Positions 1 through 43,786 of a stretch of DNA of 43,786 bases are shown here, piece after piece (within the stretch, counting starts at the first letter, position 1; each line of letters begins with the position of its first letter). The notes under the pieces were generated by a model. The model saw only the letters and a program-made list of their open reading frames with translations. It made no database searches and was not told the origin of the DNA. A program made the translations under genes and the position numbers. Origin of the DNA: a virus; the IMG/VR virus record IMGVR_UViG_3300044814_000073, positions 1-43,786 of that record, one strand, 5' to 3'.

Positions 1-66
1 TGCGGTCGCCGCGATGCTCACCCCGAGAGCTGGTAGAAAAGAAAGAATCCAGAGCAGAGTGGTCAT
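1..66 (-). CDS. Partial small membrane or exported protein, cut by the window edge
   Basis: An ATG at 66 reading left opens a 22-codon frame that runs off the window. The visible residues (MTTLLWILSFLPALGVSIAA) are a hydrophobic stretch typical of a signal peptide or a first membrane helix. It would be the most downstream visible gene of the left minus-strand operon, 72 bases after the helicase-loader-like gene. There is no clear ribosome site, only GAGGAAG about 11 bases upstream. The function cannot be judged from the fragment. Confidence 0.4.
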   Translation of the reverse strand, partial: MTTLLWILSFLPALGVSIAATA

Positions 67-138
67 AGTTTGAACAACTTCCTCTGACTAACTTCCTGTT
101 TCTGGTTTTGCCACAACAGAGTTTGCGAGCGAGCATGG

Positions 139-624
139 CTACCGCACCACTTGTTCGTCGCCCGGCTCACGTTTCTTAAAAATCGTGAATCTCGGCCGTT
201 TCGGCCGACCGGGAAGTCCTTTCCATTTTTCAGGATCAACGCCAATCGCTTTGTACCGCCTCCGCGTACCCTCAGCCCACGCTTCCATGATTTCTTGGTC
301 GCTAGCACTGTCAGGTAAAGGAGTTACAAAGGGACGAATTAAATCCAGGGTAGGTGGACCATTGAGAACAAACTTCCCAGGATTCTCCGGGGGCCATTTT
401 TGCTCCGGCATCCGCTTGTGAACCTCGGCCAGTTTGGGCATGAACAGGCAATTGTTCAGGCAAGTATCGAAGGCTTTATCCAACTGGTAGCTGGTGGAAT
501 TTTGCAAAGCCTTCAGGAAAATGTTTATTTCATCCTCAGAAAGCTCTGTTTTGAAGTGCTTCCCCAGCGTGCTAAGCCAATTCAGGATTAGTGAGTCTTT
601 GCCGGACCCTTTCGATGGCCGCAT
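139..624 (-). CDS. Putative phage helicase-loader / replication P-like protein
   Basis: 161 residues. Residues 10-75 form a helical segment containing LILNWLSTLGKHF and a FMPKLAEVHKRMPE motif. That pattern (short helices, then a 'fMP...e..kr' stretch) is usual in phage helicase loaders and inhibitors of the lambda P / SPP1 gp39 kind. The C-terminus is Pro/Lys/Arg-rich. The ATG at 624 follows GAGG with a 7-base gap and overlaps the end of the replication initiator by 53 bases. An initiator followed directly by a loader is the lambda O-P order. The role, inferred mainly from context, would be delivering host DnaB to an origin opened by the upstream protein. Sequence similarity alone is weak. 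Confidence 0.5.
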   Translation of the reverse strand: MRPSKGSGKDSLILNWLSTLGKHFKTELSEDEINIFLKALQNSTSYQLDKAFDTCLNNCLFMPKLAEVHKRMPEQKWPPENPGKFVLNGPPTLDLIRPFVTPLPDSASDQEIMEAWAEGTRRRYKAIGVDPEKWKGLPGRPKRPRFTIFKKREPGDEQVVR

Positions 625-1351
625 CGGTGTTCCTCGCTTTCTGCTCCCCTAAACTCACTCGACGACCGGGAGTTTCTTTCCAGCGCTGTTTGTTGATCCA
701 CGTGCTTGGGTAGGGTACTTTTTCGATGTCCTGCCACTGTTCGGTTTGCTTCCAAATCGCCAAACTCGCCAGAATTTCGCCGAGCAAATCGTCGCAGAGG
801 CCTTTGACCCACCCTCGGAGGGCCTCTTTGCGGTCGACCTTTCGAGGATAGGTATCCCAGAAGCAGAGGAACTCATCCGAGCCCCCAGCGGTTTTTGCTG
901 GGGAAGAGGTCTTAGATTCTTCTTTTAAAGAAGGAGAAGAAGAAGGAGAAGCAAGACGGTCGGACATTTGCTGGACAATAGGGTGGACATTTTTGGGGTT
1001 TTTCTTATCTCGTTGATTCTTCTTATGTTTTCTCCATGTACCTCTTTCTTTTTGATCGTCAACCATACGCTTTGAGTAGATGATTCCATTCGATGTTCGC
1101 CGGGGAACCCCTGCACGTTCTAGCTCAGCAAAAAAGGTCTGGTATTCCTGTAAGGTGCACCCGCAGTAGCGGGATATAGACTCATCAGGGATAGGACAGC
1201 CATTCTGGCTTAGGTAGCCGTACCGTTCCGAAGCGTGCATCATGTTGAGCATCTCGTGCCAAAGCCCCCGAGCGGCTAGCGAGCAGGTGAAAACTGCATC
1301 TGCTCGCCAGTCCTTCGGGTAGTACTGGAAACTTGGAGCCTTACTTGTCAC
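572..1351 (-). CDS. Phage replication initiation protein (DUF1376-like N-terminus, O-like)
   Basis: About 259 residues. Near the N-terminus, APSFQYYPKDW followed by a helical block (LAARGLWHEMLNMMH) matches the winged-helix DUF1376-type domain of phage replication proteins. The middle is a low-complexity Lys/Ser linker. The C-terminal segment has FLCFWDTYPRKVDRKEALRGW and PYPSTWINKQRW, the usual C-terminal signature of these initiators. It probably binds the origin and recruits the loader encoded next. I prefer the GTG at 1351 because GGAAGG lies 8 bases upstream. An ATG at 1384 in the same frame is possible but would overlap the 47-residue gene upstream much further. Confidence 0.75.
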   Translation of the reverse strand: MTSKAPSFQYYPKDWRADAVFTCSLAARGLWHEMLNMMHASERYGYLSQNGCPIPDESISRYCGCTLQEYQTFFAELERAGVPRRTSNGIIYSKRMVDDQKERGTWRKHKKNQRDKKNPKNVHPIVQQMSDRLASPSSSPSLKEESKTSSPAKTAGGSDEFLCFWDTYPRKVDRKEALRGWVKGLCDDLLGEILASLAIWKQTEQWQDIEKVPYPSTWINKQRWKETPGRRVSLGEQKARNTDAAIERVRQRLTNPELA

Positions 1352-1484
1352 TCTGTGCGCCTTCCTTCGGAAGTGGCTTATCAAAAATCACCCGGCCCAG
1401 TGGCTGAATCTTCCACGCTCCCAAGGTAGAGGTTTTCGTGGGGATGCCGTGTCCGAGTTCGAGCACTTTAATCAACACCAACAT
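1341..1484 (-). CDS. Small hypothetical protein, 47 aa
   Basis: A 47-codon ATG frame (MLVLIKVLELGHGIPTKTST...) sits between the HNH gene, which stops two bases upstream, and the replication initiator, whose GTG overlaps its end by 11 bases. It fills what would otherwise be a gap of about 135 bases in a tightly packed operon, which is the main argument that it is real. It has no recognised domain, membrane segment or cysteine motif. Confidence 0.5.
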   Translation of the reverse strand: MLVLIKVLELGHGIPTKTSTLGAWKIQPLGRVIFDKPLPKEGAQSDK

Positions 1485-1486
1485 TT

Positions 1487-1840
1487 TCAGTCAGCGTCTC
1501 CAAGGCTCTCTGTGAAATTTTTACTCGTGCGGAATTGCGGATTCCGGTTTCCGTGGAACCGTTTATGGCACGGGGCACAGCTTGCGACTAGGTTGCCCAT
1601 CGATTCGTCGCCGCCGCGGCTTCGCTCTTTATCGTGATGCATGTGCATCGTCTCTTCGCTGATCTCGCGATTGCATCCGTTCATCTCGCAGAAGCCACCA
1701 CAGCGCTCCCAGACTTGATGCCTTCTTACCGAGGTGTCTTCCCCATAGAGGAATTGCCGGCCGTCCCTGCTTATGAAGCTCCGTGGGTCCAGAAAGCAGC
1801 GCTGCATCGTTCCGATAGGGTCTTTTTTGGCCGCTCTCAC
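1487..1840 (-). CDS. HNH endonuclease
   Basis: About 117 residues. The core reads RRHQVWERCGGFCEM, then MHMHHDKERSRGGDES, then NLVASCAPCHKRFHGN. This is a classical HNH beta-beta-alpha metal site: two Cys before, HH at the catalytic strand, the N, then CxxC and a final His. It cuts DNA with a divalent metal. It may be a homing nuclease or take part in replication or packaging. The start is taken as the GTG at 1840, whose last bases overlap the preceding stop (GTGA). An ATG at 1807 is the alternative and keeps the whole motif. Confidence 0.8.
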   Translation of the reverse strand: MRAAKKDPIGTMQRCFLDPRSFISRDGRQFLYGEDTSVRRHQVWERCGGFCEMNGCNREISEETMHMHHDKERSRGGDESMGNLVASCAPCHKRFHGNRNPQFRTSKNFTESLGDAD

Positions 1841-2697
1841 TGACTGGCCTGTTGCGCGATAGAGTCTGTCAAGGCCTTCTCGATGTTTTGCTCGGGCTGT
1901 TGTTGCTTGGCCTGGTACTCCGCGTCCATCTCTTGCGCCCAGGTCCAAACACTCTTGGCGTCGAGAAACTTCGGGAACATCAGTTCTTCCGGTTTGGCCT
2001 TCACTACTTCAAAGAAGGGATCGCTTTCTAGCTTAGGTAGGCGAACGATTAAGCCTTCCTTTGGGTAGCCGTGTCCCATCTCGCGAATCGCGTAACGATA
2101 CGCGGCGTTTTGCAAATGAGCCTCGCTGTAGACGGCTTTGCCGGTCTTCCAGTCGATTACGGTGAGCACTCCATCCACTTCGGCAAGTAAATCCAACGTG
2201 CCGGCATAACCATGCTTTCGGCTGTACACCACTTGTTCCACGGCAATCGGTTTCAGGTTTACGGCTCGGCGCCAATCCTGCCAAGCCATGTAAGCCCACT
2301 GCGCTGTGTCAGAAATCCTCGGAGATGGTCCGGCTTCGTGCATCAACTCGCCCCGCAATGTCCACTCGATGAGTTCGTGGCACTGTGTCCCAATGTTGCT
2401 GGCTTTCGCCATCTCTTTGGCGCTGGCTTTCTCTTTTCCAAGCCTCGCATTCATCGTCAAGAGCCATGCGGCCCTGCTCATCTGCTGTTTGGTGGTGGCG
2501 CAATCGGCGTATAGGTCGGCGGAAACACTCAGTACCATCTCCCGCTCGACCTTCGCGGCCCAGGGCATCAAGGCCGGCTTGTTGATCACGCTGCATATCG
2601 TCGTTACCGAGGGGAGTAAATCCCCCTCGATATCGTAGAAACGGCTGGATTGTTTCTGGATTCTGTTCTTTGTTGTGACTTCCTGTTTGGTTTTCAT
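1837..2697 (-). CDS. PD-(D/E)XK superfamily nuclease (RecB/Cas4-like)
   Basis: 286 residues. Residues 1-110 are helical. The nuclease core follows: THE-like CHELIEW, then YAGTLDLLAEVDG (motif Asp), VIDWKTGKAV (motif Asp-x-Lys) and LQNAAYRYA (the QxxxY motif of RecB-type nucleases). All catalytic positions expected for the fold are visible. It is likely the phage recombination or end-processing exonuclease and is encoded next to an SSB-like protein, the usual pairing. The C-terminus is Gln-rich. It is translationally coupled to the HNH gene downstream. Confidence 0.8.
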   Translation of the reverse strand: MKTKQEVTTKNRIQKQSSRFYDIEGDLLPSVTTICSVINKPALMPWAAKVEREMVLSVSADLYADCATTKQQMSRAAWLLTMNARLGKEKASAKEMAKASNIGTQCHELIEWTLRGELMHEAGPSPRISDTAQWAYMAWQDWRRAVNLKPIAVEQVVYSRKHGYAGTLDLLAEVDGVLTVIDWKTGKAVYSEAHLQNAAYRYAIREMGHGYPKEGLIVRLPKLESDPFFEVVKAKPEELMFPKFLDAKSVWTWAQEMDAEYQAKQQQPEQNIEKALTDSIAQQASQ

Positions 2698-2702
2698 GGT
2701 CG

Positions 2703-3230
2703 TTAGAAGGGTGTATAGCTATCATCACCAGCCTCGCGACCGTTTGGCTTCCCATTGGACGCCGGAGAATTGTTGTAGTCTTTTGGCCGGTTAACCATTC
2801 TCACGTAATCTTCGCTGGGACGAATCAATGCGGCATTGCGCGGTGCAGGTACGACCGCCTGCACATTGGCAAACACGCGGCCTTCATCCTTGATGTTGTG
2901 AATGATCTGAAGTTGACAATTCGCACCAATGAGCTTTTCGATGTCGAATTTTTTCTGTTCCTCAGCGGAAAATTTACGGCCGCGCCACGCTTCCAGCATC
3001 GGTTTCAACCGCGACTTGTCGTGCAGGCTGGGTGTGTAGCGTTGAACAATTAGGAATGTTCGGCCCTTGGAATCCTTTTCTTCGAGCTGCCAGCGAATCT
3101 CGATCTTCACCTGCGGCCCGAATTTGCTTTCTACTATCCCCAGGTCCACAACATCCACACACACGGCGTGCCATAGACCTTCCGGTGCTACTTCGTAATC
3201 TGAATCTTTAGTTGTTGCCCAGATTGGCAT
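2703..3230 (-). CDS. Phage single-stranded DNA-binding-like protein
   Basis: 175 residues. EVAPEGLWHAVCVDVVDLG begins a beta-rich region of about 120 residues, with alternating charged and hydrophobic strands (KIEIRWQLEE, CQLQIIHNI) as in an OB-fold. The C-terminal 35 residues are Gly/Asn/Pro-rich and end DDSYTPF, very like the acidic DDDIPF tip that SSB proteins use to recruit partners. It lies five bases upstream of the RecB-like nuclease. I infer that it coats ssDNA in replication or recombination. I have not matched it to a named family. Confidence 0.6.
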   Translation of the reverse strand: MPIWATTKDSDYEVAPEGLWHAVCVDVVDLGIVESKFGPQVKIEIRWQLEEKDSKGRTFLIVQRYTPSLHDKSRLKPMLEAWRGRKFSAEEQKKFDIEKLIGANCQLQIIHNIKDEGRVFANVQAVVPAPRNAALIRPSEDYVRMVNRPKDYNNSPASNGKPNGREAGDDSYTPF

Positions 3231-3417
3231 TGCTTTTCTCCTTTTGATTTACTGCTGAAAGTCGTGTGAGGCATTCGAGCGTCATTTTGAATACCGCTGG
3301 GCAGTCAGCGCAGCTCCAATAGTTTTCCGGCTGGCCGGTTTCATCGTCGCGCTCGCGCATCAGCACCAGATGTTTGCAAGCCCTAATCCGCACTTCCCTG
3401 AGGCGTTCGGGCGTCAA
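3208..3417 (-). CDS. Small hypothetical protein with Cys pair
   Basis: 69 residues with a WSCADCPAVF motif and a preceding CKH, so a single small zinc knuckle is possible. It starts with TTG at 3417 overlapping the preceding stop (TTGA) and overlaps the SSB-like gene by 23 bases. Residues 1-20 (MTPERLREVRIRACKHLVLM) look helical and basic. No function is assigned. Confidence 0.55.
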   Translation of the reverse strand: MTPERLREVRIRACKHLVLMRERDDETGQPENYWSCADCPAVFKMTLECLTRLSAVNQKEKSNANLGNN

Positions 3418-3779
3418 AACGGTATCTCGTTCACTTCTGTAGTTGTAGCTGCTGCCGCTGCGTCTATCACCGCGTCCTCTTCAGGTCCAAGAAACGGCTC
3501 GCAGTCATACTTCGCAGGCTCTATCAGCTTGCAAACGTGTTGGCGCTCAATACGGATGGCTATCGGGGCGTCCACCGGATGAAACTCCACGTACTCGACA
3601 CCGATTTGCTTCTCTCCAGTGCCCAATGCCCGCACTGCCGCGACAAATCCCGCCTTGTCGCCCATGTACCAATAAAATTCCTTAATTAATCCCGTGTATG
3701 TAGGCATCTCAAACGGTGGCTTGTCCAAGAGATATTTGGCCTCGGCTTGGATGCGTGCGGCGTATTCGTGTGAGTCCAT
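3414..3779 (-). CDS. Hypothetical protein, 121 aa
   Basis: The ATG at 3779 has a strong AGGAGG five bases upstream. The N-terminus is aromatic-rich (TYTGLIKEFYWYMGDKAGF). The middle is beta-like, and an Ala-rich linker leads to a terminal TEVNEIPF, resembling an SSB-type acidic tip. No family is recognised. Its place directly before the SSB-like and nuclease genes suggests a replication accessory role, by context only. Confidence 0.65.
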   Translation of the reverse strand: MDSHEYAARIQAEAKYLLDKPPFEMPTYTGLIKEFYWYMGDKAGFVAAVRALGTGEKQIGVEYVEFHPVDAPIAIRIERQHVCKLIEPAKYDCEPFLGPEEDAVIDAAAAATTTEVNEIPF

Positions 3780-3844
3780 GTGTTCCTCCTAAACTTCTGG
3801 TGCGCTAGCCAGAGACTGATGCGGCATCTCGCTGGTAGAAAAGC

Positions 3845-4111
3845 TCACGGCTGCAAATCCCGCAGAATCGCCACCAGCGCAACCACGGCTCCAGCGAAAC
3901 AAACAAAACCAATCACCAGCAGCACTTTCCAGCGCAAGACCAGCAGCGGCCTGACGTACTTGTCTTTGCGGAAGTCACCCCGTAAGTTGTCCATGGTGTC
4001 GTGATGGCTAGGCCCCTGATAGACGTGCTGCGAGCGACCTACCAGGTAGTCTTCGGTCAGTGGTTCTTGGCGTTCAAATTCGCTGAACTGGTGCACGATA
4101 ATCTTTGCCAT
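3845..4111 (-). CDS. Small single-pass membrane protein
   Basis: 88 residues from the ATG at 4111, chosen because GAGGAG lies six bases upstream. The frame is open back to a GTG at 4219, which would add 36 mostly acidic residues. A C-terminal helix (VLLVIGFVCFAGAVVALVAI) spans a membrane, leaving a short polar tail (LRDLQP) after it. The N-terminal 60 residues are hydrophilic and charged, so it would be a tail-anchored inner-membrane protein. The function is unknown. Confidence 0.6.
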   Translation of the reverse strand: MAKIIVHQFSEFERQEPLTEDYLVGRSQHVYQGPSHHDTMDNLRGDFRKDKYVRPLLVLRWKVLLVIGFVCFAGAVVALVAILRDLQP

Positions 4112-4196
4112 GGGCTTCTCCTCTTCGTCTTCAAACTCATCAGGCTGGATGTAGCGATTCGTGTTGGCCATCTCGTTTGCAAGGTCTTCGTAGAAA

Positions 4197-4316
4197 TCAG
4201 ACAAGTCCCACCGCCTCACAAATCTCTTTCAGGCACCACGCGCACAGCAGAATCGAGCCCACAATCACAAACGTGTCGATCACTTTTGCCCACCTCAGCA
4301 TTTCGTAGGCGTTCAT
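4197..4316 (-). CDS. 39-aa membrane peptide
   Basis: The ATG at 4316 shares one base with the stop of the HNH gene (TAATG). The product has a hydrophobic helix (VIDTFVIVGSILLCAWC) flanked by charged ends, so it is a single-pass membrane peptide. It fills the space between the HNH gene and the next membrane protein, and the fused stop/start supports real expression. No family is recognised. Confidence 0.5.
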   Translation of the reverse strand: MNAYEMLRWAKVIDTFVIVGSILLCAWCLKEICEAVGLV

Positions 4317-4723
4317 TACGATTGCTTACAAATGCGGCATCTTCTATGTCTTTTCCCCGTCTTTGGCACGATATAAATAATTAAATTTTCTCCATCCAAT
4401 CGGTGGCCACGGATGCAGTGTGTTTTGCGGGCGTTCATTGCTGAGGGCGCAAACCCACGCAAAATATTTTCCTTGTTCGTAACAACTTCAAGATGTTTAG
4501 GATTGACGCAAATTTGGTTGCGGCACAGATGGTCTATAGTCATGGGCCTGGGGCCGATTGTTTTCCCAGTGCTCAACTCGTAAGCGACTCGGTGCGCGAG
4601 GTCGCGCTTGGTTTTATCTACCGTGAATCGGCCATATCCATCGCCGCTCTTTACGTAACCACGCCACAACCAGCAACCTGGCGTCTTTTCGACTTTTGAC
4701 CAAAATCTTTCTTGGAGTGTCAT
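4316..4723 (-). CDS. HNH homing endonuclease (HNH_3 type)
   Basis: 135 residues. CWLWRGYVKSGDGYGRF near the N-terminus, LAHRVAYEL, then TIDHLCRNQICVNPKHLEVVTNKEN give the compact HNH_3 signature: DHLCRN..C.NP.HLE. A CxxGH and CRICKQS pair follows at the C-terminus, probably a second zinc site. Such free-standing enzymes move between phage genomes by cutting target DNA. It is the second HNH gene in the left operon and of a different subtype. Confidence 0.85.
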   Translation of the reverse strand: MTLQERFWSKVEKTPGCWLWRGYVKSGDGYGRFTVDKTKRDLAHRVAYELSTGKTIGPRPMTIDHLCRNQICVNPKHLEVVTNKENILRGFAPSAMNARKTHCIRGHRLDGENLIIYIVPKTGKRHRRCRICKQS

Positions 4724-4724
4724 G

Positions 4725-5102
4725 TCAGTTCACAACTCCAGCCGCCCGCCTCAGAAGCGATTCAAACTCGGAATGTGTTCCTCCCTGGAACCCCTTGATG
4801 TGCAAGGGGGCAGAGTCCCCGGTACCCTGCTCCTTATCTGCCCCCTGTTTTTCCGCAGATTGCGGAACTCGGTATGACTTTTTAGTACCATTCGCGTCTT
4901 GCCAGCCGTCGAGGATGATTCGTACTATCTCGTTCGTGCGATCCCCGCAGATAATCGCGAAGGCCAATTCATACGCGAAACGGAAACGTTCGCTGCGCCT
5001 AGACATCGCGGGAGACAGTCGTTCTTTTAGCTCGGCATCAATAGCTTTCATGCGACCTTTGGCGTCAAGAGCAACGCACCAGTGCTCCAGTGGCAGGCTC
5101 AC
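4725..5102 (-). CDS. Hypothetical protein, 125 aa
   Basis: It starts with GTG at 5102. Residues 15-70 are helical and charged (LKERLSPAMSRRSERFRFAYELAFAII), and the remainder is polar. It is the first gene of the left operon, one base before the HNH_3 gene. It may be a regulator or replication accessory, but nothing in the sequence decides this. No strong Shine-Dalgarno is seen. Confidence 0.55.
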   Translation of the reverse strand: MSLPLEHWCVALDAKGRMKAIDAELKERLSPAMSRRSERFRFAYELAFAIICGDRTNEIVRIILDGWQDANGTKKSYRVPQSAEKQGADKEQGTGDSAPLHIKGFQGGTHSEFESLLRRAAGVVN

Positions 5103-5133
5103 GGCATCACCTCAGAATTTACAAACGTACCCC

Positions 5134-5161
5134 TTGACACACGTAATCCGAGGGTTACTAT
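5134..5161 (+). promoter_or_regulatory. Sigma70-type promoter, plus strand
   Basis: A perfect TTGACA at 5134-5139 is followed after 16 bases by TACTAT at 5156-5161 (4 of 6 consensus). It lies about 40 bases before the start of the only plus-strand gene in this part of the window and faces away from the left operon. Confidence 0.5.
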
Positions 5162-5201
5162 CGGCATCCCCGCGCGGCGACCGAACCCAGAGGACCCGCT
5201 G

Positions 5202-5456
5202 ATGCAAATGCCTCCGATTGAATGGCTTCTAGATGTGTCTGGAAATACGCTTGGCGATTTAGAACTTGCAGAGCTGGACCGCGGCAGCAAGCGATTGAAG
5301 GCTGCCAAAGCGGAGTGGAACGCCGCTGTAGAACACTTCGCCAAAGCAGAGGCAGCCCGATACTTCAGGGACCACCGAGAAGAACTGCTAGAGATAGCCC
5401 GCCGCACCATCGACACACAAACGCTGATTAGCTTCCCAGAACGCAAGCGAGCGTAA
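5202..5456 (+). CDS. Small helical hypothetical protein
   Basis: 84 residues from the ATG at 5202. Residues 8-75 are a long charged helix (GDLELAELDRGSKRLKAAKA, then HFAKAEAARYFRDHREELLE). It stands alone between a consensus promoter and a structured intergenic region and is opposite in strand to both neighbours, so it is its own transcription unit, a usual place for a regulator. A minus-strand open frame covers the same DNA but has the Ser/Arg-rich composition of a shadow. Confidence 0.55.
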   Translation: MQMPPIEWLLDVSGNTLGDLELAELDRGSKRLKAAKAEWNAAVEHFAKAEAARYFRDHREELLEIARRTIDTQTLISFPERKRA

Positions 5457-5519
5457 TCTGTTAAGCAGGGTGCGTAACTGCTGTTAACTAGGAAAGGCGA
5501 AAAACGTTCTAAGTCCTTT

Positions 5520-5558
5520 ACTGAGTATAGGTTATGAGACTCAGTGTCCACATAACCT
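5520..5558. other. Interleaved inverted repeats (possible pseudoknot or operator)
   Basis: Two stems interleave. ACTGAGT (5520-5526) pairs with ACTCAGT (5539-5545), and AGGTTATG (5529-5536) pairs with CATAACCT (5551-5558). The A-B-A'-B' order with 2-base, 2-base and 5-base connectors is that of an H-type pseudoknot, or of two mutually exclusive hairpins. It lies between convergent genes. There is no T-tract, so a simple terminator is unlikely. Confidence 0.4.
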
Positions 5559-5579
5559 GTATTATGCATTTTCATAAAT

Positions 5580-6074
5580 TTAGGCTTTAACTAGGAGTAA
5601 AATCAGGGAGATGAGTGCTAATCCGAAGCTCAGCAAAGCGAACGTGGCCGGTTCAGGCGTAGACATTGGGTCAGACCATATGCCGCGGTTGCCCTCAAGG
5701 GATAGCCCGCCAGTCCCATAATCTGTTGCTTCGCCTACGGAGCCGTAGTACAGCGAGCCCAGCACATCGCCGGTCGCATCAGTGATTCGCAGGCTCCAGG
5801 CGCCCAGTGTGCCCAGCCAGTCGTTGAGCTGCATGGTGCTGTCGGACTGATTGAGCGTAATCGCCCCATCGGTGAAGCTGTAGGCCAGCACGTTTCCCGA
5901 ACCGTCCAGCGTAAATGAGCCTGATAACGCACAGCCGCAAGGGTTAGGGGGATAGAGCGCAGCGCTAGGAGCACCACCAACGTGATTGCTGTTACCAGCA
6001 TAAGTCCAGACGCTATCCGCTGATGCGGTTCCGGCCAGCAGAGTGAGTGCGAGGATTGCGAGAGCCAGTTTCAT
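5580..6074 (-). CDS. Exported PEP-CTERM domain protein
   Basis: 164 residues. The signal peptide is MKLALAILALTLLAGTASA with cleavage after ASA. A beta-rich extracytoplasmic body of about 115 residues follows. The C-terminus reads TPEPATFALLSFGLALISLI and then a short basic end, which is the PEP-CTERM sorting signal: PEP motif, hydrophobic helix, Lys. In hosts with an exosortase/EpsH system such proteins are cleaved and sorted to the envelope or exopolysaccharide. The ATG at 6074 overlaps the preceding stop (ATGA) and has GGAG 6 bases upstream. It is probably a host-derived envelope protein carried by the phage. No exosortase gene is present here. Confidence 0.8.
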   Translation of the reverse strand: MKLALAILALTLLAGTASADSVWTYAGNSNHVGGAPSAALYPPNPCGCALSGSFTLDGSGNVLAYSFTDGAITLNQSDSTMQLNDWLGTLGAWSLRITDATGDVLGSLYYGSVGEATDYGTGGLSLEGNRGIWSDPMSTPEPATFALLSFGLALISLILLLVKA

Positions 6075-6295
6075 ATCTTCTCCACCACATTCCAAACGAA
6101 TGGCTCTTTCGGATTAATAAACATCGGTCTCACGTGGAGCTCTTCGTACATGCAAGCGGCTAAGTGGCAAGCTTCCCGTAGCTCCGTGGGCGTGTAGTGA
6201 GCTTCTTTTATTTGGTAGTAAAGCTGGTCCACCATGGCGTGAAACACGGCGTCGTTGTGGTACCTGATTTCCGGCTTAGTGCGCTGAAAGTCCAC
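6071..6295 (-). CDS. Hypothetical protein, 74 aa
   Basis: It starts with GTG at 6295, sharing one base with the stop of the zinc-ribbon gene (TAGTG), with GAGG 9 bases upstream. It is rich in helix and aromatics (HAMVDQLYYQIKEAHYTPTE, then ACHLAACMYEELHVRPMF). It is coupled to the PEP-CTERM gene downstream. No domain is recognised. A longer upstream frame exists but overlaps the zinc-ribbon gene fully. Confidence 0.6.
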   Translation of the reverse strand: MDFQRTKPEIRYHNDAVFHAMVDQLYYQIKEAHYTPTELREACHLAACMYEELHVRPMFINPKEPFVWNVVEKI

Positions 6296-6432
6296 TAGGC
6301 TGCCTCGCTCTTCTTCCCTGCCCGCCAATCGCGTGTCTGGCACTGCGGGCACTTCTTGGGATTCCCGATACGCGGGTACCACTCGAAAGTGCACTTCCTG
6401 CAAATTGCTTTGGCTAACTTGATTGCGGCCAT
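6295..6432 (-). CDS. Small zinc-ribbon protein
   Basis: 45 residues. CRKCTFEWYPRIGNPKKCPQC gives two CxxC knuckles 15 residues apart, a classical zinc ribbon, with a basic tail. The start at 6432 lies only 7 bases after a predicted -10 box, suggesting a leaderless message. It is first in a three-gene operon with the 74-aa protein and the PEP-CTERM protein. It may be a DNA- or RNA-binding regulator (inference). Confidence 0.65.
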   Translation of the reverse strand: MAAIKLAKAICRKCTFEWYPRIGNPKKCPQCQTRDWRAGKKSEAA

Positions 6433-6439
6433 GCGCTGC

Positions 6440-6468
6440 ACATTACGTGATGTCGTATAGCGTGTCAA
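6440..6468 (-). promoter_or_regulatory. Minus-strand promoter, leaderless configuration
   Basis: Read on the minus strand, TTGACA (6463-6468) is followed by a 17-base spacer and TAATGT (6440-6445). The ATG of the zinc-ribbon gene begins 7 bases further on, so transcription would start at or beside the start codon. The -35 is perfect and the -10 matches only 3 of 6. Confidence 0.45.
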
Positions 6469-6508
6469 GGAAATTCTGCATGTAGAACAAAAAACGAAGA
6501 AAAAGACC

Positions 6509-6535
6509 TTGCAACTGTGCATCAGGGGGTATACG
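6509..6535 (+). promoter_or_regulatory. Plus-strand promoter, head of the rightward transcription unit
   Basis: TTGCAA (6509-6514), a 15-base spacer and TATACG (6530-6535) precede AAGGAG and the ATG at 6565. With the minus-strand promoter at 6440-6468 it forms a divergent pair, so this is the likely switch point between the left operon and the late genes. The spacer is short, hence the modest confidence. Confidence 0.4.
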
Positions 6536-6564
6536 TTACGACACAAAGCGTCCCAAGGAGAACC

Positions 6565-6801
6565 ATGCTCCTACTCGCGCAAATGCATGTAGGTTTCTTC
6601 GGGTTGCACGGCCTTATCGGCTTTCTGGTAGGGCTCATTGTTTTCATCATCGTAGGCGTGATTCTGTGGCGGATACTCACTCTGCTTCTTTCCAAGGTGC
6701 CCATCGACGCTACTTGGCAGACCATCATTATGTTGATTCTCGCGCTTATTTTCGTGTTGATATTCCTGCAAACAGTGGGTATTTGGACGTGGGCAAGCTG
6801 A
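6565..6801 (+). CDS. Small two-helix membrane protein
   Basis: 78 residues with AAGGAG 4 bases before the ATG. Helix 1 is about residues 14-40 (LIGFLVGLIVFIIVGVILWR). A short loop with KVPIDATWQ follows, and helix 2 is about residues 49-75 (TIIMLILALIFVLIFLQTVG). The hairpin topology with a P-(I/M)-D loop is reminiscent of the Thivi_2564-type family, but I cannot confirm that. A holin-like or signalling role is possible. It is first in the rightward unit, four bases before the regulator gene. Confidence 0.7.
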   Translation: MLLLAQMHVGFFGLHGLIGFLVGLIVFIIVGVILWRILTLLLSKVPIDATWQTIIMLILALIFVLIFLQTVGIWTWAS

Positions 6802-6804
6802 CGC

Positions 6805-7092
6805 ATGATCTTCGACTTATCCAAGCTGACGATGCGCGAGCGTGAAGTTTACGCGTTGGTACGTGAGGGGAAGAGCAGCAAAGATACCTGTGAGGCATTG
6901 GGAATCAGTCTCAGCACTGTGAGGTTTCATCGCAACGGCATATATCGGAAGCTGGGCATAGCGCCATTCTTAGGAGGCCAGCGCAGGATCGAAGCCCAGT
7001 ACCGTGACAGCTTAAAGGACTGCGAGTTCAACTGTTTACTGGCGATTGCTTCATTCTCACAGCGCTTGGATAAGCTCGAATGTCGAAGCTAA
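6805..7092 (+). CDS. LuxR-type HTH transcriptional regulator (solo DNA-binding domain)
   Basis: 95 residues. Residues 8-52 are a complete GerE/LuxR helix-turn-helix: LTMREREVYALVREGKSSKD, EALGISLSTVRFH, GIYRKLGI. There is no receiver or autoinducer domain, only a short C-terminal helix. It would bind DNA at the divergent switch region or elsewhere. Its placement behind the divergent promoters makes it a candidate regulator of the late unit. It overlaps the next gene by 13 bases. Confidence 0.8.
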   Translation: MIFDLSKLTMREREVYALVREGKSSKDTCEALGISLSTVRFHRNGIYRKLGIAPFLGGQRRIEAQYRDSLKDCEFNCLLAIASFSQRLDKLECRS

Positions 7093-7358
7093 TCTTTATC
7101 GGAGTATTGCTGTTCAGTTCATGGCCGATCCCTGCTCCGCCAAAACATGAGCTACGCATTTTAACCACTATTCTGCCGGCTGGACAGGTCGGCGTGCCGT
7201 ATTCGTTCCAGCTACAAGCGAGTGGGGGTAAACCTCCTTATCACTGGGCTTTAGCGGCTGGCTCATTACCGCCTGGGTTGAATTTGGCAGACGATGGCAC
7301 GGTTACAGGTGCGCCATTAGTGGCCGGGAAGTTTGGTATGTTGGAGGTAAAGCCCTGA
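7080..7358 (+). CDS. Exported single-domain Ig-like (He_PIG) protein
   Basis: 92 residues. A signal peptide (MSKLIFIGVLLFSSWPIPAP) is followed by one Ig-like repeat of the He_PIG type: LPAGQVGVPYSFQLQASGG, PPYHWALAAGSLPPGLNL, DGTVTGAPLVAGKF. Normally such repeats occur in tandem in large cell-surface proteins. Here a single copy forms the whole protein. It would be periplasmic or secreted and could bind surface glycans or proteins (inference). Confidence 0.7.
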   Translation: MSKLIFIGVLLFSSWPIPAPPKHELRILTTILPAGQVGVPYSFQLQASGGKPPYHWALAAGSLPPGLNLADDGTVTGAPLVAGKFGMLEVKP

Positions 7359-7360
7359 GA

Positions 7361-7765
7361 GTGGCTCTCATTTTCCTTTTGGCAGCGAGCACGGTAAATG
7401 CGAAGCCACATCACTGGTACAAAGACCCCATGACGTATGTGCTTTTTGGCGTGTCTGTAGGGGCTTCATTATTTGCCACCCATGAGATTCACGACTGCCG
7501 GCTGAGAAACGATTTACCGCATTGCCCTGATGGCGGTTACGGAGAGTTTCGAGCGCGTGAAGAGCTTCGCGGGGGAGTCAGTCTCACCATGGCCAGTTTG
7601 TCAGTGTATGGGCGCGAGCACTGGACGAACGGCTGGCGAGACGAGCTGATAAACGATTCACCAGCGATACTATGGGCAGGCTACAACGTGAAAGTAGGCT
7701 GGAGCGACCATCAAGTGCCGAATTATCCGCGTATGGATGAGACGCGATTCCGTGTTAAGTACTAG
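7361..7765 (+). CDS. Exported hypothetical protein
   Basis: 134 residues, starting with GTG at 7361, two bases after the previous stop. The N-terminus (MALIFLLAASTVNA) is a short signal peptide. A second hydrophobic patch follows (TYVLFGVSVGASLFATHEIH), then a Cys pair and charged residues. It may be an envelope protein. It resembles no family I can name. It overlaps the following gene by 29 bases. Confidence 0.6.
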   Translation: MALIFLLAASTVNAKPHHWYKDPMTYVLFGVSVGASLFATHEIHDCRLRNDLPHCPDGGYGEFRAREELRGGVSLTMASLSVYGREHWTNGWRDELINDSPAILWAGYNVKVGWSDHQVPNYPRMDETRFRVKY

Positions 7766-7991
7766 CGGCTTCAAAGGTTATTGTTTCGATGAAATCACGC
7801 AACAGCCTGAGTTCACAGTCGAGTGGCAGCCCATTGGTACTGGGACGCGTTACCAGCTGTTTCGTCGCGGGCAAATCGGCCCAGCCATGAGTTTCACCAT
7901 CAGCAGAACAGGGCGAAAAGTGGAGCATGACGTGGCGCCGCGAAGCTGGATTAAACATCTGTATCCGAAATACCCGAGGCTAACAGCATGA
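7737..7991 (+). CDS. Hypothetical protein, 84 aa
   Basis: Beta-rich polar protein (FTVEWQPIGTGTRYQLFRRG) ending SWIKHLYPKYPRLTA. An in-frame GTG at 7752 is an alternative start. The final HLYPKYP motif reappears in a short frame at 8239-8295 (ITHLYPQYPK), which suggests a former tandem copy. It is coupled to the next gene by ATGA. Confidence 0.5.
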   Translation: MRRDSVLSTSGFKGYCFDEITQQPEFTVEWQPIGTGTRYQLFRRGQIGPAMSFTISRTGRKVEHDVAPRSWIKHLYPKYPRLTA

Positions 7992-8245
7992 AAAGGAAAC
8001 AATTAGAAGAACGAATCGCGCAGCTTGAGCGTGAACTATTGGAGAAAAGCCAATTATTATCGTTGGCGCTCAGGAATCAGTATCAAGTGGTGTTTGTTCC
8101 ACAGCCTATTTATGTTCCGCCCTCACCGCCAGAACCTTTTTATAATCCTTGGCCTAAATACCCGGTAATCACGTGCGGGGCCACGACAACGCTTGGGAGT
8201 TCTAGTGCGCTAGCCAGAAACTGCAAAGGCCCCGAGCTGTGTTAA
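7988..8245 (+). CDS. Short coiled-coil protein with Pro-rich tail
   Basis: 85 residues. Residues 1-32 form a heptad-type coiled coil (KRKQLEERIAQLERELLEKS). A Pro/Tyr-rich extended tail follows (PPSPPEPFYNPWPKYP). It starts at the ATGA overlap at 7988. Such short coiled coils in phages often oligomerise with a neighbour's product. The function is unknown. Confidence 0.5.
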   Translation: MKRKQLEERIAQLERELLEKSQLLSLALRNQYQVVFVPQPIYVPPSPPEPFYNPWPKYPVITCGATTTLGSSSALARNCKGPELC

Positions 8246-8302
8246 AAGGGATCACGCATTTGTACCCGCAATATCCTAAAATTGGAGTATTCTAGCCACT
8301 AA

Positions 8303-8845
8303 ATGGCCAGAAAGACCTCACTCCGGCAGCAAAAGTTCGCACAAAACTACGTTATCGACCTAAACGGTACAAGAGCAGCCCAGGCCGCTGGAATTGCTGA
8401 GAGTGGAGCGCACGTTTGGGCTTCAAGGGCACTAAAGAACGCTAAGGTTCAGCGCATGATTACTGAGCTTCAGTCGAAACGTGCTGATAAGCTTGAACTT
8501 AGAGCGGAGAAAATAGATGAGGAAGTAGCCCGCCTGGCATTCTCCAACATGGCGAACTACATCAAAATTGATGAGCATGGCAAGCCACAAGGCATTGCCT
8601 TATCGGAACTTACGCGAGATGACTGGGCAGCGGTGCAAGAAATACGCGAGGACACTACAGGAGGTTCAGGCGACGGCGAGCGTAAAGCTATTCTGCGCAC
8701 CACATTGAAGCTGAGCGATAAGACGAAGAATCTAGAGCTGTTGTATCGTCGCCTCGGGCTGCTCAAAGACAATGTTAAGGTTACCGGCATGGAAGGTCTA
8801 GCCGAGCAGATCAACGAAATACGGAAACGCAAGCAAATCGTTTGA
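8303..8845 (+). CDS. terS: Terminase small subunit
   Basis: 180 residues of the Terminase_2 family. The N-terminal LRQQKFAQNYVIDLNGTRAA and QAAGIAESGAHVWASRALKN form the HTH DNA-recognition region. A central helical oligomerisation region follows, then a basic C-terminus (KRKQIV) that would contact the large subunit. It recognises the packaging site and feeds concatemeric DNA to the motor. It precedes the large subunit with one small regulator gene between them. Confidence 0.9.
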   Translation: MARKTSLRQQKFAQNYVIDLNGTRAAQAAGIAESGAHVWASRALKNAKVQRMITELQSKRADKLELRAEKIDEEVARLAFSNMANYIKIDEHGKPQGIALSELTRDDWAAVQEIREDTTGGSGDGERKAILRTTLKLSDKTKNLELLYRRLGLLKDNVKVTGMEGLAEQINEIRKRKQIV

Positions 8846-8851
8846 TTTGTC

Positions 8852-8887
8852 TGTACATGGAGTGTATGTACAGAGCATAAGTGTACA
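8852..8887. promoter_or_regulatory. Three TGTACA palindromes at exact 15-base spacing (operator)
   Basis: TGTACA occurs at 8852-8857, 8867-8872 and 8882-8887, centre to centre 15 and 15 bases, ending five bases before the ATG of the next gene. Flanks extend the first two into the inverted repeat CTGTACAT/ATGTACAG. The regular spacing and position look like a multi-site operator for the product of the adjacent gene. Confidence 0.55.
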
Positions 8888-8892
8888 TACAA

Positions 8893-9186
8893 ATGAGCAA
8901 GAAAGAGATTCGGTATAATCTCAGGATTACATCCGAAGAGTTGGTGCAATGGCGGGCTTGCGCAGTAGTGGAAGAGATTTCGTTGTCAGCATGGATTCGT
9001 CAGCGCTGCAACGATGGGATACCGAGTAAAGAGGAGCAGACTGAGAATCTACGCATCGCGAAAGAGTTTGAGGAGAAGTTCAAGCCGGGTACAACTGTAA
9101 ATATTAAGATGCCCCAGCGCCTCATGGAGCACGATAAAACCTGCCAATGCGGTATTTGTGACTTCCGGCGCAAAAACCTCAAATGA
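8893..9186 (+). CDS. Putative small DNA-binding protein (RHH-like with Cys cluster)
   Basis: 97 residues from the ATG at 8893 (a GTG at 8881 is possible but lies inside the operator). IRYNLRITSEELVQWRACAV and LSAWIRQRCNDG resemble a ribbon-helix-helix or Arc/MetJ fold: one strand then two helices. The C-terminus has HDKTCQCGICDFRRKN, a compact Cys3/His zinc-like cluster. It probably binds the TGTACA array just upstream and so regulates itself and perhaps packaging genes (inference). It overlaps terL by four bases. Confidence 0.6.
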   Translation: MSKKEIRYNLRITSEELVQWRACAVVEEISLSAWIRQRCNDGIPSKEEQTENLRIAKEFEEKFKPGTTVNIKMPQRLMEHDKTCQCGICDFRRKNLK

Positions 9187-10652
9187 GTGCCACAGCCAGC
9201 CTTGAATCCCAGATTATCGCTGAAGTAGGCGAATGCACCGACGATCCTTTGAAGTTTGCGCAACGCTTCTTCCCTTGGGGCGCTGGCGAGTTAGCGACCT
9301 CCACAGGCCCGCGCAAATGGCAAATTGAGATACTCAGTCACATTCGTGACCATTTGCAGAATCCCCAAACACGTCATCAACTCTGTCAGGTAGCTGTTGC
9401 TTCTGGTAAAGGGATTGGCAAATCAGCTCTGATCGCCATGATTATCAATTGGGCCATGAGCACGTGTGGAGACTGTAAAGTGGTGGTAACAGCCAATACT
9501 GGTACCCAGCTAGCCACCAAGACGGTCCCAGAAGTGGCCAAATGGACACGGTTGGCCTTTAATCGGCATTGGTGGGAAGCCAAAGCGACTAGTATTACCA
9601 GCCGGCAGCCTGGTCACGAACGCGAATGGCGAACGGACTTCACGCCGTGGTCCGCCGAAAATCAGGAAGCATTCTCTGGGCTGCACAATGAAGACAAGCG
9701 CATGGTGGTTATCTTCGACGAAGCTAGCGGCATTGACGACATCATCTGGAGCAACACCCTCAGCACCTTCACTGATAAAAATGCGGAAATGCTATGGATA
9801 GCTTTTGGCAATCCCACACAAGCTTCGGGAGGGTTTAGGGAGTGTTTTGGCAAGAATGCGCACCGCTGGAAAACTTATCGTATTGATTCAAGGACGGTAC
9901 AAGGTACGAATCATGAGTTTCTGGCACGGCAGGTAGAAGACCACGGTGAGGATAGCTGGTTTGTGCGCATCTGGATTCGGGGGGAGTTCCCGCTAGTAGG
10001 CACGGATCAGTTTATCCAGCCTGACCACGTGGAAGCGGCGAGGCATAATTCGGCCATGGGCTACGAGCGGTTGCCTAAGATATTGTCATGTGACGTGGCC
10101 CGGTACGGAGCTGATCAGACGGTAATTGGTTGGCGGCAAGGACGTAAAGCGGCCATCCTTGAGAAGCTGAGGGGCAAAGACACGGTATTCGTGGCTGAAC
10201 GAGTCATTCACTGGCAAAAAGAGATTAAAGCGGATGCCACGGTAGTTGATGGGGATGGGTTAGGCTCCGGGACGGTCGATCACATCAAGACTCGAGGTTT
10301 CAAATGTTACGAGTTCCGCGGGGGCATGACCGCCAACGATGACAAGAAATATCGTAACCGGCGCTCTGAGATATGGGGATTGATGCGCGATTGGTTGGCG
10401 GCCGGCCCCGAGATACCCAATGATCCTGAATTGTGCGACCAGTTGACAGCCCCACTCTATTCCTACAACGCCAAAGGGCAAATTGAAGTGGAGACCAAGG
10501 ACGACATGAAGGAGCGCGTGCCATCGCTTGGGAGTCCAGATTGCGCAGATCAGCTAGCTATGACTTTCAGCGTCACCGTAGCGCCCCCGCCCCCGCCTGA
10601 GCCTGTCCGCATGTACACACCCGGCGAACAATCTACTGGCTGGATGTCCTAG
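9183..10652 (+). CDS. terL: Terminase large subunit
   Basis: 489 residues. The ATPase domain has Walker A ASGKGIGKSA (about residues 73-82), Walker B MVVIFDEASG and a coupling region (FGNPTQASGGFRE). The RNase-H-like nuclease domain has three acidic motifs: SCDVARYGAD, VVDGDGLGSG and SPDCADQLAM. It cuts concatemers and drives DNA into the prohead. It is complete, with the usual length for the family. A Pro run (PPPPPEP) and a flexible tail end the protein. The ATGA overlap with the previous gene sets the start. Confidence 0.95.
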   Translation: MSATASLESQIIAEVGECTDDPLKFAQRFFPWGAGELATSTGPRKWQIEILSHIRDHLQNPQTRHQLCQVAVASGKGIGKSALIAMIINWAMSTCGDCKVVVTANTGTQLATKTVPEVAKWTRLAFNRHWWEAKATSITSRQPGHEREWRTDFTPWSAENQEAFSGLHNEDKRMVVIFDEASGIDDIIWSNTLSTFTDKNAEMLWIAFGNPTQASGGFRECFGKNAHRWKTYRIDSRTVQGTNHEFLARQVEDHGEDSWFVRIWIRGEFPLVGTDQFIQPDHVEAARHNSAMGYERLPKILSCDVARYGADQTVIGWRQGRKAAILEKLRGKDTVFVAERVIHWQKEIKADATVVDGDGLGSGTVDHIKTRGFKCYEFRGGMTANDDKKYRNRRSEIWGLMRDWLAAGPEIPNDPELCDQLTAPLYSYNAKGQIEVETKDDMKERVPSLGSPDCADQLAMTFSVTVAPPPPPEPVRMYTPGEQSTGWMS

Positions 10653-10748
10653 AGCGCAGATTTTCCTTGCCAATCCCCGCCTAGTGGCGTATTAGACACA
10701 AGACTGTTGTACATTAACCACAGTTCCGTTCATCGGAAGAACTGACTG

Positions 10749-10862
10749 TGCAGGCGCAGGCAGCGGAAGCGGGAAACCATGCCCGCGTTGGCTTAGAGCG
10801 GCCGACCTTCCTAAGCCCCTTGCTCGGGGTGCAGAAGCGCACGATGGAGCGGATCGCCTGCA
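10749..10862 (+). ncRNA. Candidate structured RNA downstream of terL
   Basis: An 8-base outer stem TGCAGGCG (10749-10756) with CGCCTGCA (10855-10862) encloses three local hairpins: GCGGG/CCCGC (10769-10773, 10782-10786), GGCTTAG/CTAAGCC (10790-10796, 10811-10817) and GTGC/GCAC (10829-10832, 10839-10842). This makes a multibranch, cloverleaf-like fold in the only sizeable gap of the packaging region (10653-10875). It lacks tRNA signatures (no T-arm). An overlapping GTG frame of 63 codons has poor coding character. Confidence 0.35.
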
Positions 10863-10875
10863 AGTTTGAGGTGCC

Positions 10876-11046
10876 ATGCCTTGGAAATCACTTAAGCAGG
10901 AGCGCTGGGGAAACTCTCCAGCCGGCCATAAGGCTTTAGGCGCTGCCGGCGTAGCCGAATGGAATCAAGCCAGTAAGGGCAAGAAGCTCCCGCTTCGCAA
11001 GCCCGGCAAGAACATCAGTCTACGGTCGTTAATGAGGGCGCGATGA
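10876..11046 (+). CDS. Small basic phage protein, 56 aa
   Basis: MPWKSLKQERWGNSPAGHKA begins a 56-residue basic protein, ending in a Lys/Arg-rich segment. I recall MPWKS...RWGHSPAG proteins as frequent small genes near the head genes of related phages, where their role is unknown. Its stop overlaps the next ATG (ATGA), which supports the frame. Confidence 0.65.
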   Translation: MPWKSLKQERWGNSPAGHKALGAAGVAEWNQASKGKKLPLRKPGKNISLRSLMRAR

Positions 11047-11141
11047 GAATCTATTGGGCAATTGTCGGATGGGCACGAATGATTTGGGACGCCCTGAAGG
11101 ATTTGGAGCGCTACGGTAAGACTGGAAGTATCAGCAAGTGA
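11043..11141 (+). CDS. 32-aa peptide
   Basis: An amphipathic, Trp-rich peptide (MRIYWAIVGWARMIWDALKD...) coupled on both sides: ATGA with the upstream gene and GTGA with the downstream gene. The first 17 residues could insert in a membrane. The tight stop/start overlaps are the evidence for translation. Confidence 0.45.
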   Translation: MRIYWAIVGWARMIWDALKDLERYGKTGSISK

Positions 11142-11323
11142 ATCGAGATAGGCGCAAAGTTGAGGTTCCTGAGGCTGAGTTTAATCAGTTTTTGAAGGAT
11201 TTTCCGCGTCCGCTGGATTTTGACGGGATGCGTTACACCGACAAGCAAAGTGGGACTGGAGTTACTTGGCACAAGCCTGTATCGGTCAAAGAAAACGGCA
11301 AATTCTATTTGGTGAAGGAGTAA
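11138..11323 (+). CDS. Hypothetical protein, 61 aa
   Basis: It starts with GTG at 11138, overlapping the preceding stop. It is polar, with a central FPRPLDFDGMRYTDKQSGTG stretch. No domain is recognised. It lies among the small genes between terL and portal. Confidence 0.55.
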   Translation: MNRDRRKVEVPEAEFNQFLKDFPRPLDFDGMRYTDKQSGTGVTWHKPVSVKENGKFYLVKE

Positions 11324-11327
11324 GGGG

Positions 11328-11561
11328 ATGCTCGACGTAAAAGAGATATTTGATGCTAGTATGCAGTATCAAAAGCAGCATGGTCAGTTCCCTACCAAAA
11401 TTCTCATAAATCCTCAAATATCAAAAGAATTAGCGAAATATTTTGTACCGCCAAGTCCATCCTCTCGGGGATTAACGCTGACCCGGAATGACGAGATGCT
11501 GAGCCTTGATTGGTATGTGGAACCTAGTGTTACGGGTGTAGAGAAATTCCGATTGTCATGA
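11328..11561 (+). CDS. Hypothetical protein, 77 aa
   Basis: The ATG follows AAGGGG closely. KEIFDASMQYQKQHGQFPTK and ILINPQISKELAKYF suggest an alpha/beta fold with a residue pattern seen in small phage proteins of unknown role. The stop overlaps the co-chaperonin ATG (ATGA), so the two are probably made together. Confidence 0.55.
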   Translation: MLDVKEIFDASMQYQKQHGQFPTKILINPQISKELAKYFVPPSPSSRGLTLTRNDEMLSLDWYVEPSVTGVEKFRLS

Positions 11562-11857
11562 TTCAGCCCCGCAACGACCGCGTACTCATCCGCCGCATAG
11601 ACGAGCAAAAAGGCCTCATCACACTGACTGACGCGCCTAAAGGCCTAAAAGGGACAGTATTAGCGGTAGGGCCAGGCAAATGTGATGAAGATGGGGACTT
11701 CCAGCCCACCGTTGTCAAGCCGGGCGACACGGTACTTTTCAACTCCAAGTGGAACGATTTCGCCAAAGACTATTACGATGATTTGCCGCTAGGAGCCGAC
11801 CGCACGCTCCATTTGGTGCAGGAAGCGGATGTGTTTGGCATTTTCGGGGCTAAGTGA
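11558..11857 (+). CDS. groES: Phage GroES-like co-chaperonin
   Basis: 99 residues of the Cpn10 fold. The start IQPRNDRVLIRRIDEQKG matches the GroES N-terminal strand. The loop GLITLTDAPKGLKG holds a hydrophobic ITL triplet where GroES keeps its GroEL-binding mobile loop. GTVLAVGPGK, VKPGDTVLFNSKW and the final EADVFGIFG are the conserved body strands. It would cap host GroEL and could favour folding of the phage coat or other large proteins, as T4 gp31 does. No GroEL gene is present here. An insertion (GADRTLHL region) replaces the usual turn. Confidence 0.85.
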   Translation: MIQPRNDRVLIRRIDEQKGLITLTDAPKGLKGTVLAVGPGKCDEDGDFQPTVVKPGDTVLFNSKWNDFAKDYYDDLPLGADRTLHLVQEADVFGIFGAK

Positions 11858-12069
11858 GCGAAGAAACCACAGAACGGCAGATGACAGATGAGGAAGTAGC
11901 TCAGGCGCGTATTGCCGAGCTCACCGCGCAGATCAAGGACGAAAAGCAATTACGCACCATTCTGCTCAGGGCACAACTGCATCTTCGCAAGCCCGTGTAT
12001 CTAATGTACCTGCCATATCTAAGCTTTAAGCCTCGCGAGTTCAGAAAGCTTATGCGCCATGAGCACTGA
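11854..12069 (+). CDS. Hypothetical protein, 71 aa
   Basis: It starts with GTG at 11854, overlapping the co-chaperonin stop (GTGA). Residues 1-45 are a charged helix (MTDEEVAQARIAELTAQIKD), and the end is basic and aromatic (LMYLPYLSFKPREFRKL). It overlaps the portal gene by 11 bases. Possibly a small head-assembly accessory, by context only. Confidence 0.5.
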   Translation: MSEETTERQMTDEEVAQARIAELTAQIKDEKQLRTILLRAQLHLRKPVYLMYLPYLSFKPREFRKLMRHEH

Positions 12070-14185
12070 GCAACTCAGCGAGTTAAGCACTGACTCAGAA
12101 ATTCAGTTGGCCATGACCCGCTGGAAAGAAGCCAATGACGCGGAATCGGCAACTCGCGAGAAATGCCTCGATGATCTGAAATTCTCAACTCTTGAGCAAT
12201 GGGATCAAGGAATCAAAGTAGAGCGGGAAGCTGCTAAAAAGCCTTGCCTGGTAATGGACCAAATTACGCAGACCATGCGGATTGTCCATAACGAATACAG
12301 GTTAAAACGCCCAGCTTTGAACATCTCCCCTGTAGGCGATGGCGCAGATACAGATTCAGCGGACATCATCCAAGGAACGATTCGCCACATTGAAGTGCAA
12401 TCCGATGCGGAGATTGCCTACGACACCACCCATGACTTTGTAATGCGGATTGGGTTTGGTTCCTGGCGGTTCCTGACTGAGTACGTGGATGAGGATAGCG
12501 ACGACCAAGACATATTCATTGAACCAATCAAAAATCCCTTCACTGTCTACTGGCAGCCGGGGGTACCGCGCAAGAAGGCGCAATGGGCGTTTATCATCGA
12601 GGACGTTCCCCGCGAGCAGTACAAGGATGAGTATAAAGATTCGACGCCTTCCACGATGGGCGACAGCTTTACCGGAACAGGCAACTCCACGCCAGACTGG
12701 ACTACCAACGAAACGGTCAGGATTGCTGAATATTTCACCATCGAAGAGCGCGAACGCAAGGGCAAGCGTCCCAAAAAAGTAGTGGTGTGGCGCAAGATCA
12801 ACGCTTTCGAAGTCTTGGATGGCCCCAAGGATTTACCCGGTAAATCCATCCCTATTTTCACCGCTACAGGCGATGACATTGATGTGGATGGCAAGCGCTA
12901 CTTGGCTGGATTGGTTCGGCCGGCCAAAGACCCGCAGCGCATGGCCAATTACTGGTACTCCGCAGCTACGGAAAAAATTGCTTTAGCCAAGACCGCTCCT
13001 TGGAAGGCTGCAGAAGGCACTATTTCCGGCTATGAACGTCTGTGGGAGAACTCGGAAAACGTCAAAGTACTGCCTTACAAGCTGGTGGATGTAGCTGGAA
13101 AGCCTGCACCGGCCCCTGAACGCCAATTACTTGATCCTGCCATTGATGCGCTAACCACCATGACCACGATGAGCCAACAGGCGGTCAAATCGGCTATGGG
13201 TGTTTATGATCCATCGCTTGGTCAACGTAAAGGCGATGAATCCGGCAAGGCTATTCAACATCTGCAGGAACAAGGCTCTTTAGCCACTGTCAATTTGTCC
13301 GACAACGTAGCGCGAGAAATGAAGCGTAGCGGCTATGTGCTAATTGACTGGATACGCTTCTACATCGACAAGCCACGCATTCAACGAATTATCATGCCGG
13401 ATGGCACCCAGAAGCAGGTAGTCATCCACAACGGACCTGACCAAGCCGTTGCTGCGCAGAAGATGCTGACTGACAAGATTACCAAGGCTTTCGACATCAG
13501 TGTAGGGCGCTACGATGTGGCTGTTTTGGTGGATAAGGGTTACCAAACTAAGCGGCAAGAAGCCACCGCTACACAACTTGAATTGATGCAAACCTTGCCC
13601 AATCAGGCGCAATTCTTTTCAGATATTGCCGTGCGCAACATGGACATCCCGCAGAGTAAAGAAATTGCTGACCGGCTCAAGAAGATGCTTCCGCAGCAAT
13701 TACAAGATGATGACACCGATCCCGAGGCTCAGTTACAGAAACTCCATCAGCAGCTATCTCAGGCGATGCAACAGCATGATTTGCTAACCAAGGCCCTGCA
13801 GGACACCCAGAAAGTCTTGGAAACCAAGCAAATCGAGCAGCAAGGCAAGATGCAAATCGCGCAGATGCAGGAGCAGACCAAAGCGGAAATTGTCAAGATG
13901 CAGGAAGCCACCAAGATAGCCGTGGCCCAAATTAACGCCTCGAAAGATGCGAATCAGTCCTTTGCCGAGCGTGAACTTGAGCAATACAAGATTCTGCACG
14001 AAGGAGCGCATGACATCGCCATGCAGAAAGACCAGCAAGAGCACGAAAAAGGGCTAGCCACGCAGCAGACCGCTGCAGACCAGCAGACCCAAGAAAGCGA
14101 CCAATCCCACGAAGCGGACATGACCGCTGCGAATCAGACCCACGAACAGCAGATGGCCGAGCAGCAACAGGAGCCCAGCGAATGA
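12059..14185 (+). CDS. Portal protein, P22 type
   Basis: 708 residues, as long as the P22 portal. The N-terminal two thirds carry the portal core (LEQWDQGIKVEREAAKKPCL, QTMRIVHNEYRLKRPALNI, FVMRIGFGSWRFLTEY, IKNPFTVYWQPG). From about residue 560 onward it is a long Gln/Glu/His-rich coiled coil (LHQQLSQAMQQHDLLTKALQ to the end), matching the helical barrel that projects into P22-like capsids. It forms the dodecameric DNA channel, docks terminase during packaging and then gp4-like adaptors. Confidence 0.92.
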   Translation: MSTEQLSELSTDSEIQLAMTRWKEANDAESATREKCLDDLKFSTLEQWDQGIKVEREAAKKPCLVMDQITQTMRIVHNEYRLKRPALNISPVGDGADTDSADIIQGTIRHIEVQSDAEIAYDTTHDFVMRIGFGSWRFLTEYVDEDSDDQDIFIEPIKNPFTVYWQPGVPRKKAQWAFIIEDVPREQYKDEYKDSTPSTMGDSFTGTGNSTPDWTTNETVRIAEYFTIEERERKGKRPKKVVVWRKINAFEVLDGPKDLPGKSIPIFTATGDDIDVDGKRYLAGLVRPAKDPQRMANYWYSAATEKIALAKTAPWKAAEGTISGYERLWENSENVKVLPYKLVDVAGKPAPAPERQLLDPAIDALTTMTTMSQQAVKSAMGVYDPSLGQRKGDESGKAIQHLQEQGSLATVNLSDNVAREMKRSGYVLIDWIRFYIDKPRIQRIIMPDGTQKQVVIHNGPDQAVAAQKMLTDKITKAFDISVGRYDVAVLVDKGYQTKRQEATATQLELMQTLPNQAQFFSDIAVRNMDIPQSKEIADRLKKMLPQQLQDDDTDPEAQLQKLHQQLSQAMQQHDLLTKALQDTQKVLETKQIEQQGKMQIAQMQEQTKAEIVKMQEATKIAVAQINASKDANQSFAERELEQYKILHEGAHDIAMQKDQQEHEKGLATQQTAADQQTQESDQSHEADMTAANQTHEQQMAEQQQEPSE

Positions 14186-16377
14186 GGAAACTAATCCTGC
14201 TTTTACTGTTTTGCGCGTCGAGCGTAGCAGCGCAGAATCCGCTCACCTATCAATCCAGCGCGACTGGCAATATCACTGCGACCGGCTCGACTTGCGCGAC
14301 TACTAACGCTTGTTTATCGGTGCATTTGCCTCCAGGAAGCACCAGCGTGGCTGTAACTGTCACCGGCACGTGGTCTGCGACCCTAGTTGTGGAGATGGCC
14401 GCTGATAACGGAGTTACCTGGGTTTCCGCGGGAACTGGACCTTCAGCGAATGGACAGACTACTTACACCCTGACCGCGCAAACAGACTTTCGAGTGCGTT
14501 GCTCGGCATTTACCAGCGGAACAGTAGGAGTTTTTATCAATGTAGCTCCGCCAACGATTGTCAATTTGGGGCCTATTATCAATTCATCGAGCGGGGGCGT
14601 CGGTTCCGGCGCAGCTCCAGTGATGGCCTATTACTTCAGCAATGCCTGCCCGGTAGCGAACACCAGCCAGTGCTACTTCGCTCCATCCAATACACAACTC
14701 GCCAACGATTGCACATGGGCATCCACAGGCACAACTGTGACGTGCGCCACTTCGCACTTTGCCGCCTCCGACGTGGGCAAGCGCGTGGCAGGGTACTTTA
14801 AAACCGACGCTTTTGGTGCCATTTTTGGTTGCGTAGCCGGTCGCATTTCGTTCTCCTCTATGACCACTGGAACGCTAACTATCGCCAGTTTCTCGAGCGC
14901 TACGCAGATAGCACTCTCCGGTAATCCGGCAAACACCGCAACGAGCAACAACGGATGCTTGATTTGGGGAAATCCTGACGATTCCAACGCGGTAACTTTT
15001 GAGACCGCCTACGCCGCAGTATCGGGCTTCTGTCCGAAAGTGATGCTGGCTTCAGCAGGATATTGGTTTAGCTCTCCGCATTTCACTTCACAGCCCGTTG
15101 GATGCGCAGCTCTTCCTGCCAGCGTAGGCGCAACCCTCGGAAACATGGTTTATACGTCAGGCTTTGAGTTAGAAGGACGCGGGCCGGGGAATACTACGAT
15201 TTATCTTGGACCTGACTTCCCAGTAGCCGGGGGAAACCTCTGCACCAATAGTGAAGGCAACATCACCAACGCCTGCTTTCTTGTGCCGGTGGAGGGGAAA
15301 TGGTCAGACCTGCAAATCTCTGGGGGAGGACAGTTAGCTTGCCAAGTAGGCAGTACTAAAATTCTGCTCGGCGTCTCTGTCGGAACGCTGCAAAACATAA
15401 CCCTAACTAATTTTTGCGGAACCGGAGGACAGATCGGTATTGAAGCTGATTTGCTTTCGCAGCTCTACCAAATTAACGACAGCGGCTTTGGTTCTACCTG
15501 TTTGCAAACTGTAACGTCGCAAGGTGCAATCCAAGCGTTCAAACTGGCTTGTGAAAACTCTCCAGCCGTAAATCTGGACATTCGCACCGGAGGTCCAGTC
15601 CCAACCTTTACCTGTTTTGGCTGTTTATTGCTTGGCGCGATCAGTAGCGGCAACATGAATGTCATACAGGTGGCCTCAGGAGCTGAGGTGCATCTAATCG
15701 GCTCGCAAGTGGCCAACTGTGAGTCAGGCAGCGGTTGTTCTACCACCGGCACAACACTGGTTAAGAACAACGGCGGGACTATCTACATAAGCGACGGAAC
15801 GTTGACGCAGCAAGGTGGTGTGAGTGGCTCTGGGGGGGTAACTTGCTTCGTGGCCGGCTGCAAAACTTTCTTTGATCGCACCAACCTAGTCGGTGTGAAT
15901 TATGGTGACATCGGACCTGGCACGATGTACGACCTTGGCGGGAATAGCAACCTTTTTTCTGGCTCTACCCAAGCCGGCGAACTTGGAACCATTCAAGCCG
16001 ATGGCCGTTCTGCAATGTTTAGTTGCACCGGCACCGCGAACGCTTCGATAACGAATAGCCTGTACGGAACAGGTCCCAATGTTACCGCAACCACTTGCGT
16101 CGGGCAGACCGCCACGCTAGGTGCGGGAATCCCTTTTCAGCAAGCCCGAACTATCGTTGGCGTCATCTGCACGTCTAGTGCAACGACAGTTTCCGTAGCC
16201 TGCAAGGTAATGGTCAATGGAAGCGCGGCGAGCACCACTTGCACTATGACCGCAGCCACGCGCTGTGGGAACTTCACCACCACGGCGGTCAATCAGGGTG
16301 ACCTCTTGTCGGCGGAGATTATCACTGGAGCGGCTGAAACAGGAGCCAACATCAAGATGCAGGTGATCTGGCAATGA
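14182..16377 (+). CDS. Exported beta-helix (tailspike-like) protein
   Basis: 731 residues. A Sec signal peptide (MRKLILLLLFCASSVAAQ) leads. A beta-sandwich module of about 100 residues follows (VAVTVTGTWSATLVVEMAAD), then a pectate-lyase-like parallel beta-helix region (about 165-600) rich in Gly/Asn/Thr and in paired Cys, then a C-terminal module ending IKMQVIWQ. Enzyme residues cannot be identified. It sits between portal and scaffold, where P22-like phages normally have nothing. The ATGA overlap with the portal stop fixes the start. A virion tail protein would not normally carry a signal peptide, so it may instead be exported to the host surface. Confidence 0.7.
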   Translation: MRKLILLLLFCASSVAAQNPLTYQSSATGNITATGSTCATTNACLSVHLPPGSTSVAVTVTGTWSATLVVEMAADNGVTWVSAGTGPSANGQTTYTLTAQTDFRVRCSAFTSGTVGVFINVAPPTIVNLGPIINSSSGGVGSGAAPVMAYYFSNACPVANTSQCYFAPSNTQLANDCTWASTGTTVTCATSHFAASDVGKRVAGYFKTDAFGAIFGCVAGRISFSSMTTGTLTIASFSSATQIALSGNPANTATSNNGCLIWGNPDDSNAVTFETAYAAVSGFCPKVMLASAGYWFSSPHFTSQPVGCAALPASVGATLGNMVYTSGFELEGRGPGNTTIYLGPDFPVAGGNLCTNSEGNITNACFLVPVEGKWSDLQISGGGQLACQVGSTKILLGVSVGTLQNITLTNFCGTGGQIGIEADLLSQLYQINDSGFGSTCLQTVTSQGAIQAFKLACENSPAVNLDIRTGGPVPTFTCFGCLLLGAISSGNMNVIQVASGAEVHLIGSQVANCESGSGCSTTGTTLVKNNGGTIYISDGTLTQQGGVSGSGGVTCFVAGCKTFFDRTNLVGVNYGDIGPGTMYDLGGNSNLFSGSTQAGELGTIQADGRSAMFSCTGTANASITNSLYGTGPNVTATTCVGQTATLGAGIPFQQARTIVGVICTSSATTVSVACKVMVNGSAASTTCTMTAATRCGNFTTTAVNQGDLLSAEIITGAAETGANIKMQVIWQ

Positions 16378-16595
16378 AACTCACGATTACTCTTGCCGCC
16401 TTCTTACTGCTGAACGGTCTCGGTTGGCATTTCTACAACCGGAGACGTGCCGTAGAAATCCCGATGTGTGGAGTGTCGCTCCAAACTCCCCTAGGCTGCG
16501 CAACGCGTAAGTGGGGCAATGCTCTAGAAATAAACTGCTCCAAGGGTAACAAGATTGTGTACTGCAATGATTTGAAACAGGCAAGCCCAAAGTAA
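16374..16595 (+). CDS. Small exported or membrane-anchored Cys protein
   Basis: 73 residues. MKLTITLAAFLLLNGLGWHF is a signal peptide or anchor, and four Cys follow in a 45-residue tail (CGVSLQTPLGCATRKW, INCSKGNKIVYC) spaced for two disulfides. It starts inside the stop of the beta-helix gene (ATGA), which makes a functional link between the two likely. Confidence 0.6.
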   Translation: MKLTITLAAFLLLNGLGWHFYNRRRAVEIPMCGVSLQTPLGCATRKWGNALEINCSKGNKIVYCNDLKQASPK

Positions 16596-16607
16596 GGAGC
16601 AAATAAG

Positions 16608-17510
16608 ATGCCAGAAGAGCAACAGACCGTAGAAGAAACTTCACTAGCAGACTTCAAAAAGGCTCGCAACGAAGGGGTAGCCGTTGAAGAGCCTGAGCCT
16701 GTCGAGAAAGAAAAGCCGGAGGAGCAATCAGAAGAGAAAGCCGAGGATAAGCCCAAAGTTAAGGGCGGATTCCAAAAGCGTATCGACCGACTAGTGAAGC
16801 ACAACGCCGAACTCGAAACGGCTAAGGAAAAGGCGGAACGTGAGCGCGATGAATTACGCGCCAAGAACGGTAAAACCGAAGATAGGCCTGCTCCGAAGGC
16901 TGACAGCGAGCCAAAAATTGAAGAGTTCAGCACGGTGGAGGAGTTTTACCGCGCTCAAGCCCGTTGGGAAGTCCGCCAAGAAATGAAAGCTCAGGCAGAG
17001 GCCAAAGAAAAAGAGGAAGAAGACGCTTACACCAAAGAAGTCTTCGACACTCACAACCGCACCATCTCCGAGGCTCGCGCAAAGTATGAAGACTTCAATG
17101 AAACGGTTAATGATTCGGTAAAAACTCCGTGGCAGAGCCAATCCAAGGCCGATGTGATGGCTTCACAAGCCTTCCAAGTGGCTATGTTTGAGTCAGGGAT
17201 GGGTGGAGAACTCCTTTACTATCTGGGAAAGCATCCCGCTGAATTAGCTAAACTTGGAGGGTTATCGCCAGCCAGAGTGCAGATGGCAGTAGGCCGTATT
17301 ATCGACAAGTTAGAAGCTCAACTTGCTCCTGAAGAAGAGGAAGAAGTCGAGGAAGAACCAGAGAAAGAAGAGCCCGAGCCAAAGAAGAAACTGCCTACCC
17401 CCATAACGCCTGTCGGCAAAGGCAGTGCGCGGACTTCCAAGAGTCTAGCGGATAAGGACCTTCCTCTATCTGAGTTCAAAAAGGCGAGGCAAGCGGGCAA
17501 AATCAGCTAA
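16608..17510 (+). CDS. Scaffolding protein
   Basis: 300 residues, highly charged and mostly helical with long Glu/Lys tracts, as usual for podovirus scaffolds. It lies directly upstream of the coat gene. A good AAGGAG precedes the ATG. The two ends carry near-copies of one motif: SLADFKKARNEG at residues 12-23 and PLSEFKKARQAG near the C-terminus. The C-terminal basic helix should bind coat subunits, as in P22. The protein directs procapsid assembly and then leaves. Confidence 0.8.
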   Translation: MPEEQQTVEETSLADFKKARNEGVAVEEPEPVEKEKPEEQSEEKAEDKPKVKGGFQKRIDRLVKHNAELETAKEKAERERDELRAKNGKTEDRPAPKADSEPKIEEFSTVEEFYRAQARWEVRQEMKAQAEAKEKEEEDAYTKEVFDTHNRTISEARAKYEDFNETVNDSVKTPWQSQSKADVMASQAFQVAMFESGMGGELLYYLGKHPAELAKLGGLSPARVQMAVGRIIDKLEAQLAPEEEEEVEEEPEKEEPEPKKKLPTPITPVGKGSARTSKSLADKDLPLSEFKKARQAGKIS

Positions 17511-17536
17511 GTGTGTCTTTTTAGCATCATTTGTGC

Positions 17537-17708
17537 TTGACATGTGGTTAAAAGGAGATTAGTAGTCAATACAGCAATTTCTGTAAACCTGTTGGGTGCC
17601 TAGCACTCCAAAGCTCGCTGGTTTAAGGCCCAGCGAACCTTCCGTGGGGCGGTTCCGCCCCGAAACTCCTGCCGAACTAGGAAACGGCGAAAGAAGCATC
17701 GTTTCCTA
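17537..17708 (+). promoter_or_regulatory. Structured leader of the coat gene with possible promoter
   Basis: The 217-base gap between scaffold and coat holds TTGACA (17537-17542) with a poor -10 (TAGTAG, 17 bases later). Three perfect hairpins follow: TCGCTGG/CCAGCGA (17615-17621, 17630-17636), GGGGCGG/CCGCCCC (17646-17652, 17655-17661) and TAGGAAACG/CGTTTCCTA (17678-17686, 17700-17708). The last ends eight bases before AAAGGAGG. No T-tract follows any of them, so RNA stabilisation or translational control fits better than termination. Confidence 0.5.
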
Positions 17709-17727
17709 AATTCGAAAGGAGGCTGAC

Positions 17728-18966
17728 TTGGCCAACACCTATTTAACCATCGGTATGGTGACCCGCGAAGCTCTGCGGGTACTTGAAAACGAACTCACCT
17801 TCACGCGCAACGTCAACCGAGATTACGACGATCAATTCGGTAAGACTGGCTTCAAAATTGGCAACACCCTCAACGTCAGAAAGCCTGTCCGCGCGGTAAA
17901 CGCTAACGGCCAAGCCCTCATCCTGCAAGACCTGACTGAGCAATCCGTTCCGGTAATCATCAACAAGCAATATCAGCGTTCCTTCGCCATTACTTCCTCC
18001 GATATGAAGCTGAATGTGGATGACTTCTCGAAGCGTTTCGTCAACCCATTCATGCTCTCGATGGCTAACGAAATCGACTACGACGGTCTCCAGCTATTCA
18101 AGACTATCGCCAACGAGGTTGGTACACCGGGAACGATTCCGGCGAATACCAGCGTGTATCTGGCGGCTGGTTCTTTGATGTCCAAGGAAGCCGCTCCTTT
18201 GGGTGGTCGGAAGCTGATGATCAGCCCCGACATGAACGCCACTATCGTGCAGAACCTCCAAGGGTTGTTCAATCCGCAAGTTAGGCTCTCCAAGCAGTAC
18301 ACCAAGGGCATGATTACCGAGCAAACGGTCGGATTTGATTGGTTCATGGACCAAAACGTTGGTCTGCAAACCATCGGGCCTTTGGGGGGTACCCCAACTG
18401 TCAACGCCACCGCTGGACAGGTGGGCTCGGCCATCGTGACCACCGGTTGGACCGCTGCCGCTGTCTTGCGCTTGAAGAAGGGCGATGTGATTCAGTTTGC
18501 CGGCGTCTTTGGCGTCAATCCGCAGAATCGCCAGTCTTACGGTCGCCTCCGCGACTTCGTACTCACTTCGGACTTCTCTTCTGACGGTTCGGGTAACGGC
18601 ACTATCAACATTTCCCCAGCTATCGTTCCACCCAACGCGGACGGTACTAATACCGCTTTACAGAACGTGACCGCAGGCCCGGCAGCCAATGCGGCCATTA
18701 CCGTAAACGGCACTGGCAACGCCAATCTCGCTTCCCCGCGCGGCCTCGCTTTCCATCCCGATGCATTTACCTTCGCCACCGTGGATTTGCCGGAATACGA
18801 AGGGCAGGGCGGGAAGTTTTACCGCGAAATGGACCCCGACACCAAGGTGTCCATGCGCGTAACTCAATTCTACGATGGGAATCTCGATCGAGGAGTGCTG
18901 CGTATCGACGTTCTCGGTGGCTGGGCAACCACGTATCAAGAGTTGGCCACACGGATTGCGAGCTAA
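17728..18966 (+). CDS. Major capsid (coat) protein, P22 gp5 type
   Basis: 412 residues. The N-terminus MANTYLTIGMVTREALRVLE and the following NRDYDDQFGKTGFKIGNTLN plus RSFAITSSDMKLNVDDF match the P22-type coat family with its HK97 fold. The start is TTG at 17728 behind AAAGGAGG at ideal distance, so initiation is strong despite the rare codon. A long structured leader precedes it. It forms the icosahedral shell with the scaffold encoded upstream. Confidence 0.92.
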   Translation: MANTYLTIGMVTREALRVLENELTFTRNVNRDYDDQFGKTGFKIGNTLNVRKPVRAVNANGQALILQDLTEQSVPVIINKQYQRSFAITSSDMKLNVDDFSKRFVNPFMLSMANEIDYDGLQLFKTIANEVGTPGTIPANTSVYLAAGSLMSKEAAPLGGRKLMISPDMNATIVQNLQGLFNPQVRLSKQYTKGMITEQTVGFDWFMDQNVGLQTIGPLGGTPTVNATAGQVGSAIVTTGWTAAAVLRLKKGDVIQFAGVFGVNPQNRQSYGRLRDFVLTSDFSSDGSGNGTINISPAIVPPNADGTNTALQNVTAGPAANAAITVNGTGNANLASPRGLAFHPDAFTFATVDLPEYEGQGGKFYREMDPDTKVSMRVTQFYDGNLDRGVLRIDVLGGWATTYQELATRIAS

Positions 18967-18975
18967 GGAGAAAAC

Positions 18976-19626
18976 ATGGCGATCACGACTACCACTCTTT
19001 CAGGGGCAGTTACTAACCTCGATACCACCATTGGCTTGACCAGCGTTACCGGCGTAACTGCGGGAAACGGTCAAACCGGCGCGGGAATCACTTGGCTGCT
19101 CATCGACCAGGAATTTTTTCTAGTTGCGGCATCTCCGGCTGGCACTGCCGTTCCTGTGGTGCGCGGCTATAACAGCAGCGCATCACAACCTCACGTCAAC
19201 GGAGCCTTGGTGCTAATTGGCTTGCCTGGCGACTTCAGCCCCAACATTTACTATGGTCTGCAAGCGATGTTCGCCAAGCAGATTCTCGGACGCTCCGTGC
19301 AGGAAGGCATCAACCTGATCGGCGCCACGGACGCTATAGACGCCACTTCACCGGGCTTTTACGTGGTGAAAACGGCTGGTGTGGATGCCATGACCTTGGC
19401 CGTTCCTCCGGCTTCTGCGGAAGGAAACATCATTGAAGTCATTTCCGACACCACCAACGCCCACACGCTCACTGCTCCCAGCGCCATCATTGCTTCCGGC
19501 TTGGCACTGAAGACGATTATCACTTTCCCTGCTTTCCGTGGAGCTTACGTCAAGCTGCGAGCCTGCAACGGTGTCTGGCAAGTATTGAGCACCGGAGGCT
19601 CCGCTGGAGTAGTGGTACTCAGCTAG
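18976..19626 (+). CDS. Putative capsid decoration / head-associated protein
   Basis: 216 residues, beta-rich and almost free of long helices. The N-terminal half (ITTTTLSGAVTNLDTTIGLT, QEFFLVAASPAGTAVPVVRG) looks like a domain found in phage head-associated proteins. The C-terminal module (FYVVKTAGVDAMTLA, SDTTNAHTLT, FPAFRGAYVKLRA, NGVWQVL) is shared with the next gene. It lies nine bases after coat with GGAG before the ATG, which suggests a decoration or head-fibre role. Confidence 0.6.
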   Translation: MAITTTTLSGAVTNLDTTIGLTSVTGVTAGNGQTGAGITWLLIDQEFFLVAASPAGTAVPVVRGYNSSASQPHVNGALVLIGLPGDFSPNIYYGLQAMFAKQILGRSVQEGINLIGATDAIDATSPGFYVVKTAGVDAMTLAVPPASAEGNIIEVISDTTNAHTLTAPSAIIASGLALKTIITFPAFRGAYVKLRACNGVWQVLSTGGSAGVVVLS

Positions 19627-19637
19627 TTTTCAACCTG

Positions 19638-19661
19638 GGCAGTGGCTTGGACAGCACTGCC
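19638..19661 (+). terminator. Attenuator-like hairpin after the coat gene pair
   Basis: GGCAGTG (19638-19644), a 10-base loop and CACTGCC (19655-19661) are followed by TCTCGTTTT. It is a weak intrinsic terminator that would lower expression of downstream genes relative to the coat gene. Confidence 0.45.
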
Positions 19662-19685
19662 TCTCGTTTTCAATAAGGAGCAACG

Positions 19686-20078
19686 ATGGCAAGAGGTATC
19701 ACAAGCCAAGGCGCAGTAACCGCAGACGTGATTCAGCAAATAACCGATGGCGATGCTTTGCAAGGGTTGCCTATTTTATTGACTGGCTCGGCAGATGTAA
19801 TCAACCCGCATGTGAATGGCAATTACATCGTCAAGACGGCGGGCGTGGATGCTATCACTTTGGCCGCTCCGACTGCTGGAGTGGATGACAACCTAAGCAT
19901 CGCTATTTATTCCGACACCGCCAACGCGCACACCATTACCACATCGTCTTTATTCGCCAACGGAGCGGCTCTGGCTGCGGTCGCTACTTTCAAAGCTTTC
20001 CGAGGTAGCGGGATACTGCTTCGCGCTTTCAACGGAGTTTGGCAGGTCTTGGCCTCAAACGTTACCAGCATCACCTAA
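19686..20078 (+). CDS. Second decoration-like protein, paralogue of the preceding gene
   Basis: 130 residues. The sequence from YIVKTAGVDAITLAAPTAG through SDTANAHTIT, FKAFRGSGILLRAF and NGVWQVLA repeats the C-terminal module of the preceding gene, with a different N-terminus. AAGGAG lies 5 bases before the ATG. It is probably a trimeric surface module of the capsid or a head fibre tip. Confidence 0.6.
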   Translation: MARGITSQGAVTADVIQQITDGDALQGLPILLTGSADVINPHVNGNYIVKTAGVDAITLAAPTAGVDDNLSIAIYSDTANAHTITTSSLFANGAALAAVATFKAFRGSGILLRAFNGVWQVLASNVTSIT

Positions 20079-20090
20079 AGGAGAGATTGA

Positions 20091-20486
20091 ATGGCGACAT
20101 CTACCGAATATCCGAAGTGGCTGTATCACGCGGAACATGGTCCGAAGCTGGTCGAAACGCCTGGAGAAGAGAAAGAACTGGGCGAAGGCTGGGAGATTCA
20201 TCCCGAAAAAGCCAAGGCCGAGCACATCAAGAAAGTCAACGAACTCCGCGCCAAGGCCGATGAAGACAAGAAAAAGCTTGATGAGAAATACGAGCAGGAC
20301 AAGCTCAAAGCCGAAACCGATCTCGCCAAGCAGCTAGCTGCCAATTCCCCCTCAGCTAAAAAGGCTGCAGAAGCTAAGGCTGCTGCCGACGCGAAAGCCA
20401 AGGCCGATGCTGACAAGGCTGCTGCGGATGCCAAGGCCAAAGCTGCTGCCGATGCTGCCAAAGCGGGGAATCAGGCGACTACTTAA
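20091..20486 (+). CDS. Lys/Ala-rich coiled-coil protein
   Basis: 131 residues. The N-terminal 45 are a compact aromatic module (YPKWLYHAEHGPKLVETPGE) common in phage structural operons. After it, a charged coiled coil runs to about residue 85 and an alanine/lysine repeat (KAAADAKAKADADKAAADAK) ends the protein, resembling histone H1 or TolA-type tails. DNA binding or a spacer role in the head is possible. A strong AAAGGAGAG ribosome site precedes it. Confidence 0.65.
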   Translation: MATSTEYPKWLYHAEHGPKLVETPGEEKELGEGWEIHPEKAKAEHIKKVNELRAKADEDKKKLDEKYEQDKLKAETDLAKQLAANSPSAKKAAEAKAAADAKAKADADKAAADAKAKAAADAAKAGNQATT

Positions 20487-20495
20487 AAGGCTCTC

Positions 20496-21236
20496 ATGAC
20501 CGGTCTCGACGTAATTTCCAGCGCCATGCGCCTCATTGGAGCTTTGGCGAGTGGCGAGACCCCCACCGCTGCCGAAGCCAACGACGCATTGGTGTGCGCC
20601 AACGATATGTTTGACAGTTGGCAAGCCGAGCGGTTGATGGTTTTCAGCATTCAGATTCAAGAGTATCCGCTAGCTCCCAGCAAACAGGTCTATACCTACG
20701 GTCCTGGTGGAGATTTCAATGCTGTTCGTCCAGCAAAAGTAGACCGTGTAAGCGTCGTTTCACTTACCAATCCCAGTCAGCCACTCGAAATCCCGATTCC
20801 CTACTTCACCGATTGGGATTGGCAGAGTCAGCCGGTAAAAACAGGAATTTCCACCACATTACCTCTAGGTGTGTATGACGATGGCAATTATCCGCTGCGC
20901 AACATCAGTGTGCAATACACGCCCAACACGGTTTCCAATCTGCGTTTTTACGTTTGGCAAGCGCTCAACAGTTTCCCCGACCTGGTAACCGATGTGGCTT
21001 TCCCTCCTGGCTATCGAGAGGCGCTGCGCTACAACTTAGCCGTTCGGCTGATTGCGGAAATGCCCGGCGAATACGCCAGCATTACCGTAGCCGATGTGCA
21101 GCAACTGGCTGTCGATTCACTCGCACGGGTAAAAAGCATGAACATGCCGATCATTCAGGCATTCTGCGATCCGGCACTGACGGGCCGAGGTGGCTGGTAT
21201 AACGGGTTCGCGGACAATATCTGGGGGCAACGCTAG
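20496..21236 (+). CDS. Head-tail adaptor, P22 gp4-like
   Basis: 246 residues. GLDVISSAMRLIGALASGET, AANDALVCANDMFDSWQAER, FPPGYREALRYNLAVRLI and a C-terminal GRGGWYNGFADNIWGQR fit the gp4/tail-accessory factor family. These bind the portal after packaging, close the DNA channel and form the base for the tail. It lies where gene 4 is expected, after coat. The following gp10-like gene is separated from it by an HNH insertion. Confidence 0.8.
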   Translation: MTGLDVISSAMRLIGALASGETPTAAEANDALVCANDMFDSWQAERLMVFSIQIQEYPLAPSKQVYTYGPGGDFNAVRPAKVDRVSVVSLTNPSQPLEIPIPYFTDWDWQSQPVKTGISTTLPLGVYDDGNYPLRNISVQYTPNTVSNLRFYVWQALNSFPDLVTDVAFPPGYREALRYNLAVRLIAEMPGEYASITVADVQQLAVDSLARVKSMNMPIIQAFCDPALTGRGGWYNGFADNIWGQR

Positions 21237-21736
21237 ATATGCGTCCAACTTCTACGTTTAACAATATGCGCAATAGCACTTCTGGATACACCGAAGTGTC
21301 TAGCGATTGCGGCGTAAGAATGGATGTCCGTTGCACCACGAATCCACAAAACTTCTTTCTCAGTGAATGCTGCATGGTGGTGCGCTTCCCCTTTGCTTCT
21401 ATTTCCAGGGCGGTTCCCCAACACGCGAATGCTGTGAAGCGTGTTTTCACAGGGTGTCACCAACTCAAGATTACTCAAGCGATTATCTTTTTTATTACCG
21501 TTTTTGTGGTTTATTTCCATGCCCTCTGGAATTGGGCCAAAGAAAGCGGCGCACACTATTCGATGAACTGTGCGCATTGTTTTTATGCGATTGTTAAGCC
21601 CGACCATTTGATAGCCACCGGTATGCGGCCCCGGTCGAAGTATTCGATGAGGTATTTTCTTGAGGCTTTTGATTCTTCCCCAATCGCTGGCTTCATATAT
21701 GCCTTCATATCCAAGAACTGGTTTCCACGTTTCCAT
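21233..21736 (-). CDS. NUMOD4-HNH homing endonuclease
   Basis: 167 residues on the opposite strand to the head operon. WKPVLGYEGIYEASDWGRIK is the NUMOD4 DNA-binding module. INHKNGNKKDNRLSNLELVT with CENTLHS is the HNH core. YAAIARHFGVSRSAIAHIVK at the C-terminus is a helix-turn-helix. Its stop overlaps the adaptor stop by four bases and it occupies the junction between the gp4-like and gp10-like genes. Antisense transcripts from it would run into the head operon. Confidence 0.88.
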   Translation of the reverse strand: METWKPVLGYEGIYEASDWGRIKSLKKIPHRILRPGPHTGGYQMVGLNNRIKTMRTVHRIVCAAFFGPIPEGMEINHKNGNKKDNRLSNLELVTPCENTLHSIRVLGNRPGNRSKGEAHHHAAFTEKEVLWIRGATDIHSYAAIARHFGVSRSAIAHIVKRRSWTHI

Positions 21737-21768
21737 GCTCCCATTGTATCACTGATACAGGTGCGCGG

Positions 21769-22698
21769 ATGAGCCGGGTGAAATTGGCAGGAGGCAGCTA
21801 CACCAGCCAATCGGTTAACGCTGACGCGCAGAGAACCGTGAATCTCTATCCCGAAAGGATTGAATCCGGCGACGGCAATTCAGATGTCGTACTTTACCCC
21901 AGCCCTGGCCTGAAGAAGTTTCTTAGCCTTGTTCCTCCTGTTCCACCTCCAGCACAGCCTTCTATAGCGTTTGGCACTGGCAGTATGCTCGCCGGAGCAT
22001 CCACACTTACATCAGTAATTTTAACCGACCCAGAACTCAATTTTCTTGCTGGCCCATGCACCATTTTGCTGCCTATCACCACGGAATGGGACGGCCCTGT
22101 CGATGGCACACAACCGCGCCAGGTTACTTCAGTAACTGATCTTTTGGGCAATGCTTATACGTCCATCGTTCCCCCTACACCCTATCAGCAAGCTGTGACT
22201 GGGCGGACTCTTTTCAATTTCCAGTTATGGGCGGTAACTATTCCAGCCGGAACGCCTTCTACACCTCCGGCGTATGGAGTAACCATAAATTTCAACCGTG
22301 CCCGTTCGCCTTCTGGCTACGACGGCCTGGCCTTCGCTTCCCTGGTGGGATTTACGCATTGCGCTTCCATTGAATCGCACTCTTCGATAACCAGCGCATT
22401 GGCAGCCACAAATCCTGGCGGGCTTTCTGTGACCACCACAGGGAACCGGGTGATTGTTGCTATCGCCACCATCAACACCACGGCAATTCCGGCATTTGTT
22501 CCCGCAGGCACTTATATCCAATGCGCCGAATTTATAGTGGTCAATTTCGCCAATGTTATTGTCGCCCCGTATGGGACCAATAATTTCCTGATTACTTCTC
22601 CAGCAGGAACTTATGCCCCATCCTGGAATTATTCGGCTATATCGGGAATCGGCAACGCTCAAACAGTCATGGCCATTGTCACTATGGTGCAAGGATGA
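21769..22698 (+). CDS. gp10-like tail accessory protein, N-terminal part with inserted domain
   Basis: 309 residues. Residues 1-50 (GGSYTSQSVNADAQRTVNLY, then VVLYPSPGLKKFL) are the conserved N-terminus of P22 gp10-type packaged-DNA stabilisation proteins. After PGLKKFL the expected beta-propeller is missing. Instead a Pro linker (VPPVPPPAQP) leads to a beta-sandwich-like domain of about 240 residues, with VTDLLGNAYTS and a C-terminus ending IVTMVQG. The propeller resumes in the next gene, coupled by ATGA. I infer that a domain insertion split gp10 in two. Confidence 0.65.
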   Translation: MSRVKLAGGSYTSQSVNADAQRTVNLYPERIESGDGNSDVVLYPSPGLKKFLSLVPPVPPPAQPSIAFGTGSMLAGASTLTSVILTDPELNFLAGPCTILLPITTEWDGPVDGTQPRQVTSVTDLLGNAYTSIVPPTPYQQAVTGRTLFNFQLWAVTIPAGTPSTPPAYGVTINFNRARSPSGYDGLAFASLVGFTHCASIESHSSITSALAATNPGGLSVTTTGNRVIVAIATINTTAIPAFVPAGTYIQCAEFIVVNFANVIVAPYGTNNFLITSPAGTYAPSWNYSAISGIGNAQTVMAIVTMVQG

Positions 22699-24659
22699 GC
22701 GTGCGCGGCGAGTTTCGGATTGATACGCCCAACGGCACCAGGGCCTTCGCTGTGGCCGAGGGCACTTTATTTGAAATCTTCGCCAACGGAACTTCAAACT
22801 CACTTGGCGCGGTGGGCAATGACGGATTCTTGGTTTCCTTTGCCGGAAGTGCTCAGCAACTTTTACTAGCCTCGGCCGGCACGGCTTATGTCTACGATTT
22901 AAACGCCAACACTCTTACCGCGATTGGCGGAGCAACGTTCTCCGGCGCTGTCTCTTTAGTGGGTTACTGCGATGGATTCTTTCTCGCGCTGATCGCCAGC
23001 TCTAATACCTTTTACGTCTCCGCTCCTCTCGATGCCACGGACTGGACTACCAATGGAGCCTCTCTCGTTTCTGTTTTTCCAGACAACTTATTGGGAATGC
23101 TGGTTGACCATCGGGAAGTGTGGTTCTGGAGTGCCACCAGAGCTGTTGTTTACTATGACTCCGGCAACGTCTTCCCCTTTGACGTTGTTCCCGGTGGGTT
23201 TATCGAGCAAGGGCTGGCCGCCAGATTCTCACCAGCCCAACTAGACAACACCATTTTCTGGCTGGGCGCGGACTCCCGCGGCTCGGCAGTGGTTTGGCGG
23301 GCGCAAGGCTACACACCCAGTCGAGTCAGCAACCACGCTATCGAATACGCCATGCAAGGCTATGCGCGGATTGATGACGCTATCGGCTTCAGCTTCCAGA
23401 TGGATGGGCACTATTTCTACCAACTGTACTTCCCTACCGCGAATGCGACTTGGCGCTTCGACGTGGCCACCAATATGTGGCATGAAGTCGGGTACTGGAA
23501 CCTCGCGACCGGGACCTTTATCGCGCACAAAAGCCAAGTTCATGTCTTCGTCTTCGGAAAACATCTGGTGGGCGACTGGGGCAGCGACACGATTTATCAG
23601 ATGGCTATTCCGGTGTACTCCAACGGGGTTTGGTTGTTTGCGGACGATGATGGCAACCCCATTCGCAGAGTACGCAGGATTCCGCATCTCTCCAAGGATC
23701 AGAAAAAACAGGCGCACCACCAATTGCAACTGTATCTCGAAAGTGGGTTGGGGCCGATGCCCCCGCTACCTTCGACAGAAGCGCCCACCACACTCTATTT
23801 AGCCGATCCGACAGGCGTTGTCTGGGCCTTGGGAGTCACCGATGCGGGAGATTTGACCACCACTGCTATCTCAACTCCAATTGCAAACTCACTCACAGCT
23901 ACCGTATCCGGCGCGAACATGAATTACACGCTCAATTATAATTCCTTGAGCGCTTCCTTCACGATTCCAGTGAATCCGACGCCTACTGGATTTGCTGTTG
24001 GCGTGCTCTTTTGGCTTGATGCATCTCCGATAATTATCAATGGGGTGCCTACCACAACTCGCCTGCTTTTTGGTAACGCCGCATTTAACGGTGGAGTGGA
24101 GGCTTACCCAGCGGGTTTCTTCATAACAGGGACGCAGTTATTTTCAGGCACGGAACAGTTCCCAACCATGCTGGCAGGAGTATTCACATTTGCCCCCGGC
24201 CAGCTCCAAATATCCCCAATTCCAGCCCCTGTTCCGAGCACTATTCCAGCAGGAAACATTTTCATTAACGATACTACCGGCACGACTTCCTGGCAGGTAC
24301 AGATTGATGCTGCGGGAATACTTTCCGCTATCCCCACAGGACTAGGGTCTTATCCGCAGAGCTACACGCTTTCTTCCGGCAAAGCTCGCTGGATTCTGCA
24401 AGTCGATAACGTGGGAGTGCTGCAAACCAATTTCAAGGAAAACGTTTCTCGCGCTCCACAGATTAATCTGCGCTGGAGCGATGATGGAGCGCATTCCTTC
24501 AGCAACGAATATTCACAAAGCATGGGAAAAGGCGGGGAGTTTGCCAAGCGGGTGATGTGGCGAAGACTGGGGTTTCCAAGAGACCGGGTATATGAATTTT
24601 CCGGCAGCGATCCTGTGCCCTATCGACTTAATTCAGCATTTTTGGAAGTGGGGGCCTGA
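22695..24659 (+). CDS. gp10-like tail accessory protein, main part with second inserted domain
   Basis: 654 residues. MSVRGEFRIDTPNGTRAFAV and LFEIFANGTSNSLGAVGNDG continue a gp10-type beta-propeller from its usual second segment. FWLGADSRGSAVVWRAQGYT and VATNMWHEVGYW are conserved blades. The end, INLRWSDDGAHSFSNEYSQS, VMWRRLGFPRDRVYEFSGSD, is the characteristic gp10 C-terminus. Between about residues 358 and 594 lies an extra region (APTTLYLADPTGVVWALGV to a second copy-like GNIFINDTTGTTSWQVQID) absent from simple gp10 proteins. It binds the gp4-type ring and closes the tail channel. Confidence 0.75.
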   Translation: MSVRGEFRIDTPNGTRAFAVAEGTLFEIFANGTSNSLGAVGNDGFLVSFAGSAQQLLLASAGTAYVYDLNANTLTAIGGATFSGAVSLVGYCDGFFLALIASSNTFYVSAPLDATDWTTNGASLVSVFPDNLLGMLVDHREVWFWSATRAVVYYDSGNVFPFDVVPGGFIEQGLAARFSPAQLDNTIFWLGADSRGSAVVWRAQGYTPSRVSNHAIEYAMQGYARIDDAIGFSFQMDGHYFYQLYFPTANATWRFDVATNMWHEVGYWNLATGTFIAHKSQVHVFVFGKHLVGDWGSDTIYQMAIPVYSNGVWLFADDDGNPIRRVRRIPHLSKDQKKQAHHQLQLYLESGLGPMPPLPSTEAPTTLYLADPTGVVWALGVTDAGDLTTTAISTPIANSLTATVSGANMNYTLNYNSLSASFTIPVNPTPTGFAVGVLFWLDASPIIINGVPTTTRLLFGNAAFNGGVEAYPAGFFITGTQLFSGTEQFPTMLAGVFTFAPGQLQISPIPAPVPSTIPAGNIFINDTTGTTSWQVQIDAAGILSAIPTGLGSYPQSYTLSSGKARWILQVDNVGVLQTNFKENVSRAPQINLRWSDDGAHSFSNEYSQSMGKGGEFAKRVMWRRLGFPRDRVYEFSGSDPVPYRLNSAFLEVGA

Positions 24660-24922
24660 TGGCGCAAAATAAATTCCCTCGCTTATCGCCCTTCGATACT
24701 CGCACCAAGTTTGTGGAAGATAACCCGCAAGGCAGCGGAATAGCGAGACCGCATACCCAATGGCTGCAAAAAGTTGGCGTGCTAATTAATCAGGCGCCGC
24801 AAATCGTGGATGTGCCAGCGACTTTAACGTCTCCTGGAGTTCCCGGCGACATGGCTTTCGATCACAGTTTCGTTTATGGGTGCATCGCTCCAAATGTTTG
24901 GAAGAAAGTAGCGTGGATGTGA
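24659..24922 (+). CDS. Hypothetical tail-region protein, 87 aa
   Basis: It begins one base inside the previous stop. The C-terminal half (SPGVPGDMAFDHSFVYGCIA, NVWKKVAWM) is a short beta module that I recall from several phage structural genes. No gp26-like coiled coil is visible, so this is not an obvious needle, although its position after gp10 matches where gene 26 lies in P22. Confidence 0.55.
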   Translation: MAQNKFPRLSPFDTRTKFVEDNPQGSGIARPHTQWLQKVGVLINQAPQIVDVPATLTSPGVPGDMAFDHSFVYGCIAPNVWKKVAWM

Positions 24923-25710
24923 GTTTTCTGGCTCCTATCATCGGAGGAGTAGGTTCCATCTTAGGCGGAATCCTTGGCAGTGGCGCGGCTAAAGATGCTG
25001 CTGCTGCTCAAGCTGGGGCTTCTGGTCAAGCGGCCAACAATGCCGCGAATCAAGGCGCGGCTTCCAACACTTACCAGAAACAAATTGCCGGCCAGCAAAC
25101 CGGACTGCTTAGTCCCTACGCCACGGCGGGCCAAGGAGCCGTCTCAAATCTTTCGCAACTCTTGCAGCCGGGCGGACAACTCACGCAAGGCTACGGAGAC
25201 TTCACCGCGCCTACGGGAGTCACGGAACAAAACGATCCAGGCTATCAATTCAGACTTTCGCAAGGACTCAGTGCCTTGCAGAACTCTGCGGCATCCCGAG
25301 GAGGATTACTTTCCACCGGCACCGCGAAAAACATCAATGATTACGCGCAAAATTCCGCTTCCAATGAATACGGCAATGTCTATAACCGCGCTCTGGGGAC
25401 TTATCAGACGAATCAGCAGAACTTCAACACAAATAACAACAATCTTTATAGCCGTCTGTCTGGGCTTTCGGGGCAAGGGTTGCAAGCAGGAAGCTCGCTA
25501 GGCGGGATGCTGCAATCTGGAGCAAGCAACGTCGCAGGCATCAACGCCAACGAAGCGCAGCAATACGGCTCAGCGATTCAGAATCAGGGTGCAGCGACAG
25601 CCAGTGGATATATCGGAAGTGCGAACGCCTGGCAAGGGGCTCTCGGTGGAGCAGTAAACAATCTGGGCGGGTATCTCTCAGATAAATTCCCAGTTGGAGG
25701 ACAGGGCTAA
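24919..25710 (+). CDS. Putative ejection / DNA transfer protein (gp7-like position)
   Basis: 263 residues from the GTG at 24919 that overlaps the previous stop (GTGA). An in-frame ATG at 24880 would lie fully inside the previous gene. The N-terminus is Gly-rich and hydrophobic (PIIGGVGSILGGILGSGAAK), like membrane-active ejection proteins. A Gln/Asn/Ser-rich body follows with FRLSQGLSALQNSAASRGGL and NDYAQNSASNEYGNVYNRAL, a signature I recall from podovirus injection proteins. It is probably ejected into the host envelope with the genome. Confidence 0.65.
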   Translation: MSFLAPIIGGVGSILGGILGSGAAKDAAAAQAGASGQAANNAANQGAASNTYQKQIAGQQTGLLSPYATAGQGAVSNLSQLLQPGGQLTQGYGDFTAPTGVTEQNDPGYQFRLSQGLSALQNSAASRGGLLSTGTAKNINDYAQNSASNEYGNVYNRALGTYQTNQQNFNTNNNNLYSRLSGLSGQGLQAGSSLGGMLQSGASNVAGINANEAQQYGSAIQNQGAATASGYIGSANAWQGALGGAVNNLGGYLSDKFPVGGQG

Positions 25711-25711
25711 A

Positions 25712-27340
25712 ATGGGAATCCCGCTTGTCGCCCTGATGGGCCAGCAGCCGAAAATTACTGACTACCAGACCATGCAAGCCAATGCTGCGGGCATCCAGAA
25801 CATGCGCGGGCAAAACGCCCTTCAACCCGGTCAATTAGTGCAGCAGCAACAGCAGATCGAATTACAACGGCGTCAGATGGCTGACCAAGACGCCCTAACC
25901 AAAACGATGCAGGATTGGGATGGAAAGGATTTGATGGCTATCCCAAGTCTAGTTTTGAAACATGGCGGCTCGGGGCAATCTGCGATAGCTCTAAAGTCTG
26001 CGTTTATCAACCAGCAAAAGGATTTGACCGGATTGAACGAAAGCCAATTAACGCTCGCAGACATGAAGGCCGATCATTGGACTCAAGCCTTAGACGATGT
26101 AGCGAAAGCGCCAGAAGAGCAGAGGGCTGTTCTTCTGGAACAGGCCAAGGCAAACGCGGTACAGAAGGGTTGGGCAACGCCGCAGGAAGCTCAAGCGGTA
26201 AATTATCAGAACCCGCAGCAATTCGATGCTCTCCGCAAAATGGCCATGGGTCACAAAGCTGCCATCGCGGAAGTCAAAGCTCAAGCGGAGACAGCGGAAG
26301 CGAGCGGCAAGGCGGCAGAATCCCAGGCCAAACTCCCTGGTGAGCAAGCCGAATCCACCATCAAGGGCGTTCAGGCAAAAATGATAAGCGGTGCGCAGCC
26401 GGGAACCTTCGACACCGCCATTGACCAAATCGCGCCACCGACAGGCCCCAACGCGGCTCTAAATGCCCGCACCAAAGTAATGGTGAACTCCGCACTGGGC
26501 CGGGGCGATCTTGAGGGCGCTAAAAAGGCGCTGACGGATGCATCTACGCAGCTCGGGAGTCTAGAAAAGGAAACCAGCCCTCAAGTACTGCAATTCAAGG
26601 CGCGGGAAGCGGCCAACTCCGCGGCGATTCAGCAAGCCATCAAAAATGGCAGCGCGGAAGATGCCGGGAAGATGTTGGCTCAACGCATTGTGGCGCCTTC
26701 TGAAATTGCGGCTCGCAGTAATCCATCATTTCTTGTGCAGGCCAACAAAGCTGCACTCAAATATGATCCGACCTATAGCGCAGAAAAAGCCGATGCAGAC
26801 TTCAACGTCGCGAAGGCTCCGGCTAACGTGGCTTTCTTTGGCTCCGCCAATTCACTCACGAACAAGGGCGGTACGCTCGATCAGTTGGAAGCGCAATATA
26901 AGAAATTGCCAAGCGCAGCTCGTAAAATCCCTCTGTTCAACACCATTGGAGACTACCTGAGTTATCACGGCGGCGGCCCTGGCATGGCGGGATTCATGCA
27001 GACGGCTCTCGCGGCCGCTGACGATTACGCCAAAGTTGTGGGCGGTGGAGTCGGCACGGATACTTCGCGGTTACAGTTCATGCAGACCTTTAGTCACGCG
27101 CAAAGCCCGGAACAATTCAAAGCCTCTATTGATGCCGCTCGCGCTGGCGTGGGTTCGCAGCAAGACGCACGCATCGGCAGCAATCCCATTTTGAAAAATA
27201 TGTATGGCGGGGGCACGGCAGCGTCTCGCACGACTACAGGAGGAGCAGTAAAAATGAAGTCTCCTACTGGGCAAATTAAAGAAGTGCCAGCCGATCAAGT
27301 GGATCACTACAAATCCAAAGGAGCGGTAATCGTTCAATGA
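25712..27340 (+). CDS. Putative ejection protein, large helical (gp20-like position)
   Basis: 542 residues from the ATG at 25712. It is mostly helical, Ala/Gln/Lys-rich, with PQGxxVQQQQQIELQRRQ-type coiled coil near the start and many AEVKAQAETAEASGK repeats. The C-terminal third is more globular (FNTIGDYLSYHGGGPGMAGF, FMQTFSHAQSPEQFKASIDA). It ends in a small module with the MKSPTGQIKEVPADQVDHYK pattern seen in phage minor virion proteins. No enzymatic motif is visible. Confidence 0.65.
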   Translation: MGIPLVALMGQQPKITDYQTMQANAAGIQNMRGQNALQPGQLVQQQQQIELQRRQMADQDALTKTMQDWDGKDLMAIPSLVLKHGGSGQSAIALKSAFINQQKDLTGLNESQLTLADMKADHWTQALDDVAKAPEEQRAVLLEQAKANAVQKGWATPQEAQAVNYQNPQQFDALRKMAMGHKAAIAEVKAQAETAEASGKAAESQAKLPGEQAESTIKGVQAKMISGAQPGTFDTAIDQIAPPTGPNAALNARTKVMVNSALGRGDLEGAKKALTDASTQLGSLEKETSPQVLQFKAREAANSAAIQQAIKNGSAEDAGKMLAQRIVAPSEIAARSNPSFLVQANKAALKYDPTYSAEKADADFNVAKAPANVAFFGSANSLTNKGGTLDQLEAQYKKLPSAARKIPLFNTIGDYLSYHGGGPGMAGFMQTALAAADDYAKVVGGGVGTDTSRLQFMQTFSHAQSPEQFKASIDAARAGVGSQQDARIGSNPILKNMYGGGTAASRTTTGGAVKMKSPTGQIKEVPADQVDHYKSKGAVIVQ

Positions 27341-28629
27341 GTGCTGGACCACAAGTAGATTGGTTTTCACAAAACGCTCCGGCAAATGCTGCCACTAGCA
27401 GTGGAGATTGGTTTGCCGATAATGGTCCTTCGTCCGCTGAGCCTTCGACATATCAGAAATTGACTGCTGTAGACCAAACCACACAAAACCCTGCATTACG
27501 ATTTCTCTCCAATGTTGGAGGAGCGGTTATAGGTGCCCCAGCAGCAATAGGTTCGGCCATCCTTCATCCCGTGGATACCGTCAACAATATCGGAAAATCG
27601 GTAAACGATGCGCTAGATACCTATGCCAATCCCGCAACCCGGCCAAGCTGGGAAGGAATCAAGAGCGTCCTTCCTGAAGCGCTAGGCCTCGGCACTGGAA
27701 ACGTGGCAGCGGGAGAAATCGGCGGCGCGGCTCTCAAAGGTGGAACTGCGGCAGCTAAAAGCCTAGTTCCTAAGGGCGTTCCCGAATATCTCTATCGCAC
27801 CGCTTTGAAGCCATCCACAACAATTCCACAGGCTCGCGCGAATACCATGATTCAAACAGGATTGCAGAACTCTATTCCTGTGAGTGCCGGGGGGTTGGAG
27901 AAAATCGGCAGCCTGATTGACGACTTGAACGACAAGATCAAAACCACCATTGATAATGGCGCTAATCAATTGGTGAGGCGTCCAGACGGAACAATTCAGC
28001 AAGGTGTGACTGTCAATAAGTTCAAAGTTGCTTCGCGCCTTGGAGACACCACCCAGAAATTCAGCACGCAGGTCAATCCAGCATCGGACCTCAACGCTAT
28101 TTCTGAATCAGGGAATGAGTTTCTACAAAGTCAGCCAAATGAAATCCCTGCCAGTCAAGCGCAAGCACTGAAGCAAGGAACCTATCAGCAATTAAAGAAT
28201 GCTGCCTATGGAACGCTCAAGCCCGCAGCGGTAGAAGCCCAGAAAGCTCTAGCGCGCGGCATCAAGGAAGAACTGGTAAACCAATTCCCTGAAATCAAGG
28301 ACCTCAATGCTCAAGATTCAAAACTCATTGACTTAGATGGAGTCCTTGAAAAAGCGGTCAATCGGATTGGCAATCACCAAGTCATCGGAATCGGCACACC
28401 GATCATGGCTGGCGCGGCTAAAGCAGTTACTGGAAGCACGGGAGCCGCAGCCGTAGTGGGAATGATGAAAGGCGTTTTAGACAATCCATTGGTCAAATCA
28501 CGGATAGCGATTGCACTTGCCAGAAAGGGTGTTTCTCTGCCCGGAGCTATGAATCGGATTTCTGCTTATTCCGCTGCTCTCGGCGCTGGCGCCAATGCTG
28601 CGCAGAACGGTGGTCAAGAAAACCAATGA
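27337..28629 (+). CDS. Putative ejection protein (gp16-like position)
   Basis: 430 residues. The N-terminus carries twin short motifs (VDWFSQNAP and GDWFADNGP) that also occur in other phage internal proteins. An amphipathic, Gly/Ala-rich central part follows (GGAVIGAPAAIGSAILHPVD, GAGAALKGG-type), then helices from about residue 180, and another Gly/Ala membrane-like stretch near the end. Coupled by ATGA to the gene before and the gene after. It would complete the trio of ejected proteins. Confidence 0.6.
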   Translation: MSAGPQVDWFSQNAPANAATSSGDWFADNGPSSAEPSTYQKLTAVDQTTQNPALRFLSNVGGAVIGAPAAIGSAILHPVDTVNNIGKSVNDALDTYANPATRPSWEGIKSVLPEALGLGTGNVAAGEIGGAALKGGTAAAKSLVPKGVPEYLYRTALKPSTTIPQARANTMIQTGLQNSIPVSAGGLEKIGSLIDDLNDKIKTTIDNGANQLVRRPDGTIQQGVTVNKFKVASRLGDTTQKFSTQVNPASDLNAISESGNEFLQSQPNEIPASQAQALKQGTYQQLKNAAYGTLKPAAVEAQKALARGIKEELVNQFPEIKDLNAQDSKLIDLDGVLEKAVNRIGNHQVIGIGTPIMAGAAKAVTGSTGAAAVVGMMKGVLDNPLVKSRIAIALARKGVSLPGAMNRISAYSAALGAGANAAQNGGQENQ

Positions 28630-29915
28630 ACCAATTAATGGTCAATGCACCAGCCAACGCAATGACGATAGCTTCTAGCACGGCACTGACTCTAAGCCTA
28701 AAAACAGCGGCCCGTCTAGTAATACTTAGTATAATTTTTGTGCTGCTGGGCGTGTCTGCCAATGCGCAAGTCTCGCCTTATCCCTTTGTGAGGCCGCAAT
28801 TCCTTGATAACACAGGTAAACCTCTTGCTGGTGGGAAACTCTGGACTTATCAGAGCGGCACCAGCGTCCAACAAGCAACCTATTGTGATGCGCTCGGCAC
28901 GGTGCTCAATCAAAATCCAATTATCATGGACGCCGGAGGGCGCCCCGCTGGGACGGCAGGCTCAAGTAGTTGCGGCATCTTCCTTGGCGCGAACGCCTAC
29001 AAATTTGTCCTGCAGAACTCGCTCGGCTCGCAGATATGGTCTATCGACAACATTGCAGCCTCTAGCACAAGTCTTTTAGCCTCAGCGAATACTTGGACCG
29101 GAACTAATCAATGGCAAAATAACTCGACATTCAACGGCCCGGTTTCGATGAATGTCGGCTTTACAAGCACAGGACCTAATTTCCTGTCTGGTGGTGGAAG
29201 TCTAACCGGAACATGGTCAGGCGGGCCTATCTTCTCCGGGCTACCAAACTTCTCTGGCGGCTTCCTCGCTACCACTGGGACCTTCTCAGGACAGATCACC
29301 AGCACGCTAGCGACTGGCACAGCGCCCTTTGTTGTTACTTCCACTACGGTAGTGCCCAATTTGAATGCCTCACTCTTGGGTGGTTGTTACTGGGCTGCTC
29401 CCTGCCCCATTGGCTCATTAACTCCAACTACCGGAGTATTTACGGCTCTGACCGCCAATACCAGTTTCACACTGAATGGCGGAACAACACAGATAGGCAC
29501 GCAAGGAACTGGGACCAAGTTGCTCACTGCGGGAACGGTGACAGGCAATTCCAAGTTTCTGTGTACGGACAACGTGGGTGGAGGGTCTGCGACAACGGCG
29601 AATTGCCCTTCCATCCCTGTAAACGTCCAGAACTTCACCTTTTGCCCTTCCGGCTGCAACATCACCGGCACGCCTTGCAGCACCAGCGGAGCTTCCTACG
29701 CTAAATGCTCCACCACCATCAATTTGCCAGCGCCGTACACGGACACCAACTATGCGGTGGTCTGCCAAGGGATAACTTCTACGCAATTCCCGTATATCGA
29801 CAGCGTTGCGAAGACTTCTTCCAGTTCGATCACGGTGGTGATCGCTAACGGCACATCGAACGGGGCCATGGTCTCTACGTATCAAGAATTGGACTGCCAA
29901 TCGAGTCACAATTGA
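28626..29915 (+). CDS. Tailspike / tail-fibre protein with N-terminal signal peptide
   Basis: 429 residues. Residues 1-47 contain a signal peptide-like helix (LVILSIIFVLLGVSANA). The mature start (YPFVRPQFLDNTGKPLAGGK, LWTYQSGT, then IIMDAGGRPAG) is the widely found virion-binding head domain of phage tailspikes. A Thr/Gly-rich fibre shaft and a Cys-rich C-terminal knob (FCPSGCNITGTPC, YAKCSTTI) follow, probably for receptor binding. The combination of a virion-attachment domain and a signal peptide is contradictory for a normal tail protein. An internal ATG (MTIASS...) is an alternative start that keeps the helix. Confidence 0.7.
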   Translation: MNQLMVNAPANAMTIASSTALTLSLKTAARLVILSIIFVLLGVSANAQVSPYPFVRPQFLDNTGKPLAGGKLWTYQSGTSVQQATYCDALGTVLNQNPIIMDAGGRPAGTAGSSSCGIFLGANAYKFVLQNSLGSQIWSIDNIAASSTSLLASANTWTGTNQWQNNSTFNGPVSMNVGFTSTGPNFLSGGGSLTGTWSGGPIFSGLPNFSGGFLATTGTFSGQITSTLATGTAPFVVTSTTVVPNLNASLLGGCYWAAPCPIGSLTPTTGVFTALTANTSFTLNGGTTQIGTQGTGTKLLTAGTVTGNSKFLCTDNVGGGSATTANCPSIPVNVQNFTFCPSGCNITGTPCSTSGASYAKCSTTINLPAPYTDTNYAVVCQGITSTQFPYIDSVAKTSSSSITVVIANGTSNGAMVSTYQELDCQSSHN

Positions 29916-30433
29916 GGGAAGTTTAAGTGAGCGAATTCTCCATGAAATTGTTTAGCAGCTTTATCGTATGCATGGGCCGCTTCTTCTCTAGTGGAAAAGA
30001 GTCCGATATAAATATGGCGACCCTTAAAACCGAGCGAGGCCTCCCACGGTTTAGGTCCAAATTCTTTGTGAAAAGAAATTCCTTTATACCCAGAAATATT
30101 GGTTTTGCGAATTTTCCTGTTCCAGGCATTTTGTGCAACCGTACATTTTCGCAAATTCTCTCTTCGATTATCGAGGCCATCACCATTTTTGTGGTCGCCT
30201 TCTTCTTCCGGTTTGCAGTCAAGTATAAAACGATGCATACGAATCCCCTGCTTACAGCGGAGGGCATAAAACTTTCTACTTGTATGAGTACGAACAGCAC
30301 ACCAGTTCCATTGCGAAAGATATTCAAAATCTTCCACATCTACAATTGCGTTTTGGCCTTGCGTCAGTGGGATAAATCGGTAAGGCTTGTCGAGCGGCTG
30401 AGAAACCGTGTGTCGTTTCACGCGGCGTTTCAT
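29906..30433 (-). CDS. HNH-AP2 homing endonuclease
   Basis: 175 residues, antisense to the tail operon. VDVEDFEYLSQWNWCAVRTH, then MHRFILDCKPEEEGDHKNGD, GLDNRRENLRKCTVAQNAWN is an HNH core with the DH..N..DNR..NLR pattern. SGYKGISFHKEFGPKPWEAS and YIGLFSTREEAAHAYDKAAK form a C-terminal AP2 DNA-binding domain. Its end overlaps the end of the tailspike gene by ten bases, and its start lies 21 bases before the likely start of the next tail gene, so it sits exactly in a gene junction. Confidence 0.88.
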   Translation of the reverse strand: MKRRVKRHTVSQPLDKPYRFIPLTQGQNAIVDVEDFEYLSQWNWCAVRTHTSRKFYALRCKQGIRMHRFILDCKPEEEGDHKNGDGLDNRRENLRKCTVAQNAWNRKIRKTNISGYKGISFHKEFGPKPWEASLGFKGRHIYIGLFSTREEAAHAYDKAAKQFHGEFAHLNFPQL

Positions 30434-30454
30434 TGGTCCACCTCTAATGGACTA

Positions 30455-32476
30455 GTGAATTTCAGCCGCATTTTAGCATGTTTTACACTATTTTCTCTGC
30501 TTAGTTTTCCGACTTACGCGCAGAACGTGTCGGAAATGCTGGCAGGCACTAATCCTCAAACCGGGACAAGCTACACCTTCGCCGCTACCGATGTGGTCTT
30601 CCTCGTTACGTTCAGCAATTCAGCGCCAGTCTCGGTCACGTTGCCGCCCGCTACTACTCCCGGATTTGGGGCTGGGCAAAGATTCCTAGCTAAGAATATC
30701 GGCACCAGCAACGTAACAATTACTTCAACCTCGACCATCAATGGCACTGGTAATTCCGTGTTACTTACCACCGGCCAGAACGTAACTTTCATCAGCGATG
30801 GGTCCAACTACACAACTACCGGAGGTGCGGGAAGCGGTGCCAGCGGTGGCGGTAATGCATCGTCCTTAAACGTCATACCCAAAGGTACAGGTCCGGGGCT
30901 CACGCTCGTAGACTCGACCTGCTCGGATGATGCGGTTAACCCAGTGCGCTGCACCCATGGCTTGAACGTCGCTGCGGGAGGCATCGTCAACGAACGCGCC
31001 AATAACGCTTCGACAGGCACCATATTAAATAGGGTCGTCTGCAATGATGGTACAGGGTTAGCGGTGGTCTGCGGCGCAAACGCTACCACGGGAATTCTAG
31101 GCTTTGCTCAGGCTGTCGCGGGAACCACCGGAAACGTTCTTATCTGCAAGCTCATCACTTGTGCGGCGACTTTCGACAATCAATCGGTGGTGAACGATTA
31201 CGCCATTGTTTCCACTAGCGGACAATTGCACGATACCGGCAGTTCGGCAATCACGCCCAGCAATACCAATTTTCTGGTGATTACTGCCAACGCTGGCGCG
31301 GGCACGATTGGATACGTCTCGCCTCCCGGTGACCTAACAGGCGGCAGCGTAGCCAGTACACCGGGCTTTGCCAATCCTATGACCACGCTGGGAGACATCA
31401 TTTATGGAGGAGCGGCGGGAGCGGCTACACGCTTAGCTGGAGCCACAACGCTCAACGGCGTACCACAAAATTACGTTTCTATTGCCTCTGGTGGAGTAGC
31501 TACTGCTCCAAGTTTGCAGCCTGGTGGCGTAGTTCCCCGCTTCGTAGTCGGCACCAGCGACACCATTGTGCTCACAGACCGCGGAAAGTTCATTCAATAC
31601 ACCAACGCCTCGCCCGTAGCGGTCACTGTGCCTCAAGCCGGTTCAACCAACTTTGCCAGTAATTTTTATTTCTGCACCGAGAATCGCGGAGCAGGAACCG
31701 TAACTTTCACGCCCACGACTTCAACAGTCAACGGTGGCGCTACTTATGCATTGACGCAGAACAATTCTGTTTGTTTCGTCAGCGACAATGCCAATTATGT
31801 GACGAAAGATAATGCTACCGCAGGAGCGGGAACCGTCTCCGTAACCGGCACGCCAGTCAGCGGCAATCTTGCTAAGTTTTCTGGTGTGGCCTCGATCACC
31901 AATGGAGATTTTAGCGGAGATGGCACCACTAACGGAACGCTGGCCCTGACTATTACCAAAACCAATGGAACCACTTTTGCTCCGTCAGCCACGGTAGACA
32001 CCACCAATGCTTCCAACATTAGCACTGGAACTTTAGCCGCAGCCCGCGTGGCTACGCTTAACCAAAGCACTTCTGGAAACGCCGCGACAGCCACGGCCTT
32101 GGCTTCCACGCCCACGCTTTGTTCCAGCGGACAAGCTCCGCGCGGAGTTCTGGCCAGTGGCAACGCCACGGGGTGTCAGGCTTATACCGTTACGATTGCT
32201 AATGGCACCGCTGCCCTTGGGACCAGCGCTATTTCTTCGGGAACCTGCGCCACGGTGGTGACTGCAGCGGCCACCGGAACAGCTACCACAGATAACCTCA
32301 TGGCCGATTTCAATGCCGATCCTACTTCACTTACCGGCTATTCTCCATCTGCAAGCGGAATGCTGACCATCATCAAATGGCCTACTACGAACACGATCAA
32401 CATAAAAGTTTGTAACAATACAGCATCGTCAATTACTCCTAGCGCGGTGACTCTAAATTGGCGCGTGGTGCGCTAG
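30455..32476 (+). CDS. Tail-fibre-like protein with signal peptide
   Basis: 673 residues from the GTG at 30455. The frame stays open upstream for 176 codons, but those are antisense to the HNH gene. The start gives a clean signal peptide (FSRILACFTLFSLLSFPTYA). A module of about 80 residues occurs twice (APVSVTLPPATTPGFGAGQR and SPVAVTVPQAGSTNFASNFY, each ending in a VSFISDG/CFVSDN-NY motif). Repetitive Thr/Ala/Asn shaft repeats follow, and the C-terminus INIKVCNNTASSITPSAVTL-NWRVVR is a common phage fibre tip ending. There is no strong ribosome site before the GTG, so the HNH insertion may have removed the original start. Confidence 0.65.
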   Translation: MNFSRILACFTLFSLLSFPTYAQNVSEMLAGTNPQTGTSYTFAATDVVFLVTFSNSAPVSVTLPPATTPGFGAGQRFLAKNIGTSNVTITSTSTINGTGNSVLLTTGQNVTFISDGSNYTTTGGAGSGASGGGNASSLNVIPKGTGPGLTLVDSTCSDDAVNPVRCTHGLNVAAGGIVNERANNASTGTILNRVVCNDGTGLAVVCGANATTGILGFAQAVAGTTGNVLICKLITCAATFDNQSVVNDYAIVSTSGQLHDTGSSAITPSNTNFLVITANAGAGTIGYVSPPGDLTGGSVASTPGFANPMTTLGDIIYGGAAGAATRLAGATTLNGVPQNYVSIASGGVATAPSLQPGGVVPRFVVGTSDTIVLTDRGKFIQYTNASPVAVTVPQAGSTNFASNFYFCTENRGAGTVTFTPTTSTVNGGATYALTQNNSVCFVSDNANYVTKDNATAGAGTVSVTGTPVSGNLAKFSGVASITNGDFSGDGTTNGTLALTITKTNGTTFAPSATVDTTNASNISTGTLAAARVATLNQSTSGNAATATALASTPTLCSSGQAPRGVLASGNATGCQAYTVTIANGTAALGTSAISSGTCATVVTAAATGTATTDNLMADFNADPTSLTGYSPSASGMLTIIKWPTTNTINIKVCNNTASSITPSAVTLNWRVVR

Positions 32477-33208
32477 ATGAAGATCAACCGCAGAAAATTT
32501 ACAGGTCACCTAGTTGGCGCGGCAGCTCTCCTTGCGGGATTGGCGCCTACAGCCAAGGCTACAGGGATTGCTTTCGTGCAATCGGCCAACAGCGTGGGAA
32601 CCACTTCGCCTTCGGTGACTTTTGGCTCCAACAACACTGCTGGGAATCTGCTCATTCTAGTCTCGCGCATGACCACTGCGACAGCTCATACGGTTAGCGA
32701 CACACAAGGCAATACCTGGGTCTCAGCCATCGCTTTCTTGGGCGTTCCTTCGCAGGGAAATTATGTTTTTTGGTACGCGCTGAACTGTTTTGGCGGGGCC
32801 AACACCGTAACTCTGGGAAGCGCTAACTTTTATCAGACCATTGTGGCTGAATATTCCGGCGTTACCGGAGTTACAGGCACCCCGGCGTCCATCAACATAA
32901 ATACCAATACCACCACGCCATCGGTCGGCCCGATAACTCCCGCCACCACGAATAATTTGGTGGTCGCTATGTTCGCCAACGAAGATTCCAATTCAACGGT
33001 TTATTCCAGTCCTGGCGGAGGATTTACGCTCAGACCTGATGACGGCTGCACCATTATTATGGATTTAATTCAAACTTCCGCTACCACAGCCACAGCAAGC
33101 CTGACCTCTTCCGTGGCCTTTAATGAAGGTGGGGGAATCATTGTGGCTTTTTCCGCTCCAGGGGGAAGTGTCACTTCGCAAATCGGCGGATTTTTGGTTG
33201 GACCGTGA
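32477..33208 (+). CDS. Tat-exported beta-sandwich protein
   Basis: 243 residues. The N-terminus NRRKFTGHLVGAAALLAGLA ending KAT is a twin-arginine signal: RRKF, then a weakly hydrophobic stretch and an Ala-rich cleavage region. The body (TFGSNNTAGNLLILVSRMTT, VSDTQGNTWVS, LVVAMFANEDSNSTVYSSPG) is a jelly-roll-like fold that I recall from phage and soil-bacterial surface proteins. It resembles the domain inserted in the gp10-like gene at 21769. It directly abuts the previous stop. Folded export would place it in the periplasm or outside. Confidence 0.6.
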   Translation: MKINRRKFTGHLVGAAALLAGLAPTAKATGIAFVQSANSVGTTSPSVTFGSNNTAGNLLILVSRMTTATAHTVSDTQGNTWVSAIAFLGVPSQGNYVFWYALNCFGGANTVTLGSANFYQTIVAEYSGVTGVTGTPASININTNTTTPSVGPITPATTNNLVVAMFANEDSNSTVYSSPGGGFTLRPDDGCTIIMDLIQTSATTATASLTSSVAFNEGGGIIVAFSAPGGSVTSQIGGFLVGP

Positions 33209-33216
33209 AAGACTGA

Positions 33217-36189
33217 ATGAAAAAAATCATCCTATTACTCACACTTGTAACCCTCTGGGGCTCTAAAGCGCAAGCCTCCAACCTTGTCTATATTTCACAA
33301 TCCGGCGCTGGCGACCAGAGCGGCCTAACCGATTGCACTCACGCCAAGCCGGTTACCTATTTTAACACCGGAGGTAACTGGTCAGGAACACCTACAGGAG
33401 TGCAGATCGGGCCGGATACCACTGTGCATCTTTGCGGAACGATCACCACTAGCCTTTCCTGGCAGGGCAGCGGCACTAGCGGTCACCCGATTACGATGTT
33501 TTTCGAGACGGGAGCGAAACTAATGCAGGCTTTTTGCGGCGCTGGCGGCGGCTCGGCCTGCATGACCCTGAACGGGAACGCTTGGTGGATCATCGACGGT
33601 GGAGTGGCCTGCGGAACTACGGCAGGTGGCATCCCGTCTGGCATAACCTGTAACGGGCAAATCGGTACGAACAACAACGGCACCGTGCTGGCCAATCAGA
33701 ACGGAGACAATCCCGGACTTGACGCCGGTGGCACCAATCAGGGAGAAATTAAAAACCTAGAAGTTGGTCCCATCTATGTCAGAACTTCCACTACAGACGA
33801 ACATCCCGACTCCGGCAACAACGAAAAACCTTGGGCAATAGGATTGAGTGGAGGAAGCTTCACCGGCTCCACCAACATCAGCATCCATGACGGCAAGGTC
33901 CATGACGCCAACTGGTCAATCACCATGCTTTCCGAGTTCGTGAATAACGGACCACTTACGATCTATAACGAGGACAGCTACAACGACAATCACGCCATCG
34001 CTGTCGGAGTGTTAGATAATTCCAGCCTGGGAATCACCATCCACGATATGCATTTCGGTTCGATGGTGAACTGGGACGATGTTTGCCCAACCCCCTGCAA
34101 TTTCCATCACGATGGATTTCACGCTTACACCAATGCTTTCGACGGGCGGGTGATCTTCAATTTGTACAACAGCCTGTTCGACGGCGACTGGGGTCTGGAC
34201 ACCACTGCGCACATTTTCGCTGAAGGTTCGGTATCTGGGAACATTTTCAACAACGTTTTCATCACTCAGTCGAACCGTAATATGTCCAATGGCTCGTTCA
34301 ACAACATCAACAACGCCAGTGGCGGGACGAACGTAAAGACCATCGGCTTCTATAATAATTCATTGATTTACCTGACTACCGCGAACGTAAATGGAAGTCC
34401 GCTCCTAGTCTCCGGCACTGTGGACGTGCGCAATAACGCAATTACTTACGCCAATACCAACAGCCCGAATATCGTTTCCGGGCAAGGCGCTACAGGCACA
34501 TGGGATTACAATGCCTACGCCAGCCCCTTGCCGAGCTCGCAATTGTTCACCATAACTGGCTCAGGAAATCAGTTGACCTATGCCCAGTGGAAAGCTACGC
34601 CACTGACTCCTGATTCGCATTCTCCGGCTATTCAATCGCCACCAATGAACTTAAATACTGTTACGGGAGTTCCCCAAGCAGGCCCTCCACTAAATGCTGG
34701 CTTCAATCTCACGTCATTAGGAATCGCGGCATTAAACGCAGATAAGAACGGTGTAGCGCGTCCATCCACAGGTCCGTGGACTATTGGAGCTCTGAATCCA
34801 GGAAACACGCCTCCAGCTCCAGGTCTAGCCATTACGCCTAATCCCGCCTCGTTTGGCTCAGTAAATGTAGGCTCAGGCAGTTCCCCGGTAACGCTGACGG
34901 TCACCAGCAACGCAACCGCGACAGCCACACTGAGTGCTTCGATTGCCACCTTCAGCGACCCGCAATTCGCTCGCACTGGGGGGACTTGTACTCCCAGTCA
35001 ATCGCTCATTGTGGGCGCCACGTGCACAATAATTGGAGTTTTTACGCCCACCTCTGCCGGCGTCAAGAACGCCACAATCACCGTAGGAGCCAATACTACC
35101 GCCTCCGCAGGGCTTTCCGGCACCGGGACGGCTGGAACGGCTTCTATGAGCGCAACTCCCTCGAACTGGAACTTCGGCAATGTGACTCAAGGAACTCCCA
35201 GCGCCATCGAGACCTTCGTAGTCACTAATACCGGTTCAACCAGCATCACCATGTCAACCCCGGTAACGACGTTCTCAGGAACAAATGCGGGAGATTTTAC
35301 ACTGTCAGGCGTTCCAACCAATCAGTGTACTTCAGGGCTAATCTTGGCGCCGGGTGGCACTTGCCAGAAATCCATCATCGTTACGCCGTCTATCATCGGA
35401 GCGGAATCCGCCACTGCTACCTTTTCTTCCACCACCGCCAGCGTATTAGCTACTCTGACAGCCACAGGAACGGCTGTATCGATTCCCAGCCTGCTTGTCA
35501 CGCCCCGGCCGCTGATCTTGTCACCTACCGTGCAAGGGCAGACCAGCCCAACTGTTACAGGAACTATTACAAACAACGGTAACGTATCGGTCACATTAGT
35601 AGCCTCCAATCCCATCACTATCACCGGAGCGTTGCTGGCCGACTTCTCACTCAGTTCCAATGCCTGCACGCCCAATCTGGTGCTGGCTGTCGGTGCTACG
35701 TGCACCTTCAATGTCAGTGCGATACCCTCCGGTGTGACGCTGGAGCAAGTCAACCTCACCGTCACCGCCACTAATACAACGAACACGGTAGCCTTGCAGA
35801 TTCAGGGCTTGCCTATCGCCCCCATTCCTGCTCCATCGCCAGCTTTCATCATCTCGACGCAGATCGACCTGTTCCCGATGCCTAAAGTGACGATTACCGG
35901 GCTTAATTTTGTGGTAGGAAAGACACAGATAACGATAGATGGGAGCCCGCAAGCTACGATTTGCGCCTCTACGACAAGCTGTACGACGATTCTTTCGTCC
36001 GCGGTGTTACTTCCCTGGCTTTGGGGTAATTGGGCACGCGATAGGTCTGAAATAATGTCTCGCGCCACTCCTGCATCAGCACGTCAAAGGGCACAAGACC
36101 GCCTTCTAGCCACAGATATTCAACAACCCCCAAGGGAGTCTTCACCAATTTTCGCCGGACGCTCATCTTGGCGGGAGTGTAACACATAG
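33217..36189 (+). CDS. Exported beta-helix protein with choice-of-anchor-D repeats
   Basis: Up to 990 residues. Signal peptide MKKIILLLTLVTLWGSKAQA. A right-handed beta-helix of the pectate-lyase-like kind follows to about residue 520 (NNVFITQSNRNMSNGSFNNI type turns), with many Cys. Three SPD-2/Hydin-type repeats start near 537, 642 and 754 (NPASFGSVNVGSGSSPVTLT and NWNFGNVTQGTPSAIETFVV), and an IPT-like domain begins near 885. The last 60 residues turn Arg/Pro/Ser-rich and lie opposite a plausible minus-strand gene, so the true end may be earlier or frameshifted. It is probably extracellular, as a surface adhesin or depolymerase-like protein. No catalytic residues are identified. Confidence 0.6.
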   Translation: MKKIILLLTLVTLWGSKAQASNLVYISQSGAGDQSGLTDCTHAKPVTYFNTGGNWSGTPTGVQIGPDTTVHLCGTITTSLSWQGSGTSGHPITMFFETGAKLMQAFCGAGGGSACMTLNGNAWWIIDGGVACGTTAGGIPSGITCNGQIGTNNNGTVLANQNGDNPGLDAGGTNQGEIKNLEVGPIYVRTSTTDEHPDSGNNEKPWAIGLSGGSFTGSTNISIHDGKVHDANWSITMLSEFVNNGPLTIYNEDSYNDNHAIAVGVLDNSSLGITIHDMHFGSMVNWDDVCPTPCNFHHDGFHAYTNAFDGRVIFNLYNSLFDGDWGLDTTAHIFAEGSVSGNIFNNVFITQSNRNMSNGSFNNINNASGGTNVKTIGFYNNSLIYLTTANVNGSPLLVSGTVDVRNNAITYANTNSPNIVSGQGATGTWDYNAYASPLPSSQLFTITGSGNQLTYAQWKATPLTPDSHSPAIQSPPMNLNTVTGVPQAGPPLNAGFNLTSLGIAALNADKNGVARPSTGPWTIGALNPGNTPPAPGLAITPNPASFGSVNVGSGSSPVTLTVTSNATATATLSASIATFSDPQFARTGGTCTPSQSLIVGATCTIIGVFTPTSAGVKNATITVGANTTASAGLSGTGTAGTASMSATPSNWNFGNVTQGTPSAIETFVVTNTGSTSITMSTPVTTFSGTNAGDFTLSGVPTNQCTSGLILAPGGTCQKSIIVTPSIIGAESATATFSSTTASVLATLTATGTAVSIPSLLVTPRPLILSPTVQGQTSPTVTGTITNNGNVSVTLVASNPITITGALLADFSLSSNACTPNLVLAVGATCTFNVSAIPSGVTLEQVNLTVTATNTTNTVALQIQGLPIAPIPAPSPAFIISTQIDLFPMPKVTITGLNFVVGKTQITIDGSPQATICASTTSCTTILSSAVLLPWLWGNWARDRSEIMSRATPASARQRAQDRLLATDIQQPPRESSPIFAGRSSWRECNT
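35969..36187 (-). CDS. Possible small antisense gene, 72 aa
   Basis: The product reads naturally (VRRKLVKTPLGVVEYLWLEG, VLMQEWRETLFQTYRVPNYP), with aromatic and charged residues as in a folded protein. The overlapping plus-strand frame is compositionally odd here. There is no good ribosome site, and an ATG at 36166 is an alternative. Either it is a real antisense gene or it marks a recombination scar at the end of the beta-helix gene. Confidence 0.3.
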   Translation of the reverse strand: MCYTPAKMSVRRKLVKTPLGVVEYLWLEGGLVPFDVLMQEWRETLFQTYRVPNYPKAREVTPRTKESSYSLS

Positions 36190-36211
36190 CATATGTAAGG
36201 CCATAGGGGTA

Positions 36212-36394
36212 GTGCGCTGCACCAGCAAGACGGAATTGAAGGAAAGATTCATTATCTCTTTCAGGGCTACGCAGGAAGGGCGAGCGGGAAGCATTGTGCT
36301 GCAAATGGATGAAGAGGTAGCGGAATATTTCAACTTTGGGGAGGAGTATGTGCTCAGCTTCGAGCGCGTAAAACACAGTGAAACTGCTACTTAA
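36212..36394 (+). CDS. Small hypothetical protein before the lysis-type genes
   Basis: 60 residues, GTG start. ERFIISFRATQEGRAGSIVL and DEEVAEYFNFGEEYVLSFER form a compact beta domain. It overlaps the next gene by 17 bases. I do not recognise the family. Its position at the head of the membrane/lysis cluster suggests a regulatory or accessory role. Confidence 0.5.
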   Translation: MRCTSKTELKERFIISFRATQEGRAGSIVLQMDEEVAEYFNFGEEYVLSFERVKHSETAT

Positions 36395-36779
36395 ACGCGA
36401 AATCATCACGCCCACATCCACTAGGGGACTCCTATTTATGGATTCCGCTTTCGAGGCATATACGCTTGAACTTCCGATAAAAAATGGCTTGCCGGGCAGT
36501 GCGATCCCCGGGGGCACTTATTCCGTGGTTACCTATCCGTCGCCCCATTTTGATAGACTTATGCCACTGATTGAAGGGATACCGGGGCGCAGCGATATCG
36601 AAATTCATTTTGGGAATTATGAATCCGAAACGCGCGGATGCGTGCTTTTAGGCGAGACGCAAGGACCTGATTTTGTGGGCAATAGTAGGCAGGCCTTTGA
36701 TGACTTTTGGACGAAAGCGCAAGGCTCTATGGAACTTGGTGAATGCAGCATCACGATTCAATCGGAGGTCAGCGCGTGA
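36378..36779 (+). CDS. DUF5675-family protein
   Basis: 133 residues, GTG start. TSTRGLLFMDSAFEAYTLEL, SAIPGGTYSVVTYPSPHF, GIPGRSDIEIHFGNYESETR and GCVLLGE match the DUF5675 pattern (G-x-L...TLE...IP.G.Y...GR..I.IH.GN...T.GC). The IH-GN and GC positions recall L,D-transpeptidase-type catalytic His/Cys, but no activity is established. It often lies beside holins in phages, so a cell-wall or lysis role is likely by context. Confidence 0.75.
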   Translation: MKLLLKREIITPTSTRGLLFMDSAFEAYTLELPIKNGLPGSAIPGGTYSVVTYPSPHFDRLMPLIEGIPGRSDIEIHFGNYESETRGCVLLGETQGPDFVGNSRQAFDDFWTKAQGSMELGECSITIQSEVSA

Positions 36780-37096
36780 GCGATAAAGAAACGCCTGTCG
36801 AGCACTTACCGAAGTGGAATGCGTTCCTCAATTCGCTGGCGACTAGCGGAGGGAACATTTTCGCGCTATTTATTATGTCGTTGATTCTTTTGAGCGTAGC
36901 TCTGTACCTGATGATTAAGTTCGGCCCCGGCGCCCCAGCAGTCATCACTTTGGTTGCCTCTTTTGGTACCTTTACGGGGGCACTTGTTGGTATTCTGAAA
37001 GGCAGCCGTGTGGAGCCAGTGCCGCCCAATCTGACATCTACCACGTCCACCACAACTTCAACGATACCACCGCCACCGGAGGCCCCTAAACCCTAA
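36776..37096 (+). CDS. Membrane protein, possible holin
   Basis: 106 residues from the GTG at 36776 overlapping the previous stop (GTGA). Helix 1 is NIFALFIMSLILLSVALYLM and helix 2 is APAVITLVASFGTFTGALVG, followed by a Thr/Ser/Pro-rich tail. Two helices and a charged N-terminus fit a class II holin-like protein. It lies next to the DUF5675 gene and shares one base with the next gene (TAATG). The assignment is by topology and context only. Confidence 0.5.
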   Translation: MSDKETPVEHLPKWNAFLNSLATSGGNIFALFIMSLILLSVALYLMIKFGPGAPAVITLVASFGTFTGALVGILKGSRVEPVPPNLTSTTSTTTSTIPPPPEAPKP

Positions 37097-37485
37097 TGCT
37101 CAGCAACTGGAACTGGGATACCGCATGGAAGGTAGGGTTATACGTAGGAGGCATCTATCTAGGCTTGGAGCATAGGCTGGATGCCCGAAGGGCCCGCAAG
37201 GAAAGAGAGCATGTAGCTGAGACGCTGGAGCAATCCACTACAGCTACGGTAAAAAAACTGGATAGCATTCACGTTTTGGTGGACGGCGAATATACTCTTG
37301 CTCTGCTAGATAAGGTCAACATACTAAAAGAATTGTACGCCTACACCATGAAACAAAGCGATTGGACTAGGGTCGAAGCCGCCCAGCAGGTCTATGATCG
37401 TCACGTCGCGCAGCAACAAGTCATCCACGAGCTTGAGCTAAAAAAAATAGAAGCGGTTAGCGCTGGCAAAAAGATGAGGCAATGA
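37096..37485 (+). CDS. Membrane-anchored coiled-coil protein of the lysis cluster
   Basis: 129 residues. Residues 8-24 (TAWKVGLYVGGIYLGLE) could be a short membrane helix, followed by a basic stretch (RLDARRARKERE) and a long helix with IHVLVDGEYTLALLDKVNIL. That IHVLVD/N motif recurs in small proteins next to phage holins. An inner-membrane spanin-like or antiholin-like role is possible but unproven. It is the last plus-strand gene before convergent transcription. Confidence 0.5.
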   Translation: MLSNWNWDTAWKVGLYVGGIYLGLEHRLDARRARKEREHVAETLEQSTTATVKKLDSIHVLVDGEYTLALLDKVNILKELYAYTMKQSDWTRVEAAQQVYDRHVAQQQVIHELELKKIEAVSAGKKMRQ

Positions 37486-37487
37486 AA

Positions 37488-37527
37488 GGGCGGTAAAAAC
37501 GGAACGGGTTGCCATCCCGCACCGCCC
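37488..37527. terminator. Nested hairpin between convergent transcription units
   Basis: GGGCGGT (37488-37494) pairs with ACCGCCC (37521-37527) around an inner CGGG/CCCG hairpin (37505-37508, 37516-37519). Read on the minus strand, the inner stem is followed by TTCCGTTTTT, so it could end leftward transcripts. No T-tract follows on the plus strand. It sits three bases after the last plus-strand gene. Confidence 0.45.
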
Positions 37528-37555
37528 TCTCCGGGAGTGTTGGCTAGACAGTCGT

Positions 37556-37882
37556 TTAAGGCGCTGTGTTCGCCACAATTGCAGCCGAAAGAGCCGCTGC
37601 GGAACTGTTCATTTCCGTCACTTTGGCCTGCAATGTCGCGCGATCCGCTGCCGACAAACTCGGAGTCGCAGCAATAGCCGCCTGCAATTTCGCAAAAAGG
37701 GCTACCAATGCGGCGTTTGCGGCGCTTTCTGCGCTTTCATTTGCTGTAGCTTGGTCGATAATGGCCTGAATGTCTGCATCCATCTTTTCCTCCTGAATTT
37801 GTAAGGCTTGAAGCAAGGTAATGATCTGGTCTAACTTGGCGTCGCCGGGATCTCCTTGGTGCACAAAAACATCAAGTCGCAT
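37556..37882 (-). CDS. Ala-rich helical protein
   Basis: 108 residues. A short N-terminus (MRLDVFVHQGDPGDAKLDQI) is followed by helices of low complexity (DIQAIIDQATANESAESAAN, LSAADRATLQAKVTEMNSSA). This kind of small helical protein is common in phages, with no defined role. AGGAG lies 8 bases before the ATG. A second ATG at residue 34 behind GAGGAAAAG would give a 75-residue form. Confidence 0.6.
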   Translation of the reverse strand: MRLDVFVHQGDPGDAKLDQIITLLQALQIQEEKMDADIQAIIDQATANESAESAANAALVALFAKLQAAIAATPSLSAADRATLQAKVTEMNSSAAALSAAIVANTAP

Positions 37883-37967
37883 GAGATAAAACTCCTGCTG
37901 CGCGGATTCTACAACAACCTGTCAAGCGTGTGTGTCTAAAAGATACATTTTGTGGTAAATCTGCAAA

Positions 37968-38159
37968 TTAAGGTGTCTTTTGCGCCTCTGCATGGGCTGT
38001 GGCCACGATGCTTGCCCAGTCGGTAGCATCTCCGGCCAGAACGTCAGCGTCTGACTTACCTTGCAGCCCAGCGATAAGCGATTGCACCAACTGGAACGCG
38101 ATAGGCTCCAGATTGGCTAGTTCTCCGATAATTGCGATTGCTCCCGCTGCTGACGCCAT
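37968..38159 (-). CDS. Small helical hypothetical protein
   Basis: 63 residues with a hydrophobic N-terminal half (SAAGAIAIIGELANLEPIAF, QLVQSLIAGLQ) and a polar end. AGGAGG precedes the ATG, which lies one base after the lipoprotein stop. The two genes form a pair. It could associate with the membrane. Confidence 0.6.
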   Translation of the reverse strand: MASAAGAIAIIGELANLEPIAFQLVQSLIAGLQGKSDADVLAGDATDWASIVATAHAEAQKTP

Positions 38160-38160
38160 T

Positions 38161-38634
38161 TTAGTTTCCTCCTGTGACTGTTTTTGTCGCTACTGGTACT
38201 GGGATTGGTGTTGGAGCAGGTACTGACAGGATGCTCGCTACATTGGAGAGAATATCCTGAGCCGCCTTGATCAGAGTCGTGAGCAGCGTAACCGTGGTCG
38301 GATCCTTGATACCCGCTACGCCATCGGTCACTAAGCTGCTTAAGGCCGTCGCCACAGTGTCAAAGTTCTGCTTTACCGTGGTGTTGCTGGCTGTATTTTG
38401 GAGGGAGGTTACGAGAACTTGCGCTGCGATGCCGACCTGTTCAACCCCTCGCTCTAGCTTTTGATGGGTCGCTCCGTCGATCCGCCCGGCCTGGAACTCC
38501 TTGATTTCAGCCTGCTGGAACGCTTGAACGCCAGTGGCAAAATCATGTTCGGCCACCACAGCCGAGTGGTACGCCGTGTTGCTAGGACAACCTGTTAAAA
38601 CCACAGCCATTGCAAATACTACAAGTCTCTTCAT
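38161..38634 (-). CDS. Lipoprotein
   Basis: 157 residues. MKRLVVFAMAVVLTGC is a signal peptide with an LTGC lipobox, so the mature protein would be lipidated at Cys16. The rest is a four-helix-like body (AVVAEHDFATGVQAFQQAEI, LERGVEQVGIAAQVLVTSLQ) with a Pro-rich C-terminal tail (VPAPTPIPVPVATK). AAGGAG lies 4 bases before the ATG. It would sit on the inner or outer membrane. Candidate roles are lysogenic conversion or superinfection exclusion. A long upstream extension in the same frame has no ribosome site. Confidence 0.75.
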   Translation of the reverse strand: MKRLVVFAMAVVLTGCPSNTAYHSAVVAEHDFATGVQAFQQAEIKEFQAGRIDGATHQKLERGVEQVGIAAQVLVTSLQNTASNTTVKQNFDTVATALSSLVTDGVAGIKDPTTVTLLTTLIKAAQDILSNVASILSVPAPTPIPVPVATKTVTGGN

Positions 38635-38766
38635 ATTTCTCCTTTTCAAACCTTCACTTGGCCCGAAACAATCAGTTGGACTTACCCACACCCCATTTTC
38701 CCCATCCTCTTTTCCCCCAAAATTTAGTTCCACCATCCCTAGCTCCACGAGAAACAAAATGATGGT

Positions 38767-38787
38767 CCTTTAATAAAGGGAATTATA
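38767..38787 (-). promoter_or_regulatory. Promoter -10 and operator palindrome before the lipoprotein operon
   Basis: On the minus strand a perfect TATAAT (38782-38787) is followed at the expected start point by the palindrome CCTTTATTAAAGG (38767-38779). No -35 is recognisable; the region upstream is A-rich. The message would have a leader of about 140 bases before the lipoprotein ATG. Confidence 0.45.
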
Positions 38788-38791
38788 TACA

Positions 38792-38935
38792 TTAGTCCCT
38801 TTTCTTTTTTCGCTTCTTTCGTCGCGCACGTTTTTTGGCAGCTTTCGTTTTGGGCTTAGGACGGTATGCGAGCACAACATCAGTCACGCGGTCTAGTAAT
38901 ACACGGTCGGGGTCATGCCAGTTTTTCACGCTCAT
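38792..38935 (-). CDS. Very basic 47-aa protein coupled to the transposase
   Basis: The ATG at 38935 overlaps the transposase stop (ATGA). The first 28 residues (SVKNWHDPDRVLLDRVTDVV) look folded, and the last 20 are nearly all Lys/Arg (PKTKAAKKRARRKKRKKKRD). A nucleic-acid-binding tail is likely. It is the last gene of the right-hand minus operon. Confidence 0.55.
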   Translation of the reverse strand: MSVKNWHDPDRVLLDRVTDVVLAYRPKPKTKAAKKRARRKKRKKKRD

Positions 38936-39849
38936 GCGATGAGCCTCGCGTGAGTGAGCCGCTTCCCTGCGACCGCATCCACAAACGAATCCAACCGTTC
39001 CGTGGTGTGACGGGCAACGTTGCCTTCGTTCAGCCGAAACGCAAACTCGTTGACGTAGCGACCGAGATGCTTTTTGCTGACTTGATGGTAGACGCCGTGC
39101 AATCCGCGCTTGAGAACTGCCCAAACGCTTTCGACGCTGTTTGTAGTGGCCGCTCCGCGCACGTACTCGCCCGCAGAGTGGTTAACTCGCTCTTGCTTGA
39201 AGAACAGACCGTCCAAGTCGTTATACGCGCCGTGCTCGTCCGTGAAGAGCGTCGAGCCAACTTCGATGTTGCGGTGAATGGCGTTCTGAACTTCCTCCAT
39301 GCTCACGCTCTTGAGAGGCATCGCCTTTGTGCGACCGCCGCGCTCGCGCATTCCGAGAACTGGAGTCTTTCCAACGGAGCCACGTCCGAGATTCTGTTTA
39401 TCGCCTTTGTGTTTATTGCTCTCCAAACCGCCGACGAAAGTCTCATCAATCTCGATAGAACCGCGCAGTTTGGTCAAGTCTTTGCCGCACGCTTCACGGA
39501 GACGGTGAAGAACGAACCACGCGGATTTCTGAGTGATTCCAATCTCCTTCGCCAATTGCATCGAGGAGATTCCCTTGCGGGCCGTGACAAGCAAGTACAT
39601 GGCATAGAGCCACTTGTGCAGTGGCACATGCGACCGCTCGAAGATAGTTCCAGTTCGCACGGTGAAGTCCAGCTTGCAGGCGTTGCAGCGGTAGTAGCCG
39701 TCTTTGCGGACAGTGATGCGCTCCATGCTCTTGCAGTCCGGGCAGGTGACGCCATTTGGCCAGAGCCGCGATTCGAGATAGGTTCTCGCGCTGGCTTCGT
39801 CGGGGTACATCTCAAAGAGTTTAAAGGTGCTAATTGTGCTTCTGCTCAT
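38932..39849 (-). CDS. IS1595-family (ISXO2-like) transposase
   Basis: 305 residues. The N-terminus has a zinc ribbon (CPDCKSMERITVRKDGYYRC followed by NAC) and a HTH-like segment. The ISXO2-like DDE domain shows IEIDETFVGG, SNKHKGDKQN, VLGMRERGG, LFTDEHGAYND and NSVESVWAVLKRGLHGVYH, so all expected catalytic positions are visible. Unlike an inserted IS, it starts inside the stop of the upstream gene and ends inside the start of the downstream gene (both ATGA), leaving no room for inverted repeats. Confidence 0.88.
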   Translation of the reverse strand: MSRSTISTFKLFEMYPDEASARTYLESRLWPNGVTCPDCKSMERITVRKDGYYRCNACKLDFTVRTGTIFERSHVPLHKWLYAMYLLVTARKGISSMQLAKEIGITQKSAWFVLHRLREACGKDLTKLRGSIEIDETFVGGLESNKHKGDKQNLGRGSVGKTPVLGMRERGGRTKAMPLKSVSMEEVQNAIHRNIEVGSTLFTDEHGAYNDLDGLFFKQERVNHSAGEYVRGAATTNSVESVWAVLKRGLHGVYHQVSKKHLGRYVNEFAFRLNEGNVARHTTERLDSFVDAVAGKRLTHARLIA

Positions 39850-40049
39850 GTTCTCCACTCAATTCTACCGATTCCGATTTTGCCTGCCTCTACGTGCTTT
39901 TTGAACCATACTTTCGCTGCCTTTTCTACATCTTTCCTCTTGGCCAGCACCCGTATTCCACCATCTGGAAACATGACATACCAAGACTCAGAACAGGTGC
40001 CACAATCTTGAGCTACAACCTTACCCTGCTCTTGTATCGGTGGTTTCAT
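39846..40049 (-). CDS. Hypothetical protein, 67 aa
   Basis: It starts at the ATG at 40049, coupled by ATGA to the gene before, and ends in the transposase start. VVAQDCGTCSESWYVMFPDG holds a CxxC and a beta hairpin. VLAKRKDVEKAAKVWFKKHV is a basic helix. It may be a small nucleic-acid-binding protein. No family recognised. Confidence 0.55.
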   Translation of the reverse strand: MKPPIQEQGKVVAQDCGTCSESWYVMFPDGGIRVLAKRKDVEKAAKVWFKKHVEAGKIGIGRIEWRT

Positions 40050-40327
40050 GACTTCTTCCATTCGGAAACTGGCGTCGTTGCAGAACGCGCGGCCTCCTGG
40101 ACCGCAACTAGGTCCGGCCTATCGAAGAAGTCTTCTGGCTTGGTTTCTGTCGCTGCAATCGCTACCGCAAGTTCTCTCCATAACATGCAAGCTGTGCGAA
40201 GGCAGTTATTCGCGGTCGTAACAGACCAACCCGAATCCATTGACGAGTTACGCTCCGACGTCTCAGAGTTGTGCGACATCCGTTGTTTCCAGCCAGCAAG
40301 GTCGAAGGGCATGTGGGTTGTCTCCAT
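40046..40327 (-). CDS. Hypothetical protein, 93 aa
   Basis: A polar N-terminus (KQRMSHNSETSERNSSMDSG) is followed by a helical region (NNCLRTACMLWRELAVAIAA). First gene of a likely transcription unit: its ATG lies six bases after a predicted -10, so its message may be leaderless. No domain is recognised. Confidence 0.55.
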   Translation of the reverse strand: METTHMPFDLAGWKQRMSHNSETSERNSSMDSGWSVTTANNCLRTACMLWRELAVAIAATETKPEDFFDRPDLVAVQEAARSATTPVSEWKKS

Positions 40328-40333
40328 GTCTAA

Positions 40334-40362
40334 AGTGTACTTAACTCCCTTGCTGTTGTCAA
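40334..40362 (-). promoter_or_regulatory. Minus-strand promoter, leaderless configuration
   Basis: On the minus strand, TTGACA (40357-40362), a 17-base spacer and TACACT (40334-40339, 4 of 6) end six bases before the ATG at 40327. The geometry copies that of the promoter at 6440-6468. Confidence 0.55.
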
Positions 40363-40378
40363 GGGTTATTTGGGGGAG

Positions 40379-40471
40379 TCATGACTGAACCGTATTGTTT
40401 AATTTTTTCCGGCAACTCTCGCACCTTTTGAAAAACTGGTCTTCTCTTGTGCCACAAAGTGAACATTTCAT
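40379..40471 (-). CDS. 30-aa zinc-ribbon peptide
   Basis: MKCSLCGTREDQFFKRCESC is a complete CxxC-x13-CxxC zinc knuckle in a 30-residue protein with a basic tail. Its ATG overlaps the stop of the membrane gene upstream (ATGA), which strongly supports translation. It ends beside the promoter of the next unit. Confidence 0.6.
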   Translation of the reverse strand: MKCSLCGTREDQFFKRCESCRKKLNNTVQS

Positions 40472-40743
40472 AATTTAACCTGTCCAGAAACAGTCAGAAC
40501 GACAACCCCTAACAAAGTGCCAATTATCCAGAAAAACCAGTCCTCATAAGAGTTCCCTGCTGTAGCTTTGTCCTCTAGTCCGTGAGCATCGAGATATTCC
40601 TTTGCGCCTGTCAGCGCCACCACTGCCAGCGCAATCCACCACCAGCGAACATGGAACAGCATGGCCGGCGCGGTCACAAAGATGTAGCCCCAGCCGACGT
40701 GGGCAGACTGGGCAATGAAGTTATCGCTGATATTCAGAGTCAT
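40468..40743 (-). CDS. Two-helix membrane protein
   Basis: 91 residues. Helix 1 is about residues 20-47 (IFVTAPAMLFHVRWWWIALA), helix 2 about 66-88 (DWFFWIIGTLLGVVVLTVSG), with a charged loop between (KEYLDAHGLEDKATAGNS). Unknown function; a superinfection-exclusion or holin-like protein is possible. It is coupled to the zinc-ribbon peptide downstream, and its start overlaps the 59-aa gene. Confidence 0.65.
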   Translation of the reverse strand: MTLNISDNFIAQSAHVGWGYIFVTAPAMLFHVRWWWIALAVVALTGAKEYLDAHGLEDKATAGNSYEDWFFWIIGTLLGVVVLTVSGQVKL

Positions 40744-40900
40744 TTTTAGTCTTTGGCTTACTCCTTAGCAGTTGCGACCATTTTTTACATATGGACACGC
40801 CGAGAATCTTGCATGAATTCCCCGCTCGGCTACGGGCCGTAGCTTCCTTGTTGTAGCCCGGATTCATCTTTCGCCACCGCTTCATGTACTCCGGTGTCAT
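40721..40900 (-). CDS. Small basic protein, 59 aa
   Basis: MTPEYMKRWRKMNPGYNKEA opens a basic protein with two Cys (NSCKILGVSICKKWSQLL). The ATG at 40900 overlaps the preceding stop (ATGA), and the end overlaps the membrane gene by 23 bases. The YxxRWRxxNPGY pattern recalls small phage proteins found near HNH genes. No function is assigned. Confidence 0.55.
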   Translation of the reverse strand: MTPEYMKRWRKMNPGYNKEATARSRAGNSCKILGVSICKKWSQLLRSKPKTKNDSEYQR

Positions 40901-41154
40901 CCTTGGGCTTCTTTGATGATGGCGTCCGCCAAAAACTCATCTAGATTGCCGTCACGCTCCATCGCTTCCATGTGTATTCGCTGAATGGCCACCTTGCGCC
41001 TTGCGTCTTTCTCGGCTTCGTTGCTGGCGTCTCCCGCGCGGGTGTTGGCTGCGGTTGTGGCGGCGTCCCAGGTGTCACGGGCCAATTGTTCGTATTGGTA
41101 GCTAGACCGTGCGTACATTGTTTGCGTCGCCCACCACTCTTCAAAGCTAGCCAT
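40897..41154 (-). CDS. Helical hypothetical protein, 85 aa
   Basis: ASFEEWWATQTMYARSSYQY and QLARDTWDAATTAANTRAGD give a Trp-rich helical protein of a kind frequent in the early regions of phages. It has no catalytic motif. It overlaps the previous gene by eight bases and is coupled to the next by ATGA. Confidence 0.6.
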   Translation of the reverse strand: MASFEEWWATQTMYARSSYQYEQLARDTWDAATTAANTRAGDASNEAEKDARRKVAIQRIHMEAMERDGNLDEFLADAIIKEAQG

Positions 41155-41362
41155 CTAAAGTTCTCCTTCTCTCGTCGGTTGCAGGACGGCGTTTCCTGAA
41201 TAGCGCAGTCGTGGCTTCTTCTCTCATATTGTCGTAGGCCATTTCTAATGCTTCAAGGTAGCCAACCCCGTATTCTTTCTCGGCGCAACGCTCAAGCCGC
41301 TCAGTGGTCATATATTTCGTAATCCTTCTCAGCGTGTCGTAGTAAAGTTGCTCGTGGCTCAT
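41147..41362 (-). CDS. Hypothetical protein, 71 aa
   Basis: Helical and charged (MSHEQLYYDTLRRITKYMTT, EYGVGYLEALEMAYDNMREE) with a basic end. It starts at an ATGA overlap with the gene before. No domain is recognised. One of a chain of four similar small genes. Confidence 0.55.
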   Translation of the reverse strand: MSHEQLYYDTLRRITKYMTTERLERCAEKEYGVGYLEALEMAYDNMREEATTALFRKRRPATDERRRTLDG

Positions 41363-41547
41363 CGCTGCGGCTCCTTGGTGGCCAACTTGCGAATCTCTAC
41401 GTGAATGAAATGCGTTTGCAAATTATTTAGCGCAGCCATCAAAGGTTCGTTGATGTAACACTTCTTCCACAACTCATAGAGTGCTTCATCAGCGTTCCTC
41501 AGCGCCCTCAATCGTTCAGTGTCTCGTTTCTTGCTAAGGTCCATCAT
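41359..41547 (-). CDS. Hypothetical protein, 62 aa
   Basis: KKRDTERLRALRNADEALYE and AALNNLQTHFIHVEIRKLAT suggest two charged helices. It starts at the ATG at 41547, overlapping the stop of the gene before. No known family. Confidence 0.55.
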   Translation of the reverse strand: MMDLSKKRDTERLRALRNADEALYELWKKCYINEPLMAALNNLQTHFIHVEIRKLATKEPQR

Positions 41548-42044
41548 TCCCGCTCGCTTCCCGTAGTAGATGGCTGGGCGGGTGTCTGCAAATACCTCTC
41601 CACGTCATTTCTTGCACGGTCTGCGATGTCTCTCGCTGCATCCGTTGATTCCTCTTGCCAGCGTGGGTCACGCAAAGCGTTTATTAGAAGCTGTATCGGA
41701 CTATCCTGTGGCGGCGTAGATGACTGGGCGGGTGCATCGTAGACTTGAGGGCCAACTTTGCGCTTCCACAGATATTCTGGACAGTCACCCTTATGTGTAT
41801 AACTGCCGTCATTTGGACAAGTACAGGCAGGCCGCTCCCCTTGATTGTCACGGCCTGTTTGGGGTAAACCGGATGGTGCCGGGGATGGAGTCGAGCTATC
41901 GGGGTCCAGAAATTGCTCTACGTCGATATATCCCGGCATCCGTCCGGTACCTTTGCAAAGTGAGCATCGCGGCCCCTCCCCTACGGCTTGGCTTTCGGCT
42001 GGGGCGGCCAGCGCGGCAAAGTCATAAAACCCCATGTCCTTCAT
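41544..42044 (-). CDS. Hypothetical protein with Cys motifs
   Basis: 166 residues from the ATG at 42044, chosen because it limits the overlap with the previous gene to 23 bases. It contains CSLCKGTGRMPG (a DnaJ-like CxxCxGxG knuckle) and a second cluster (CTCPNDGSYTHKGDC), separated by a Pro/Ser linker, then a helical C-terminus. Probably a metal-binding adaptor. Function unknown. Confidence 0.6.
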   Translation of the reverse strand: MKDMGFYDFAALAAPAESQAVGEGPRCSLCKGTGRMPGYIDVEQFLDPDSSTPSPAPSGLPQTGRDNQGERPACTCPNDGSYTHKGDCPEYLWKRKVGPQVYDAPAQSSTPPQDSPIQLLINALRDPRWQEESTDAARDIADRARNDVERYLQTPAQPSTTGSERE

Positions 42045-42360
42045 GTCTCTCTCTCCACTCCACCATAAAACTATCCTCAGCCGGTCCCAGCCCGCGAGGC
42101 CCACACCAGATCATGATTCCTAGTCCGCAGTGACAGCGCTCTTTGAAAGAGTCTGCGGGCATGCGGGGAGGTTTTAACGCTCGTTCTACTGCTGGCCGCT
42201 CGGCGTCACCCCGGCCTGCTTCGCTAAACCTTGACATACGTGAGTCGTTCCGCTTGTGAGCAGCCCGCAAATTGGACATGTCATCACTTGGCATCACCTC
42301 CTTTTTAATCTTGCGCATAAACTGGGCGGTCTCTTTTTGGGATAGGCGCACCGGGGTCAC
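42022..42360 (-). CDS. Hypothetical protein, 112 aa
   Basis: It starts with GTG at 42360, overlapping the methyltransferase-like stop (GTGA). An in-frame GTG at 42372 is possible. The basic polar N-terminus (RLSQKETAQFMRKIKKEVMP) is followed by CHCGLGIMIWC, a possible zinc site, and an Arg/His-rich end. No family recognised. Confidence 0.5.
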   Translation of the reverse strand: MTPVRLSQKETAQFMRKIKKEVMPSDDMSNLRAAHKRNDSRMSRFSEAGRGDAERPAVERALKPPRMPADSFKERCHCGLGIMIWCGPRGLGPAEDSFMVEWRERHEGHGVL

Positions 42361-42983
42361 TGAACGCCCCACTGCTGTGCCATCGCATCTGCTGGCCCCG
42401 GATATGTCCTTGCTCTCAACATTGCGCGTTCATCCGATGGCCCGAGTTTGTTCTGGCCGCTCGGTGTCTGATTTGCCCTGCGAACCTCGCGGCCTCCCGG
42501 CAATGTGTTTGTCGGCACAAGCGGCGGCAATCCTTTAAGCCAGATGCATGTCGCCTTGCTCGCATCGTCGCCAAACTCCCACGGCTGAAAAATCTGGTCC
42601 GGCCTGCGAATCGCGCTGCTCAGAATGCCGATGGGATTCTCCAGCGCAATCTTCGGAACTTCCACGTTCAGCAACGCCCAAGCGAAATTTATAGCCGCAA
42701 TTTTGAGAGCGATGCGCTCATCCCCGACAATAGTTCCTTTCTTGACCTTGCGCTTGCCGGGATAGCACCAATGATTCCCGCTGCCGCTCACAAAAGTGCA
42801 ATCCGGGTGAACGATAAACAGGTCAGGCTTGAAAATTCTCACCGTTTCCAAGACATCACCAACAATGTGCGGCCCCGGAGCATGCACCAAGTCACACGAA
42901 TACGCATCATGCCCGCGACGCAAGAAAGCATCTCGCACGACGCCGAATCTTTCGCAGCCGATGAGCACTCTCAACCTATGCAC
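42357..42983 (-). CDS. C5-cytosine methyltransferase-like protein
   Basis: 208 residues from the GTG at 42983. RVLIGCERFGVVRDAFLRRG and HDAYSCDLV form the SAM-binding start (motif I and II). LFIVHPDCTFVSGSGNHW contains the PxCT position where C5-methyltransferases carry the catalytic Cys, and IALENPIGILSSAI gives the ENP of motif VI. FQPWEFGDDASKATCIWLKG is typical of this phage family. It may methylate phage DNA, or be an inactive relative. A TTG at 43112 in the same frame would add 43 residues, but those overlap a small membrane gene. Confidence 0.7.
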   Translation of the reverse strand: MHRLRVLIGCERFGVVRDAFLRRGHDAYSCDLVHAPGPHIVGDVLETVRIFKPDLFIVHPDCTFVSGSGNHWCYPGKRKVKKGTIVGDERIALKIAAINFAWALLNVEVPKIALENPIGILSSAIRRPDQIFQPWEFGDDASKATCIWLKGLPPLVPTNTLPGGREVRRANQTPSGQNKLGPSDERAMLRARTYPGPADAMAQQWGVQ

Positions 42984-43041
42984 GTTCTCCTGATGCGACA
43001 GCCATCGAAGTACTGGCCTCCACGCTGGTATAAAAACTCCT

Positions 43042-43170
43042 TTAAGTCTTTCTCCCCGGAAATATTCGACTCTGCCACTGATACAAACGCCCCGTACTAA
43101 ATCCAATTCCAAATGACGCCGAGCAACAAAGAATGGTGATCGCCAGCCACAGTGGAATTGAAAAATTCAT
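43042..43170 (-). CDS. 42-aa membrane peptide
   Basis: MNFSIPLWLAITILCCSASF with GIGFSTGRLYQ forms one membrane helix and a basic tail. The ATG overlaps the stop of a 19-codon frame (ATGA). It fills a gap before the methyltransferase-like gene. Coding potential is inferred from the helix and coupling only. Confidence 0.4.
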   Translation of the reverse strand: MNFSIPLWLAITILCCSASFGIGFSTGRLYQWQSRIFPGRKT

Positions 43171-43226
43171 GCCAACACCCCCGCAGGCAGCGAGCACAGA
43201 AACCAGATAAGGAGAAGGAGTTTCAT
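43167..43226 (-). CDS. Possible 19-aa hydrophobic leader peptide
   Basis: The ATG at 43226, four bases after the previous stop, opens MKLLLLIWFLCSLPAGVLA and stops in the next ATG. It looks like a bare signal peptide. It may be a translated coupling leader or chance. Confidence 0.25.
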   Translation of the reverse strand: MKLLLLIWFLCSLPAGVLA

Positions 43227-43230
43227 GCGG

Positions 43231-43786
43231 TCACTCTTGTTTACCCGGCGTAAGTTCAGCGATAATTTCACGTTGCAAAGCGCCTAATTTGTCGTCTTCT
43301 TTGACCACTTCTCCGATCATGGCGACGAGCCAAACGCGATCACCTTTCCATTTAGAAGGAATGTAGGTGGCGTGCAGGGCGTTGCTTGTACACAACTTCA
43401 ACGGCCCTGGAACCGTCTGTACCGTGCCTACTTCAACCGCTTTTCCAGTGCCTCCATTGGCAGGTTTCCCGTTGGAATTTGATTTCCAGTAAGCCAGTAC
43501 TGCGCCTTCGCATTGCAACTTTTTGGCCCGCGTTTTTTGTGCCTTAGGAAGAGAAGAGACAAATCCTTGAAGGGCTTCTTTTAAGGAACCGTAACCGTAA
43601 CCGTAACCGTAACCGGAACCGTAACCGTCACCGTAACCGTAACCGTAACCGGAACCGTCACCGTAACCGTCACCGTAACCGGAACCGGAACCGTAACCGT
43701 AACCGGAACCGTAACCGGAACCGGAACCGGAACCGTAACCGTAACCGGAACCGGAACCGTAACCGTAACCGTAACCGTAACCGGAA
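43231..43786 (-). CDS. Gly-Tyr/Ser/Asp repeat protein with C-terminal globular domain, N-terminus outside the window
   Basis: At least 185 codons with no stop. Reading leftward, 33 hexanucleotide units each encode Gly plus Tyr, Ser or Asp. A linker follows (LKEALQGFVSSLPKAQKTRA), then a compact domain: QCEGAVLAYWKSNSNGKPAN, VGTVQTVPGPLKLCTSNALH, ATYIPSKWKGDRVWLVAMIG. I recall this domain, which I believe is DUF7666, at the end of phage and bacterial proteins with similar GY/GD/GS repeats. A TTG at 43518 would give only the domain, but the open frame through the repeat argues for the longer protein. Function unknown; the repeat is probably a flexible or phase-separating tail. Confidence 0.7.
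   Translation of the reverse strand, partial: SGYGYGYGYGSGSGYGYGSGSGSGYGSGYGYGSGSGYGDGYGDGSGYGYGYGDGYGSGYGYGYGYGSLKEALQGFVSSLPKAQKTRAKKLQCEGAVLAYWKSNSNGKPANGGTGKAVEVGTVQTVPGPLKLCTSNALHATYIPSKWKGDRVWLVAMIGEVVKEDDKLGALQREIIAELTPGKQE
43585..43786. repeat. Hexanucleotide tandem repeat, in-frame coding
   Basis: 33 full units of GTAACC (19), GGAACC (11) and GTCACC (3) plus a partial unit at the window end. The unit length is a multiple of three and all variants avoid stop codons in the minus-strand frame. Unit gain or loss would change protein length without frameshift. It may continue beyond the window. Confidence 0.95.

Follow-up and report, generated by a model that had tools for sequence, protein, structure and literature searches.

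The window, the whole stretch of 43,786 bases that was analyzed (IMG/VR record IMGVR_UViG_3300044814_000073), is the genome of a P22-like podovirus. A profile search of the window matched the portal to PF16510 (E 5e-121) and the coat protein to PF11651 (E 2e-38), and P22-like portal, coat, gp4/gp10-type neck, and ejection genes are all found in it. The tail genes, here called A to D or named by their start positions, follow the ejection genes. The features discussed below are these:

12059..14185, + strand: P22-like portal; no signal
14182..16377, + strand: fifth signal-bearing, cysteine-rich protein, between portal and scaffold; predicted signal 14182-14232
17728..18966, + strand: P22-like coat protein; 0 cysteines, no signal
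22695..24659, + strand: gp10-like head-closure protein; no signal
24880..28629, + strand: three ejection-type genes directly 5' of the tail genes, assigned by position; no signals, one cysteine in total
28626..29915, + strand: tail gene A, putative tailspike or fiber with signal, P22-type head-binding domain, and cysteine-rich C-terminal tip
28626..28766, + strand: signal peptide predicted for tail gene A, 47 amino acids counted from the first ATG
28770..29054, + strand: head-binding domain of tail gene A, residues 49-143, N-terminal in the predicted mature protein
29658..29912, + strand: C-terminal tip region of tail gene A, with cysteines conserved in the alignment
29906..30433, - strand: antisense HNH/AP2 endonuclease gene that separates tail genes A and B
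30455..32476, + strand: tail gene B; predicted signal 30455-30520; C-terminus shows no relationship to the one in the sister phage
32477..33208, + strand: tail gene C; predicted signal 32477-32560, which contains a twin-arginine motif; the protein weakly matches a minor tail protein family
33217..36189, + strand: tail gene D; predicted signal 33217-33276; three choice-of-anchor-D repeats

The gp10 gene is apparently split across two open reading frames (21769-24659), and its first half holds an inserted domain that is different in relatives. Elsewhere in the record, a small protein (5580-6095, - strand) combines a Sec-type signal with a PEP-CTERM-like C-terminus (PF07589, slightly below the cutoff), an exosortase-type sorting signal within a phage genome. 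The genome also carries an IS1595/ISXO2-type transposase gene (38932-39858, - strand), and at its right end (43231-43785, - strand) a peptide of Gly/Tyr/Ser repeats.

Export signals and cysteines in the tail genes

Signals were called with a home-made rule for n, h, and c regions, supplemented by inspection. The first version of the rule passed over genuine-looking signals (for example, those of L097, 32477, and 33217) and was loosened for the window. It then flagged 28626, 30455, 32477, 33217, and 14182, along with a few other window genes that are mostly weak or membrane-like, and it flagged no portal, scaffold, coat, neck, or ejection gene in the window. The preliminary description had held that the genes at 28626, 30455, 32477, and 33217 start with export signals; the open reading frames do lie there, and the rule flags all four. 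By the same rule, n, h, and c regions and a signal peptidase I-type site are present in tail genes A to D and in 14182. The N-termini, with the predicted cleavage site marked by a caret, read as follows:

28626: ...LKTAARLVILSIIFVLLGVSANA^QVSPYPF; counted from the first ATG, the n-region is rather long
30455: VNFSRILACFTLFSLLSFPTYA^QNVSEM; GTG start, no clear Shine-Dalgarno sequence
32477: MKINRRKFTGHLVGAAALLAGLAPTAKA^TGIAF
33217: MKKIILLLTLVTLWGSKAQA^SNLV
14182: MRKLILLLLFCASSVAA^QNPL; good Shine-Dalgarno sequence

Two details of the preliminary description need adjusting. The four tail genes all bear signals, as it said, but they are not strictly consecutive, the antisense HNH gene separating the first two. 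Of its Sec or Tat assignments, Tat is uncertain for 32477: this gene has the twin-arginine motif RRKFTG, but the gene that occupies its position in the sister phage (G004) starts with an ordinary Sec signal. The ATG of 28626 and the stop codon that ends the last ejection gene overlap (ATGA), and 28626 therefore belongs to the late operon.

The predicted mature proteins contain 12 (28626), 12 (30455), 2 (32477), 17 (33217), and 29 (14182) cysteines, in agreement with the cysteine content earlier remarked on for 28626 and 33217. Signal-bearing tail proteins are mostly cysteine-rich, at about 1 to 4 per 100 residues, and the other virion proteins have 0 to 1 per 100. Across the window's lineage, the ejection proteins adjoining signal-bearing tail genes mostly have 0 cysteines and the rest are near 0, while cysteines are enriched in the head-binding genes of the lineage versus those of controls (p = 2e-6).

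Head-binding domain and signals among relatives

Residues 49-143 of 28626 match the N-termini of tail fibers or tailspikes in 45 phage records, several of them so annotated, and the head-binding profile matches the PDB tailspike domains 7eeq (E 1e-15) and 9vyg. An AlphaFold model of the domain, based on an alignment of sequences from the window and other retrieved loci, has a pLDDT of 83 and matches the Pan3, Pam1, P22, and Sf6 tailspike structures in the PDB with probability 1.00; no other fold came anywhere near these matches in the structure search with the domain model. The full-length model of 28626 (pLDDT 42) was used for the domain only. Since profile and model both match PDB tailspikes, the head-binding domain claimed earlier is borne out, and 28626 is a predicted tailspike with such a domain. 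The domain is not N-terminal in the primary product, which carries a 47-amino-acid signal-type extension, and comes to the N-terminus only in the predicted mature form. 28626 is the sole P22-type head-binding protein found in the window genome, and nine other records of the lineage likewise have one match each. The exception is G008, with three tandem head-binding genes, each with a signal; tandem copies there (L029 and L155) lie about 494 bases apart and are either real or an assembly repeat.

A scan with the whole 28626 protein returned the sister phage alone, and the head-binding alignment brought many more homologs, the domain-only scan yielding 80 viral loci and 41 genome loci. These split in two: at a majority of loci the gene begins at the domain, as in ten related phage records where it begins 3 to 10 residues before it and has no signal, and at a minority it begins with a signal. 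The predicted cleavage point of the signal-bearing homologs coincides with the N-terminus of the signal-less ones, and, judged from these alignments, the signal is an addition to the head-binding domain. Among loci with gene calls, the head-binding gene has a signal in 10/10 members of the window's lineage versus 0/64 control loci (Fisher p = 1e-12), so that the signal-plus-tailspike architecture that was to be looked for in relatives does recur there. A chance origin of the signals is ruled out by these counts together with the results of the rule.

In the sister phage, signals are kept on A and B despite diverged sequence, and the C-terminal tip of B is swapped between the two phages. G007, G010, and L184 have three or four tail genes in a row that bear signals, and two to four such genes occur in G009, G005, and L183. 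Both L183 and L184 were found through tail gene B, not A, and both have a signal on A too, which is a successful prediction. On a gp10 tree, the eleven signal-bearing members form a near-single clade, requiring a minimum of 2 changes versus a mean of 10.4 after shuffling, and one of the 2 is the long-branch row L107. The trait is therefore old, and repeated convergent gains are not needed to explain it.

The trait also follows the host phylum. Signals were present in 12/13 Acidobacteriota genome matches versus 1/38 in other phyla (p = 1e-9), the Acidobacteriota members being not fully independent, their set enlarged by targeted phylum- and order-level searches, and several of them lying outside recognizable P22-like prophages; in the first scan alone the counts were 3/3 versus 1/38 (p = 4e-4). 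The exceptions are G203, an acidobacterial match without a signal, and one Hyphomicrobiales bin with one. P22-like prophages with the signal trait are found in the Acidobacteriota bins G002 and G003, of which G002 is a Candidatus Sulfopaludibacter with a 446-kb contig whose coat protein is 51% and portal 38% identical to those of the window. Glutamine stands at +1 in 21/28 phage tail signals (assigned partly by eye), 10/21 acidobacterial host signals, and 1/16 proteobacterial signals. The host of the window phage is probably an acidobacterium. Three further genes with a signal and a head-binding domain (L138, L139, and L140, in G251, G291, and G001) lie in Acidobacteriota chromosomes with no P22-like genes recognized nearby, and they may be prophage remnants, parts of other phages, or domesticated fibers.

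A proposed periplasmic route for the spikes and its alternatives

Export of the tail proteins, which accounts most simply for what the sequences show, is strongly supported: conservation of the predicted signals, the phylum association, the cysteine content, and the cleavage position all back the earlier suggestion of true export. As for what the exported proteins do, we consider it somewhat probable that the products of tail genes A to D are receptor-binding spikes and fibers of a P22-like Acidobacteriota phage, which would be exported through Sec, acquire disulfides in the periplasm, and dock at lysis. The tip swapping in B and the conserved tip cysteines in A fit receptor-binding proteins. 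The spikes would be made as Sec precursors, one of them possibly a Tat precursor, and the chains would cross the inner membrane, where removal of the signal would expose an N-terminus equal to that of the signal-less homologs. Disulfides would form in the periplasm, where the spikes would be stored; heads, necks, and ejection proteins would meanwhile come together in the cytoplasm. The two pools would meet at lysis, and the head-binding domain would dock the spikes on the tail hub of spikeless heads as the last step. Since the neck hub, the partner of the head-binding domain, is made without a signal, the spike would not reach it before the membrane gives way. P22 adds its tailspike at the end of assembly, and this also works outside cells; it is from this precedent that we infer docking at lysis, and for this reason that we propose periplasmic folding and storage before it.

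That no export happens at all would require either other start codons or another use for the hydrophobic N-termini. In-frame GTG or ATG codons do occur downstream of the signal in most homologs, but they lack ribosome-binding sites, their positions are not conserved, and two homologs have none; moreover, a noncoding stretch would not retain signal character over deep divergence. We regard an annotation artifact of this kind as barely credible and reject the internal-start reading, and the export signals withstand this check on the preliminary description. It is also highly unlikely that the N-termini are uncleaved virion parts, membrane-active or hub-inserting helices of proteins that stay in the cytoplasm. 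The length of some n-regions speaks for this reading, as does the fact that cleavage is a prediction, yet it has to contend with a full set of n, h, and c regions whose cleavage sites are mostly of the form AxA^Q, a +1 glutamine preference common to acidobacterial secreted proteins, the cysteine enrichment, and signal-less homologs that manage without any such helix.

The exported proteins might instead work chiefly at the infected cell or lysogen or in its surroundings, where they could block receptors to superinfecting phages, trim the capsule, or function as adhesins. The signals themselves are compatible with this, as are the chromosomal genes of G001, G251, and G291 described above and the signal-bearing, tail-fiber-like MAT proteins of Bdellovibrio, which are surface-displayed (PMC10769870). 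We nevertheless judge it unlikely. 28626 retains a virion head-binding domain, the sole one in the genome; it lies in the late operon after the ejection genes, a gene order that points to late expression; and a virion without another spike would have no adsorption device. Domain searches of the signal-bearing tail proteins turned up neither an outer-membrane anchor nor an autotransporter or sorting domain. Surface masking or lysogenic conversion is thus less likely as the main role, and a secondary surface role beside the virion role is possible. A dual use, in which exported spikes freed at lysis would go both onto virions and loose into the surroundings, clearing polysaccharide or binding debris, seems to us quite unlikely: each genome has several different signal-bearing proteins, perhaps more than one attachment site needs, and ASH/Ig-type domains are typical of secreted proteins, but domain searches recognized no enzyme domain in the signal-bearing proteins. 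Of the two alternatives in the preliminary description, an unusual tail assembly route fits better, because 28626 has the sole head-binding domain and lies in the late operon and because tips swap, and receptor masking, capsule editing, and lysogenic conversion found no support.

Known systems and biological meaning

The tailspikes of P22 (gp9) and Sf6 and of the cyanophages Pam1 and Pan3 resemble 28626 in the head-binding fold, which is N-terminal in its predicted mature form, and all are late genes of a P22-like morphogenesis module. They start directly with the domain and have no signal, whereas the window has a signal, extra cysteines, and further signal-bearing tail genes. In the surface-displayed MATs of Bdellovibrio, the signal is followed first by a beta-rich domain and next by a fiber (PMC10769870); signal, beta-rich domain, and fiber with varied tips are common to both systems, but MATs are chromosomal and serve the predator surface, whereas the window genes lie in a phage late operon and carry a virion head-binding domain. 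In four Burkholderiales prophages (L110, L112, L114, and L127), a second tail-module protein similarly has a Sec-type signal, but the head-binding protein has none, cysteines are low, and one or few genes bear signals. An alphaproteobacterial bin (L136) also has a tail-module gene with a Sec-type signal and a head-binding gene without one. These cases rule out the idea that phage tail signals are confined to Acidobacteriota, and, given the Burkholderiales second tail genes, the phenomenon may be wider.

What seems new here is a P22-type tailspike carrying a predicted export signal. In a literature search that reached a minority of subscription journals, no paper described a Sec signal on the head-binding tailspike of a tailed phage, and there was no precedent for spike assembly from a periplasmic pool. 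To our knowledge, tailed phages are held to assemble wholly in the cytoplasm, and we know of none that assembles its spikes from a periplasmic pool. Whether a whole clade of Acidobacteriota tailed phages builds its virion in two compartments, with cytoplasmic heads and necks and Sec-exported, disulfide-bonded periplasmic spikes joined only at lysis, is in our estimation evenly balanced. On that scheme the signal would help to recognize the tail-protein genes of poorly known Acidobacteriota phages from sequence, and perhaps also their hosts, and such phage genes should not be annotated as bacterial secreted proteins. If the spikes do mature in the periplasm, phage assembly would include the Sec and disulfide machinery of the host, lysis would itself be an assembly step, and unattached spikes could be shared between co-infecting phages.
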